Origin: Clostridium sp.
Lineage (GTDB): Bacteria > Bacteroidota > Bacteroidia > Bacteroidales > Bacteroidaceae
DNA length: 48,463 nt
Direction of reading: 5' to 3'
NCBI GenBank assembly: GCA_023663705.1
Contig: JAMPGY010000019.1
Coordinates: 1 to 48,463, forward strand
The position numbers and the translations under genes are program-made. Shown here in pieces: positions 1-48,463 of this stretch. Positions within the stretch are counted from its first letter, which is position 1. Each line of letters opens with the position of its first letter. The notes beneath the pieces were generated by a model that saw nothing but the letters and a program-made list of their open reading frames with translations, did not search any database and was not told where the DNA came from.

Positions 1-1284
1 ACCGGAAACATTAAACAGACTCCCCTTTACGTGTTCCTTGTTTTCCTGACCGTTTACTCCTGCAGGAGCACCAACACAATAGAAATCGGGCCACTTGCCG
101 GCAGCAGCATAGGAGACTCCACCTTAATGTTGCCCATCGAAGACCAATACCCCTGCATGCAACTGGTGACAGAGGGAGCCATAAATCTGGAAATACCCGA
201 AGAACCGGAATACAGAGACTCGCTTATCAATACAAAAAGACGATATCTGCCCTTAGAAACCACAGAAGAATGCCTTATTGGACGAATCGACAAATTGGAG
301 ACCGACGGAACAGATATTTTTGTTTTCGACGAGACAAACAATCGTGCATTGAGATTTTCACAAGTCGACGGTCGTTTCCTGAATAAATTCGGATGCAAAG
401 GACGAGGCCCCGGTGAGTACACCTCGCTCACAGACATGGCCATAAACCGAAAAAACAAGGAGATTAGCCTGTTGGATTATCAAGGGCGCAAGCTATTGCA
501 TTTCAACTATGAAGGGAAATTGCTCAGAGAAACACCCCTCTATTACCTTTATAACAAAATGGAATATACGGGTGAGCATGTAGTGCTTCAGACAGCCTAC
601 AACGGAAATCCACACACACCGGCCATCAGCTTTAACTACCTTACCATGGCACAGCCCGACCAAACTCCACTCTTCGTGGGATTTCCCTATGCAAAATATT
701 TGGACGAATACTTTCGTCTCACCAACCAACATGCTTTCGTCACCCGCGACGACGAAGTTTTCTATAACCACGTGCTGTCCGACACCATTTGGCAGATAAA
801 AGACAACGGAGTATGCGAAGCCAAATTCATATACAAGTTTGCCGGAAGGGACAATCTATTCGATGAAAAAGATTTTCAACAGATAACGCACGATGAATAT
901 ACACAAAAGCAGGAGAACGTTATCCATTCCTTGGGAGAGTATACACTGACAAAAGATTTTCTTTATACAGAAATATCCGGAGGAATAAGACTGCTATACT
1001 GCATCCCCACGGGGCATTACATCATAGGAAAGCCCTATTTCAAACACTTTGCAGAAAGAAGTTACAATCGGCCACTGTTTATTTTCAACAAAACCTCTTT
1101 TGTCAATATCCTACAACCTTTTGATTTAATAAAAAGAAATCAGCAAGTGAAAAATATGTATAACAAAGAAGGATATGAGCTTTACTGTAAGAATCAGCTC
1201 ACCGAAGAAGAGCGCCAATTGCTCTCCACGATGACCGAGGAGGACAACCCCATCTTGGAGATAATCGACATCGAATCGTTCTGA
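1..1284 (+). CDS. Six-bladed beta-propeller lipoprotein, 5' partial
   Basis: The frame is open from the first base of the window. A GTG at 31 could serve as a start, but the open frame before it suggests that the true start lies outside. The N-terminus is hydrophobic and ends in VYSC, a plausible lipobox, so the product is probably an outer-membrane or periplasmic lipoprotein. The body has propeller-type repeats: GRIDKLETDGTDIFVFD, then DGRFLNKFGCKGRGPGEY, a signature of the Bacteroides six-bladed (DUF4934/TolB-like) family. The tail TEEDNPILEIIDI fits the DNPVL-type end of that family. The role is unknown; family members are thought to be surface or periplasmic binding proteins. The last 84 bases are repeated just downstream in a remnant ORF. 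Base composition is clearly lower in GC than the operon that follows. Confidence 0.8.
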   Translation, partial: TGNIKQTPLYVFLVFLTVYSCRSTNTIEIGPLAGSSIGDSTLMLPIEDQYPCMQLVTEGAINLEIPEEPEYRDSLINTKRRYLPLETTEECLIGRIDKLETDGTDIFVFDETNNRALRFSQVDGRFLNKFGCKGRGPGEYTSLTDMAINRKNKEISLLDYQGRKLLHFNYEGKLLRETPLYYLYNKMEYTGEHVVLQTAYNGNPHTPAISFNYLTMAQPDQTPLFVGFPYAKYLDEYFRLTNQHAFVTRDDEVFYNHVLSDTIWQIKDNGVCEAKFIYKFAGRDNLFDEKDFQQITHDEYTQKQENVIHSLGEYTLTKDFLYTEISGGIRLLYCIPTGHYIIGKPYFKHFAERSYNRPLFIFNKTSFVNILQPFDLIKRNQQVKNMYNKEGYELYCKNQLTEEERQLLSTMTEEDNPILEIIDIESF

Positions 1285-1435
1285 CAAACCAAATATGATT
1301 AAAGGAATCGTCACCGAGGAACAGTTCAACCACATGCTGGCCAACCAATACACCGAAGAGGAACGCCGGCTGCTCTCCACGATGACCGAGGAGGACAACC
1401 CCATACTGATGATAATGGACATCAAACCCTTCTGA
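1201..1435 (+). repeat. 84-bp imperfect direct repeat
   Basis: Copies lie at 1201-1284 and 1352-1435, 151 bp apart and in the same reading frame relative to the coding sequence. They match at 71 of 84 positions, with an unbroken core of about 32 bp over the LSTMTEEDNP codons. The first is the 3' end of the propeller gene and the second ends the remnant ORF. Confidence 0.85.
1295..1435 (+). pseudogene. C-terminal remnant of a second propeller paralogue
   Basis: A 46-codon frame starts at ATG 1295 (MIKGIVTEEQ) and ends at TGA 1433-1435. Its last 27 codons plus stop match the end of the preceding propeller gene, including the shared stretch LLSTMTEEDNPIL. Over 84 aligned bases I count 71 identities. 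No signal peptide or propeller blade remains. The simplest reading is that a tandem paralogue was lost by recombination, leaving its tail. It could be translated because it keeps a start and stop, but a function is not expected. Confidence 0.6.
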
Positions 1436-1519
1436 TAAAACAATACATCTACAGCCCCGGCCCGCGTGATTAAGGGACAGAGCGCGCCGGGGCTGCGGAC
1501 ATCAACCCCTTATTATTCT

Positions 1520-2470
1520 ATGAAACAAAAATTATCAGCACTTGCCGCAACCGTAATCGTGATGGCCGCCGCACTGTTTACCTGCATCACCTACTACAGA
1601 GACGCAGTGAACGAACGCGAGATAGAGATAGGCAGGCTGACCAACGCCGTGACCCGCCTGGAGGACAAACTGCTGAAACAGGTGGAAGCCATACGCTACA
1701 CGCTGCCGGACAGCATGACGCTGACCGACACACACAAGGTGGCCACCTTCCTGAAGGACATAGCCGCCGACGGACCACACCTGGTAATCTACATAGACCG
1801 GATGCAATGCGAGTCGTGCTGGCAGGCGGAGCTGCGCGGCATGCAGCACCACCTGAAGCACACCGGGGCGCTGCCCCGCCCGCTGATTATGGCCGCCAAC
1901 TACAACCTGCGCGAAGCACGGCTGCTGGCTCAACGCTGCGCCACAGACATACCCCTCTACCTCGTGAACGAAACAGAGGCACTGCAACACATCGGACGGC
2001 TGCGCAAGCCGTTCTACTTCGTGCTGGAGGAAGGAGGCACGGTGGCCTCGGTGTACTATCCCGACGAGCAGTCGGTGGAGAGCGACTCTATCTATTTCAA
2101 CACCGTGGCCCGCAAATACGGGCGTAGACCGGCTCTGCCGGTGGCCGCCAGCAGCGGGAATACCCCGAAGGGCGTGGCCTTTGAGCAGGAGAAGATAGAC
2201 ATAGGCGACATAGGGATGAGAAAACTGAAGGAGGTGGTGTTCCGGCTGACCAACAACAGCACGGAGACGTGTGAGGTGCACGACATACGCATGTCGTGCA
2301 CCTGCCTGATGCTGAAACAGATGCCGCAGTGTGTGCTGCCGGGCGAGACAGCCGAGATAAAAGTGAACTTCCTGTCGACCACCAAAGGGCGATTCACGCG
2401 CACACTGGAACTGACCCTGAGCACCAGCACCCTGCCCTGCACACTGACCATACAGGGCAACGTGGTGTAA
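1520..2470 (+). CDS. Membrane-anchored thioredoxin-like/DUF1573 protein
   Basis: The 316-aa product starts at ATG 1520; an upstream GTG at 1466 would place 18 polar residues before the membrane segment and is less likely. Residues about 5-25 form one transmembrane helix, followed by a short charged, coiled-coil-like stretch (about 30-58). A thioredoxin-like region follows (about 60-200) with a CESC motif at 97-100 after VIYIDRMQ, the usual beta-strand then CxxC placement. The C-terminal third is a DUF1573 domain (IDIGDIGMRKL, MSCTCLML, PGETAEIKVNF), an immunoglobulin-like fold common in Bacteroidetes envelope proteins. It is probably periplasmic and tethered to the inner membrane, possibly redox active. 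It opens a run of nine tightly spaced genes. The substrate is unknown. Confidence 0.75.
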   Translation: MKQKLSALAATVIVMAAALFTCITYYRDAVNEREIEIGRLTNAVTRLEDKLLKQVEAIRYTLPDSMTLTDTHKVATFLKDIAADGPHLVIYIDRMQCESCWQAELRGMQHHLKHTGALPRPLIMAANYNLREARLLAQRCATDIPLYLVNETEALQHIGRLRKPFYFVLEEGGTVASVYYPDEQSVESDSIYFNTVARKYGRRPALPVAASSGNTPKGVAFEQEKIDIGDIGMRKLKEVVFRLTNNSTETCEVHDIRMSCTCLMLKQMPQCVLPGETAEIKVNFLSTTKGRFTRTLELTLSTSTLPCTLTIQGNVV

Positions 2471-2501
2471 ACTCTCCCCGAAAAAGAAAGAACAGACGGA
2501 G

Positions 2502-3197
2502 ATGAAGCGCAGTACAAGGCGGCACATCGGCACGGCGGCCCTACTCGTGGCAGTGGTGGCGGCGGGAATCACACTCAGGGTGTTTGTGGGCGAGATATGC
2601 AGGGTGGACACCTGCAGCATGGAACCGGCCATACAGCCCACCGAGATTCTGGTGTTTGACAAGCTGACCTACGGCTGCCGCATGCCGGTACGCATGGCCG
2701 ACATACCGATAGTGAACGTGTTCACGTGGGTGCCGCCCCTGGAACGGGCCGACCGCCGGCAGGACTGGGGTTTCCGGCGCGGATGGGGACTGCGCGAGCC
2801 CCGCGTGGGCGACGTGGCCATCTTCCGCTCGCCCGAGAACCCGGACGTGCTGCTGGTGAAGCGCATCCACCGCATCGTGGAGCCGGGCACCGCACTGTCC
2901 ATCGACCGAATGAGGCAGACGGTGGAACAGGTGGCCATGGCGGAGCACGTGCCCATCGTGAGACGGCTGGGCAGGACGTATGTGGGCGGCAAGGCGGACA
3001 CGGTGTATGTGACGCGCACCCGATTCTACGACATGCGCGGCGACAACACGACGAACAGCTATGACAGTCGCCGCTTCGGCCTCGTCCCCGCCCACGACGT
3101 AGTGGGGCGCATGGGGATTGTGCTGTGGTCGTGGGACAGCGATGCACCCTGGTGGAACAAGGTGCGCTGGAGCCGGATGATGCACCCCGTGAAATGA
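2502..3197 (+). CDS. S26 family signal peptidase
   Basis: The 231-aa protein has an N-terminal transmembrane segment (about 10-29). The serine box lies in CSMEPAIQPTEILV (Ser39) and the lysine general base in VLLVKRIHRIV (Lys120). A third conserved box, MRGDNTTNSYDSR, is present near residue 178. These are the catalytic Ser/Lys pair and the structural boxes of type I signal peptidases, which cleave exported preproteins on the outer face of the inner membrane. Length is within the family range. It sits 31 bp after the thioredoxin/DUF1573 gene and 20 bp before a polytopic protein. A dedicated peptidase for substrates of this locus is possible, but a general role cannot be excluded. Confidence 0.85.
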   Translation: MKRSTRRHIGTAALLVAVVAAGITLRVFVGEICRVDTCSMEPAIQPTEILVFDKLTYGCRMPVRMADIPIVNVFTWVPPLERADRRQDWGFRRGWGLREPRVGDVAIFRSPENPDVLLVKRIHRIVEPGTALSIDRMRQTVEQVAMAEHVPIVRRLGRTYVGGKADTVYVTRTRFYDMRGDNTTNSYDSRRFGLVPAHDVVGRMGIVLWSWDSDAPWWNKVRWSRMMHPVK

Positions 3198-3217
3198 CAA
3201 AACCCTAAAGCGGACAG

Positions 3218-4786
3218 ATGGAGAAAGAGAACAAATACCTGATGACGGCACTCGCCGTGGCGCTGCTCACAGCCTGCGCCACGGCTGTCCTGTCCATGCG
3301 CGGAGGCCACGTGATGAACGGCGACTACGCCCTCTACGTGTGTCAGGCGCTGAAGTTGCCGGCCGGCGGGCAGTGGCAGCTCTACCGCGACATGCAGCAG
3401 ATGCTGGCGCTGTCCACCTACCGCAACTATTCGCCCGTGCTCTACCCTTGGGGACTGCCGCTGATGCTGGCCCTGCCCGCACAGGTATGGGGCATCCACT
3501 ACACGGTGTTCAAACTGCTGGTGTTCGCCTGTCTGCCTGCCGCACTGCTGCTGATATATAAGGACGCACGCACACGAGGCGACGCTGCCGCGGGTGCATG
3601 GGTGATGGTGCTCACCGCCCTGAGCACCGCCGTGGGGCTGGCCGCCGAGCTCGTCATCACCACGCTGCCCTACCTGTTCATGCTCACCCTGACGCTGACC
3701 CTCACCTACCAGCTGACACAGCCCGGCACACCGACAGGGCGCACAACCCCGAATACGGCCGGAACCACCGGCCTGCGCAGCCGGAGGATGACCGCCGCGC
3801 TGCTTGGCGCCGCGCTCTTCCTGACCGTGCAGATCCGCACGGAGGGCATACTGCTGCTGCCCGCAATGGGCATACACCTGGCCGCCAACCGCCGGCATCT
3901 GGCACCGCCCCAAGCCCCGGCACGCGAGCGGTGGCTGACGGCACTGACGCCCTACGGCGTATGCCTGGCGCTGGCACTGCTGACGCTGCCCCAGCTGCCC
4001 GTGGGCTATCTGGTGCACGCCGGCCACACCCGCACGGTGGATTTCAGCGTGACGGACACGGCGGCCTACTATCTGTCCGCCGTGCCCCGCTGCTGCCTGT
4101 CGTTCCTGCGACCGGCCGGCGAAACGGGACTGATGATTGGCCCCGAGAGGGCGGCACAGACCGCCTGGTGGATGGTGGCGCTCTTCTGGACTCCTGTGGC
4201 CGCTGGACTGCTGACAGCCCCTCGTCAGACCACGGCCGGCAAGGTGTATGTGGCGCTCCACCTGCTGATGCTGGCCGCATGGCCCTACCAGACGGAGCGC
4301 TATGCGGTGCCCCTGGTGCCCGCGGTGCTCTATTTCGGGGTGAAGGGCGTGCAGGCCCTGATGCCCGCACGGATGCCCCGCCGAGCCCTCGCCTCAGGCG
4401 GCGTGCTTCTCTTCGTGAGCTGCTGCCAGCTGATGGCCTGGGGCATGCGGATGGGGTCGCTCCGCAAGGACTACGATGCCCAGAACCTGAACGTGGAGGG
4501 AGAGAGCGCACAGGAGGTGCTCCGCTACCTGAACACCCGCACGCGCCCGCAGGACATCATAGCCTGCGGCGAGAGCCGCACCATATACCTCTACACGGGG
4601 CGCCTGTCGTGCAACCTGTCGCTGTCGGCCACCGACACGGCGGCCAAGGCCGACTGGTATGTGGTGTTCAAGCACCGCCACAACTATCTGCAGCACCGGC
4701 CGGAGGAACTGGCCGCACAGCCGCACGTCTTCCGCCCCGTGCTGGACAACAAGGATTTCACCGTGTATAAAATAACGAAGCCATGA
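3218..4786 (+). CDS. Polytopic GT-C-like (family 39 type) membrane protein
   Basis: The 522-aa protein has about ten hydrophobic segments and a soluble C-terminal domain of about 100 residues. After the first helix there is a short acidic loop motif, NGDYALYVCQAL, and then YPWGLPLM, an arrangement typical of lipid-phosphate-sugar-dependent GT-C glycosyltransferases of the ArnT/PMT type. The C-terminal part (about 425-522) contains ALYLNTRTRP-like and IYLYTGRL segments and resembles the periplasmic tail of such enzymes. Its stop overlaps the start of a GT2 gene by 4 bp, so a pair is likely in which the GT2 enzyme makes a polyprenyl-phosphate sugar and this protein uses it in the periplasm. The acceptor is unknown. 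Confidence 0.65.
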   Translation: MEKENKYLMTALAVALLTACATAVLSMRGGHVMNGDYALYVCQALKLPAGGQWQLYRDMQQMLALSTYRNYSPVLYPWGLPLMLALPAQVWGIHYTVFKLLVFACLPAALLLIYKDARTRGDAAAGAWVMVLTALSTAVGLAAELVITTLPYLFMLTLTLTLTYQLTQPGTPTGRTTPNTAGTTGLRSRRMTAALLGAALFLTVQIRTEGILLLPAMGIHLAANRRHLAPPQAPARERWLTALTPYGVCLALALLTLPQLPVGYLVHAGHTRTVDFSVTDTAAYYLSAVPRCCLSFLRPAGETGLMIGPERAAQTAWWMVALFWTPVAAGLLTAPRQTTAGKVYVALHLLMLAAWPYQTERYAVPLVPAVLYFGVKGVQALMPARMPRRALASGGVLLFVSCCQLMAWGMRMGSLRKDYDAQNLNVEGESAQEVLRYLNTRTRPQDIIACGESRTIYLYTGRLSCNLSLSATDTAAKADWYVVFKHRHNYLQHRPEELAAQPHVFRPVLDNKDFTVYKITKP

Positions 4787-5511
4787 CCCACACCCCACCG
4801 CCCCCCGAACTGTCCATCGTAATGCCCTGCCTCAACGAGGAGCGCACGCTGCCCGCCTGCATAGCCAAGGCACGCGCCTTTCTGGAGCGCACGGGCATAC
4901 GCGGGGAAATCGTGGTGGCCGACAACGGTTCGACCGACGGCTCGGCCGGTATTGCCCGGCGGCTGGCCGACCGCGTGGTGAACGTGGAACAGCGGGGCTA
5001 CGGCCACGCGCTCGACGGCGGCATACGGGCCGCACGGGGGCGCTACGTGGTGATGGGCGACGCCGACGACAGCTATGACTTCGGGGCGCTGGACGACTTT
5101 GTGAACCGACTCCGAGCCGGCGCCGATATGGTGATAGGCAACCGATTCGGCGGAGGCATACGCCGCAAGGCCATGCCCCTGCTGCACCGCTACGTGGGCA
5201 ACCCGCTGCTATCGACCACGGCGCGTCTGCTCTTCCACAACCGCATCAGCGACTACCACTGCGGGTTGCGCGCCTTCTCCAAGGCGGCCTACCTGCACAT
5301 CCGCCCGATGTGTGGCGGCATGGAGTTTGCCACCGAGATGATTGTGAAGGCGCTGCAGGGAAGGCTGCGCGTGGAGCAGACCGACGTGGTGCTCCACCCC
5401 GACGGGCGCGACCGCCCGTCGCACCTGCGCACCTGGCACGACGGATGCCGCCACCTGCGCCTGATGCTGAGACTTTACATGAACCCTTTCACCGCACACA
5501 ACGCCCTATGA
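4783..5511 (+). CDS. GT2 family glycosyltransferase (polyprenyl-phosphate type)
   Basis: The 242-aa GT-A fold protein begins ELSIVMPCLNEERTL, followed by VVADNGSTDGSA and GRYVVMGDADDSYDF, the DxD-like metal and nucleotide-sugar site. Later motifs NRISDYHCGLRAFSK and MEFATEMIVKAL are typical of dolichol- or undecaprenyl-phosphate mannosyl/glucosyl transferases of the DPM1-like subgroup. There is no C-terminal membrane domain, so it should act on the cytoplasmic side of the inner membrane. It overlaps the upstream GT-C-like gene by 4 bp (ATGA) and the next lipoprotein gene by 4 bp, which indicates translational coupling. The sugar donor cannot be read from the sequence. Confidence 0.85.
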   Translation: MTHTPPPPELSIVMPCLNEERTLPACIAKARAFLERTGIRGEIVVADNGSTDGSAGIARRLADRVVNVEQRGYGHALDGGIRAARGRYVVMGDADDSYDFGALDDFVNRLRAGADMVIGNRFGGGIRRKAMPLLHRYVGNPLLSTTARLLFHNRISDYHCGLRAFSKAAYLHIRPMCGGMEFATEMIVKALQGRLRVEQTDVVLHPDGRDRPSHLRTWHDGCRHLRLMLRLYMNPFTAHNAL

Positions 5512-5963
5512 GAATACCCCACGCCGCAGCCTCAAGAAGATCCGCATCACACACGGCCGCACAGACCATCCTGCTGGCAGCTGCACTGGCAGCCACCGCA
5601 CTGACCACCGCCTGCCGACCGGCCGGAAACACCGCCACAGCGCCCCAAACGACCACCGCCGTGGCCGAGACGGACAGCGTGGACCTGGGCACGCTGGAAC
5701 CGGGCACCGCACGCACGGCCACCTACCGCATACGCAACACCGGCAGCCACCCGCTGCGGATTGCCGAGGTGCTCACCTCGTGCGACTGCACACAGGCTGA
5801 CTTCGACACCGGCGAGACAGCGCCGGGGGCCACCGCCACCGTGAGACTGACCTACCGCGCGGAGGCCTTTGCCGGCTATGTGTATCGCACAGCCGAGGTG
5901 AATGCCAACACGGACGGGCCCATCGCCCTGACACTGACCGCCACCGTGGCGGACAACGAATAA
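5508..5963 (+). CDS. DUF1573 lipoprotein
   Basis: The 151-aa product starts at ATG 5508, overlapping the stop of the GT2 gene. A signal peptide of about 35 residues ends in the lipobox LTTAC. The mature part is almost entirely one DUF1573 domain: VDLGTLEPGTARTATYRI, then LTSCDCTQADF and APGATATVRLTYRA. The SCDC motif matches the SCTC motif of the DUF1573 domain in the gene at 1520. An envelope location is expected; the molecular function of the family is not established. Two DUF1573 proteins bracketing a peptidase and two glycosyltransferases suggest a common extracytoplasmic task. Confidence 0.8.
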   Translation: MRIPHAAASRRSASHTAAQTILLAAALAATALTTACRPAGNTATAPQTTTAVAETDSVDLGTLEPGTARTATYRIRNTGSHPLRIAEVLTSCDCTQADFDTGETAPGATATVRLTYRAEAFAGYVYRTAEVNANTDGPIALTLTATVADNE

Positions 5964-5969
5964 TCCCGC

Positions 5970-5990
5970 CGGACGGCCTGCAGCCGTCCG
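5970..5990 (+). terminator. Intercistronic hairpin
   Basis: A perfect 8-bp stem (cggacggc / gccgtccg) with a 5-nt loop lies between the DUF1573 lipoprotein and the efflux adaptor. There is no following T-run, so it is more likely an mRNA-stability or partial attenuation element than a full terminator. Confidence 0.4.
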
Positions 5991-6011
5991 CGGGGAAAGA
6001 ACCAACTTAGG

Positions 6012-7109
6012 ATGAATCAGAAGAAGATGACGAGAAGAACGAAAATGAAAACAACCTGCCTGCTGACAGCGGCACTGGCCGCCGCACTGACCGCCTGCAA
6101 ACCGACAGACGGCCCGGAGGAATCCACCACAGCACAAGTACAGACGGAACCGGACAAACGCCCCACCGTGGAGACCATCGTGCTGCAACGGGGCAACTTT
6201 GCACGCGAGATACTGAGCAACGGCACGCTCGCCTCCATACGGCGCGCCGACCTGCGCTGGGGAGCATCGGGCATCATACGCCACATCTACGTGAAAAACG
6301 GGCAGCACGTGAGCGCCGGACAGGTGCTGGCCGAAGTGGATAAGGAACGCCTGAATATGGCGCTGATGCAGGCCGCCGACAGCAGGCAGCGCGCCCACCT
6401 GGAGATGCAGGACTTCCTCATCGGACAGGGATACCGGCTGGCCGACTCGCTCAACGTGCCGGAGAAGACGCTGGAACTGGCACGCATGAAGAGCGGCTAC
6501 GGACAGGCCTGCATCGCCTACGAAACGGCACGCATGGCGCTGCAGGAGGCCACGCTGAAGGCCCCGTTCGCCGGCACGGTGGCCAACCTGACGGCACGCC
6601 CCCACAACCAGGCCGGAGGGGGTGAGGTGCTGTGCACGCTGCTGGACAACAGCAGCATGGAAGTGACCTTCCCCGTGATGGAACACGAGGTGAGAGCCAT
6701 CAGCACGGGCGACACCGTGCAGGTGACGCTCTACACCGACGGCGACAGCACCACGCCGGGGCACATAACGGCCGTGAACCCCATGGTGGCCGACAACGGA
6801 CTGGCCGCAGTGACGGCGGTGATGGATCACACGCCCCGCCAGTGGTTCGACGGCATGAAGGTGAGGGTGAGCCTGCGGCAGAGCACACCGGGCATGCTGG
6901 TGGTGCCCAAGGAAGCCGTGGTGATGCGCGACGGACGCCGCGTAGTGTTCACCGTGAGGAACGGACTGGCCTACTGGAATTACGTGACGCTGGGACAGGA
7001 GAACAGTTTCAGCCACACCGTGAGCAAGGGGCTGAAAGAAGGCGACAGCGTGATTGTGAGCGGCAACCAGAATCTGGCCCACTTCTCGCCCATCCTCATC
7101 AAACCTTAA
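6012..7109 (+). CDS. RND efflux periplasmic adaptor (membrane fusion) lipoprotein
   Basis: The 365-aa protein has a signal peptide ending in LTAC, so it is a lipid-anchored adaptor. ATG codons at 6012, 6030 and 6045 are in frame; the last gives the shortest signal peptide. Domains in order: a barrel-sandwich half with IYVKNGQHVSAGQVLAEVD (about 95-115), a helical hairpin (about 118-175), the second barrel-sandwich half with LKAPFAGTVANLTARPHNQAG (split about 180-200), a beta-barrel and a membrane-proximal domain ending in LKEGDSVIVSGNQNLAHFSP. It connects the RND pump to the outer-membrane channel. It is the only adaptor for the two RND permeases that follow. Confidence 0.9.
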   Translation: MNQKKMTRRTKMKTTCLLTAALAAALTACKPTDGPEESTTAQVQTEPDKRPTVETIVLQRGNFAREILSNGTLASIRRADLRWGASGIIRHIYVKNGQHVSAGQVLAEVDKERLNMALMQAADSRQRAHLEMQDFLIGQGYRLADSLNVPEKTLELARMKSGYGQACIAYETARMALQEATLKAPFAGTVANLTARPHNQAGGGEVLCTLLDNSSMEVTFPVMEHEVRAISTGDTVQVTLYTDGDSTTPGHITAVNPMVADNGLAAVTAVMDHTPRQWFDGMKVRVSLRQSTPGMLVVPKEAVVMRDGRRVVFTVRNGLAYWNYVTLGQENSFSHTVSKGLKEGDSVIVSGNQNLAHFSPILIKP

Positions 7110-7124
7110 TCCCCCACCTGCGCC

Positions 7125-10100
7125 ATGATTGCTTACCTACTACGCCACCCCATCTCCGTGTTCGTGTCCTATGCCACGGTGTTTCTGCTCTCGTGCATCG
7201 CCTACACCCGGCTGCCCACCTCGCTACTGCCGGACATACCGATACCGGAGGTGGTGGTGCAGACCACGGGCGACAACCTGTCGGCCGAGGAGATGGAACG
7301 CGTGGTGGTGAAACCGCTGCGCCAACGCTTGATGCAAACGAGCCACCTGTCCGACCTGCGCAGTGAGGCACGAGACGGAAGCGGACAAATCACCCTGCAG
7401 TTCGACTACGGCACACGCATGGACCTGGCCTTCGTGGAGGTGAACGAGAAGGTGGACGCCGCCATGAACGCGCTGCCCAAAGACGTGAGCCGCCCGCAGG
7501 TGGTGAAGGTGAACGCCACCGACCTGCCGGTGTTTGACCTGGTGATGACACTGCGCGACGACCGACCGGGGGAGCCCACCGACGAAATGGACTTCATGCA
7601 GATGTGCGAACTGACGCGCAACACCCTGCGCCGGCGGCTGGAGCAACTGCCCGAGGTGTCAATGGCCGACCTGTCCGGACTGTGGGAGAAGGAACTGTTC
7701 ATCAGCATAGACCGCGAAGCAGCAGCCGCACTCGGACTGACGGAGAGCGACGTGGAGAAGGTGTTCAAGGAAAACAATATCGAGACGGGAAACGCAACGG
7801 TAAGAGACGGTGAGTTTGAGTTCAACGTGCGCTTCTCCTCCTCGCTACGCACAGCGGAAGACGTGGAAAACCTGTACTTACGCCACGGGCAGAGAATGTT
7901 GCAGCTGAAGGACATAGCCCGCACGGAGTTCCGGCGGGCACGCCTGCGGGGCGAGGTGTTCCACAACGGCAAGCGGGCCGTGGTGATGTCCGTCATCAAA
8001 CACCCCGACGTGAAGATGGACGACCTGCAGCAGAGCATCGCACAGACGGTGGACGCCTTCGGCCGCCAGTTTCCGAAGATAGACTTCCACATCGCTCACG
8101 ACCAGTCGGAACTGCTGGACGTGACGATGGGCAGCCTACGGCAGAGCCTGGTGCTGGGACTGCTGCTCATCTTCCTCATCACCTCGTTCTTCCTGCGCGA
8201 CGTACGCATGCCGGTGCTCATCGGAGCCACCATGCTGGTGTCGCTCGTCATCAGCATGGGGCTGTTCTATCTGGCCGGCCTGTCGCTCAACATCGTGTCG
8301 CTCGTGGGACTGATTCTGTCGGTGGGCATGATGATAGACAACGCCATCATCGTGACCGACGACATCAACCAATACCGGCAGGCGGGACTGGACATCGACG
8401 CGGCCTGCACGCGGGGCACCACGGAGGTGATAACGCCCATGCTGAGCTCGATGCTGACCACCGTGGCCGTATTTCTGCCCCTCATCTTCATGAGCGGCAT
8501 AGCGGGTGCGGTATTCTACGACCAGGCGCTGGCCATCACGCTGAGTCTGGGCGTGTCCTACGTGACGGCCATCACCTTTCTGCCCGTACTGTGCAAACTG
8601 ATGTTCCGTCGGCAGAAAGGGGGGGCCGCGGAGAGCGCACCGACACGGATGCTGCGGGGGTATGAATGGACCATCAACAGCACCTTTGCCCATCGCCGCG
8701 CCGTGTGTGTGGCCGTGGCCTGCACGCTGCCGCTGTGCTACGTGCTGTTCCGCACCATAAGCGTGGAGAAGATGCCCTTCATCACCCACCACGAGGCGGT
8801 AGTCCACGTGGACTGGAACGAGAATATCCACCCCGACGAGAATACGCGGCGCACCGGCGAACTGGCCGCCGCACTGGACAGCATCAGCGACGACTGTCTG
8901 GTCCTGACGGGACAGCAGCAGTTTCTGATAGGCAACAAGCGACGGCTAAACGTGGCGGAGGCCAAACTGTATGTGAACGTGCCCGAGGGAGAGGCCCAAG
9001 AGCGCACGCACAGGACTGTAGACTCCTTTATGAAGGCGCACTACCCGCAGGCCGTGTGGACGCTATCGCCGCCCGAAACCGTGTTTGAGGATTTGTTCTC
9101 CACCTCGCTGCCCGACCTGACGATAGAGCTGGCACCCGGCGACGGACAGTGGGACGTAACGGCCGACTCGCTGACAAGGCTGGCACGGCAGGTGAAGCAG
9201 CGGACGGGCGCGGCCGTGGGGCTGCCCCCCTATTCGACCCAGATACACGTGGCGCTCGACTACGAGAAGATGATAACCTACGAGGTGGAACCGGACGCGG
9301 TGGTGCAGGCACTGAAAAACGCCATGGGCGAAAACCGGTTTGCCACACTGCACGACTACGAGCAATATATCCCCGTACAGACCGAACGCGAGGGTCAAAG
9401 CCTGGAGCATATCCTGCACCACACGTTTGTGCAGAGCAAGGGGGGCGGCGCGCAATTCCCCCTGCATGAGTTTGCTTCCCTGTCGGCACAGACGGCCCCG
9501 CAGGCCATGGTGGCGGGAACGGGCGGACGCTTCATCCCGCTGCAGCTGGAACGGCTGGCACACGGCGCGCGACAGGAGGAAAGCGTGCGCCACCTGATGA
9601 GGGAGCACGGCGAATGGAGCACCCGCCTGAGCGGCGCATACTACCAGAACCGGGAAATGATGGACGATCTGCTGATGATTCTGCTGGTGTCAGTGGTGAT
9701 GATGTATCTCATCCTGACGGCCCAATTCGAATCATTTCTCCAACCGCTCATCCTGCTTGTGGAGATACCGATAGACGTGGCGGCCGCACTGCTGTGCCTG
9801 ATGGCCTTCGGGTATACGCTCAATCTGATGTCGGCCATAGGCATCGTGGTGACCTGCGGTGTCATTGTGAACGACTCCATCCTGAAAATAAACGTCATCA
9901 ACGAGTTGCGCGCCGGTGGCATGGCGCTCATGCCGGCCATACACGAGGCCGGACGCAAACGCCTGCGCTCCATCGTGATGACCTCGCTCACCTCGGTTTT
10001 TGCCCTCGTACCCATACTCTTCGGCCACGACATGGGCTCGGAACTGCAAAAGCCGTTTGCCATAGCCATGATAGGCGCCATGGTGGTGGGCACGCTGGTG

Positions 10101-10181
10101 AGCCTGTTCGTCATCCCGCTGCTCTACGCCCTGATTTATAAAGATAAAAAACAACCTGCCCATGAGACAAACCCTGCATAG
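7125..10181 (+). CDS. RND efflux permease, first of two
   Basis: The 1018-aa protein starts 15 bp after the adaptor gene. It has the duplicated RND layout: a helix at the N-terminus, a large periplasmic loop (about 35-330), six helices (about 335-520), a second loop (about 545-850) and the final helices. The TM4 motif is SVGMMIDNAIIVTDD, with a single Asp at the proton-relay site (IDN where AcrB has VDD). TM10 has VIVNDSILKIN in place of the Lys-containing AcrB motif. The pump should expel a hydrophobic or metal substrate using the proton gradient; the substrate is unknown. It overlaps the channel gene by 20 bp. Confidence 0.9.
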   Translation: MIAYLLRHPISVFVSYATVFLLSCIAYTRLPTSLLPDIPIPEVVVQTTGDNLSAEEMERVVVKPLRQRLMQTSHLSDLRSEARDGSGQITLQFDYGTRMDLAFVEVNEKVDAAMNALPKDVSRPQVVKVNATDLPVFDLVMTLRDDRPGEPTDEMDFMQMCELTRNTLRRRLEQLPEVSMADLSGLWEKELFISIDREAAAALGLTESDVEKVFKENNIETGNATVRDGEFEFNVRFSSSLRTAEDVENLYLRHGQRMLQLKDIARTEFRRARLRGEVFHNGKRAVVMSVIKHPDVKMDDLQQSIAQTVDAFGRQFPKIDFHIAHDQSELLDVTMGSLRQSLVLGLLLIFLITSFFLRDVRMPVLIGATMLVSLVISMGLFYLAGLSLNIVSLVGLILSVGMMIDNAIIVTDDINQYRQAGLDIDAACTRGTTEVITPMLSSMLTTVAVFLPLIFMSGIAGAVFYDQALAITLSLGVSYVTAITFLPVLCKLMFRRQKGGAAESAPTRMLRGYEWTINSTFAHRRAVCVAVACTLPLCYVLFRTISVEKMPFITHHEAVVHVDWNENIHPDENTRRTGELAAALDSISDDCLVLTGQQQFLIGNKRRLNVAEAKLYVNVPEGEAQERTHRTVDSFMKAHYPQAVWTLSPPETVFEDLFSTSLPDLTIELAPGDGQWDVTADSLTRLARQVKQRTGAAVGLPPYSTQIHVALDYEKMITYEVEPDAVVQALKNAMGENRFATLHDYEQYIPVQTEREGQSLEHILHHTFVQSKGGGAQFPLHEFASLSAQTAPQAMVAGTGGRFIPLQLERLAHGARQEESVRHLMREHGEWSTRLSGAYYQNREMMDDLLMILLVSVVMMYLILTAQFESFLQPLILLVEIPIDVAAALLCLMAFGYTLNLMSAIGIVVTCGVIVNDSILKINVINELRAGGMALMPAIHEAGRKRLRSIVMTSLTSVFALVPILFGHDMGSELQKPFAIAMIGAMVVGTLVSLFVIPLLYALIYKDKKQPAHETNPA

Positions 10182-11685
10182 TCGTGCCGCAGCATTGCTG
10201 ACGGCCGCCCTCGTGAGCCTGACAGCCACGGCCCAGCCCACGGAGACTCCCCGCCACACGGTGAGCCTGACGCTGGAGAAGGCCATAGACGTGGCCATAG
10301 ACAGTTCGCTCAACTCGCTGCTGGCCCAGAACAAATACCTGGCCGGATACTGGCAATACCGCTCTTACCAAGCCGAACGGCTGCCCTCGCTCAACTTCAC
10401 CACCACGCCCATACAGTACTACCAAAACTTTGTGAAACGATACGACTCGCAGCAGAACATCGACGTGTACAAACAGCAGAAGAACATCTACTCGTCGGCC
10501 GGACTGCAGGCCCGCCAGAACGTAGTGTGGACGGGCGGTGTGCTGTCGCTGGAGACCGACCTGGACTATCTGCGCAGCTTCGGACTGGACAAGAGCACCC
10601 AGTTCTCGTCCGTGCCCGTGAGGCTACGCTATTCGCAAGCGCTCTTCGGCTACAACGCCTTCAAGTGGAGCAAACGCATCGAACCGGTGGAATATGAGCG
10701 AGCACAGAAGGAACTGGTGTATGCCTTTGAGGAAATATCGGGCGTGGCCATCCGCTACTTCTTCAACCAAGCGCTCAACCAAATGCTCTACGATATGAGC
10801 CGGGACAACGTGGCGCGCTGCGACACGGCTTACCAGATAGGATTGGAGCGCCACCGCATAGGCAACATCACACAGGCCGACCTGCTGACCCTGAAGCTGA
10901 ATGCCATCAACGCGCGAAACAGCATGGAGAACACCCGGATGAATCTGGATAAGAGCACATTCGCCCTGGCCTCCTTTCTGCGCTACGCCCCCGACACGCA
11001 GTTCGACATCACGCTGCCTACCCGTCTGCCGGCTATCATCGTGCCCACCGACAAGGCGCTCGCCTACGCCCACGAGGGAAACCCTAAGATGCAGGAACTG
11101 GCACTGAGCCTGCTCAAGGCACAGCAGAACCTGGATCGCGTGGAGAAATCGCGCTTCACCTCATCGGTGTCACTCAGCGTGGGATTCAACCAGGCTGCCG
11201 AACGGTTCAAGGATGTGTATCACGAACCGCTGCGACAGGATGCCGTGAGCATCTCGTTCAGTGTGCCCCTGATGGACTGGGGCGTGGAAAAGGGCAAGGT
11301 GAACATGGCCAAGAGCAACCTCAACACGGCCGTCATCTCGAAAAAGCAGGCCGAGGAGGCCTTCGATCAGGAGGTGGTGCTGGCCGTGAGAGACTTCAAC
11401 ATGCGAAACGCCCAAATCGCATCGGCTGCCGAAGCCTGCAAGGTGGCCGAACTGGCCTACGAGGCCACCTATCAGCGCTACCTCATCGGCAAGGCCGACG
11501 TGAACACCCTGAGTATGGCACTGAGCCGCCGCAACGAAGCGCAGTCGGGCTACATCAACACGCTGTCGGCCTACTGGACGGGGTTCTACGAAATCAGGAA
11601 ATACACCCTATTTGACTTCGTACACAACCGCCCGCTGCAAGTGGAGACGGAGCGCATACTGAAGAGCAACAGCCGCAAACGGTGA
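10162..11685 (+). CDS. TolC-family outer membrane efflux protein
   Basis: The 507-aa protein begins with a signal peptide of about 25 residues ending in ATAQP. The rest is rich in long amphipathic helices, in two related halves (about 35-260 and 270-480), as expected for TolC channels. Segments such as IGNITQADLLTLKLNAINA and YLIGKADVNTLSMALSRR occupy equivalent positions in the two halves. It forms the outer-membrane exit duct of the tripartite pump. Its start lies within the end of the first RND gene, and its stop is 1 bp from the next RND frame. Confidence 0.88.
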   Translation: MRQTLHSRAAALLTAALVSLTATAQPTETPRHTVSLTLEKAIDVAIDSSLNSLLAQNKYLAGYWQYRSYQAERLPSLNFTTTPIQYYQNFVKRYDSQQNIDVYKQQKNIYSSAGLQARQNVVWTGGVLSLETDLDYLRSFGLDKSTQFSSVPVRLRYSQALFGYNAFKWSKRIEPVEYERAQKELVYAFEEISGVAIRYFFNQALNQMLYDMSRDNVARCDTAYQIGLERHRIGNITQADLLTLKLNAINARNSMENTRMNLDKSTFALASFLRYAPDTQFDITLPTRLPAIIVPTDKALAYAHEGNPKMQELALSLLKAQQNLDRVEKSRFTSSVSLSVGFNQAAERFKDVYHEPLRQDAVSISFSVPLMDWGVEKGKVNMAKSNLNTAVISKKQAEEAFDQEVVLAVRDFNMRNAQIASAAEACKVAELAYEATYQRYLIGKADVNTLSMALSRRNEAQSGYINTLSAYWTGFYEIRKYTLFDFVHNRPLQVETERILKSNSRKR

Positions 11686-11686
11686 A

Positions 11687-14600
11687 ATGCACGCCGCCAC
11701 CCAGACACACCGCACACATTCATCCCGAAACCCACCATTCAACCCCACCGTCATGACCCACCGCCTGTCCTTCGCCACACTCGTCTACTTCATCGCCCTG
11801 TCGGCCGTGGGGCTGTGCCTCATCCCCCGGCTCACCGTGAAGCAGGCACCCGGACGCACCCTGCCCCGCCTGTCGGTGTCCTTCTCCATGCACGGACAAT
11901 CGCCACGCGCTGTGGAGAGCGGAGCCACATCACAGATTGAGGCCATGCTGAGCCGCATCAGCGGCATCACGGACATCTCATCCGTATCGGGCAACGGCAC
12001 AGGGAAAATCACCCTCACGCTGGACAAGCAGACCGATGTGGACGCCGTGCGATTCGAGGTGTCCACCGCCATACGCCAGCTGTGGCCACAATTGCCCGCC
12101 GGAGTGAGCTACCCCGAGGTGGGCGCCTGGTATTCCGACTCGAGAGCCTCAGGGCCTCTGCTGTCCTACACCCTGAACGCGCCCGGCAATCCGGGCCTCA
12201 TCCTGCAATATGCCGAGACGCATATCCGCCCTGTCCTCACCCGCACCGAAGGCGTGGCCGCCGTGGAAATATCCGGAGCACGCCCCATGGAGTGGCTGCT
12301 GGAGTACGACCGCAACCGGCTGGAGGAAATGAACGTGACGCCAGCCGACATGGAACATGCCATAGCCACACAAATGGGCAGCAGGTTTGTGGGCATGACC
12401 AACCGGGCCGAGGAGAACTATTGCGCCGTATATGTGAAACCCACGGTGAGCCGTGCCGACCAACTGGCCCGCGTGGCCGTGAAGAAAGCCGACGGCAAGA
12501 TTGTGCGGCTGGACGAACTGGTGACCATCATCCACCGCGAACAGCCCCCTCGCACCTATCACCGCATCAACGGACTCACCACCATATATCTCACCATCTA
12601 TGCCGATGAACAAGCCAATCAGATTAGACTCAGCAATACTCTACGCAACAAGATCAAACAACTGGAGACCACATTTCCAGTCGGCTATGAATTGCGCTTG
12701 TCATCAGATTCCAGCGAATCCATCCGGGAGGAACTGACGGACGTGGCCATACGTACCTCGGCCACCCTGCTCATCCTGCTGGTGTTCGTATTTCTCGTAC
12801 ACCGCGACTGGCGCTACCTCACGGTGATCACCTTGTCAGTGGGTGCCAACATAGCCCTCTCGTTCATCCTCTATTACCTGTTGGACATCGAAATACAGAT
12901 CTACTCCGTAGCGGGCATAACCATCTCGCTGGGGCTGGTCATCGACAACATCCTCATCATGGCCGACCACATCCTACGCCACCGACGGATGAACATCTTC
13001 ATGGCCATACTGGCCTCCACACTCACCACCATAGCCTCGCTGGCCGTGGTGTTCTTTCTCGACGAAAAGGAACAGCTCAACCTGCTGGACTTCTCGCGGG
13101 TGCTCATCGTCAATCTGTCCGTTTCGCTGGCCGTGGCCCTGTTGCTGGTGCCGGCGCTGCTGCAGGGCACCAGCCTGAGCCCCACTGCGCAAGCCCCCAC
13201 ACTCCGACGCAAACGCCGCGTGGCACGTCTGACCCGTCTGTATGCCAATCAGATCGGTCATCTGTGCCGCCACAAGCGGGCATGCTGCGCGGCCTTCATC
13301 CTGAGTTTCGGGCTGCCCGTGTTTCTCATCCCCACCACCCTGCAAGGCAACGAACCGTGGGTGAAGCTGTACAACACGGTAATGGGGTCTGACGTGAGCC
13401 ACATGGTGCGCTCCTACACCGCCCCCCTGCTGGGCGGCAGCCTGAGGCTCTTCATGCAGCGCACGTCAAGCGGAGCACGCATGAGCCGCGACGCGAACGC
13501 CAGCGTGTCCGTCCGCGCTCACATGCCCTACGGCAGCAGTCTGGACGACATGGATGGCGCCATGCGCATCGTGGAGAGCGTCATCGCGCAGACGGAGGGC
13601 GTGAAGCATTACCACACACACGTGTATTCGGCTCAGACGGCACACACGTATGTGGCCTTCACCCGCGAGGGAATAGCCCGCCACATGCCCCAGCGGCTCA
13701 AGGATGCACTGGTGAAACGTGTGGTGCACATCGGCAACGCCACCTGGGACATCAGCGCGCCGGACCAGGGATTCAGCAACAACCTGGACAAGGGATACCG
13801 CTCCAACCGCATACGCCTGTCGGGTTACAACTACGACGAACTGACGAAACATGCCCTGCAGGTGTGCCGCCTGCTGGAGCAGCACCAACGCGTGCAGCGC
13901 ATTGCCGTGGTGCCCCACAGGGGATACAACGACCGCGATTACGAGGAATTTATCTTCGAGACCACCCCCGACCAACTGCTGGCGGGCAACCTGAACGTGG
14001 GCTCGCTGAACACGGCCATGCAGGCCATGCTGCCCCGACAGATCACAGCCGGTCACCTCATCAGCCGCGAGAACGGGCTGGAGGACATTAACCTGAGCCC
14101 CACCTCGACGAGGACGGCCGACATCTGGACCGTGGAGCACCGCCTGCAGCAGACCCCGACGGCCGCCTTCCGCATAGGCGAGGCCGCCACCATCACCCGT
14201 CGCCAACTGCCCCGCGAGATTGAAAAGGCCAACCAGCAGTATCAACTCTATGTGGAGTATGACTTTGTGGGTGGAGGTGAACTGAGCGGTGCCATACGCC
14301 GGCAAGTAATCGAAGAGTATGCCCACCACCTGCCCATGGGGTATGAAATCAGCGACGGAAATGCATACGACCACAGCACACAGCAGAAGCCGTCCGACCT
14401 CATCGTCATCCTGCTCATCATCCTCATCATCTACATCATCTGCTGCGTGCTCTACAATTCCTTCGTCATGCCGCTGGTGGTGATTGCCGTCATCCCGGTG
14501 TCGTTTATCGGCATATTTCTTAGTTTCAACGCCTTCAACATTCCGTTCAACCAAGGGGGACTCGCAGCGTTCATCCTGCTGAGCGGACTGACATGCAACT

Positions 14601-14959
14601 CGGTGATCTATCTGCTTAATGACTACGTATCGCTGCGACGCACGACGCGTCTCGGAGCGTTACAGGCTTATCTGAAAGCGTTTAACAGCAAGATTATCCC
14701 CATACTGCTCACAATACTCTCCACGGCCTTGGGCTTCGTACCGTTTATGTTCGACGCGAAACAGGACTCTTTTTGGATGGCTCTGTCGGTGGGCACCATC
14801 TGCGGATTGTTTTTCTCGGTGGTGGGACTAATGTTCTATCTGCCGATCATGCTCTGTCCGGCAGACCGCCCAGACGCACGGAAGGGACTTCGGAAGACGT
14901 GCGTCGCCCTATGGAACCGCATGGGGACGCATCGCCTGCAGGCGCTTAAAAAAACATAA
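11687..14959 (+). CDS. RND efflux permease, second of two
   Basis: The frame from ATG 11687 encodes 1090 aa; ATG 11753 (MTHRLSFATLVYF) begins right before the first helix and may be the real start, giving 1068 aa. The layout is again duplicated RND. TM4 has ISLGLVIDNILIMADHIL with one Asp, and TM10 has GLTCNSVIYLLNDY, without the Lys found in AcrB-type pumps. The protein differs strongly from the permease at 7125, so this is not a recent duplication. With one shared adaptor and channel, the two may form a mixed trimer as MdtB and MdtC do in enterobacteria, or alternate pumps. It is the last gene of the run. Confidence 0.88.
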   Translation: MHAATQTHRTHSSRNPPFNPTVMTHRLSFATLVYFIALSAVGLCLIPRLTVKQAPGRTLPRLSVSFSMHGQSPRAVESGATSQIEAMLSRISGITDISSVSGNGTGKITLTLDKQTDVDAVRFEVSTAIRQLWPQLPAGVSYPEVGAWYSDSRASGPLLSYTLNAPGNPGLILQYAETHIRPVLTRTEGVAAVEISGARPMEWLLEYDRNRLEEMNVTPADMEHAIATQMGSRFVGMTNRAEENYCAVYVKPTVSRADQLARVAVKKADGKIVRLDELVTIIHREQPPRTYHRINGLTTIYLTIYADEQANQIRLSNTLRNKIKQLETTFPVGYELRLSSDSSESIREELTDVAIRTSATLLILLVFVFLVHRDWRYLTVITLSVGANIALSFILYYLLDIEIQIYSVAGITISLGLVIDNILIMADHILRHRRMNIFMAILASTLTTIASLAVVFFLDEKEQLNLLDFSRVLIVNLSVSLAVALLLVPALLQGTSLSPTAQAPTLRRKRRVARLTRLYANQIGHLCRHKRACCAAFILSFGLPVFLIPTTLQGNEPWVKLYNTVMGSDVSHMVRSYTAPLLGGSLRLFMQRTSSGARMSRDANASVSVRAHMPYGSSLDDMDGAMRIVESVIAQTEGVKHYHTHVYSAQTAHTYVAFTREGIARHMPQRLKDALVKRVVHIGNATWDISAPDQGFSNNLDKGYRSNRIRLSGYNYDELTKHALQVCRLLEQHQRVQRIAVVPHRGYNDRDYEEFIFETTPDQLLAGNLNVGSLNTAMQAMLPRQITAGHLISRENGLEDINLSPTSTRTADIWTVEHRLQQTPTAAFRIGEAATITRRQLPREIEKANQQYQLYVEYDFVGGGELSGAIRRQVIEEYAHHLPMGYEISDGNAYDHSTQQKPSDLIVILLIILIIYIICCVLYNSFVMPLVVIAVIPVSFIGIFLSFNAFNIPFNQGGLAAFILLSGLTCNSVIYLLNDYVSLRRTTRLGALQAYLKAFNSKIIPILLTILSTALGFVPFMFDAKQDSFWMALSVGTICGLFFSVVGLMFYLPIMLCPADRPDARKGLRKTCVALWNRMGTHRLQALKKT

Positions 14960-14995
14960 AGATGCCTGCAGGCTTCGCTCTGTCGATTTTTCTGC
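14934..14995 (+). terminator. Probable terminator of the efflux operon
   Basis: The 10-bp palindrome gcctgcaggc occurs at 14934-14943, inside the end of the second RND gene, and again at 14964-14973, just after it. The pair can fold with a 20-nt loop, and a T-rich stretch (gattttt) follows at about 14985-14991. Confidence 0.45.
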
Positions 14996-14996
14996 C

Positions 14997-15004
14997 TACA
15001 TTTG
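14997..15004 (+). promoter_or_regulatory. Bacteroidetes -7 element upstream of the deaminase gene
   Basis: TACATTTG matches TAnnTTTG and lies 95 bp before the deaminase start. No clear -33 TTTG is visible at the expected distance. Confidence 0.45.
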
Positions 15005-15099
15005 TTCTATGCCCTGCCCCTCCCAAACGACCTCCAAAGGTCATACCGCTGCGGACGGGAGCACGGATCTGTTGAACCGAAACCAAGGAGGATTATGCT

Positions 15100-15567
15100 A
15101 TGAACAAAGAAGATTTTATGCGCGAGGCCATACGCCTGTCGACGGATAATGTGAAGAACGGCGGAGGACCCTTCGGAGCTGTCATCGTGAAGGACGGCAA
15201 GATACTGGCCACGGGAGTAAACCGCGTGACGGCCAACCACGACCCCACGGCTCATGCGGAAGTGAGCGCCATACGCGAAGCCTGTGCCCGACTGGGCACG
15301 TTTGACTTGAGCGGCTGCGACATCTACACGTCGTGCGAGCCGTGCCCCATGTGTCTGGGCGCCATCTACTGGGCGCATCTGGACCGCATGTTCTACGGTA
15401 ACAATAAGGCAGATGCCGCCGCCATCGGATTTGACGACTCGTTCATCTACAACGAGATCGCCCTCACCCCCGAGATGCGCCGCCTGCACTCCGAAACGCT
15501 GTTGCCCGAAGAGGCCATACAGGCGTTCCGCGACTGGACGGACAAGACGGACAAGGAGGTGTACTGA
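15100..15567 (+). CDS. guaD: Guanine deaminase-like nucleoside deaminase
   Basis: The 155-aa protein belongs to the zinc-dependent cytidine/deoxycytidylate deaminase fold. Zinc-site motifs are THAE-like AHAEVSAIREAC (His52, Glu54) and CEPCPMCLGAIYWAH (Cys79, Cys82). The following segment, ADAAAIGFDDSFIYNEIAL, closely resembles Bacillus subtilis guanine deaminase, which has the domain-swapped FDDSFIYKE end, so guanine to xanthine conversion is the best call; tRNA adenosine deaminase lacks that tail. Length agrees with the B. subtilis enzyme. The gene has a strong AGGAGG-type sequence upstream (ccaaggagg at about 15083). It is convergent with the M64 gene. Confidence 0.8.
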   Translation: MNKEDFMREAIRLSTDNVKNGGGPFGAVIVKDGKILATGVNRVTANHDPTAHAEVSAIREACARLGTFDLSGCDIYTSCEPCPMCLGAIYWAHLDRMFYGNNKADAAAIGFDDSFIYNEIALTPEMRRLHSETLLPEEAIQAFRDWTDKTDKEVY

Positions 15568-15574
15568 TCCCCCG

Positions 15575-16858
15575 TTACTCCGTATAGAAACGAATGAGAC
15601 GCTCGAGCGACCGCCGACAGACAGGACAAAACACGGGAGCCTCGTTGATCTTCATGCGGCACTCGGGTGCTGGACGATAGACGCCGTGGCTCTGATAGCC
15701 GGCGCCCTCATAAACGCCTAATGTCGTGTAACTGTCTTTCCGGGGATCCACCGGAGTGGGCACAGATGTATCCTGCGGCAGCATGTCTCGCCACTTCGAT
15801 GCAAAGTCCACCAGTGTGGTGATGTTGGGTTCCCACGGTTCCGTGTCGGACGGATACATCTCTTCGTACTGATCGTCGTAGAAATACTCATCGGCCAGTC
15901 CGCCGAAACTGTGACCGAACTCGTGCACCACCACGGGACGAAATGTGGCGTGACGCGAAGAGGTCAGTGTATAGGAGTTGTAGATACCTCCGCCGCCGTA
16001 CTGCTCCGTATTGGCCAGCACGATGATGTGCTCGTAGGGGATGCCGGCCAACAGATTGTGCATCGTCACCAGTTGCGGAGTTGTCAGATAACGGTCGGAA
16101 TAGAACGTATCGAAATGGGAACCCACAGCCGTACTTTTCCACTCCCCGCGACCGGGAACGCTCACCCCACTTTCTTCCGACAAAGCGGCCACCGCCACAA
16201 AATTAAAACGGTCGCGCAGAGAACGGAACGGTTCGTGACCGAACATCGCCTCCACGGCCACCTCGCAATCGGCATAGAAGAGATCCATCTCGGCATCGGT
16301 GTAGCCCTCGGCCAACAGCACCACGTCGATGCAACGCTCCGGAGTGCCTCCACGGTGGATGTAGCGGTGAGGAACGGGATGGTCGCCAATGCGGCGAATC
16401 AATATATCGGCGGGATCCACCCGATGGACAAGACGCGATGTCTCACGCCTGCGGGTATCGGTGAGCGTCAGGATTATGTCTACCGGCCGCCTCGGCATAG
16501 GCACAAGAAAACAGTTCTCGAACGAACGGCGCACGCGGGTGGCCTCCTCGGTGGTCTGCCATTCCTGAAACAGGCTGGAGAACGAATGACGATAGAGCGT
16601 GTCGCCCGTGACGGCGTCCTGCACGGTAATCTGACCGTTGCCCTGCAGAGGCAGTTCGTCAAGCCTTGTGCGACGGCCGGCCCACCCGTCCTGCACAGTG
16701 AGTCCCGACAAGGAAAGTTCCTGCACACGGTTGGTTCCGGCAAAGGTGTAATCCAACCGCAGGGTACGGGGAACGAAATCAGCATCAAAATCACGTGCTC
16801 TGGCTCCACATACGGCCAGCAGACAGCAGACAACAGACAATATCCTTTTCATATTCAT
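15575..16858 (-). CDS. Secreted M64 family metallopeptidase
   Basis: The 427-aa protein has a signal peptide (MNMKRILSVVCCLLAVCGARA). A beta-rich N-terminal domain (about 25-150) resembles M64_N. The zinc site is HEFGHSFGGLADEY at 312-325, the metzincin-like motif of the M64 family named after the Clostridium IgA peptidase. NTEQYGGGGIYN just before it is also typical. A CPVC pair occurs near the C-terminus in the last 20 residues. It is probably periplasmic or surface exposed. IgA cleavage has not been shown for most Bacteroidales members, so only protease activity is claimed. Met3 is an alternative start. Confidence 0.85.
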   Translation of the reverse strand: MNMKRILSVVCCLLAVCGARARDFDADFVPRTLRLDYTFAGTNRVQELSLSGLTVQDGWAGRRTRLDELPLQGNGQITVQDAVTGDTLYRHSFSSLFQEWQTTEEATRVRRSFENCFLVPMPRRPVDIILTLTDTRRRETSRLVHRVDPADILIRRIGDHPVPHRYIHRGGTPERCIDVVLLAEGYTDAEMDLFYADCEVAVEAMFGHEPFRSLRDRFNFVAVAALSEESGVSVPGRGEWKSTAVGSHFDTFYSDRYLTTPQLVTMHNLLAGIPYEHIIVLANTEQYGGGGIYNSYTLTSSRHATFRPVVVHEFGHSFGGLADEYFYDDQYEEMYPSDTEPWEPNITTLVDFASKWRDMLPQDTSVPTPVDPRKDSYTTLGVYEGAGYQSHGVYRPAPECRMKINEAPVFCPVCRRSLERLIRFYTE

Positions 16859-16886
16859 AACATTCGTTTTCTTGTATCAACGGGCA

Positions 16887-16894
16887 CAAAGTTA
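16887..16894 (-). promoter_or_regulatory. -7 element of the M64 gene
   Basis: On the minus strand TAACTTTG matches TAnnTTTG, 29 bp upstream of the M64 start. Confidence 0.5.
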
Positions 16895-16949
16895 CGATAT
16901 TTACGGATATCGGCCTTGCTTCCGCTGCAATCCCTCCACATTTTTTCAC

Positions 16950-16957
16950 TACTTTTG
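16950..16957 (+). promoter_or_regulatory. -7 element of nth
   Basis: TACTTTTG, followed by C, matches the TAnnTTTGC consensus and lies 30 bp before the nth start. It is divergent from the M64 element. Confidence 0.55.
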
Positions 16958-16986
16958 CAACGTCTACGCCGAAAACTACGACGAAT

Positions 16987-17649
16987 ATGAGAAAAAAAGA
17001 ACTGTATACCCACGTGCTGGACTACTTCCGAACGGCCATGCCTGTGGCCGAGACGGAACTGCACTACGAAAATCCGTTCCAGCTGCTGGTGGCCGTCATC
17101 CTGTCCGCCCAATGCACAGACAAGCGAGTGAACCAGATCACTCCGGCGCTGTTTGAGGCATTCCCCACCCCAGAGACAATGGCAGAAGCCACACCCGACG
17201 CCCTGCTGGAGTACATCCGCAGCGTCAGCTATCCCAACAACAAAGCCCGCCATCTGGCCGGCATGGCACGCATGCTGATGAGCGATTTCGGAGGACAGGT
17301 CCCGTCGACGCTGGAAGAACTGATACGCCTGCCGGGCGTGGGACGCAAGACAGCCAACGTCATCCGGTCGGTCGTGTACGACAAGGCTGCCATGGCGGTG
17401 GACACGCATGTGTTCCGCGTGAGCCACCGTATCGGATTGGTGAGCGACCGCTGCACCACTCCGCTCAGTGTGGAGAAGGAACTGATGCGCAACATTCCGC
17501 AGGAACTGATACCTATTGCTCACCACTGGCTCATCCTGCATGGCCGCTACACATGCACGGCCCGCAGTCCCAAGTGCAGCGGTTGCGGACTTCAGCCTTG
17601 GTGCCGGACAGGCCGGACAAACATGCTTCCCCTGCCCGACAACGCATGA
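16987..17649 (+). CDS. nth: Endonuclease III
   Basis: The 220-aa protein is a complete Nth: an N-terminal helical domain with VILSAQCTDKRVN, the helix-hairpin-helix LPGVGRKTANVI with catalytic Lys121, Asp139 in MAVDTHVFRVSHRIG, and the four-cysteine iron-sulfur loop CTARSPKCSGCGLQPWC near the C-terminus. It is a DNA glycosylase/AP lyase that removes oxidised pyrimidines in base excision repair. Length is as expected. It precedes pgk on the same strand, but pgk has its own promoter in the 175-bp gap. Confidence 0.95.
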   Translation: MRKKELYTHVLDYFRTAMPVAETELHYENPFQLLVAVILSAQCTDKRVNQITPALFEAFPTPETMAEATPDALLEYIRSVSYPNNKARHLAGMARMLMSDFGGQVPSTLEELIRLPGVGRKTANVIRSVVYDKAAMAVDTHVFRVSHRIGLVSDRCTTPLSVEKELMRNIPQELIPIAHHWLILHGRYTCTARSPKCSGCGLQPWCRTGRTNMLPLPDNA

Positions 17650-17729
17650 AAGCGATGCACAACGGGGCGAATGCAAACTTCCCGCAGAGAGCCATTGCAA
17701 AATGCGGAATGAATTAAGCGGGCAAAGTG

Positions 17730-17760
17730 TTGCCTTTATTGTGCAAAAATTGTAACTTTG
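17730..17760 (+). promoter_or_regulatory. Promoter of pgk
   Basis: The -7 element TAACTTTG is at 17753-17760, followed by C. A TTG at 17730-17732 lies 20 bp upstream and serves as the -33 element. The leader before the pgk ATG is about 55-60 nt. Confidence 0.65.
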
Positions 17761-17824
17761 CAGCGATACGGGCACACTGCCCGCAATCAGAAAAAAGAGT
17801 GTTACAACCTTTAACAGAAAGAAT

Positions 17825-19075
17825 ATGACTATTGACAATTACAAGTTTGCCGGCAAGAAGGCAATCGTACGCGTTGACTTCAACGTACCCTTGGACGAGA
17901 ACGGAAAGATCACGGACGACACCCGTATCTGTGGTGCCCTTCCCACTTTGAAGAAGATTCTGGCCGATGGCGGAGCGCTCATCATCATGTCCCACATGGG
18001 CAAGCCCAAAGGCAAGGTGAACGCCAAGTACTCACTGAGCCAAATTGTGGATGCCGTATCGGAAAAGTTAGGTGTGGAGGTTAAGTTCGCCCCCGACTGC
18101 GCGAAAGCAGCCGAGGCTGCCGCTGCTCTGAAGGCCGGCGAGGTATTGCTGCTGGAAAACCTGCGCTTCTATGGCGAAGAAGAAGGCAAGCCCGTGGGCA
18201 TCGACAAGGAAGATCCCGCCTACGACGAAGCCAAGAAAGCCATGAAGGCTTCGCAGAAGGAATTTGCCAAGACACTGGCTTCCTATGCCGACTGCTACGT
18301 GAACGACGCCTTCGGCACAGCTCACCGCAAGCACGCTTCCACTGCTGTCATCGCCGACTACTTCGATGCCGACAACAAGATGCTCGGCTATCTGATGGAG
18401 AAGGAAGTGCAGGCTGTAGACAACGTGCTGAGCAACATCAAGCGTCCCTTCACGGCCATCATGGGCGGATCCAAGGTATCCACCAAAATCGGCATCATCG
18501 AAAATCTGATGGATAAGGTGGACAATCTGATCCTGTGTGGCGGTATGACCTATACCTTTGCCAAGGCGCAGGGCGGCACCGTGGGCAAGTCCATCTGCGA
18601 AGAAGACAAGCTCGACCTGGCGCTGGACATCATCGCCAAGGCTAAGGCCAAGGGTGTGAACCTCGTATTGGGCAAGGACTGCGTGGCTGCCGATGATTTC
18701 TCCAACGACGCCAACACTCAGGTGGTGCCCGCCGGAAACATTCCCGAAGGATGGGAAGGCTTAGATGCAGGACCCGAGACACGCGAACTGTTTGCCAACG
18801 CCATCAAGGGTGCCAAGACCATCCTGTGGAACGGTCCTGCCGGCGTGTTTGAGTTCGACAACTTCACGGGTGGTTCAAAAGCCATTGCCGATGCCATCGC
18901 CGAAGCTACGGCGGAGGGTGCATTCTCGCTCATCGGCGGCGGCGACTCCGTGGCCTGCATCAACAAGTTCGGCATGGCCGACAAGGTTTCCTACATCTCC
19001 ACCGGCGGCGGTGCCCTGTTGGAAGCCATCGAAGGCAAGGTGTTGCCCGGCATCGCAGCCATCAAGGGTGAATGA
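17825..19075 (+). CDS. pgk: Phosphoglycerate kinase
   Basis: The 416-aa glycolytic enzyme catalyses 1,3-bisphosphoglycerate + ADP to 3-phosphoglycerate + ATP in the cytoplasm. Family motifs are all present: [17 protein letters not shown] at the start, [69 protein letters not shown] and the closing [12 protein letters not shown] and [13 protein letters not shown]. Length is normal. Codon use appears strongly biased, as in highly expressed genes. It has its own promoter and a good terminator, so it is monocistronic. Confidence 0.97.
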
Positions 19076-19116
19076 TTCCTGCCGGATAACAATCCTAATA
19101 TATAGCTGACAAAAAG

Positions 19117-19167
19117 ATAAGGGCAACTTCCGTTTCACCGGCGGGTTGCCCTTATTCCTTTCTTTGA
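19117..19167 (+). terminator. Rho-independent terminator of pgk
   Basis: A perfect 11-bp stem pairs 19117-19127 (ataagggcaac) with 19145-19155 (gttgcccttat), with a 17-nt loop, followed by a pyrimidine-rich tail (tcctttcttt). Confidence 0.85.
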
Positions 19168-19191
19168 TCAATCCGAGCACATCCGTCATAT

Positions 19192-20160
19192 ATGAAAAAA
19201 ATGATTTTGCTGTTTCTGGCCGTCCTGACGGCCGGTTGCCTGTCGGAACAGGAGAAAATGGAACAGGCACGCCTGAAACGAGAGGCCGAAGACTCGGCAG
19301 CCCTGAAGGTGGCGCTCATGCCCACACTGGACTGTCTGCCCTTCTTTTACGCACAGGAACATGGAATCTATCGAAGTCTGAACCTACCCGCCCGCCTTGT
19401 CACCTACAATGCACAAATGGACTGTGACACAGCACTGCTGCGCGGACACGTGGAACTGTCTTATACCGATCTGGTCAAAGCCGCAGCCCTGCAGGGCGCA
19501 GGAGCAGATCTGTATGTGATCGCACAGACCGATGGCAGCGAACAGCTGATGGCAAACAAGAACAGACCTGTCAAAAACGTGAAACAACTGAAGGACCGCA
19601 TGGTGGGACTCTCGCGCAACGGGCTGGGGGATTTCCTCACCGACCGCTTTTCCGACAGTCTGCAACTCACGGGAATGGATGTGTTCAAACCGCAAGTGAA
19701 CGATGTCGTCCTGCGCGCTGACATGCTGTGCAACAATATGCTGGATGCCGCCTTCCTGCCCGAACCGCATGCCACCCGTGCCCGTCTGGCCGGTCACCGC
19801 GAAATATACGGCAGCCGGCAAACACGCATGAATCTCACCGCCATCATGGCCACGGGACAGGCCGCAACAGACACCAGCCGGCACGCGCAAATACGCCTGC
19901 TTCTGGAGGGGTATGACCAAGCCGTGGCGCAAATGAACGCGCTCACCGGCACCGACAGTCTGCGCACACTGCTCTCCACAGTGTGCCATCTGTCCGAAGC
20001 GGTGATCGACAATCTCCCTCCCCTGCGCTTCCGCCCACTCGAGGCGCCCACCGGACACCGCACGGACACAGTGGTGAAATGGGTGAAGCGCCGTCGTCTC
20101 GTGCCGGAATCCTATCGGGGAGACACCCTCATTATAACCTCTTTCTTCCAAAAGCATTGA
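19192..20160 (+). CDS. ABC-type periplasmic substrate-binding lipoprotein (NitT/TauT/NMT1-like)
   Basis: The 322-aa protein has a lipoprotein signal peptide ending LTAGC. The mature part starts KVALMPTLDCLPFFYAQEHGIY, the typical first strand and helix of NMT1/THI5- or SsuA-like binding proteins, and continues with VELSYTDLVKAAALQG and a QLKDRMVGLSRNG segment. The expected function is capture of a small ligand for an ABC importer, but no permease or ATPase gene adjoins it. It is followed after 6 bp by a TPR gene, so the pair is probably co-transcribed. The ligand is unknown. Confidence 0.75.
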   Translation: MKKMILLFLAVLTAGCLSEQEKMEQARLKREAEDSAALKVALMPTLDCLPFFYAQEHGIYRSLNLPARLVTYNAQMDCDTALLRGHVELSYTDLVKAAALQGAGADLYVIAQTDGSEQLMANKNRPVKNVKQLKDRMVGLSRNGLGDFLTDRFSDSLQLTGMDVFKPQVNDVVLRADMLCNNMLDAAFLPEPHATRARLAGHREIYGSRQTRMNLTAIMATGQAATDTSRHAQIRLLLEGYDQAVAQMNALTGTDSLRTLLSTVCHLSEAVIDNLPPLRFRPLEAPTGHRTDTVVKWVKRRRLVPESYRGDTLIITSFFQKH

Positions 20161-20166
20161 CACCCC

Positions 20167-22389
20167 ATGAATGCAGACAATTACAAAGTGATATATGACG
20201 ACGCTCTCGAAGCGCTGGCACAGGGACGGTTGACCGACGCACTGGCCTGCATAGAGAGCATGCTCTATCTGGACACCCGCACGCCCGACCTCACGGAACT
20301 CAACAGCCTGAGTGCCGACTACAAGATGATGCTCGACTTCATGAGCGGAGGCGGGCAGGATCCGCAACGCAAGCAGGTGTTGCATCGCCTTGTCCGCCGC
20401 ATCACCACCCTGCTTGACCAGGTGTACAGGCAGGCCGAAATCAAGTATAGCAGTGAACTGCATGCCTCGACGCTCCGCCGGCTGGCCGATGATACTTTTC
20501 TGGATCACCCCACCGCCCTGCTCCAACGACAAGAAACCCTATTGTCCGACACGGTAGAATCGCTCAGGCACAACGGAGAAGCCACCGAGGATAACGAGTG
20601 GAAACAGTTGCACAAAACGTATGAGACGGAGGGCGAACGGCTGTTCAACCTGCTGTTCACCTGCTCCTACCGAACCGATGATGAAACGAATGAATTGACA
20701 AGGCTTGTAGAATGCCAGCCCGTCCACATTGCCGCGTTGATGGTGTCGGCCATGTTTCTCAATGTGTGGCGCCGGCCGGATGCAAATCTATTTGCTGTGA
20801 TTGCAGGACTCTGCGAGAGCACGTCGGCACCTTTGCGATGCCGCGCCCTCAGTGCCTTTGTGTGGTGTGTCATGAAATATCCCAGACTCACGGACGGAAA
20901 TGATAAGTTGCAAGACATTATACAACACCTGAAGCAGAATCCCGACATCAGGAAAGAACTCATACTGATACAAAAACAATGGTATATCAGTCTGGAAACA
21001 ACACGCGCCGACCGCAAGATGAAGGAGGACATACTGCCCACCCTGACCAAAAACGACCGATATTACCGCCACAGTATGGGCTTTGAAGATCTCGATCCGG
21101 AAGTCTTCAAGAACAGCGAAAAGATTGCCGAACCCGATGCCAAAGAGAAAGAGAAAGTGAAGCGTCACATGGAGGAATTCCTGCAGATGAGTGCCGAAGG
21201 CATAGACATCAACGCCTCCACCTTCACACCGCTCAAGGGCATCCCTTTTTTCCAGAAAACCGCCAACTGGTTCTGGCCTTTCGATGAACTGCGCACGGAG
21301 GTGTCCACACTGTTCCCTGGCACAAACCAAACCGCAATGAGACACCTGAATCTCTTGCTAAATAAATCGGGATATTGCGATTCCGACTGTTATTCGCTCA
21401 TCCACATGTTGAACCAAATGCCGGAACACCAGCGCACGATGTTGGTTTCACAACTTGCAGACAAACTCACCGGCTCCCAAACGGACTTCATACAACAGAC
21501 CGAAAAGCCGGAATACGTAGAGCCGGCAAAACTGTATAAGTACTATTTTGAAAACATGTACCGATTCATGAAGTGCCATCCCCACCGCAAGGAATTTGAA
21601 GATCTGTTTGAGTACGACCCGTTCTTCATCAACAACAATGTGCTGAGGGACATCGTGTATGGCGTCGACTACCTGCGCGAGATCGCGCAGTTCCTGACCA
21701 CATACGAATATTATCCGGATGCGGAATGGTGTTGGGTGGAACTTAGAAAATACGAGACCAACGCCGGCATTCTGTGCAAGCACGGCTATTGTCAACTGCA
21801 GAACAATTGCACGGAGGAAGCCTTGGAAACATTCCGGTTGGCCGAAGTGCTGGAACCGGACAACAAGTGGCTGAACAGCCGAATACGCCAATGCTATGCC
21901 CGGCTTAACCTTTACGACAAGGAACTGGAATACCTATTAAAAGCGGAAGCACAAAATCCGGAGGACGCCGATATTATGCAGGAGACGGGGCTCTGCCTCA
22001 TGCGTATGGAACGCTTTGAAGAAGCCATCACCCGGTTCTACAAAATGGAATTTATGGAGATTAAGGTGTGGGCTGCCTCGCGTGCCATCGCCTGGTGTCT
22101 GCTCCAACAGGGCAAGTTCGACAAGGCTGATAAATACTACACACGCATCATCGAACACGGCAAAGCCAAATGGGAAGATTACCTGAACGCCGGTCACTCA
22201 ACTTGGCTGAGAGGCGACGTAAAGCGCGCCATCGGACTCTATAGAGAATATATGGATCTGTATGCCCAAAAGAATCCGGGTAGTTCCGCCATCACGCCTT
22301 TTGAAAAAGACTATACAGTTCTCCAAGAACTGGGCATGGATGCCGATGACCTGACCCTGATGAGGGAATGCCTGATGTTTAATTCATAA
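20167..22389 (+). CDS. Large tetratricopeptide-repeat protein
   Basis: The 740-aa protein has no signal peptide. The N-terminal two thirds are helical, with no motif I recognise. TPR-like helical pairs are clear at about 535-700, for example AGILCKHGYCQLQNNCTEEA, DADIMQETGLCLMRMERFEEA and YLNAGHSTWLRGDVKRA (each under 21 residues), with the small-residue and aromatic pattern of TPRs. It is probably a cytoplasmic scaffold or interaction protein. It starts 6 bp after the binding lipoprotein gene, and its stop is 7 bp from the convergent PLD gene. Confidence 0.7.
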   Translation: MNADNYKVIYDDALEALAQGRLTDALACIESMLYLDTRTPDLTELNSLSADYKMMLDFMSGGGQDPQRKQVLHRLVRRITTLLDQVYRQAEIKYSSELHASTLRRLADDTFLDHPTALLQRQETLLSDTVESLRHNGEATEDNEWKQLHKTYETEGERLFNLLFTCSYRTDDETNELTRLVECQPVHIAALMVSAMFLNVWRRPDANLFAVIAGLCESTSAPLRCRALSAFVWCVMKYPRLTDGNDKLQDIIQHLKQNPDIRKELILIQKQWYISLETTRADRKMKEDILPTLTKNDRYYRHSMGFEDLDPEVFKNSEKIAEPDAKEKEKVKRHMEEFLQMSAEGIDINASTFTPLKGIPFFQKTANWFWPFDELRTEVSTLFPGTNQTAMRHLNLLLNKSGYCDSDCYSLIHMLNQMPEHQRTMLVSQLADKLTGSQTDFIQQTEKPEYVEPAKLYKYYFENMYRFMKCHPHRKEFEDLFEYDPFFINNNVLRDIVYGVDYLREIAQFLTTYEYYPDAEWCWVELRKYETNAGILCKHGYCQLQNNCTEEALETFRLAEVLEPDNKWLNSRIRQCYARLNLYDKELEYLLKAEAQNPEDADIMQETGLCLMRMERFEEAITRFYKMEFMEIKVWAASRAIAWCLLQQGKFDKADKYYTRIIEHGKAKWEDYLNAGHSTWLRGDVKRAIGLYREYMDLYAQKNPGSSAITPFEKDYTVLQELGMDADDLTLMRECLMFNS

Positions 22390-22396
22390 TGTAGAA

Positions 22397-23686
22397 TTAA
22401 ATAAACGGCCCCAGAAAATGATACAGCCAGCCCAGGAACCGGCGCTTCACACTGCGGCGCCGGGGCCAGTTGTCACGGGTGAGACGGGTGCAATGTTGCT
22501 TGTCCTGCTCAAACAGTTGCTGTAGCTGTGCGGTGGTTCCGGCATCCATCACAAAGGCATTCACCTCATAATCATAACTCATGCTGCGGCTGTTGAGGTT
22601 GGCCGATCCGACGGTACAAAAAGAGTCATCCACCATCATGATTTTAGTGTGATGAAATCCCGTCTCGTAGAAATAGATCTCCGCCCCGCGCTTCATCAGC
22701 TTGTTCATCTCATAGGCCACCACATCCGGTGTGATGGGGATATCCGACTTGGTGGACACCATTATCTCCACCCTAACCCCGCGCCTGAGCGCACGATGGA
22801 TGGCCTTGCGCACACTCTTCACCAAAGTCAGATAAGGGTTCACGATCTGGATGTGACAGGTGGCATTGTCGATGGCGGCCACATAAGCCTGGCGCATCAG
22901 CTTGGGTTGTGTGAGCGGTATGCGATCCACCACCCCCACCAACTTGCGTCCGGCCGTAGAACAAGTATCCGGTTTCAACCCCTCGAAGAGCACAGAGGCA
23001 TCGCGACACCCCGGATAATATTCCGGACCATTCAGCCACTCTCCTGTGTTGAGCGCCCACATCTGACGGAATATCCGTTCGTATTCCGTCACAGCATCAC
23101 CCTCGATACGCATATGCATGTCGCGCCACGGACCGAACTCAGGCTTTCCGTGTATGTAATAATCGGCCACATTCATGCCACCCGTATACACCAGTTCACC
23201 GTCCACCACCACAATCTTACGGTGATCGCGATGATAGGCATGATTGATCCAGGGGAACACCACGGGATCAAAAGCATAGATCTCCACACCCGCCTTACGG
23301 AGCGAGTCCATGTGGAGCTGCTTGAGCGGACGGTCGTTGCTACTGTTACCGTAGCCGTCGAACAAGGCACGCACCTTCACGCCCTGACGGGCTTTCGCCG
23401 CCAACAGACGAAACAGTTCGGCACCCACCGAATCGTTGCGGAAGTTGAAATACTCCAGATGAACAAACCGACGAGCCTGACGGATGGCACGGAACATATC
23501 GTCAAATTTCTCCGCACCGCTCGTGAGCAGCACCAGCCGGTTGTTGGCGGAGAAACGGACACCCAGCCGCTGCAAATCTCTCACCGTGGCCGAATCGCTC
23601 CGCTCTGCCGATGAACCGGCCGACACGGAAACTGCAGGAAAGAGCAAAAACAAAGTGAAACAGAACCAACAAATCACCGCTTTCAT
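22397..23686 (-). CDS. Phospholipase D family protein (cardiolipin synthase-like)
   Basis: The 429-aa protein has an N-terminal hydrophobic segment (about 1-22) that may act as signal peptide or anchor. Two HKD motifs are present: HRDHRKIVVVD (His155, Lys157, Asp162), followed by GGMNVADYY, and FHHTKIMMVDD followed by GSANLNSRSM near residue 355. This pair is the active site of PLD-type enzymes; bacterial cardiolipin synthases join two phosphatidylglycerols at the membrane. The usual two N-terminal helices of ClsA seem reduced to one, so a different phosphatidyl transfer or hydrolysis is possible. It follows kdsD by 33 bp on the same strand. Confidence 0.8.
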   Translation of the reverse strand: MKAVICWFCFTLFLLFPAVSVSAGSSAERSDSATVRDLQRLGVRFSANNRLVLLTSGAEKFDDMFRAIRQARRFVHLEYFNFRNDSVGAELFRLLAAKARQGVKVRALFDGYGNSSNDRPLKQLHMDSLRKAGVEIYAFDPVVFPWINHAYHRDHRKIVVVDGELVYTGGMNVADYYIHGKPEFGPWRDMHMRIEGDAVTEYERIFRQMWALNTGEWLNGPEYYPGCRDASVLFEGLKPDTCSTAGRKLVGVVDRIPLTQPKLMRQAYVAAIDNATCHIQIVNPYLTLVKSVRKAIHRALRRGVRVEIMVSTKSDIPITPDVVAYEMNKLMKRGAEIYFYETGFHHTKIMMVDDSFCTVGSANLNSRSMSYDYEVNAFVMDAGTTAQLQQLFEQDKQHCTRLTRDNWPRRRSVKRRFLGWLYHFLGPFI

Positions 23687-23719
23687 GTCACGTCCCCTAC
23701 ATATAATAAGTTTACTCTC

Positions 23720-24670
23720 CTACAGCATGCAGCTGAAGTGATCCACCACACCCAGCAACCGACCGGACTCGTCAGCTACAAGCACCGTGTGGATCTTGTT
23801 GCGGTGCATGATGCCTTGTATCTGTTCAATCTTGGTGGTGGGCGACACGCACTTGGGCGACCGCGTCATCACCTGCCCCACGGGTACGTTGAAGAACTTG
23901 TCCTGCAGGCTCTCCATGGCGCGACGCACGTCGCCGTCGGTGATCAGTCCGGCTATGCGACCGTCCTCCACAGCCACACACAGTCCCAGCTTGCCCTTAC
24001 TCACATGGATAATGGCCTCGCCCAGTTTCATATCGGGCGAGATGACAGGCAGATCGTTGCTGCGCATCACATCACGAGCCGTAGTGAGGAGGCGCTTGCC
24101 CAGAGAGCCTCCGGGATGGAACTGTGCGAAATCGGTGGCACGGAAATTGCGCACCTCCATCAGCGCACAGGCCAGCGCATCGCCCATGGCCAATGTGGCC
24201 GTTGTGGACGAGGTGGGCGCCAGATTGAGCGGACAGGCCTCGTGCTCCACCCGCACATTGAGGTGGTAGGTGGCATATTTGCCCAACAGCGAGTCGGGGT
24301 GCCCCGATATGCCGATCAAAGGTATATGATGCTCGAGCAGGTAGGGCACGAAACGTAGCAGTTCGTCCGTCTGTCCGGAATTGGAGATAGCCACCACTAC
24401 ATCGTCGGACGTAATGACTCCCAGATCACCGTGAAACACGTCAAGGGGATTGATGAAGAAGGCCGGCGTGCCGGTGCTCGACAGCGTGGCCGCCATCTTG
24501 GCACCGATGTGCCCGCTCTTGCCCACACCGGTGATAATCACCTTGCCCCGGCAGCGGTGGATCAGTTCCACCGTGTTGTCGAAATTTTCATCCAACAAAG
24601 GAATCAGATTCAATACGGCCTGCGCCTCATCCCGAAAACACTTCTCGGCCACTTCTCTCACCACAGTCAT
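23720..24670 (-). CDS. kdsD: Arabinose-5-phosphate isomerase (KpsF/GutQ family)
   Basis: The 316-aa protein consists of an N-terminal SIS domain (about 35-165) and two CBS domains (about 205-316). SIS motifs include VIITGVGKSGHIGAKMAATL, AISNSGQTDELLR and LAPTSSTTATLAMGDALA. It interconverts ribulose 5-phosphate and arabinose 5-phosphate, the first step of KDO synthesis for lipopolysaccharide. Its start overlaps the stop of kdsA (ATGA), which strongly supports the pathway assignment, since KdsA uses its product. Confidence 0.93.
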   Translation of the reverse strand: MTVVREVAEKCFRDEAQAVLNLIPLLDENFDNTVELIHRCRGKVIITGVGKSGHIGAKMAATLSSTGTPAFFINPLDVFHGDLGVITSDDVVVAISNSGQTDELLRFVPYLLEHHIPLIGISGHPDSLLGKYATYHLNVRVEHEACPLNLAPTSSTTATLAMGDALACALMEVRNFRATDFAQFHPGGSLGKRLLTTARDVMRSNDLPVISPDMKLGEAIIHVSKGKLGLCVAVEDGRIAGLITDGDVRRAMESLQDKFFNVPVGQVMTRSPKCVSPTTKIEQIQGIMHRNKIHTVLVADESGRLLGVVDHFSCML

Positions 24671-25419
24671 AACAACGAAGCGATTACGTTTTCCAAATCT
24701 TTTAAATACAACATGTTCGGTCCGTCGCTGAGTGCTTTGTCCGGATCCGGATGCACCTCAAAGAAATAGCCTGTAGCACCGAATGCCTTGGCAGCCAACG
24801 CCATGGCCGGAACAAAAGTGCGGTCTCCTCCGGTCTTGCCCCCCGCAGCCCCGGGACGCTGCACGGAGTGGGTGCAATCCATGATCACACGGGGCGTGAA
24901 CTGCTTCATGTCCGTGATGTTGCGGAAGTCCACAGCCAGATTGTTGTAGCCGTACACATTGCCCCGCTCTGTGAGCCACACGTCCGTTCCACCGGCCTCA
25001 CGCACCTTCTCCACGGGATACTGCATATCCGCTCCGGAGAGAAACTGTGCCTTCTTGATGTTTACCACTTTTCCCGTCCTTGCAGCCGCCACCAATAGGT
25101 CGGTCTGCCGGCAAAGAAAAGCGGGAATCTGCAACACATCCACCACCTCGCCGGCCGGAGCGGCCTGCATACTCTCGTGAATGTCTGTCAGCAACTTCAG
25201 TCCGTGCTTCTCGCGCACATCAGCCAACATCGCCAACCCACGCTCCAGTCCTGGACCGCGATAGGAATGAATGGAAGTACGGTTGGCCTTGTCAAACGAA
25301 GATTTAAAGATGATCTCCACATCATATTTGCTCTTCAGGCGTACCAGTTCCCGGGCCACCTCATCAAGCACATCGGCCGATTCAATCACGCAGGGACCGG
25401 CAATAAATATAGGTTTCAT
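24667..25419 (-). CDS. kdsA: 3-deoxy-8-phosphooctulonate (KDO-8-P) synthase
   Basis: The 250-aa protein starts at ATG 25419 (MKPIFIAGPCVIES); the frame extends upstream, but those residues do not resemble the family. Motifs: FKSSFDKANRTSIHSYRGPG, LLTDIHES, VDVLQIPAFLCRQTDLL, NIKKAQFLS and FFEVHPDPDKALSDGPNML. It condenses phosphoenolpyruvate with arabinose 5-phosphate in the cytoplasm. The N-terminus is shorter than in the E. coli enzyme, as usual for this branch. It leads the kdsA-kdsD-PLD operon. The segment VMDCTHSVQRPG near residue 190 is the conserved active-site loop. Confidence 0.95.
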   Translation of the reverse strand: MKPIFIAGPCVIESADVLDEVARELVRLKSKYDVEIIFKSSFDKANRTSIHSYRGPGLERGLAMLADVREKHGLKLLTDIHESMQAAPAGEVVDVLQIPAFLCRQTDLLVAAARTGKVVNIKKAQFLSGADMQYPVEKVREAGGTDVWLTERGNVYGYNNLAVDFRNITDMKQFTPRVIMDCTHSVQRPGAAGGKTGGDRTFVPAMALAAKAFGATGYFFEVHPDPDKALSDGPNMLYLKDLENVIASLL

Positions 25420-25453
25420 ATTCGGATTTCTCACTACATTAGTCAAATAGTTG

Positions 25454-25461
25454 CAAAGATA
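25454..25461 (-). promoter_or_regulatory. -7 element of the kdsA operon
   Basis: On the minus strand TATCTTTG, followed by C, matches TAnnTTTGC, 35 bp upstream of the kdsA start. No -33 motif is evident. Confidence 0.5.
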
Positions 25462-25752
25462 ATGTTTTTCGCCATACGGCCGCATGCCGAGGCCTAAAAA
25501 AGCGGAAAAGAGAAAACTATAATTCACTATTTGTAATTTACAATTCATAATGTATAATTAGCTGCCCGGATTTCACATCCTTCCCTCCAAGGATATGAAA
25601 CCAGCAGATAATGAATAGGACTGTAAGGTAAACACCACCCCAATATATGAATTACCAAATACTTGTTCCCCAACGCCGAGTGCTCGTCAGGGCGTAAAAA
25701 CAAACATAGTTTTTTACATACAAAAACCTATCAGGACACCTAAATGAAGTTT

Positions 25753-26040
25753 GTGCGAAAAAAGCTTCAATGGTTCAAACTATTTGAATATGAGAAACAA
25801 AAGGTTCAGTTTTAGTTTCACTTATCCTTCACAAATGGTTCAATCTATCAGATGACGAACAAATAAAAAAGTAATATTCAATTACATAGCAACAAACATA
25901 CCAAAAACTGCCAATGCACGTCAGCCCCGAAGCGCCCATCCCCCCTCAATTATGAATCATGAATTCAGAATCATGAATTAAAAATGAACCTTTTCTCGCT
26001 GATTCACAATAAGTTTGAACCATTGAAACATAATCCGCAC
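25753..26040. repeat. Segment bounded by a 29-bp imperfect inverted repeat
   Basis: The left arm is gtgcg (25753-25757), 8 nt, then ttcaatggttcaaact (25766-25781). The right arm has the same parts inverted at 26012-26027 and 26036-26040 with the same 8-nt spacing. The 16-bp and 5-bp parts are perfect; the spacer differs. The enclosed 230 bp have no gene. This could be a miniature inverted-repeat element or a decayed one; no target duplication was identified. Confidence 0.55.
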
Positions 26041-26113
26041 CAAACCGTATTTCGGGGAGGCTTGCCCTGTTATCGCCACATGCTGCCGGACGCGTACTTA
26101 GGTTTTATACAGT

Positions 26114-26320
26114 ACGTGTACTGAAGCTCCTTATTTACGTATACTGAAGCACCTTATTTACGTATACTGAAGCACCTTCAATACGCATACTGCAGACTGT
26201 CCCGTAGGCCTGTCCAATGTCAAGCCGTAGGTAAGGCTAATGTCGAGCCGTAGGTAAGGCCAATGTCAAGCCGCAGGTAAGGCCAATATTGAACTGTAGG
26301 CCTGTCCAATGACCATTCAG
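26114..26320. repeat. 23-bp-period tandem array with two unit families
   Basis: Nine consecutive 23-bp units run without a break in register. Units 1-4 (26114-26205) follow acgtatactgaagcacctta..., with unit 4 hybrid; units 5-9 (26206-26320) follow aggtaaggccaatgtcaag..., and units 5 and 9 share aggcctgtccaatg. There are no spacers, so it is not a CRISPR array. It lies 150 bp upstream of the MaoC gene. Confidence 0.85.
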
Positions 26321-26425
26321 AAAACAAATTTATAAGTCCATACAAAACTATGCGTTTCTATTTGGATTCTTCAAACAAATTGGCAGGAACTACACAATGG
26401 AGTAGGATTTGTGCCGAAAATGCAC

Positions 26426-26433
26426 TACTTTTG
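26426..26433 (+). promoter_or_regulatory. -7 element of the MaoC gene
   Basis: TACTTTTG matches TAnnTTTG, 39 bp before the ATG at 26473. A clear -33 element at the usual spacing was not seen. Confidence 0.5.
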
Positions 26434-26472
26434 TTGTATGATTGAATTTACAAACCCCTTAAAAGTTATATC

Positions 26473-26940
26473 ATGAACAAAGTAATCATTAATTCCTACG
26501 AGGAATTCGAGAAATTTGTGGGTCAGCAGATCGGCGTGTCCGACTATCTGAAAGTGGATCAGGAGCGCATCAACCTCTTTGCCGATGCCACGCTGGATCA
26601 CCAATGGATTCATGTAGACCGGGAGCGTGCCGCCGTGGAAAGTCCCTTCAAAAGCACCATCGCCCACGGTTATCTCACCCTATCGCTGCTCCCCTATCTG
26701 TGGAACCAGATCATCGAGGTGAACAACCTGAAGATGATGATCAACTACGGCATTGACAAGATGAAGTTCGGTCAGCCCGTGCTGACCGGCAACAGTGTGC
26801 GCCTCACTACCAAACTGCAAACACTGACCAACCTGCGCGGTGCCGTGAAAGCCGAAATCAAGTTTGCCATCGAAATCGAGGAGACCGGCAAGAAAGCCCT
26901 CGAGGGCATAGCCATCTTCATCTACTATTTCAACGACTAA
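26473..26940 (+). CDS. MaoC-like (R)-specific hydratase
   Basis: The 155-aa hot-dog-fold protein has the hydratase 2 motif FADATLDHQWIHVDRERA, with catalytic Asp42 and His47, followed by STIAHGYLTLSLLP. These are the marks of (R)-specific enoyl-CoA hydratases, which add water to trans-2-enoyl-CoA. The family includes PhaJ and acyl thioester dehydratases, and the natural substrate cannot be fixed here. The gene stands alone behind its own promoter and converges on serB. Confidence 0.85.
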   Translation: MNKVIINSYEEFEKFVGQQIGVSDYLKVDQERINLFADATLDHQWIHVDRERAAVESPFKSTIAHGYLTLSLLPYLWNQIIEVNNLKMMINYGIDKMKFGQPVLTGNSVRLTTKLQTLTNLRGAVKAEIKFAIEIEETGKKALEGIAIFIYYFND

Positions 26941-26968
26941 AGGTCACTGTCCACAACTACCTGAACAC

Positions 26969-27016
26969 AGCAGAGGCCGCCTGACAATGAACGTTTGGCA
27001 GCCTCTGCTTCTCTGT
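26969..27016 (+). terminator. Terminator between the MaoC gene and serB
   Basis: A 9-bp stem (agcagaggc at 26969-26977, gcctctgct at 27001-27009) is followed by tctctgttt on the plus strand. It sits in the 108-bp convergent gap. Confidence 0.6.
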
Positions 27017-27048
27017 TTAAGATTATCATCAATGGTCTTACAAGCGCG

Positions 27049-28281
27049 CTACAGCCGCCCCTTTTCATCCAGATAAGAATCCTTGAAGCCGAGAAAATAG
27101 AGCACGCCGTCCAATCCGATAGTGTTGATGGCCTGCTTGGCATTGGCCACCACACGGGGCTTGGCGTGGAAAGCTATGCCCAACCCGGCCTCGGAGAGCA
27201 TAGGCAGGTCGTTGGCTCCGTCGCCCACAGCAATGGTCTGTGCGATGTCCACTTTCTCCACCTGTGCGATGAGCCTGAGCAACTCCACTTTGCGCCGTCC
27301 GTCCACAATCTCTCCCACATGGCGGCCGGTGAGTTTACCATCCACAATTTCCAGTTCGTTGGCATAGACATAGTCCAGCCCATACTTGTTTCTGAGATAT
27401 TCACCGAAATAGGTGAAACCGCCGGAAAGAATGGCGATTTTATAACCGTAGCGTTTAAGTACATACATCAAGCGATCCACCCCCTCTGTGATGGGCAAAT
27501 GTTCGGCGATGTCCTTCAGCACCGATTCATCCAACCCCTTGAGCAACGCCACACGCTCGGTAAAGCTCTCCTTGAAGTCGATCTCGCCACGCATGGCCCG
27601 CTCGGTGATGGCCTTCACCTGCTCTCCCACTCCGGCCCGCATAGCCAGTTCGTCGATCACCTCGGTCTCGATCAGCGTGGAGTCCATGTCGAAACAAATG
27701 AGACGGCGCATGCGGCGGTACATGGTATCCTGCTGGAAGGAGAAATCCATCTCCAATTCGCCGGCCAAGTGCATCAGCTGCTCCTGCATAGCTGAGCGGT
27801 CCTTCGGTGTGCCGCGCACGGAGAATTCGATACAGGCACGGATGCCGGCCTTCTTCTCGTCCAGCGGGATACGTCCGGTCAGGCGACGTATGGCATCGAT
27901 ATTGAGCCCCTGTTCAGCCAGCACACCGGACACGGCGGCTATCTGCCGAGCTGAAAGCTTGCGCCCCAGCAGGGTGAGGATGTAGCGGTTCTTGCCCTGC
28001 ATACCCACCCAGTGTTCGTACTCCTCCACCGACACCGGATAGAACCGGATGACCACTCCCAGCTCGGATGCCTTGAAGAGCAGACTCTTCATCACACGAC
28101 CGGAGTGCTCCTCGGTGAGCCGGATGAGCACACCGAGCGAGAGCGTGTTGTGGATGTCGGCCTGACCGATGTCGAGTATAGTCACATCGTAGTGGGCCAG
28201 TATGGTCATCACGGACGATGTGAGTCCGGGCCGATCTTCACCGGTGATACGTATCAGGATCAGTTCTTCTGATTGTTCCAT
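27049..28281 (-). CDS. serB: Phosphoserine phosphatase with N-terminal ACT domains
   Basis: The 410-aa protein starts at ATG 28281 (MEQSEELILIRITGEDRPG); an upstream in-frame extension looks non-coding. Two ACT-like regions (about 5-85 and 98-180) precede the HAD phosphatase. HAD motif I is CFDMDSTLIE (Asp198, Asp200), with LSGGFTYFGEYL and VGDGANDLPMLSEAG as the later motifs. It hydrolyses O-phosphoserine to serine in the cytoplasm, the last step of serine synthesis. The ACT domains suggest amino-acid feedback. The leader contains a strong hairpin. Confidence 0.93.
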   Translation of the reverse strand: MEQSEELILIRITGEDRPGLTSSVMTILAHYDVTILDIGQADIHNTLSLGVLIRLTEEHSGRVMKSLLFKASELGVVIRFYPVSVEEYEHWVGMQGKNRYILTLLGRKLSARQIAAVSGVLAEQGLNIDAIRRLTGRIPLDEKKAGIRACIEFSVRGTPKDRSAMQEQLMHLAGELEMDFSFQQDTMYRRMRRLICFDMDSTLIETEVIDELAMRAGVGEQVKAITERAMRGEIDFKESFTERVALLKGLDESVLKDIAEHLPITEGVDRLMYVLKRYGYKIAILSGGFTYFGEYLRNKYGLDYVYANELEIVDGKLTGRHVGEIVDGRRKVELLRLIAQVEKVDIAQTIAVGDGANDLPMLSEAGLGIAFHAKPRVVANAKQAINTIGLDGVLYFLGFKDSYLDEKGRL

Positions 28282-28313
28282 TGTCTTGTGATTACTTTTT
28301 CGTGAAGATGAAA

Positions 28314-28353
28314 CGTCCTCCGGCACAGACATTCGGAGTTGCACCGGAGGACG
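28314..28353 (-). terminator. Hairpin in the serB leader / end of the sulfation operon
   Basis: A perfect 10-bp stem pairs 28314-28323 (cgtcctccgg) with 28344-28353 (ccggaggacg), with a 20-nt loop. On the minus strand it is followed by a weakly T-rich tail (tttcatcttc). It lies downstream of a -7 element and upstream of the serB start, so it could terminate the operon above, attenuate serB, or both. Confidence 0.6.
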
Positions 28354-28372
28354 AAATTGACTGCCGCAAGCA

Positions 28373-28380
28373 CAAAGTTA
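28373..28380 (-). promoter_or_regulatory. -7 element of serB
   Basis: On the minus strand TAACTTTG matches TAnnTTTG and overlaps the sulfotransferase stop codon. It would give a leader of about 85 nt that contains the 28314-28353 hairpin. No -33 element is clear. Confidence 0.45.
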
Positions 28381-29490
28381 AGAATGTGTCTCGTAATCCC
28401 AGTCCTTCAGGGCATAGCCCCAATGCTCATTAACGAGTTGTACAGTGCGCGGCTTGTATTCATACTTGTTCTTTTTATAGCCCTTCTTCTTGTCCACATA
28501 AGCCTGAATATCGGCCTCAGCTTCGGCAAATCCAGGAATATGAAGTTGCTCATAGATGCGGCGTGTGATGTCCATGGCATCAGTTTCGAACGACTCGAAC
28601 TTCACCTCGAAGAGGTTGCCCTCGGGGATAAACTTCTTCTGTTCCTCATAGGCACGGTAGAGTTTGGTGTAGGACTCAAGAATGTTTCGCTCCATCTCCT
28701 CTGCACCGAAATTTTGCAATTGCAGGGGCTGAATGGTGTTGGTGTAGAAACTGCGCGTGCTCTCAAACACGGTGTAGGGGTTTCGCATCAGATAGACGAA
28801 CTTAGCATTGGGGAACAGCTCCACCAATGCCTTGACACGTCCCGTGTGGGGCGGATTCTTGGACAAATATTGCGTACCGCCCGTATTCCAGAGGGAAATC
28901 TTGACGAGTTTCAAGAACGTATCCTTAAACACCTGAAGTTCCTCGGGGGTGATTTTCTCGAAGGTGAGGTATTTGTCGCAATATTCCTGCATGAGCTTGG
29001 GGAAGAACCAGAAATCGTAATAGGAATAAGGCATCATGTTGGACAAGGCGAATTCCTCTTCCTGAGGCAGATCAGGCGCCAGTTCCATGTTATCTGTGGG
29101 TCGCTTGTCGGGCATGAGCCATCCCATCGTCTTCTTGAACATCGGCTGACCGAACATCATCAAATGGGGGAACACCGTCTGATAGGTGGTGGTGTAGCCG
29201 AAATGCTTGTCCTGCGCGAAGATGTTGTGTACGAAGGTGGTTCCGCTACGCCAGTGTCCAAGAATGAAGACGGGATCGTTCTCCAGCGGTTTGCCTGCCA
29301 AATGCTTGGCATAGAGTCGGTCCTGCAGAGGTACGAGCAGGCTGAGCAGCCGGCACACGCTCTTGGTGAGGTAGTATTTATTACGGTATTTGCCGTCTAT
29401 CTGCTGGTTGCGCGTCATCTCCTGAAAAGTCTTCCAGTCGGCTCCCACCAGTGTATTCACCGGCAATTTGCTAAATTCCAATAGTCCCAT
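28378..29490 (-). CDS. PAPS-dependent sulfotransferase
   Basis: The 370-aa cytoplasmic protein carries the PAPS 5'-phosphosulfate loop as GHWRSGTTF (78-86) and the 3'-phosphate site as RNPYTVFEST (236-245). A SKNPPHTGR segment lies at 210-218. No signal peptide or membrane helix is seen, so the acceptor is met in the cytoplasm. It is the last gene of an operon encoding a sulfate-type permease, CysC, CysD and CysN. From memory, the same order with a related sulfotransferase (BT0416 in Bacteroides thetaiotaomicron) makes cholesterol and steroid sulfates. That activity is therefore the leading hypothesis; a glycan or lipid acceptor is the alternative. Confidence 0.85.
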   Translation of the reverse strand: MGLLEFSKLPVNTLVGADWKTFQEMTRNQQIDGKYRNKYYLTKSVCRLLSLLVPLQDRLYAKHLAGKPLENDPVFILGHWRSGTTFVHNIFAQDKHFGYTTTYQTVFPHLMMFGQPMFKKTMGWLMPDKRPTDNMELAPDLPQEEEFALSNMMPYSYYDFWFFPKLMQEYCDKYLTFEKITPEELQVFKDTFLKLVKISLWNTGGTQYLSKNPPHTGRVKALVELFPNAKFVYLMRNPYTVFESTRSFYTNTIQPLQLQNFGAEEMERNILESYTKLYRAYEEQKKFIPEGNLFEVKFESFETDAMDITRRIYEQLHIPGFAEAEADIQAYVDKKKGYKKNKYEYKPRTVQLVNEHWGYALKDWDYETHS

Positions 29491-29502
29491 GATAGTAATG
29501 TG

Positions 29503-30930
29503 TTATTCTTTGATAATCTGAATGGCCAGTCCCTGACGGGAGAGATCGCGCACGGCCTTCTCGATAGCCTCATAGTGCTCCGGTCCGATGCCCAACTTGG
29601 GAAGGTTAAGCTCGGGCAACTGCTCCGTCTGTGCATCACCGTCGGAAATGGGTGCCACAATCATACCCACCGCACTGGTATTGTTCGTGATGGGATCGAT
29701 GAGGATGAAGGAACCCGTAGCACGGTTGTCGCGATAGGCGTCGAAGAAGAGTGTCTTGGCCGTGGTGATGTGAACCAGTCCGATTTCGTTGAGACGGAAG
29801 TCCTCCGCTTCCTTGTGCTCCATGGTGTTCACATCCACGCGGTAGCAAAGCGTGTCGATGGTGGCACGCGTAGTGTTGGTGTTGTGCTTCAGATAGAATT
29901 GCTTTTTGCGATCCATCGGTTCCTCATCCATCCATACGAGCATAGTCTCGAAATGACGGCTCACGTGAGGTTGGTTGTCGGGACGTACCAGCATCTCGCC
30001 GCGTGAGATGTCGATCTCGTCTTCAAGGGTTATGGTGACACACTGGGGACAGAAAGCCTCATCCAGTTCACCGTCGTAGGTGACAATACTCTTCACGTGC
30101 GAGGTCTTGCGCGAAGGCAACGCCATGATCTCATCGCCTTTGCGGATGACCCCTGATGCCACCTTGCCGCAGAAACCGCGGAAATCAAGGTTGGGACGCA
30201 ACACGTACTGCACCGGATAGCGGAAGTCGGTCATGTTGCGGTCGGTGTGAATGGGCACGGTCTCCAGGAAGTCGAGCAACGCGGGACCGTCATACCACGG
30301 TGTGCGGTCTGACTTCTCCACCACGTTGTCGCCGTCCAGTGCAGAGAGGGGGAAACAAGTCACATCCTCCACACCAAGCCCGTCGGTGAGCGCCTTGTAT
30401 TCGCCAACGATATTGTCGAACACCTGCTTATCGAAATCCACCAAGTCCATCTTGTTTACAGCCAACACTATGTGTTTGATGCCGAGCAGTGACACCAAAA
30501 AGGTGTGGCGGCGGGTCTGCGTGATCACTCCCGTACGAGCATCCACCAGAATGATGGCCAGATTGGCCGTAGAACCGCCGGTAATCATGTTGCGGGTGTA
30601 TTGTTCATGGCCCGGAGTGTCGGCAATGATAAACTTGCGCAGGTTGGTGGAGAAATAGCGGTAAGCCACGTCTATCGTGATCCCCTCCTCGCGTTCGGCC
30701 TTCAGGCCGTCCAGCAGCAGTGCGTAGTCGATATGCTCACCGGCATTGCCCACACGTTTGCTATCGCGCTCCAGTGCCTGGAGCTGGTCTTCGTATAACT
30801 TCTTGCTGTCGAAGAGCAGGCGGCCGATGAGTGTGGATTTACCGTCGTCCACCGATCCGGCCGTGAGCAGACGGAGCAAATCCTTCTTCTCGTCCTGGTC
30901 TAAAAATTCCTTTATATTCGTTGTTGCCAT
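29503..30930 (-). CDS. cysN: Sulfate adenylyltransferase subunit 1 (GTPase)
   Basis: The 475-aa translation-GTPase-like protein has the P-loop GSVDDGKST (25-33), switch [14 protein letters not shown] and NKMDLVDF. Two beta-barrel domains follow (about 240-440). It drives ATP sulfurylase with GTP, making adenosine 5'-phosphosulfate together with CysD. There is no fused CysC domain; cysC is a separate gene three places upstream-to-downstream in the same operon. Gaps are 17 bp to cysD and 12 bp to the sulfotransferase. Confidence 0.96.
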
Positions 30931-30947
30931 AGTTTTCTTCTTTCGTT

Positions 30948-31856
30948 TTAGAAATAACCTTCGCGCTTCTTCTGCTCCATGGATGCCTCCTGGTCGAAGT
31001 CGATCACACGGGTGGTGCGCTCGCTCTTGGTGGTGGTCATCATCTCCTCCACAATTTCCTCAATCGTCGTGGCGTTGCTCTCCACGGCACCGGTGAGCGG
31101 CCAGCATCCCAGCGTGCGGAAACGCACCATACGCATCTCCACCCGGTCGCGGTATTGTTCGGGCAGACGCTCATCATCGGCCATGATCAGGTTGCCGTCG
31201 ATCTCCACGCAGGGACGCTCCTTGGCATAGTAGAGCGGTACGATGGGAATGTTCTCCAGACGAATGTATTGCCAGATATCCAACTCGGTCCAGTTGCTCA
31301 GGGGGAACACACGGATGCTCTCGCCCTTGTGGACACGGCTGTTGTAGGTGTCCCACAGTTCGGGACGCTGGTTCTTGGGATCCCACTGCTGGAACTGGTC
31401 GCGAAACGAGAAAATGCGCTCTTTGGCACGGCTCTTCTCCTCGTCACGGCGCGCTCCGCCAAAGGCCGCGTCAAACTTATACTTGCCCAGCGCATCCAGC
31501 AACGCCTTGGTCTTCATCAGGTCGGTGTGTACCTTACTGCCGTGGCTGAAAGGCCCCACGCCGGCGTTGAACGCCTCCATATTGCTCTCCACTATCAGAT
31601 TCCAACCGTACTTTCTGGCATACTCGTCGCGGAACTGAATCATTTCCTTAAATTTCCACTTGGAATCAATGTGCATCAAGGGGAAGGGCACCTTACCCGG
31701 TGCAAAGGCTTTCTCAGCCAGACGCACCATGACAGACGAGTCCTTACCGATGGAATACAGCATGACAGGGTTCTCGAACTCCGCAGCCACCTCACGGATG
31801 ATGTGAATGGACTCGGCCTCGAGTTCCTGCAAATGACTTAATTTATAATCGGTCAT
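30948..31856 (-). CDS. cysD: Sulfate adenylyltransferase subunit 2
   Basis: The 302-aa protein starts at ATG 31856 ([16 protein letters not shown]), exactly the E. coli length; a longer frame reaches into cysC but is not CysD-like. The PP-loop is [10 protein letters not shown] (34-43). Further family motifs are [35 protein letters not shown] and the [15 protein letters not shown] segment. It forms adenosine 5'-phosphosulfate from ATP and sulfate with CysN in the cytoplasm. It lies 14 bp after cysC. Confidence 0.97.
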
Positions 31857-31870
31857 ATTGTCTTCTATTT

Positions 31871-32467
31871 TTATATGTTGTTTACTATTAATTCTACCAC
31901 ACGACGCACAGACTCCTCCAATGACAACACAGAGGTATCCAACGTGAGTGCCGGACATACCGGAGCCTCAAAAGGGGCACTGATGCCTGTGAAATCCTTG
32001 ATTTCTCCACGGCGGGCACGGGCATAAAGCCCCTTTACGTCACGCCGCTCGCACTCTTCGAGCGGGGTGCTCACGTAGACCTCCTTAAAGTCGTCCGCCC
32101 CGATGATGCCGGCGGCCATCGCACGGGCTTCGTTGGTGGGACTGATAAAGGCGGCAAGCGTGACCACGCCTGTGTCCACGAAAAGTTTCCCCACCTCGGC
32201 TATACGGCGGATATTCTCCGCCCTGTCCTCGGCCGAGAAGCCCAGATTGCGGTTGATGCCGCTACGGATATTGTCGCCGTCCAGAATGCGGCACAGGATG
32301 CCGCGCTTGTGGAGCTCCCGCTCCACCCCCATAGCCACCGTGCTCTTGCCCGAACCGGAGAGACCGGTGAACCAGATCATCACACCGCGCTGCCCCAAGA
32401 GCGACTCCTTGTCGGCACGCGTCATCATGCGATCGTAGATGGGATATATGTTTGTTGCTTCTGCCAT
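31871..32467 (-). CDS. cysC: Adenylylsulfate kinase
   Basis: The 198-aa protein starts at ATG 32467 ([15 protein letters not shown]). The P-loop is [11 protein letters not shown] (33-43), followed by [17 protein letters not shown] and [13 protein letters not shown], with [12 protein letters not shown] and [20 protein letters not shown]. It phosphorylates adenosine 5'-phosphosulfate at the 3' position to give PAPS. No PAPS reductase or sulfite reductase gene occurs in the window, so the product here is more likely used by the adjacent sulfotransferase. It lies 17 bp after the permease gene. Confidence 0.96.
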
Positions 32468-32484
32468 ATCGATTGATTTTTCAT

Positions 32485-34041
32485 TTAAACCTGCGTAAAA
32501 GGCCAGAACAGCGGAATCAGAAAGACGGACAGCAGGAAGACAATGATGTTGAGCGGAAGGCCGATCTTCACAAAGTCCGTAAACTTGTATCCGCCCACAC
32601 CCTGGACTATCAGGTTGGTCTGATACCCGATGGGAGTGGAAAAAGCCGCCGAAGCAGCCATGCAGATCACCACAAAGAAAGGTGTGGGATCCACGCCCAA
32701 CTGGCGGGCTACCGCCAAGGCTATCGGAAAGGATAATGCAGCGGCGGCATTGTTCGTGATCAGTTCGGTGAAAAGGTTGGTGATGATGTAGATGACCGCC
32801 AACAGGGCGTACGGCCCCAGACTGTCGGTCATACCTATTATACGTTCGGCAATGATACCGGCAAAGCCGGAATTGCTCATGCCACGGCTGATAGCGAAGG
32901 CACAGGCAATGGTGATCAGCACGTCCCACGAGATGAACTTGGTGTACTTTTTAGGCGAGAACATACCCGTCCACGCCATGATGACAGTGGTGACGCACAC
33001 GAAGAAGAACATATCGAACTTCATGCCGGGCACCGCCGCCTGCACGAAGGGCAACTCGCCCACCGTGGCACCGACAATCATAAGTAACAACAACACCATG
33101 GCGAAATAGCGCTTGCGCTTGCCCATCTCGGGTTCGGCACCGGCTGCCGACAGCATCAAAAACACACGGCTATCGCCCCACGTGGGGATAAAAGTACCGT
33201 CGGTCTCCAACACCAATGTGTCGTTTTCACACAGAGGCGTATCCATCCAATTGCCGGTGAGACGTCGGCCATTGCGGTGCAGACTGCGCACATTGGCTCC
33301 GTAATGACGGTAGAAATCAAAGCGATGGAGTGTCTTGCCGTTGCCAGGGAAACGAGAGCTCAGCACAGCCTCCACCCGATGAAGGTTCTCCACACCGTCG
33401 TTTCCCTCAGTATCATCGTCCTTGGCACTCTCGTCCGGCAGCAGTCTGCGCGAGAAGAGAACCAGATAAGCGATGCCGACAATGGCAATGAAAACACCCA
33501 CCTTACCCAACTCAAATATCGTGAATCCCTGATAACCGGCCTCCTGCACCATGCCGTCTACCACCAGATTGGTGGACGTGCCGATGAGCGTACACATACC
33601 GCCCAGAATCGTGGCATAGGACAATGGTATTAGAAACTTGGTGTGAGGTAGTCTCATCTTGCGTGCCCAATTCTTGATCATGGGCGCAAAGATGACTACC
33701 ACCGGTGTGTTGTTGAGAAAGGCCGACACTGCGGCAATCACCGGCAACACACGCAGGTTTCCACCCTCCACCGTGCTCTTCTTCTTGGGCAGCAAACTGA
33801 AAATCATCTGCTCGAGCACACCGCTCTTGCGGATACCCTCGCTCACAAGGAAGAGTAGCGCCACCGTAATCATGCCTTTGTTGGAGAATCCCTCCAGACA
33901 CTCCTTCGGCGAAAGGATGCCGGCACACAGAAAGAGCACCACCACAGTAAAAAGGATGATGCCCGGCCGCATGCGGTCGCTGATCAGCGTTGCCACCATA
34001 CCGGCCAGACACACGAGAACAAATATGATCTCAAAGTTCAT
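32485..34041 (-). CDS. SLC13-type anion permease with RCK_C domain
   Basis: The 518-aa protein has two blocks of membrane helices (about 1-190 and 290-518) flanking a soluble RCK_C/TrkA-C-like domain (about 215-280; RHYGANVRSLHRNGRRL, LCENDTLVLETDG). NNTPVVVIFAPM and the ITNNAAAALSFPIALAVA stretch are the paired signature loops of the divalent-anion/sodium symporter (SLC13) and SAC1-like sulfate transporters. Its place directly before cysC, cysD and cysN points to sulfate uptake for activation. Gaps are 14 bp from carB and 17 bp to cysC. Confidence 0.85.
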   Translation of the reverse strand: MNFEIIFVLVCLAGMVATLISDRMRPGIILFTVVVLFLCAGILSPKECLEGFSNKGMITVALLFLVSEGIRKSGVLEQMIFSLLPKKKSTVEGGNLRVLPVIAAVSAFLNNTPVVVIFAPMIKNWARKMRLPHTKFLIPLSYATILGGMCTLIGTSTNLVVDGMVQEAGYQGFTIFELGKVGVFIAIVGIAYLVLFSRRLLPDESAKDDDTEGNDGVENLHRVEAVLSSRFPGNGKTLHRFDFYRHYGANVRSLHRNGRRLTGNWMDTPLCENDTLVLETDGTFIPTWGDSRVFLMLSAAGAEPEMGKRKRYFAMVLLLLMIVGATVGELPFVQAAVPGMKFDMFFFVCVTTVIMAWTGMFSPKKYTKFISWDVLITIACAFAISRGMSNSGFAGIIAERIIGMTDSLGPYALLAVIYIITNLFTELITNNAAAALSFPIALAVARQLGVDPTPFFVVICMAASAAFSTPIGYQTNLIVQGVGGYKFTDFVKIGLPLNIIVFLLSVFLIPLFWPFTQV

Positions 34042-34055
34042 AGAATCCTAACCTT

Positions 34056-37000
34056 TTATTTATATTCCGACCAACTCTTAATGGCCAGTTCCTCGGGCTT
34101 CATCTGACAGAAAGCATGTATGAAAGCACTGGCCAGACGCGAGTTTGTGATCAGAGGTATATTCAGATCTACCGCTGCACGACGTATCTTATAACCGTTG
34201 GTCAGTTCGCCGGCCGTGAGGTCCTTGGGAATGTTTACCACCATGTCGATACCACGGTTGTGGAGCAACTCCAAAGCCTGCGGTTTACCCTCTTCGCTGG
34301 GCCAGAAAACACGGGTGTTCTCAATGCCGTTTTCCGTGAGATATTTGCTTGTACCGCCGGTTGCATACAGGTTGTAGCCCTTGTCCTTCAACTTTCTGGC
34401 CGCATCCAGCATTTCGGCCTTCTGCTTGGCTCCCCCCGTGGACAGAAGGATATTCTTTTCCGGAATACGATGTCCCACAGAGAGCATGGCCTTGAGCAAG
34501 GCACAAGAAGAGTCATCACCCAAGCAGCCCACCTCGCCGGTAGAAGCCATATCGACGCCCAGCACGGGGTCTGCCTTCTGCAAACGGTTGAATGAGAATT
34601 GGCTGGCCTTGATGCCCACGTAGTCAAAGTCGAAGAGACTCTTGTTGGGTTTTTCCACCGGAAGACCGAGCATCACCTTGGTAGCCAATTCGATAAGATT
34701 TATCTTGAGCACCTTGCTCACGAAGGGGAAGCTGCGCGAGGCACGGAGATTACACTCGATCACCTTGATTTCGTTGTCGCGAGCAAGGAACTGGATGTTG
34801 AACGGCCCGCTGATTTTCAATTCACGGGCAATCTCTCCGGAGATGCGCTTAATGCGGCGCACCGTCTCCACGTAGAGTTTTTGGGCGGGGAACTGAATGG
34901 TGGCATCACCGGAATGCACACCGGCAAACTCGATGTGTTCGCTGATGGCATAGGCGATTATCTCGCCGTTACGTGCCACAGCATCCATCTCCACCTCCTT
35001 GGCGTTGAGCAGGAACTTGCTGATCACCACCGGATGCTTCTGCGACACATTGGCCGCCAACTTGAGGAAGCGCTCCAACTCTTCCTGGTTGGAACACACG
35101 TTCATGGCCGCACCGGACAACACGTAGGAGGGACGCACCAGCACGGGGAATCCCACCTTGTCTATAAAGGCATTCACATCCTCCATATTGGTGAGCGCAC
35201 TCCATTCGGGCTGGTCCACACCGATGCGGTTGAGCATGGCGGAGAACTTCTCGCGGTCCTCGGCGTTGTCGATGCTCTTGGCCGTAGTACCCAGAATGGG
35301 CACATGCTGCTCGTCCAGACGCATAGCCAAGTTGTTGGGTATCTGACCACCGGTGGACACAATCACACCGTGGGGATTCTCCAGTTCGAGAATATCCAAT
35401 ACACGCTCGAACGTCAGTTCGTCGAAATAGAGACGGTCGCACATATCATAGTCCGTGGACACGGTCTCGGGGTTGTAGTTAATCATTACCGAGCGGAAAC
35501 CCTCCTTGCGGATGGTGTTGAGCGCCTGCACGCCACACCAGTCGAACTCTACCGACGATCCAATGCGGTAGGCACCCGAACCGAGCACCACGATACTGCG
35601 TTTATCGTGCTTGTAGAGCACATCATTGGCCACACCGCAATATGTGAGATACAGATAGTTGGTCTGAGCAGGATACTCGGCTGCCAACGTATCTATCTGC
35701 TTCACCACCGGCACAATACCGGCCGACTTGCGTCGGTTGCGGATCACCATAATGGCATCATCCATATCCATCTCGGCCTCCAAACCTACAGCACGAGCCA
35801 CCTGAAAATCCGTGAACCCCTGTACCTTGGCCTTGCGCAACAATTCGTTGTCGAGCACATTCACGCTCTTGCAGGCCCTCAATTCCTGAGAGGTGACAAT
35901 AATATTGTGCAACTTCTGCAGGAACCACTTGTCGATCTTTGTGAGTTCGTGAATCTGATCAATTGTGTAGCCCTGTTTCATGGCCTTAGAGATGACAAAG
36001 ATACGTTTATCTGTCGGTTCGCGCAGCGCGGCATCCACGTCATTTATCTCCAGTTCCTTGTTTTCCACAAAACCATGCATGCCTTGACCAATCATGCGCA
36101 ATCCCTTCTGAATGGCTTCCTCAAAGGTGCGGCCGATAGCCATCACCTCGCCTACTGACTTCATACTGGAGCCCAATTCACGGTCCACACCACGGAATTT
36201 GCCCAAATCCCAACGAGGTATTTTGCACACCACATAGTCCAATGCCGGCTCGAAGAAAGCCGATGTGGTACGGGTCACAGAATTCTTCAGGTCGAACAGG
36301 CCGTAGCCCAAACCCAACTTGGCCGCAACGAAAGCCAATGGATAGCCCGTCGCTTTAGAGGCTAAGGCAGACGAACGACTGAGACGGGCGTTCACCTCAA
36401 TCACACGGTAGTCCTCCGACTCGGGGTCGAAAGCATACTGCACGTTACATTCGCCCACAATACCGATATGACGGATAATCTTGATACTGAGCGCACGCAA
36501 CTTGTGATATTCGGAATTGGTGAGCGTCTGCGACGGCGCAATCACGATACTTTCGCCCGTGTGGATGCCCAGCGGATCGAAGTTCTCCATGTTGCACACC
36601 GTGATGCAATTGTCGAAACGGTCGCGCACCACTTCATATTCTATTTCCTTCCAGCCCTTCAGACTCTTCTCCACCAGCACCTGGGGAGAGAACGAAAAGG
36701 CCTTCTCGGCCAGTTTGTTCAGTTCTTCCTCGTTGTCGCAGAATCCGGAGCCCAGCCCGCCCAGCGCGTAAGCCGCACGGATGATGACAGGGTAGCCCAG
36801 TCCGGCAGCTGCCTCGCGTGCTTCCTCGATTGTGGCGCAGGCCTGGCTCTTGATGGTCTTCACGTCGATTTCGTCCAGCTTACGCACGAAGAGGTCACGG
36901 TCTTCCGTGTCGATAATGGCCTGCACGGGAGTGCCCAACACCTGCACGTTGTATTTCTCCAGGATGCCCTCCTTGTAGAGCGACACACCACAGTTCAATG

Positions 37001-37280
37001 CCGTCTGACCGCCAAAGGCGAGCAGGATGCCCTGAGGACGTTCCTTCTCGATTACCTTCTCCACAAAATACGGAGTGACGGGCAGGAAGTAAATCTGGTC
37101 GGCCACACCTTCGCTGGTCTGCACCGTGGCGATATTGGGATTAATCAGCACGGTTTCAATACCCTCCTCTTTCAGGGCTTTCAATGCCTGAGAACCGGAA
37201 TAGTCAAACTCGCCGGCCTCACCGATTTTCAGCGCACCGGAACCCAGCAACAGGACTTTCTTTATATTCTTGTCAATCAT
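34056..37280 (-). CDS. carB: Carbamoyl-phosphate synthase large chain
   Basis: The 1074-aa cytoplasmic enzyme has two homologous ATP-grasp halves. The first starts [24 protein letters not shown] (shown in parts: [14 protein letters not shown]), the second [20 protein letters not shown] near residue 560. Further motifs are [16 protein letters not shown] and [20 protein letters not shown]-like segments. A C-terminal MGS-like allosteric domain (about 940-1060) is present. It makes carbamoyl phosphate from bicarbonate, glutamine-derived ammonia and 2 ATP for pyrimidine and arginine synthesis. Length matches E. coli. It lies 13 bp after carA and 14 bp before the permease gene of the sulfation set. 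Confidence 0.97.
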   Translation of the reverse strand: [1074 protein letters not shown]

Positions 37281-37293
37281 CGTCTTCGTATGT

Positions 37294-38370
37294 TTAAAGC
37301 AGTTTCACAAAATCATCGAACAAAAACTCCGTGTCCACCGGACCGCTGCAGGCCTCGGGATGGAACTGCGCACTGAACCAGGGATTGGTCTTGTGGCGGA
37401 TACCCTCGTTGGAGCCGTCGTTCATATTCACATACAGCGGCTCCCAGTCGGCACCCAGTGTGTCGTTGTCCACCGCATAACCATGGTTCTGACTGGTAAT
37501 GAAACAACGGTTGGTGCCAACCTCACGCACCGGCTGATTGTGACTACGATGACCGTATTTCAACTTATATATTTTGGCACCGGCCGCTTTACTGAGCAGT
37601 TGGTTGCCCATGCAAATTCCCATGCAGGGACGCACTTTGGGATTGGCCAGGAACTTGCGGATATTGACTACAGCCGCCTCACAGGTGTCAGGGTCTCCGG
37701 GACCGTTGGCTAAAAACAGCCCGTCAAAATCCATGTCGTTAAAATCGTAGTTCCAAGGCACACGAATCACTTCCACCCCCCGATTGATCAGGCAACGAAT
37801 AATGTTGTGCTTCACACCGCAGTCCACCAACACAACCTTCTTGGCTGCTCCCCCATTGTAACGAATAATTTCCTTGCAGGATACCTGATCCACAAAATTC
37901 ACTCCGCGATAATCCGCCGTAGGGATATTGTCCGGTTCGTCGTCAAACATAATCTTACCCATCATCACACCATGCTCACGCAGCACCTTGGTCAGTTCAC
38001 GCGTGTCAATGCCTGTAATGCCGGGAACCTGCTCACGTTTCAACCAATCGGCCAAACTTTCCTTGGCATTCCAATGACTGTAGTCAGTGCTATAGTCGCT
38101 CACGATGATAGCCGAAGCATGTATTTTCTCACTCTCCATGAAGGTCGCCAACCCGTTTTGCTCCATGCTGAAAGCAGGCACTCCGTAGTTTCCCACCAGC
38201 GGATAGGTGAGTGCCATCAACTGGCCGGCATACGAAGGATCGGTCAAGCTCTCGGGATAGCCCATCATTGCCGTGTTGAACACAACTTCACCCGCCACCG
38301 GCTTTTCGTAGCCAAACGACTTGCCATGAAAACGGCTCCCGTCGTCGAGGATAAGTGTTACATTTCTCAT
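37294..38370 (-). CDS. carA: Carbamoyl-phosphate synthase small chain
   Basis: The 358-aa protein has the N-terminal small-chain domain (TLILDDGSRFHGKSFG, FNTAMMGYPESLTDPSYAGQ) and a class I glutamine amidotransferase domain (about 175-358). The nucleophile is Cys253 in MGICMGNQ, and the partner His-Glu pair is in FHPEA near residue 340. It releases ammonia from glutamine and channels it to CarB. It follows a small hypothetical gene by 30 bp and precedes carB by 13 bp. Confidence 0.97.
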   Translation of the reverse strand: MRNVTLILDDGSRFHGKSFGYEKPVAGEVVFNTAMMGYPESLTDPSYAGQLMALTYPLVGNYGVPAFSMEQNGLATFMESEKIHASAIIVSDYSTDYSHWNAKESLADWLKREQVPGITGIDTRELTKVLREHGVMMGKIMFDDEPDNIPTADYRGVNFVDQVSCKEIIRYNGGAAKKVVLVDCGVKHNIIRCLINRGVEVIRVPWNYDFNDMDFDGLFLANGPGDPDTCEAAVVNIRKFLANPKVRPCMGICMGNQLLSKAAGAKIYKLKYGHRSHNQPVREVGTNRCFITSQNHGYAVDNDTLGADWEPLYVNMNDGSNEGIRHKTNPWFSAQFHPEACSGPVDTEFLFDDFVKLL

Positions 38371-38400
38371 TGCAGAAATCGCGTATTAATTAGATTTTAC

Positions 38401-38658
38401 TTATTCTTCCAAGTCCATCTCCCAAACATATTCGTCCAACCGACAGGGACGGACAAAAAAAAGACCACTCATTTCGGTTTCATACAACCGAAAAGTGGCC
38501 ATGTCATTGTCAGCAAAAGGATTTTCAGTAGATGAGACCGCCGCACGTGCCTTCCCAAGTACCTTATGTTCCTGAAAAGCACATTGAATGATTCCCCATT
38601 CCAACGGCATCGGATGACCGGGGTTCATGCCGCCGCCCCCTCGTCCATACTGCTCCAT
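38401..38658 (-). CDS. Hypothetical 85-aa protein leading the car operon
   Basis: I do not recognise this protein. It begins MEQYGRGGGGMNPGHPMPLEW and ends in an acidic WEMDLEE tail, with no signal peptide or membrane helix. It starts 33 bp below a good promoter and stops 30 bp before carA, so it is the first frame of the transcript. The codon pattern resembles that of the neighbours, which supports translation. It could be a small regulatory protein or an attenuation-coupled leader. The glycine cluster and the PGHPMP segment are the only notable features. Confidence 0.6.
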   Translation of the reverse strand: MEQYGRGGGGMNPGHPMPLEWGIIQCAFQEHKVLGKARAAVSSTENPFADNDMATFRLYETEMSGLFFVRPCRLDEYVWEMDLEE

Positions 38659-38690
38659 AAAAGAGTCCCTTTAAAATTACAATCGTTTTG

Positions 38691-38720
38691 CAAAGGTACA
38701 AAAAAAACAGATTGAACCAA
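38691..38720 (-). promoter_or_regulatory. Promoter of the car-cys-sulfotransferase operon
   Basis: On the minus strand a -33 TTG (38720-38718) and a -7 TACCTTTG followed by C (38698-38691) are separated by 19 bp, a good Bacteroidetes promoter. It is the only convincing one I see ahead of the eight genes down to 28378. Confidence 0.65.
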
Positions 38721-38768
38721 GCGTATTATTAAATCTTAATTCACAATTTATAATTGCAAAGTCAACCT

Positions 38769-40241
38769 TCAGTCGTGTATGGCAATCTGTCCGGTGTATT
38801 CGTTAATGTCGAATCCGTCAACGGACGTGAGGCGCTTGCCGTTAATGACCACATTCTCGATACGCACGTTTCTCACTCCGTAGAGAGCGTTGTAGCCCTT
38901 GATGCGCGAAGGATACATCATGCCCTGCCCACCGTTGTAGGTTATATTGCGGAAGGTGACATCGCAAATACCAAATCCGGGCGCACGGTTGTACTTCTCG
39001 TTGTAATTCACCTTTAGGTCGATAAGGCGGGCTTCCTCACAATCCTCCACACGTATATCCTCAAACAGAACATTGCACACACGGTTTTTGTCGCCGCAGT
39101 TCACAGCCATCACCCCCCGGTATTCATCGTCGTCCTCATCCACATTGAGCACATCTATATCCCGGAACACGATGCGTTCGATCGTCTCTCCCGTCTCGCT
39201 CATGTCGTCGCCATGCACGCCCACATTCATGGCGTGAGCTACATCGGCCCACAGCACACTGTGCTCCACGGTGATGTCCCGCGAGTCTCCCCAATACCAC
39301 CACCGGTGATTGTAGAAAGCCAGACAGTCGTCACTCGTGCGCAGAAAAACGTGGCTGATATTCCAGTTGCGACAAGACATGAGATCAATTCCATCACTCC
39401 AGGGTCTGCTCGAGAAACTCTTGATGTTGCGTATGGTCACATTCTCGCTACAGCCTCCCAATATCGTATAATGAAGGGGATTTATCACCGTAATTCCCTC
39501 CACCAGCACATTACGCGAGTGAGTGATCTCCACCCCACGCAACGGGTGATACAGTATACCACGCCCGATAATCCGAACATTTTCCGCCTTGTCTACTCGC
39601 AGACGGGCACACACCACGGCTCCCGGAGCCAAATAGACGGTGCAGTTGCCGGGAATATTGATTTCCTCTCCAGGCAAATCCTTGGGTTTGTGCACACCCG
39701 GCCCGAAATAGATCAGCCTGCTGTCCTTGCGGAAGATGTCCTTGGATCCGCCGTCCCAATTAATGGTGCTGTCGTTCTGTGCCACGTCGTGATAGGCCTC
39801 CGTCTCCGGCGGATTGCAGAAAAGATGGAGATTGTGCAGACGATCTCCGCCGAATTCAATGCTCAATTGAGAGGGTTCCTTCACCACAAAGCGAACCTCA
39901 TCCCTTCCGCAACACTGTGGATGAATCGACTTGGATAGGGGACGTACCACGGCATTACCGGACACACCTTCACCACTCACCTTCACCTCCACCGGCTCAC
40001 CCATGTCGAACTGAGCCATCGCAGCCGTAGAATGGGTGTCGCCGTCTACCTCCACACGTAACACCGTCAGCGGCAACCATTCGTCGGCGCTACCCGCACG
40101 GCGCACCGCCACCTGATAGCGATCATTGTGAGGCAATACTTTTTCATCCACATCTGGATATGTGATAATCTGAGCCGATATAACTGCCGAAACGAGCATG
40201 CATACTATTAACAAAACACCTTTCATCTTCTGGTTATCCAT
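38769..40241 (-). CDS. Secreted right-handed beta-helix protein (GH28-like)
   Basis: Starting at ATG 40241 gives 490 aa; ATG 40226 (MKGVLLIVCMLVSAVISAQ) would place the signal peptide at the very N-terminus. After a beta-sandwich region (about 25-110) there is a long parallel beta-helix. Segments PWSDGIDLMSCRNW, RTSDDCLAFYNH and YPSRIKGYN occupy the places of the NTDG, DD and RIK motifs of GH28 polygalacturonases, although the GHG motif reads VGVHGDD. It probably cleaves a uronic-acid or related polysaccharide in the periplasm. A terminator separates it from the GH20 gene upstream, and no promoter was identified. Confidence 0.7.
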   Translation of the reverse strand: MDNQKMKGVLLIVCMLVSAVISAQIITYPDVDEKVLPHNDRYQVAVRRAGSADEWLPLTVLRVEVDGDTHSTAAMAQFDMGEPVEVKVSGEGVSGNAVVRPLSKSIHPQCCGRDEVRFVVKEPSQLSIEFGGDRLHNLHLFCNPPETEAYHDVAQNDSTINWDGGSKDIFRKDSRLIYFGPGVHKPKDLPGEEINIPGNCTVYLAPGAVVCARLRVDKAENVRIIGRGILYHPLRGVEITHSRNVLVEGITVINPLHYTILGGCSENVTIRNIKSFSSRPWSDGIDLMSCRNWNISHVFLRTSDDCLAFYNHRWWYWGDSRDITVEHSVLWADVAHAMNVGVHGDDMSETGETIERIVFRDIDVLNVDEDDDEYRGVMAVNCGDKNRVCNVLFEDIRVEDCEEARLIDLKVNYNEKYNRAPGFGICDVTFRNITYNGGQGMMYPSRIKGYNALYGVRNVRIENVVINGKRLTSVDGFDINEYTGQIAIHD

Positions 40242-40283
40242 ATATCGGGTATACGGACAATCGCGCGGCATTCCCACTTCGTC

Positions 40284-40335
40284 CAACAAAAATCCGCAAG
40301 GCACGCACACTGAAGTGTGGCTGCGCCTTGCGGAT
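40284..40335 (-). terminator. Terminator after the GH20 gene
   Basis: An 11-bp stem pairs atccgcaaggc (40292-40302) with gccttgcggat (40325-40335), with an inner cacact/agtgtg stem. On the minus strand a run of five T follows. Confidence 0.75.
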
Positions 40336-40394
40336 CGGGAACATACCGACTGTGTACCGTCCTTGCTGTACGGCCACACAGCCTCCTGTCGTTT

Positions 40395-43300
40395 TTATTT
40401 CTTTATCACCACTTTCTTGCCGTCGCGGATATATACGCCGGTCTTGACAGGCGTGTCCAGCCGGCGACCATCCAAATCAAAGAGTTTTCCGGAGACAGCC
40501 TCCGTATCCACCGTATGGATGCCGGTGCGGTCTGCCGTATAAATAAAAGTAATCTCCACGTTGGAACTCAAATCCGACAGACCTTCCACATTCCCCTCGG
40601 TCCGACTGTGGTCATACCCTTCGATAGCGGGGATGTTCAATGCATAAGCCGAACCGGCCACCAGCAATTGAGACGTACGCTGCAATTCCACACCATCGTC
40701 CGTGCGACACACACAGGTCACCGTGAAGTAGGGTTCCACTTCATAGGTATAGAACACAAACGGATGACCGTCCGACCATCCGGTGAAGGTGTGATCGCTG
40801 TTTCCGTTCCAGTATAGGGAGTTGGATCCTTTCACCGTCCAGGACTGCCCGTAGGCATTGGCCTCAAACGTAAAAGGCGCAGCGGTTGTAGACGGTTTCA
40901 TGGCACTGCCACGCACCAGCATGGGAACATACAGCCCCAGTTCATTGCCCACTTTGAAACCGGCACCGCTTTTCTCCATGGTCCACACATAAGCAGGAGA
41001 ACCGCTCTTCACACCATTGGCCGTCACCATATTCTGATTCATATCGGCCGCACTCAGAAAACCACTGCGCGATTGGTCATTCTTGGCATTGTAAGCCAGA
41101 TAAGAGCAATCAGCCTTCAGTTCGGTCACCGGTTTACCCACCGCTTTGAATCCACACAGTCCTTCGGTTTCATAGATTGCTGTCAGTTCCACGTCTTCCG
41201 TAGGGACAAACGAAGCGTCAGCCTCGCGGTCCGCGCTCACAAAAGTATAGTACTTAAGCGTGGGAAAACTCACCATATAACTCTCGCCCACCGGACATAC
41301 CGCAGTCGTCTCCTGAATCAGTCCGCCCCGACGTTCCTTGCAACGAAGCGTCACGGTGAAGGCCTCGCGCTGATAAGTCACCTTCACCGTCAAGTGTTCA
41401 GTCACCTCATCTATCACAGGTGCATCGGCCGTACCGGTCGACTCATAACTCTTCACACTCCAATTCGTGATTTCCGGAGCCACACACGTGTAGGATTTAC
41501 CCAGCGGAGCCGCCTGATAGTACGTACCGATCATGTTGTTGTCCTCATCGTAACACTGATAGGTGATCTGGCGGACATTCTCATAGATCCAGGAAGATCC
41601 CTGGGGGCGCACACCACCCACACCCACGCAACCCGGGTTTTCATGAAAAGCCACCGGAATGGGGAAAAGAGCCTCCGAACCGGCCAGCAACTGGTAGTCC
41701 TGCGTCTTTTCCACATAGGTCATCTTGTAAGTTGCAGGAGAATCCCCCAACAGCAAAGGGAGCGTGGTGCCACTGATGTAGCGGCCGGTGGCCACATTCT
41801 TCAACGTCACGTTCCGTCCGTCGGCCACAGCCTCCGACGACATCACTTCCCATACATCGGCAGCATAGTCCGCAACTTTGGCAGTCAGTGTAGACAGACC
41901 CTCATCCATCAATGTCAATCCATCAAAACGCTCCACCGCATTGGCAAAGCGAATGCAATCTCCCTGAACAGGAAAGGTGGCCACAGACGGCTCCTCCGAT
42001 GCCGACATCAGTTGAAATTCCCACACTCCGGCATTGCTGTCCGAAGGGTCGTTCCACAGATTAATGGAATAGTTCTGCCCACCGGCAGCCATATTCATAT
42101 ATTGATCGGCAATCTGTTCCGAACGGATACTGTAGCAATAATTAGCACCGTTTTGCGAATACACGCGGTCGCCTAAAATAAATGAATAGTGGCGTCGGGT
42201 GTCGTCATAATCCCAGCGTCCGGTGTTATTGGCCGCCGTGGGAGTACCATTGAGCGAGCCTTCGGGACGTGCTTTGCACACCAAAGCATATTTGCCGGGA
42301 TTGGCCGCATCTTCCATTAGCGCCCACAACTGATAATCATAGGCATCCTCACCCTCGGCTGCCACCGTACCACTCCACAGGCGACCAGCCTGTGCATTGC
42401 CGATACCGATTGTGGGCGAACCTTCGCGCAACAATTCGATACATTTGCCGGCACGATTGGCATCACCGGTGTTGCGCGTCACGATGCGATACCACGTTTG
42501 GTTCGTTTCGGTGGATACCTTGGGCATCACCTTATCCGTGCTCTCTGCCGTCTGCATGAAATGGCGACCATAAGCATAGTTGTTGTAGTTGAGCAGCACG
42601 CTGTCAGCCGTAATACGGCGACAGAAATCGTCGAAATTTTTCTTCGAAGCCGGCGTCCATCCGGTCTCAGCGATAGCAATAAGACGGGGCAAAGCCAAAT
42701 ACTCAAGCAAATAGTCGCTTGACACATGTTCACACCAAAAAGTGCCCTGCACACCGCAATAGAAAGGTTGCAGATTGACAGGCACATTGTCCGGCACAGG
42801 CACATAGTTGTAGGTGGCACGCACATCGTCGGCTCCGTTTCCTGCACCATGAGGCTCGCCCGGATCAGTGCTCTGCTTACGGTTGATATAATAAGGTCCC
42901 CACGGAGTGATGACCGACTTCATGCCCAACTGGGCTGCACGAAGAGCCGAAGACTGAACCTTACCCTGCTCCCAGCACATGAGGTAACCGTCAGTGCCCT
43001 GAATAAGTTCTTCGTCGGTACCCGAAGCCGAAAGACTTTCGTTCCACATAATGACACGGCGCTTCTCGCTTCCGGTCTTGGCATTCACATGATCAGCCAA
43101 CTTGCGCACGAAACGCGACTGCAACGCACGATAATTGGTGCCCAAGCCCAAATCCTCGACCAAAGCCCGGCATTCGGCATTGCCCTGCCAAGCACTAGTG
43201 GGGCATTCGTCACCGCCGATATGTATCTGTTCATAGGGGAAAATGTCTATCAACTCATCAATAATATCCTTGGCGAACTGCAACGCACCTTCGTTGCCTA

Positions 43301-44225
43301 CATTCAGCACGTCGGAGAATATGCCTCCATCCAGTTGCACGGAGTGACTACCGTTGGGCGTGCAACTATACTCGGGATAGCTGGCCACCGCCGCACAGGC
43401 ATGTCCTGGAAATTCCACTTCAGGAATCACCTCGATATGACGTTCCTTGGCGTAAGCGACCAATTCACGAGCCTCATCCTGGGTATAAAAATAAGGGCCG
43501 TAAGGCTCATAGCTGAAATAACGGCCATAAACAGGATCCACATCCCACGAACCGGTGCGCACGCTACCGATGGTAGTCAGTTTGGGATACTTCTTGATTT
43601 CGATGCGCCAGCCCTGGTCATCGGTAAGATGCCAGTGGAAACGGTTCATTTTGTAATAAGACATCACGTCGATCATACGCTTCACCTCATTGATCGTGAA
43701 GAAATGACGACTCACATCGAGCATAAAGCCGCGATACTCAAAACGAGGGGCATCCACGATGCTCACCACTGGTAGGACATACTCCGTCACGCGTTCGTCC
43801 TTCACCCCGGCCATGACACACGGCGGAAGCATCTTTTTGATACTCTGGAAAGCGTAAAAGAAACCTGTGGAGGTGTTGGCCGATATGCTCACCCCGGATG
43901 TAGTCACATCCAGCGTATAACCCTCGATACCCAACTGTTCCATACCTTCGTAACGGCTCATTCGGATGAGCGCATCCTCCTCATCCGACACCGTCACCAT
44001 TTTGTTTGTCACCGCCTGCAGATGAGTTGCAAAACGTTTAGCCTCACACGATAAACTATCCGGCAAACCGGCCACGCAAATCCCGAACGATTCGGGAAGT
44101 ACCAACTTTCCTTCGCCCAAGGTCATCGCCTTTGGTACCGGAGTCAGATTCACCGTGCTGTCAGCAAGCATGCCCAGCGGAAAGCACAAACAGAGCCACA
44201 AAAGCCCTAAAATACATTTTCTCAT
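40395..44225 (-). CDS. Multidomain GH20 beta-N-acetylhexosaminidase
   Basis: The 1276-aa protein has a signal peptide (about 1-21), a GH20b domain (about 22-155) and the GH20 barrel (about 160-500). The catalytic Asp339-Glu340 pair lies in YEQIHIGGDECPTSAW; FHWHLTDDQGWRIEI is also conserved. It should remove terminal GlcNAc or GalNAc residues from host or dietary glycans. The remaining 700 residues hold a ricin-like or lectin-like region (about 575-740), at least two MucBP-like modules (YQCYDEDNNMIGTYY; VTLRCKERRGGLIQE) and a short tail, KLFDLDGRRL...GVYIRDGKKVVIKK, like the C-terminal sorting tails of Prevotella and Bacteroides secreted proteins. It is much longer than simple GH20 enzymes. 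Confidence 0.9.
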   Translation of the reverse strand: MRKCILGLLWLCLCFPLGMLADSTVNLTPVPKAMTLGEGKLVLPESFGICVAGLPDSLSCEAKRFATHLQAVTNKMVTVSDEEDALIRMSRYEGMEQLGIEGYTLDVTTSGVSISANTSTGFFYAFQSIKKMLPPCVMAGVKDERVTEYVLPVVSIVDAPRFEYRGFMLDVSRHFFTINEVKRMIDVMSYYKMNRFHWHLTDDQGWRIEIKKYPKLTTIGSVRTGSWDVDPVYGRYFSYEPYGPYFYTQDEARELVAYAKERHIEVIPEVEFPGHACAAVASYPEYSCTPNGSHSVQLDGGIFSDVLNVGNEGALQFAKDIIDELIDIFPYEQIHIGGDECPTSAWQGNAECRALVEDLGLGTNYRALQSRFVRKLADHVNAKTGSEKRRVIMWNESLSASGTDEELIQGTDGYLMCWEQGKVQSSALRAAQLGMKSVITPWGPYYINRKQSTDPGEPHGAGNGADDVRATYNYVPVPDNVPVNLQPFYCGVQGTFWCEHVSSDYLLEYLALPRLIAIAETGWTPASKKNFDDFCRRITADSVLLNYNNYAYGRHFMQTAESTDKVMPKVSTETNQTWYRIVTRNTGDANRAGKCIELLREGSPTIGIGNAQAGRLWSGTVAAEGEDAYDYQLWALMEDAANPGKYALVCKARPEGSLNGTPTAANNTGRWDYDDTRRHYSFILGDRVYSQNGANYCYSIRSEQIADQYMNMAAGGQNYSINLWNDPSDSNAGVWEFQLMSASEEPSVATFPVQGDCIRFANAVERFDGLTLMDEGLSTLTAKVADYAADVWEVMSSEAVADGRNVTLKNVATGRYISGTTLPLLLGDSPATYKMTYVEKTQDYQLLAGSEALFPIPVAFHENPGCVGVGGVRPQGSSWIYENVRQITYQCYDEDNNMIGTYYQAAPLGKSYTCVAPEITNWSVKSYESTGTADAPVIDEVTEHLTVKVTYQREAFTVTLRCKERRGGLIQETTAVCPVGESYMVSFPTLKYYTFVSADREADASFVPTEDVELTAIYETEGLCGFKAVGKPVTELKADCSYLAYNAKNDQSRSGFLSAADMNQNMVTANGVKSGSPAYVWTMEKSGAGFKVGNELGLYVPMLVRGSAMKPSTTAAPFTFEANAYGQSWTVKGSNSLYWNGNSDHTFTGWSDGHPFVFYTYEVEPYFTVTCVCRTDDGVELQRTSQLLVAGSAYALNIPAIEGYDHSRTEGNVEGLSDLSSNVEITFIYTADRTGIHTVDTEAVSGKLFDLDGRRLDTPVKTGVYIRDGKKVVIKK

Positions 44226-44288
44226 AATGTCAAAATATAAATGAATAAAGGTTTTTCACGCCAACTTATCGGCTAACAATTAACGTGA

Positions 44289-44320
44289 CAAAAATAATGA
44301 AATAAAGGACAATGCACAAA
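44289..44320 (-). promoter_or_regulatory. Promoter of the GH20 gene
   Basis: On the minus strand TTTG (44320-44317) and TATTTTTG (44296-44289) are 20 bp apart, matching both Bacteroidetes elements. The leader is about 55 nt. Confidence 0.7.
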
Positions 44321-44501
44321 TTTTCGACAAAAAATCGCCTTCGGTGAACGGTAGTGTATCATTATTATTCACTTGATTGGTGAAAACATACATTATTAAT
44401 ATGCTTGCTTCATAAAGCATCCACATAGGCAGGGATACGATTAAAAGAGCGAATATACCGGAATGGGGTTAGTATTGCTGCCACCACTATCAGCATAAGG
44501 A

Positions 44502-44666
44502 CTATGGCATTATACGATATTGCTTAATGTACTCTCTGATGTCTGGTGCTTGTTTGGCAATGGCTTCTAACTTCACGTTTCAATCCTTTGCATCCTTTTT
44601 GCGTTTCCAAGCCACCTTACCACATTTGGGAAAACAATAATAACTATCAAGTGTTTTTTGCGACAT
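44502..44666 (-). pseudogene. Interrupted small zinc-ribbon-like ORF
   Basis: From ATG 44666 a frame reads MSQKTLDSYYCFPKCGKVAW and continues for 28 codons to TGA (44582-44580). The same frame goes on for 25 sense codons (NVKLEAIAKQAPDIREYIKQ...) to TAG at 44504-44502. The CxxxC-G-K beginning resembles a zinc-ribbon knuckle, and the second part is a plausible amphipathic helix, so one in-frame nonsense change in a small gene is the simplest reading. I do not recognise the family. Confidence 0.35.
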
Positions 44667-44802
44667 AGACCTTGCCGTAAACCTTGCACTTTCGTTTGAT
44701 TTCAAATCCGATTGTTGGCATGTTATCTACGTTTTGTCTTGTCGCAAATAAGAAATAGAAAAAGTCCATAGAAAACACATAGCAACCATGAACCCTATAA
44801 AC

Positions 44803-44841
44803 GCAAAAAGCGTGCAACTCATTGAGCTTCACGCTTTTTGC
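44803..44841. terminator. Strong symmetrical hairpin
   Basis: A perfect 12-bp stem (gcaaaaagcgtg / cacgctttttgc) surrounds a 15-nt loop that can itself pair ctca with tgag. T-richness after the stem is greater on the plus strand (ttattgttt). No plus-strand gene upstream would need it. Confidence 0.6.
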
Positions 44842-45081
44842 TTATTGTTTATTATCTGTATCCTTATCGGAATCATTTCACTTCCTCGAAATCAACAGTA
44901 TCTCTGTATGAGCAACTTGCGTGAACGTGTTGCAAATATAGCGCAAACCCGAAAATAAGCATCCATAAGCAACCACAGCTCTTGACTGCAAAAATATAAA
45001 ATTTTCCAATAAATATCGTGATATAAACGCGTAATAATCAAAAGTATGGCACGAATTTAACAGAATCTCCACTTTTATCCT

Positions 45082-45089
45082 TACCTTTG
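45082..45089 (+). promoter_or_regulatory. -7 element of the AlbA-type gene
   Basis: TACCTTTG matches TAnnTTTG, 44 bp before the ATG at 45134. A TTTA at 45056-45059 may be a weak -33 element. Confidence 0.55.
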
Positions 45090-45133
45090 TACATGATATT
45101 GGGGAATTGTACCCTAACAATTATAAGGAAACG

Positions 45134-46687
45134 ATGCAAATTCAAAACAATACATTGATAGCGGAATGCTCGGCTTACGATTTCAAGGAAATGTTGGAAC
45201 GTAAGAAAGTGAAGTCGTGGCTTAAATCCGTGTCGGCTTTTGCCAATACGGACGGTGGCAGTTTGTTCTATGGAGTGAATGATGACGGAGTGATTGTAGG
45301 TTTGGAGAATCCGCAATCCGATGCGGACTTTATCAGCGAAACCATCAAGGCAAGACTTGACCCCGTGCCGGAAATACAACTTATTCCGATTGAACACGAA
45401 GGACACTCTTTGCTTGAAGTGAAAGTAAAGGCAGGAACGCTTACACCTTATTATTATTACCAAGACGGAACGCGTACAGCTTATGTAAGAATCGGCAATG
45501 AAAGCGTGGAGTGTAATTCACAGCAACTGCTTTCGTTGGTATTGAAGGGTACGCACATGACATGGGATTCACTACCTACCCAAGTGGATGCCAGCAAGCA
45601 CTCTTTCATCATCCTGGCCAATACATTCCGCGAGCAAACCCATCAAGAATGGAATGACAAGTATCTGGAATCATTCGGTCTGGTTACTTCTGAAGGTAAA
45701 CTGACCAATGCCGGATTACTGTTTGTGGATAACTGCACGGTATTTCAATCGCGTATTTTCTGTACCCGTTGGACTGGACTCTATAAGGATGATGCTATTA
45801 GCTCCGTAGAACATCGGGCTAACCTTGTATTGCTCTTAAAATATGGCATGGACTTCATCAAGAACTATACCATGAGCGGATGGGTGAAGATGCCCAATTA
45901 TCGCCTAAATCTTCCTGACTATTCCGACCGTGCCATCTTTGAAGGACTGGTAAACCACCTTATCCATAGAGATTATACTGTAATGGGTGGCGAAGTACAT
46001 ATTGATATCTATGATGACCGAGTAGAATTGGTATCACCCGGTGCTATGCTTGACGGTACACAAATTCAAGACCGTGACATATTCAAAGTGCCTTCCATGC
46101 GCCGCAATCCCGTCATTGCGGACGTATTCACACAGTTGGACTATATGGAGAAACGTGGCTCCGGCTTACGCAAAATGCGAGAACTTACAGAGAAGTTACC
46201 CAACTTCCTGCAAGGAAAAGAACCGCAATATCAAACGGAAGCAACTTCTTTCTACACCACGTTCTATAATCTGAACTGGGGCGAAAATGGAAGAATACTA
46301 GTTGAAGAAGTGGCTAACAGGGTAAATAGTACCCTCGAAAAGTATCTTGTAAACGGAGAAAGTTCGGTCGAAAAGTTCGGTGTAAATACAAAAGAGTTCG
46401 GTGTAAACGAAGAAAGTTCGGTCAAAAAGTTCGGTGTAAATGCGGATAAGTTCGAAGATACATCGGAAGCACAGAAGAAAGTCAGTAAAACTGCACAAAA
46501 GATAATCGACCTCGTTATTTCAGATCCTTCAATCACGGCTGATAATATGGCCAACAAGATTGGTGTAACTAAACGCGCTATAGAGAAAAACATCAAGAGC
46601 CTTAGAGATATGGGGATTTTGGTTCACGAAGGTTCAGACAAGGCTGGTTATTGGCGCATTATTGTTAATCCTCAAATGGAGCAATAA
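45134..46687 (+). CDS. AlbA/Schlafen-type putative DNA-binding and ATPase-fold protein
   Basis: The 517-aa protein starts at ATG 45134, preceded by aaggaa. Residues about 8-125 form an AlbA_2/Schlafen-type domain (FANTDGGSLFYGVNDDGVIVG). The middle contains a GHKL-like C-terminal module (about 270-370) with NHLIHRDYTVMGGEVHIDIY, RRNPVIADVF and MEKRGSGLRKM, as in the common AlbA_2-HATPase_c_4 transcriptional regulator family. Residues 406-441 are two copies of an 18-residue repeat. The C-terminus (about 450-510) is a winged helix (NMANKIGVTKRAIEKNIKSL). Such proteins are widespread in mobile and defence regions; their function is mostly unknown. It lies 4 bp before a membrane protein gene. Confidence 0.75.
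   Translation: MQIQNNTLIAECSAYDFKEMLERKKVKSWLKSVSAFANTDGGSLFYGVNDDGVIVGLENPQSDADFISETIKARLDPVPEIQLIPIEHEGHSLLEVKVKAGTLTPYYYYQDGTRTAYVRIGNESVECNSQQLLSLVLKGTHMTWDSLPTQVDASKHSFIILANTFREQTHQEWNDKYLESFGLVTSEGKLTNAGLLFVDNCTVFQSRIFCTRWTGLYKDDAISSVEHRANLVLLLKYGMDFIKNYTMSGWVKMPNYRLNLPDYSDRAIFEGLVNHLIHRDYTVMGGEVHIDIYDDRVELVSPGAMLDGTQIQDRDIFKVPSMRRNPVIADVFTQLDYMEKRGSGLRKMRELTEKLPNFLQGKEPQYQTEATSFYTTFYNLNWGENGRILVEEVANRVNSTLEKYLVNGESSVEKFGVNTKEFGVNEESSVKKFGVNADKFEDTSEAQKKVSKTAQKIIDLVISDPSITADNMANKIGVTKRAIEKNIKSLRDMGILVHEGSDKAGYWRIIVNPQMEQ
46349..46456 (+). repeat. 54-bp tandem repeat within the AlbA-type gene
   Basis: Two adjacent copies (46349-46402, 46403-46456) match at 45 of 54 positions and encode VNxESSVxKFGVN-type 18-residue units. 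Within each, the FGVN/KFG word recurs at a shorter period. The length keeps the frame, so copy-number change would lengthen or shorten the linker without a frameshift. Confidence 0.85.
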
Positions 46688-46691
46688 ACCT

Positions 46692-47399
46692 ATGGAAACA
46701 TCTTTCATACCACTCAGTGCAATAATTGCCGTTTTGATTATCGCCTTTTTGTTTGCCTCCCTGCCGCAGGTAAATCATAAAACACGATACAGGGTTCTTT
46801 ATGTAATAGCCATCATTATGCTATTAGCAGTCATTCCCATAAGTGAATATATGGCTGGAAGCATCCCAAACTCAAACAGCAATTATATGCTTGTCCTGAT
46901 ATTCGATATTGCAGTAGGATATTTCTGTATGTACATTGCAGCATTGCTGAAATTCAACGTCCTTAAACGAAAAAATCAAGCATTGGAAAACGCCTTAACA
47001 AAAAAAGAACAAGAAAAAGTATCTATTTTATTGGAACACCAAAACGAAAAACAGAAAGCGTTTCAAAAAGAAGAACTTGAATGGTTGGCAGATAAAATCA
47101 AGATGTTCACTGAGGAAGAGCAGAAGGCTATTCTTGCAAGTGCTTACGCATTTGCAGAACACGGTTTGATAGTTACCCCTTCAATAACCATACAACAAAA
47201 AGACACTTGCAGCCAACAAGAGCTAATGTATTTTATCTGCTCTGCTTTTTTCAATATAGGCAAGAAGCGTAGTGATATTGTGAACTTCTTATACAAGGTC
47301 TTTCCTCTCTATTTTCCTGCCGGAGAAAGCGCATTGGCTAAAAAGATGCCTGGATTAGAAAAGGTTAGAGAGCGAAGAGGAAAAGAAGAATGTTTGTGA
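46692..47399 (+). CDS. Hypothetical membrane protein with coiled coil
   Basis: The 235-aa product starts at ATG 46692, 4 bp after the AlbA-type gene, so the two are probably translated from one mRNA. Three hydrophobic segments occupy about 5-25, 32-50 and 62-85. A charged coiled coil follows (about 88-135, KRKNQALENALTKKEQEK) and then a soluble C-terminal domain (about 140-235) with a KKRSDIVNFLYKVFPLYF segment. I do not recognise the family. A membrane helper or effector for the AlbA-type protein is possible by context only. Confidence 0.6.
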   Translation: METSFIPLSAIIAVLIIAFLFASLPQVNHKTRYRVLYVIAIIMLLAVIPISEYMAGSIPNSNSNYMLVLIFDIAVGYFCMYIAALLKFNVLKRKNQALENALTKKEQEKVSILLEHQNEKQKAFQKEELEWLADKIKMFTEEEQKAILASAYAFAEHGLIVTPSITIQQKDTCSQQELMYFICSAFFNIGKKRSDIVNFLYKVFPLYFPAGESALAKKMPGLEKVRERRGKEECL

Positions 47400-47470
47400 A
47401 GAAATCTATTGGTATCCGGTAAAACATTCAAAACCTATTTGACTTTTTATTTTCCCGGACAGCCGATATA

Positions 47471-47623
47471 TTGAACCCAAATCGGTCATTAGGAAACCGT
47501 TTTCGTGGTTACTATTATAACTACTTCATATTCGCATATTTACAAATACTTTTTTTTCTAATAACGGTCATTAGAAATCATTGGAAATAGCCTAATTTAC
47601 TCTAATGACCGATTTGGGTTGAA
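47471..47623. repeat. Inverted-repeat-bounded 153-bp segment
   Basis: The arm aacccaaatcggtcattag (47474-47492) returns inverted at 47602-47620; with flanks the match is 21 of 22 (47471-47492 against 47602-47623). A third partial copy, cggtcattag, lies at 47565-47574 in the orientation of the left arm. The interior is AT-rich with no coding frame. It could be a miniature mobile element or a recombination site. Confidence 0.7.
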
Positions 47624-47999
47624 CGTGAAGGGTCTTCATTGTGAGATAAAAATCCATTAAAAGAGCCCGAATTGGGCAAATATGACATTCTTGTCAATGA
47701 ATACCCCACAAAAGGAAAACAATTTTATCGGACAACCGACACAATCATTGAGACATGAGGCTTGTCAACGCATAAAATCACTCTGAACAGCTGGTTAAAC
47801 ACGTTCACCGGACACCAATAGAAGAAATCAAGAAGATAATTTCAACTAATTACTCAGAAAACAGACAGTAAGATCGCAAGTATTACTGATACTTGTGGCT
47901 TCTTCGGAGAAAGACAAAAAAAGCCCATTCATTTTGCGTCGTTTCGATGATGATGTTTATGAACCATTACATGCAAACAATTCATGCTTATTAATGGTA

Positions 48000-48018
48000 T
48001 AAGTTCATTATGAGCTTA
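48000..48018. promoter_or_regulatory. Operator-like dyad upstream of the XRE gene
   Basis: The 19-bp sequence taagttcattatgagctta is a dyad with 8 of 9 matched pairs about a central T. It lies 62 bp upstream of the putative -7 element and about 100 bp before the XRE start, and could bind the XRE protein. Confidence 0.35.
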
Positions 48019-48079
48019 AAAAAACAAGTGGATTAGGGTTAAATATCAAAAATATGTAGGGAAATATACAATCAATGAG

Positions 48080-48087
48080 TATTTTTG
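48080..48087 (+). promoter_or_regulatory. -7 element of the XRE gene
   Basis: TATTTTTG matches TAnnTTTG, 31 bp before the ATG at 48119. No -33 TTTG is evident. Confidence 0.5.
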
Positions 48088-48118
48088 TCGTTTTAATAGA
48101 AGAAATTCAGCAGAGATT

Positions 48119-48328
48119 ATGAGCGTTAAACAAATACCCAATAGATTAAAAGCTGCTTTGGCTGATAATCACAAGACAAGCAAATGGCTTGCTGATCAAT
48201 TAGGAAAATCAGACATGACGGTTTCCAGATGGTGTACTAACCGCTCCCAACCTTCTGTCCACCAATTGATAAAGATAGCTAATCTCTTAGATGTTGATGT
48301 ATCAGAACTGCTTAATAAAACAAAATGA
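48119..48328 (+). CDS. XRE-family (Cro/C1-type) small regulator
   Basis: The 69-aa protein is a single helix-turn-helix domain: SKWLADQLGKSDMTVSRWC, then QPSVHQLIKIANLLDVDVSEL. Size and position, 7 bp before a cytosine methyltransferase gene on the same strand, fit controller (C) proteins that time restriction-modification expression, although similar XRE proteins also precede solitary methyltransferases. It would bind DNA as a dimer near its own promoter. Confidence 0.85.
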   Translation: MSVKQIPNRLKAALADNHKTSKWLADQLGKSDMTVSRWCTNRSQPSVHQLIKIANLLDVDVSELLNKTK

Positions 48329-48335
48329 TTAACGT

Positions 48336-48463
48336 ATGAAGTACAGATTTATAGATTTGTTTGCAGGTGCTGGTGGACTATCAGAAGGTTTTATCAGAGC
48401 TGGTTATGAAGGCACAAGCCGAAAAGTCGGTGCATATGTTAAAAAGCAGATAGTAGAAGAGTT
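48336..48463 (+). CDS. C5-cytosine DNA methyltransferase, 3' partial
   Basis: The frame begins MKYRFIDLFAGAGGLSEGF, which is motif I of m5C methyltransferases (the S-adenosylmethionine-binding FAGxGG), and continues IRAGYE. The next residues, GTSRKVGAYVKKQIVEE, do not resemble the usual motif II region (an acidic residue shortly after the second strand, as in VEMD). The gene runs off the window after 42 codons. Either this is a divergent enzyme, a rearranged gene, or an assembly join near a contig end. Confidence 0.7.
   Translation, partial: MKYRFIDLFAGAGGLSEGFIRAGYEGTSRKVGAYVKKQIVEE

Follow-up and report, generated by a model that had tools for sequence, protein, structure and literature searches.

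A Bacteroidales operon joining an S26 signal peptidase, glycosyltransferase genes and a double-RND exporter, with a possible role in peptide maturation and export

In the window (an entire contig, C10, of 48,463 nt, position 1 being the contig end), nine genes on the forward strand join a thioredoxin-like/DUF1573 protein, a type I signal peptidase, a glycosyltransferase pair and an RND exporter with two different permeases, and the joined arrangement recurs in relatives. We put the probability at about one half that this operon represents one form of a locus for peptide maturation and export that is widespread in the order. The gene content and order, the recurrence and co-occurrence of the genes and their intact catalytic motifs are direct observations, described below. 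Our literature search for the gene set or its parts returned gene tables or unrelated matches and no paper describing the system.

Gene content of the operon

The open reading frames (1520-2470, 2502-3197, 3218-4786, 4783-5511, 5508-5963, 6012-7109, 7125-10181, 10162-11685 and 11687-14959) are spaced by +31, +20, -4, -4, +48, +15, -20 and +1 bp, in that order; recomputation reproduced the coordinates, overlaps and gaps of the first-pass annotation, which had proposed a nine-gene operon. Across them, Pfam reported DUF1573 (genes 1 and 5), Peptidase_S26, Glycos_transf_2, HlyD, ACR_tran twice and OEP. The unit is larger than nine genes, as it is preceded at the contig end by a 6-bladed beta-propeller gene (1-1284, forward strand; DUF5128/DUF4934; PF17170, E = 4.1e-32) that has a lipoprotein-like N-terminus and runs off the contig at its 5' end. 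A congeneric genome, G174, carries a propeller at the equivalent place, directly before the thioredoxin-like gene. Paralogues of the window propeller are present on contig C38 of the same species, and a forward-strand remnant at 1297-1436 is an orphan duplicate of a propeller gene 3' end (86% identity of 1297-1435 to C38:3779-3641; 95% identity of 1345-1436 to C38:92-1). High GC shared by the genes had also been noted; it holds in the window, where the operon has 61.7% GC compared with 51.4% for 15000-48463, but the G174 operon (48.2%) lies below its adjoining flank (56.1%), and GC was therefore dropped as evidence for unity. The pattern TTTG-N17-22-TANNTTTG, which we take to be that of Bacteroides promoters, had no match on the forward strand of the window; a single match, roughly 285 bases upstream of the C38 peptide gene described below, is a pattern match only.

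The first gene (1520-2470) encodes a membrane-anchored protein with one N-terminal hydrophobic segment and a DUF1573 domain (E = 7e-19). Its proposed thioredoxin part gained support from a CxxC motif invariant in 9 of 9 aligned rows, the window's included, and from a match of the profile of these rows to ResA in the PDB (E = 8.4e-5). No thioredoxin Pfam family was among the matches of the nine members, and the single-sequence fold was too poor for a structure search (pLDDT 42.1). A second, lipoprotein-like DUF1573 protein is encoded at 5508-5963 (PF07610, E = 8.4e-22).

By domain and catalytic residues, the product of 2502-3197 is a signal peptidase I of the S26 family (PF10502, 75.7 bits, cut-off 22.9; TIGR02227, 73 bits, cut-off 47). 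Its Ser (SMEP) and Lys (VKR) boxes are both intact, and the Ser39/Lys120 dyad is invariant across 17 aligned rows. It shares this dyad and a GDN...S.DSR box with LepB but is much shorter (231 aa versus 474-530 aa in 14 housekeeping LepB of the family). In a tree of 56 rows, the window protein forms its own branch with those of G174 and of G259, a genome from another family of the order (support 100/99); the branch lies on the LepB side, yet outside the 23 LepB-labelled rows, which are grouped with moderate support (90/91). The main clade of peptidases from such loci (26 rows, 25 of them from the system) excludes the window and G174 proteins (99/97), so S26 may have been recruited into these loci more than once. 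A search at E ≤ 1e-20 recovered the window's own gene only, this threshold being too strict.

The gene at 3218-4786 encodes a candidate GT-C-type polytopic glycosyltransferase in which seven hydrophobic segments were counted. Pfam gave no match for the window product; five aligned members gave weak matches to PMT_2 (2/5, best E = 0.0011), PMT (1/5, 7.7e-5) and an Alg9-like family (1/5, 8e-7), and a GDxAxY motif near the N-terminus is invariant among the aligned candidates. A profile search of the PDB returned no useful match. The adjoining GT2 gene (4783-5511; PF00535 above cut-off, E = 5.9e-27) encodes a protein with a DAD motif and no hydrophobic segment that resembles polyprenyl-phosphate-sugar synthases: it matches ArnC and a dolichol monophosphate mannose synthase, among other PDB entries, and its top equivalog, AglJ, scored 94.8 where 325 is needed. 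The pair occupies the place held in most relatives by an O-antigen-ligase-type (Wzy_C) gene (PF04932, 69.6 bits, cut-off 31.7). A putative lipid-linked sugar synthase beside a candidate polytopic transferase recalls PMT-type O-glycosylation by a polyprenyl- or dolichyl-phosphate-sugar synthase and a GT-C enzyme, and the Wzy_C genes of relatives recall WaaL/PglL-type ligases; unlike in either known type, the putative acceptor here is a small secreted peptide.

The last four genes encode an RND periplasmic adaptor, or MFP, with a lipobox-like LTAC (6012-7109; TIGR01730, 168.9 bits, cut-off 94.9), a first permease, RND1 (7125-10181; ACR_tran, 533.9 bits), a TolC-type outer-membrane channel (10162-11685; PF02321, E = 2e-23) and a second permease, RND2 (11687-14959; ACR_tran, 329.5 bits), and thus hold together the ACR_tran permease, HlyD-type adaptor and TolC of an RND tripartite pump. 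RND2 probably starts near 11753, because most homologues align only from residue 20-28. The TM4-type Asp405 of RND1 is invariant in 41 rows, and the TM4-type Asp of RND2 is kept in 4 rows. Both permeases score far below the curated cut-off of 1250 of the NCBIfam multidrug model RND_permease_2 (RND1, 488.9; RND2, 274.1). E. coli MdtABC likewise has two RND genes, and an MdtB2-MdtC unit is reported (PMC4107485); RND1 and RND2, two different permeases served by one adaptor, may form a mixed trimer as in MdtBC. The window operon differs from MdtABC-TolC in having its own TolC and attached peptidase and glycosyl genes.

Conservation of the locus in relatives

Using RND2 as the sole starting point, we read 42 family loci (of the 201 genomes of the family, 42 had RND2). 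Among the 33 loci with more than 5 kb upstream, 32 contained at least one partner gene: a propeller (27), a Wzy_C gene (22), a transglutaminase-like gene (22), S26 (21) or a motif-bearing NVEALA-type peptide gene (17). Where S26 was present, a Wzy_C gene lay within 300 bp of it in 15 of 22 loci. The transglutaminase-like assignment is weak (two proteins scored below the Pfam cut-off and one above), and none of these genes was seen next to the operons of the window and G174. The control consisted of 20 carB neighbourhoods, none of which had a partner gene; it is of the random-locus type and does not represent unrelated RND pumps. It arose because 34056-37280, first taken from its length for a second RND pump, proved by Pfam to encode the carbamoyl-phosphate synthase large subunit, so that what had been intended as a control for the pump was in fact a carB search and was reused in this way. 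An unrelated MFP/RND pair was present at one of the 20 carB loci.

Across the 201 genomes, S26 co-occurred with RND2 in 33 (8.8 expected; 31 of 40 without the hand-added window genome, G000, and G174), NVEALA with RND2 in 26 (7.5 expected) and S26 with NVEALA in 30 (7.5 expected). In 20,000 shuffles made within genera, the observed overlap was not reached for any of the three pairs.

The first-pass annotation had held that the two halves would be mere neighbours if relatives carried them at separate loci. The survey mostly favours one unit. G174 has the complete set in window order, G091 (another genus) has propeller, Trx/DUF1573, S26, O-antigen ligase, MFP, RND1, TolC and RND2, and G259 has two GT-C genes, S26, GtrA, MFP, RND1, TolC and RND2, its GtrA and an Alg9-like GT-C adjoining the window-type S26. 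Rows of a B. thetaiotaomicron table in PMC10434189 list BT0662 as O-antigen ligase, BT0664 as propeller, BT0667 as lepB and BT0669 as RND adaptor. With this recurrent joined order and partners at 32/33 loci against 0/20 in the control, we reject the reading of mere neighbours. Against strict unity, a system-type S26 match is absent from 9 of the 42 RND2 genomes, 11 of 47 S26 matches lie on a different contig of an RND2 genome, and in G149 the two genes are 961 kb apart. At the order level, 3 of 20 loci have an S26-family gene between the two permease genes, and 8 of the 20 had no partner gene in the stretch read (less than 4 kb in two, 20 kb in two others).

Peptides encoded at the loci

The window, which begins at a contig end, contains no peptide gene. 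Peptide genes of the same species lie on contigs C38 and C19, whose order relative to the window is unproved; they encode peptides of 172 and 190 aa with a presumed cleavage site of INASPAED (C38) or ALA-TVD (C19). No RND pump is known to us for which the export of peptides of such size has been demonstrated. In G174, a second glycosyltransferase pair and a gene for a 172-aa Cys-rich peptide lie upstream, with the peptide and propeller genes directly preceding the set, and the pump operon of G075 itself contains seven NVEALx peptide genes, placed between its MFP and RND1 genes. The NVEALA model (PF14055) had members above cut-off in 28 of the 201 genomes of the family, many of them on the same contig as the pump, and no match at E ≤ 1 in the window species. 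The window-lineage peptides share with that family a K-rich start, a hydrophobic core, an A-x-A-type site and a Cys-containing tail but differ in their sites. We found no paper on NVEALA peptides.

Among 49 small ORFs picked only by a hydrophobic start and a place just upstream of a propeller, 29 had an N[VIA]E[AV][LI]x site and 2 had NASPAED; 18 lacked the motif. A separate scan yielded 70 'peptides', two of which (on L045 and L053) look like chance frames; its pattern itself demanded small residues at -3 and -1, and the scan therefore says nothing about a cleavage rule. The secreted peptide that had been postulated thus finds candidate genes at the places it needs: in G174, beside propellers and within the G075 pump operon.

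Proposed pathway and alternatives

The linkage of the genes supports the earlier proposal that a secreted peptide or small glycoconjugate is cut, modified with sugar and exported; we infer every biochemical step, from cleavage, glycosylation and export to the role of the product. A small precursor with an N-terminal hydrophobic segment would cross the inner membrane via Sec and be cut by the dedicated S26 (2502-3197) at an A-x-A-type site about 20 residues past the hydrophobic core, after NVEALA in most relatives and between INASPA and ED in the window lineage. The Trx/DUF1573 protein may deal with the cysteines of the mature peptide. GT2 would make a polyprenyl-phosphate sugar that GT-C moves onto the peptide in the periplasm, a Wzy_C protein replacing the GT-C step in most relatives, and the MFP-RND1-RND2-TolC pump would take the product from the periplasm and expel it. 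Propellers paired with peptides could be cognate binding, receptor or immunity proteins.

Alternatively, the glycosyl genes could build a sugar-lipid or capsule-like product for the RND pump, with S26, Trx and propellers assisting assembly and the peptides as passengers. Amphiphiles are the cargo of many RND pumps, glycosyl genes are no more than two genes away from the pump in the window and G174, GtrA directly precedes it in G259 and Wzy_C is found at 22/33 loci; we nevertheless consider glycolipid or envelope-glycan export unlikely, since it leaves unexplained the signal peptidase at 21/33 loci, the peptide genes within the G075 pump operon and the S26-NVEALA co-occurrence. Rather more doubtful is that the peptides, once matured, stay at the cell surface for scaffolding or adhesion instead of being released, with propellers and transglutaminase-like proteins holding them and the pump exporting a small signal or by-product: the frequency of both partners (27/33 and 22/33) and the F5/F8-type or ricin-B domains of some transglutaminase-like proteins fit such display, which has no need for a TolC-linked pump in a peptide operon. 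An ordinary multidrug or detergent efflux pump adjoining envelope genes by chance is very improbable: both permeases are clear ACR_tran members and E. coli MdtABC also has two RND genes (PMC4107485), but the multidrug model scores (489 and 274 against 1250) and the recurrent neighbourhood, set against a clean carB control, speak against it.

Extending the peptide maturation-and-export reading, we tentatively suggest, against somewhat unfavourable odds, a new, wholly extracytoplasmic secretion class in which small Sec-delivered Cys-rich peptides would be processed by a dedicated S26 and interchangeable glycosylation modules (GT-C with GT2, or Wzy_C) and leave as glycopeptides through a heteromeric RND-TolC pump. 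Rapidly shuffled propellers would be their cognate partners, as receptors or immunity proteins, and the pathway would let these bacteria signal to or compete with one another. If the maturation-and-export reading is right, NVEALA peptides would gain a peptidase along with a modification step and a route out of the cell, and an RND pump would have a role in dedicated peptide secretion instead of drug efflux, a question directly testable in a laboratory Bacteroides carrying the BT0662-BT0669 genes.

The operon and its upstream extension

The nine-gene, forward-strand operon described in the first-pass annotation (1520-14959; overlaps of 4, 4 and 20 bp, other gaps of 1-48 bp) was confirmed, and domain searches recovered its assigned gene families (DUF1573, S26, GT2, HlyD, two ACR_tran and OEP). 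A tenth gene, encoding a DUF5128 six-bladed beta-propeller protein (1-1284), runs off the start of contig C10, which the window spans entirely and which is one of 43 contigs in the assembly.

Searching the window's own genome with the operon's first gene (Trx/DUF1573) showed that contig C38 (L005) carries the start of this gene a second time, in truncated form. In the operon direction, L005 begins with a 172-aa peptide, a propeller and the truncated Trx/DUF1573 start, followed by a split propeller on the opposite strand and then a propeller, GT2, GT-C (460 aa, 59% identity to the GT-C of the congener G174) and a third propeller with its stop codon at the contig end. In G174, a single contig carries GT2, GT-C, a 172-aa peptide, propeller, Trx/DUF1573 and S26, continuing with GT-C, GT2, DUF1573, the periplasmic adaptor (MFP), RND1, TolC and RND2. 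Based on this arrangement and the content of C38, the window operon most likely extends upstream towards a peptide gene; C38 and C10 are separate contigs whose junction is putative. Of 18 genomes in this genus, 2 had the window-type S26.

L005:6847-7070, behind the peptide-propeller pair, copies window 1351-1574 (tail and first Trx/DUF1573 codons) and is a truncated duplicate of the operon start. Propeller genes had near-identical ends and ~68% identical cores (window 1-191, 1195-1284 and 1297-1436; L005:1-9809), a pattern that looks like recombination or cassette shuffling. Window 1-191 and 1345-1436 were 97% and 95% identical to C38 stretches. An orphan propeller tail lies at window 1297-1436, and on C38 one propeller copy is split and another seems to have lost an internal part. 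GC content of the orthologous operons was far apart within this one genus (61.7% at window 1520-14959 versus 48.2% at L017:5280-18322 in G174). Elsewhere in the window, consecutive sulfotransferase, EF-Tu-type GTPase and PAPS-reductase-domain genes (28378-31958) look like a sulfate-activation set, and 40395-44225 encodes a 1276-aa GH20 hexosaminidase with a MucBP match.

Genes associated with the double pump

Using the second permease, RND2 (11687-14959), as the only query (E<=1e-90), we found matches in 42 of 201 family genomes and 10 of 30 genera. Among these 42 loci (40 fetched upstream stretches, the window and G174), from which profiles were built, 22 contained S26, 24 an O-antigen-ligase-type (Wzy_C) gene, 22 a transglutaminase-like gene and 28 a propeller; 36 had at least one of these genes or a peptide with the motif. 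Nine loci have <=5 kb before the pump; the other 33, counted separately, contained S26 (21), Wzy_C (22), transglutaminase-like (22) and propeller (27) genes, motif-bearing peptides (17; the G174 peptide falls outside the stretch counted) and any partner gene (32). None of these five partners occurred in 20 neighborhoods of carB, a random-locus control from the same family. In one genome (G075), the interval from MFP to RND1 contains seven genes for NVEALx peptides. At the order level, RND2 was present in 35 of 247 genomes; of 20 neighborhoods, 12 had at least one partner gene and 8 had none, and in 3 an S26-family member is encoded between the two permease genes.

System-type S26 genes (>=155 bits with alignment A1) occurred in 42 of 201 genomes, including the window's genome and G174, both added by hand, and Pfam matches to the NVEALA peptide family (PF14055) in 36 of 201. 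Observed overlaps were 33 genomes versus 8.8 expected for S26-RND2 (31 of 40 excluding the hand-added genomes), 30 versus 7.5 for S26-NVEALA and 26 versus 7.5 for NVEALA-RND2, none of which was attained in 20,000 within-genus shuffles. Of 47 system-type S26 matches, 25 shared a contig with RND2 at a distance of no more than 30 kb (median 9.9 kb) and 2 shared one at 36 and 961 kb; 11 were on another contig of an RND2 genome and 9 were in genomes lacking an RND2 match. The RND2 threshold undercounts, because S26 in the last group can still have pump genes beside it: a divergent double pump in G108 and G125 and, as far as the contig reaches, at least RND1, an adaptor and TolC in G197.

Simple common descent of the association is weakened by the S26 tree, in which the window, G174 and G259 (another family of the order) form a strongly supported branch separate from the main system clade; window and G259 S26 share 38% identity over 219 aligned positions (BLASTP). 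Deeper forks had moderate support only, and the 23 rows labeled LepB include nine shorter S26 genes adjoining lepB. To us the tree suggests two or more S26 lineages linked to the pump; a double origin of the association would strengthen the functional tie.

Both permeases retain a conserved Asp (41 rows of RND1, 7125-10181; 4 of RND2), which we take to be the TM4 proton-relay residue, and the NDSILK stretch of RND1 was present in 41 of 41 rows. With one adaptor and two permeases, the pump resembles MdtABC, for which an MdtB2-MdtC unit is reported (PMC4107485).

Candidate peptides and their proposed processing

We chose 49 small ORFs only by position just upstream of 78 propeller matches and by a basic, hydrophobic start. 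N[VIA]E[AV][LI]x was present in 29 and NASPAED in 2, with neither in 18, some plainly chance frames. A broader motif-based scan yielded 70 candidate peptides, of which 66 have an acidic residue <=5 positions past the presumed site and 67 have two or more Cys past it. Type I signal peptidases favor small residues at -3 and -1, a rule that NVEALA (A-L-A) and INASPA (S-P-A) fit; the pattern of the motif scan itself requires such residues. By our measure, the site in these peptides lies a median of 19 residues beyond the hydrophobic run, farther than expected for an ordinary signal peptide, and because of this distance we propose that S26 (2502-3197) is a dedicated enzyme.

Window-lineage peptides had no match to PF14055. 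Near the end of contig C19 of the same genome, L099:12506-13078 encodes a 190-aa Cys-containing peptide with ALA-TVD at the presumed site, 37% identical to the C38 peptide over a short stretch. Two propeller-paired peptides (L018:6813-7319 and L030:1916-2326) contain long Thr/Ser runs.

A Wzy_C protein was encoded <=300 bp from S26 in 15 of 22 S26 loci; S26 is followed by GT-C and GT2 in the window and G174, and in G259 it is preceded by two GT-C-type proteins (one Alg9-like) and followed by a GtrA protein. All share the same kind of predicted chemistry, moving lipid-linked sugar on the periplasmic side. That different enzymes of one chemistry occupy the same part of the operon is our main argument that sugar transfer is part of the pathway. 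A radical SAM protein (PF04055) adjoins DUF1573 in a relative (G080; L024:8160-9173), possibly for further peptide modification.

A candidate secretion pathway

The initial proposal of a secreted product that is cleaved, sugar-modified and expelled is the best available reading. Linkage of the genes is close to certain (about 0.95); the peptides are probably the substrate, S26 cleavage of them is only slightly less probable, export by the RND pump is somewhat favored and peptide glycosylation is an even bet, all of these gradings being judgements rather than computed values. The iron tables for B. thetaiotaomicron in the part of PMC10434189 consulted list BT0662 (O-antigen ligase), BT0664 (propeller), BT0667 (lepB) and BT0669 (RND adaptor) in separate rows, and that part proposes no system for the BT0662-BT0669 genes. 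The literature searched describes the system nowhere, but this covered subscription papers thinly and bioRxiv preprints not at all, so absence is unproved. To the initial proposal we add peptides as candidate substrates, propellers as partners, a set of interchangeable glycosyl genes and the wide distribution of the association.
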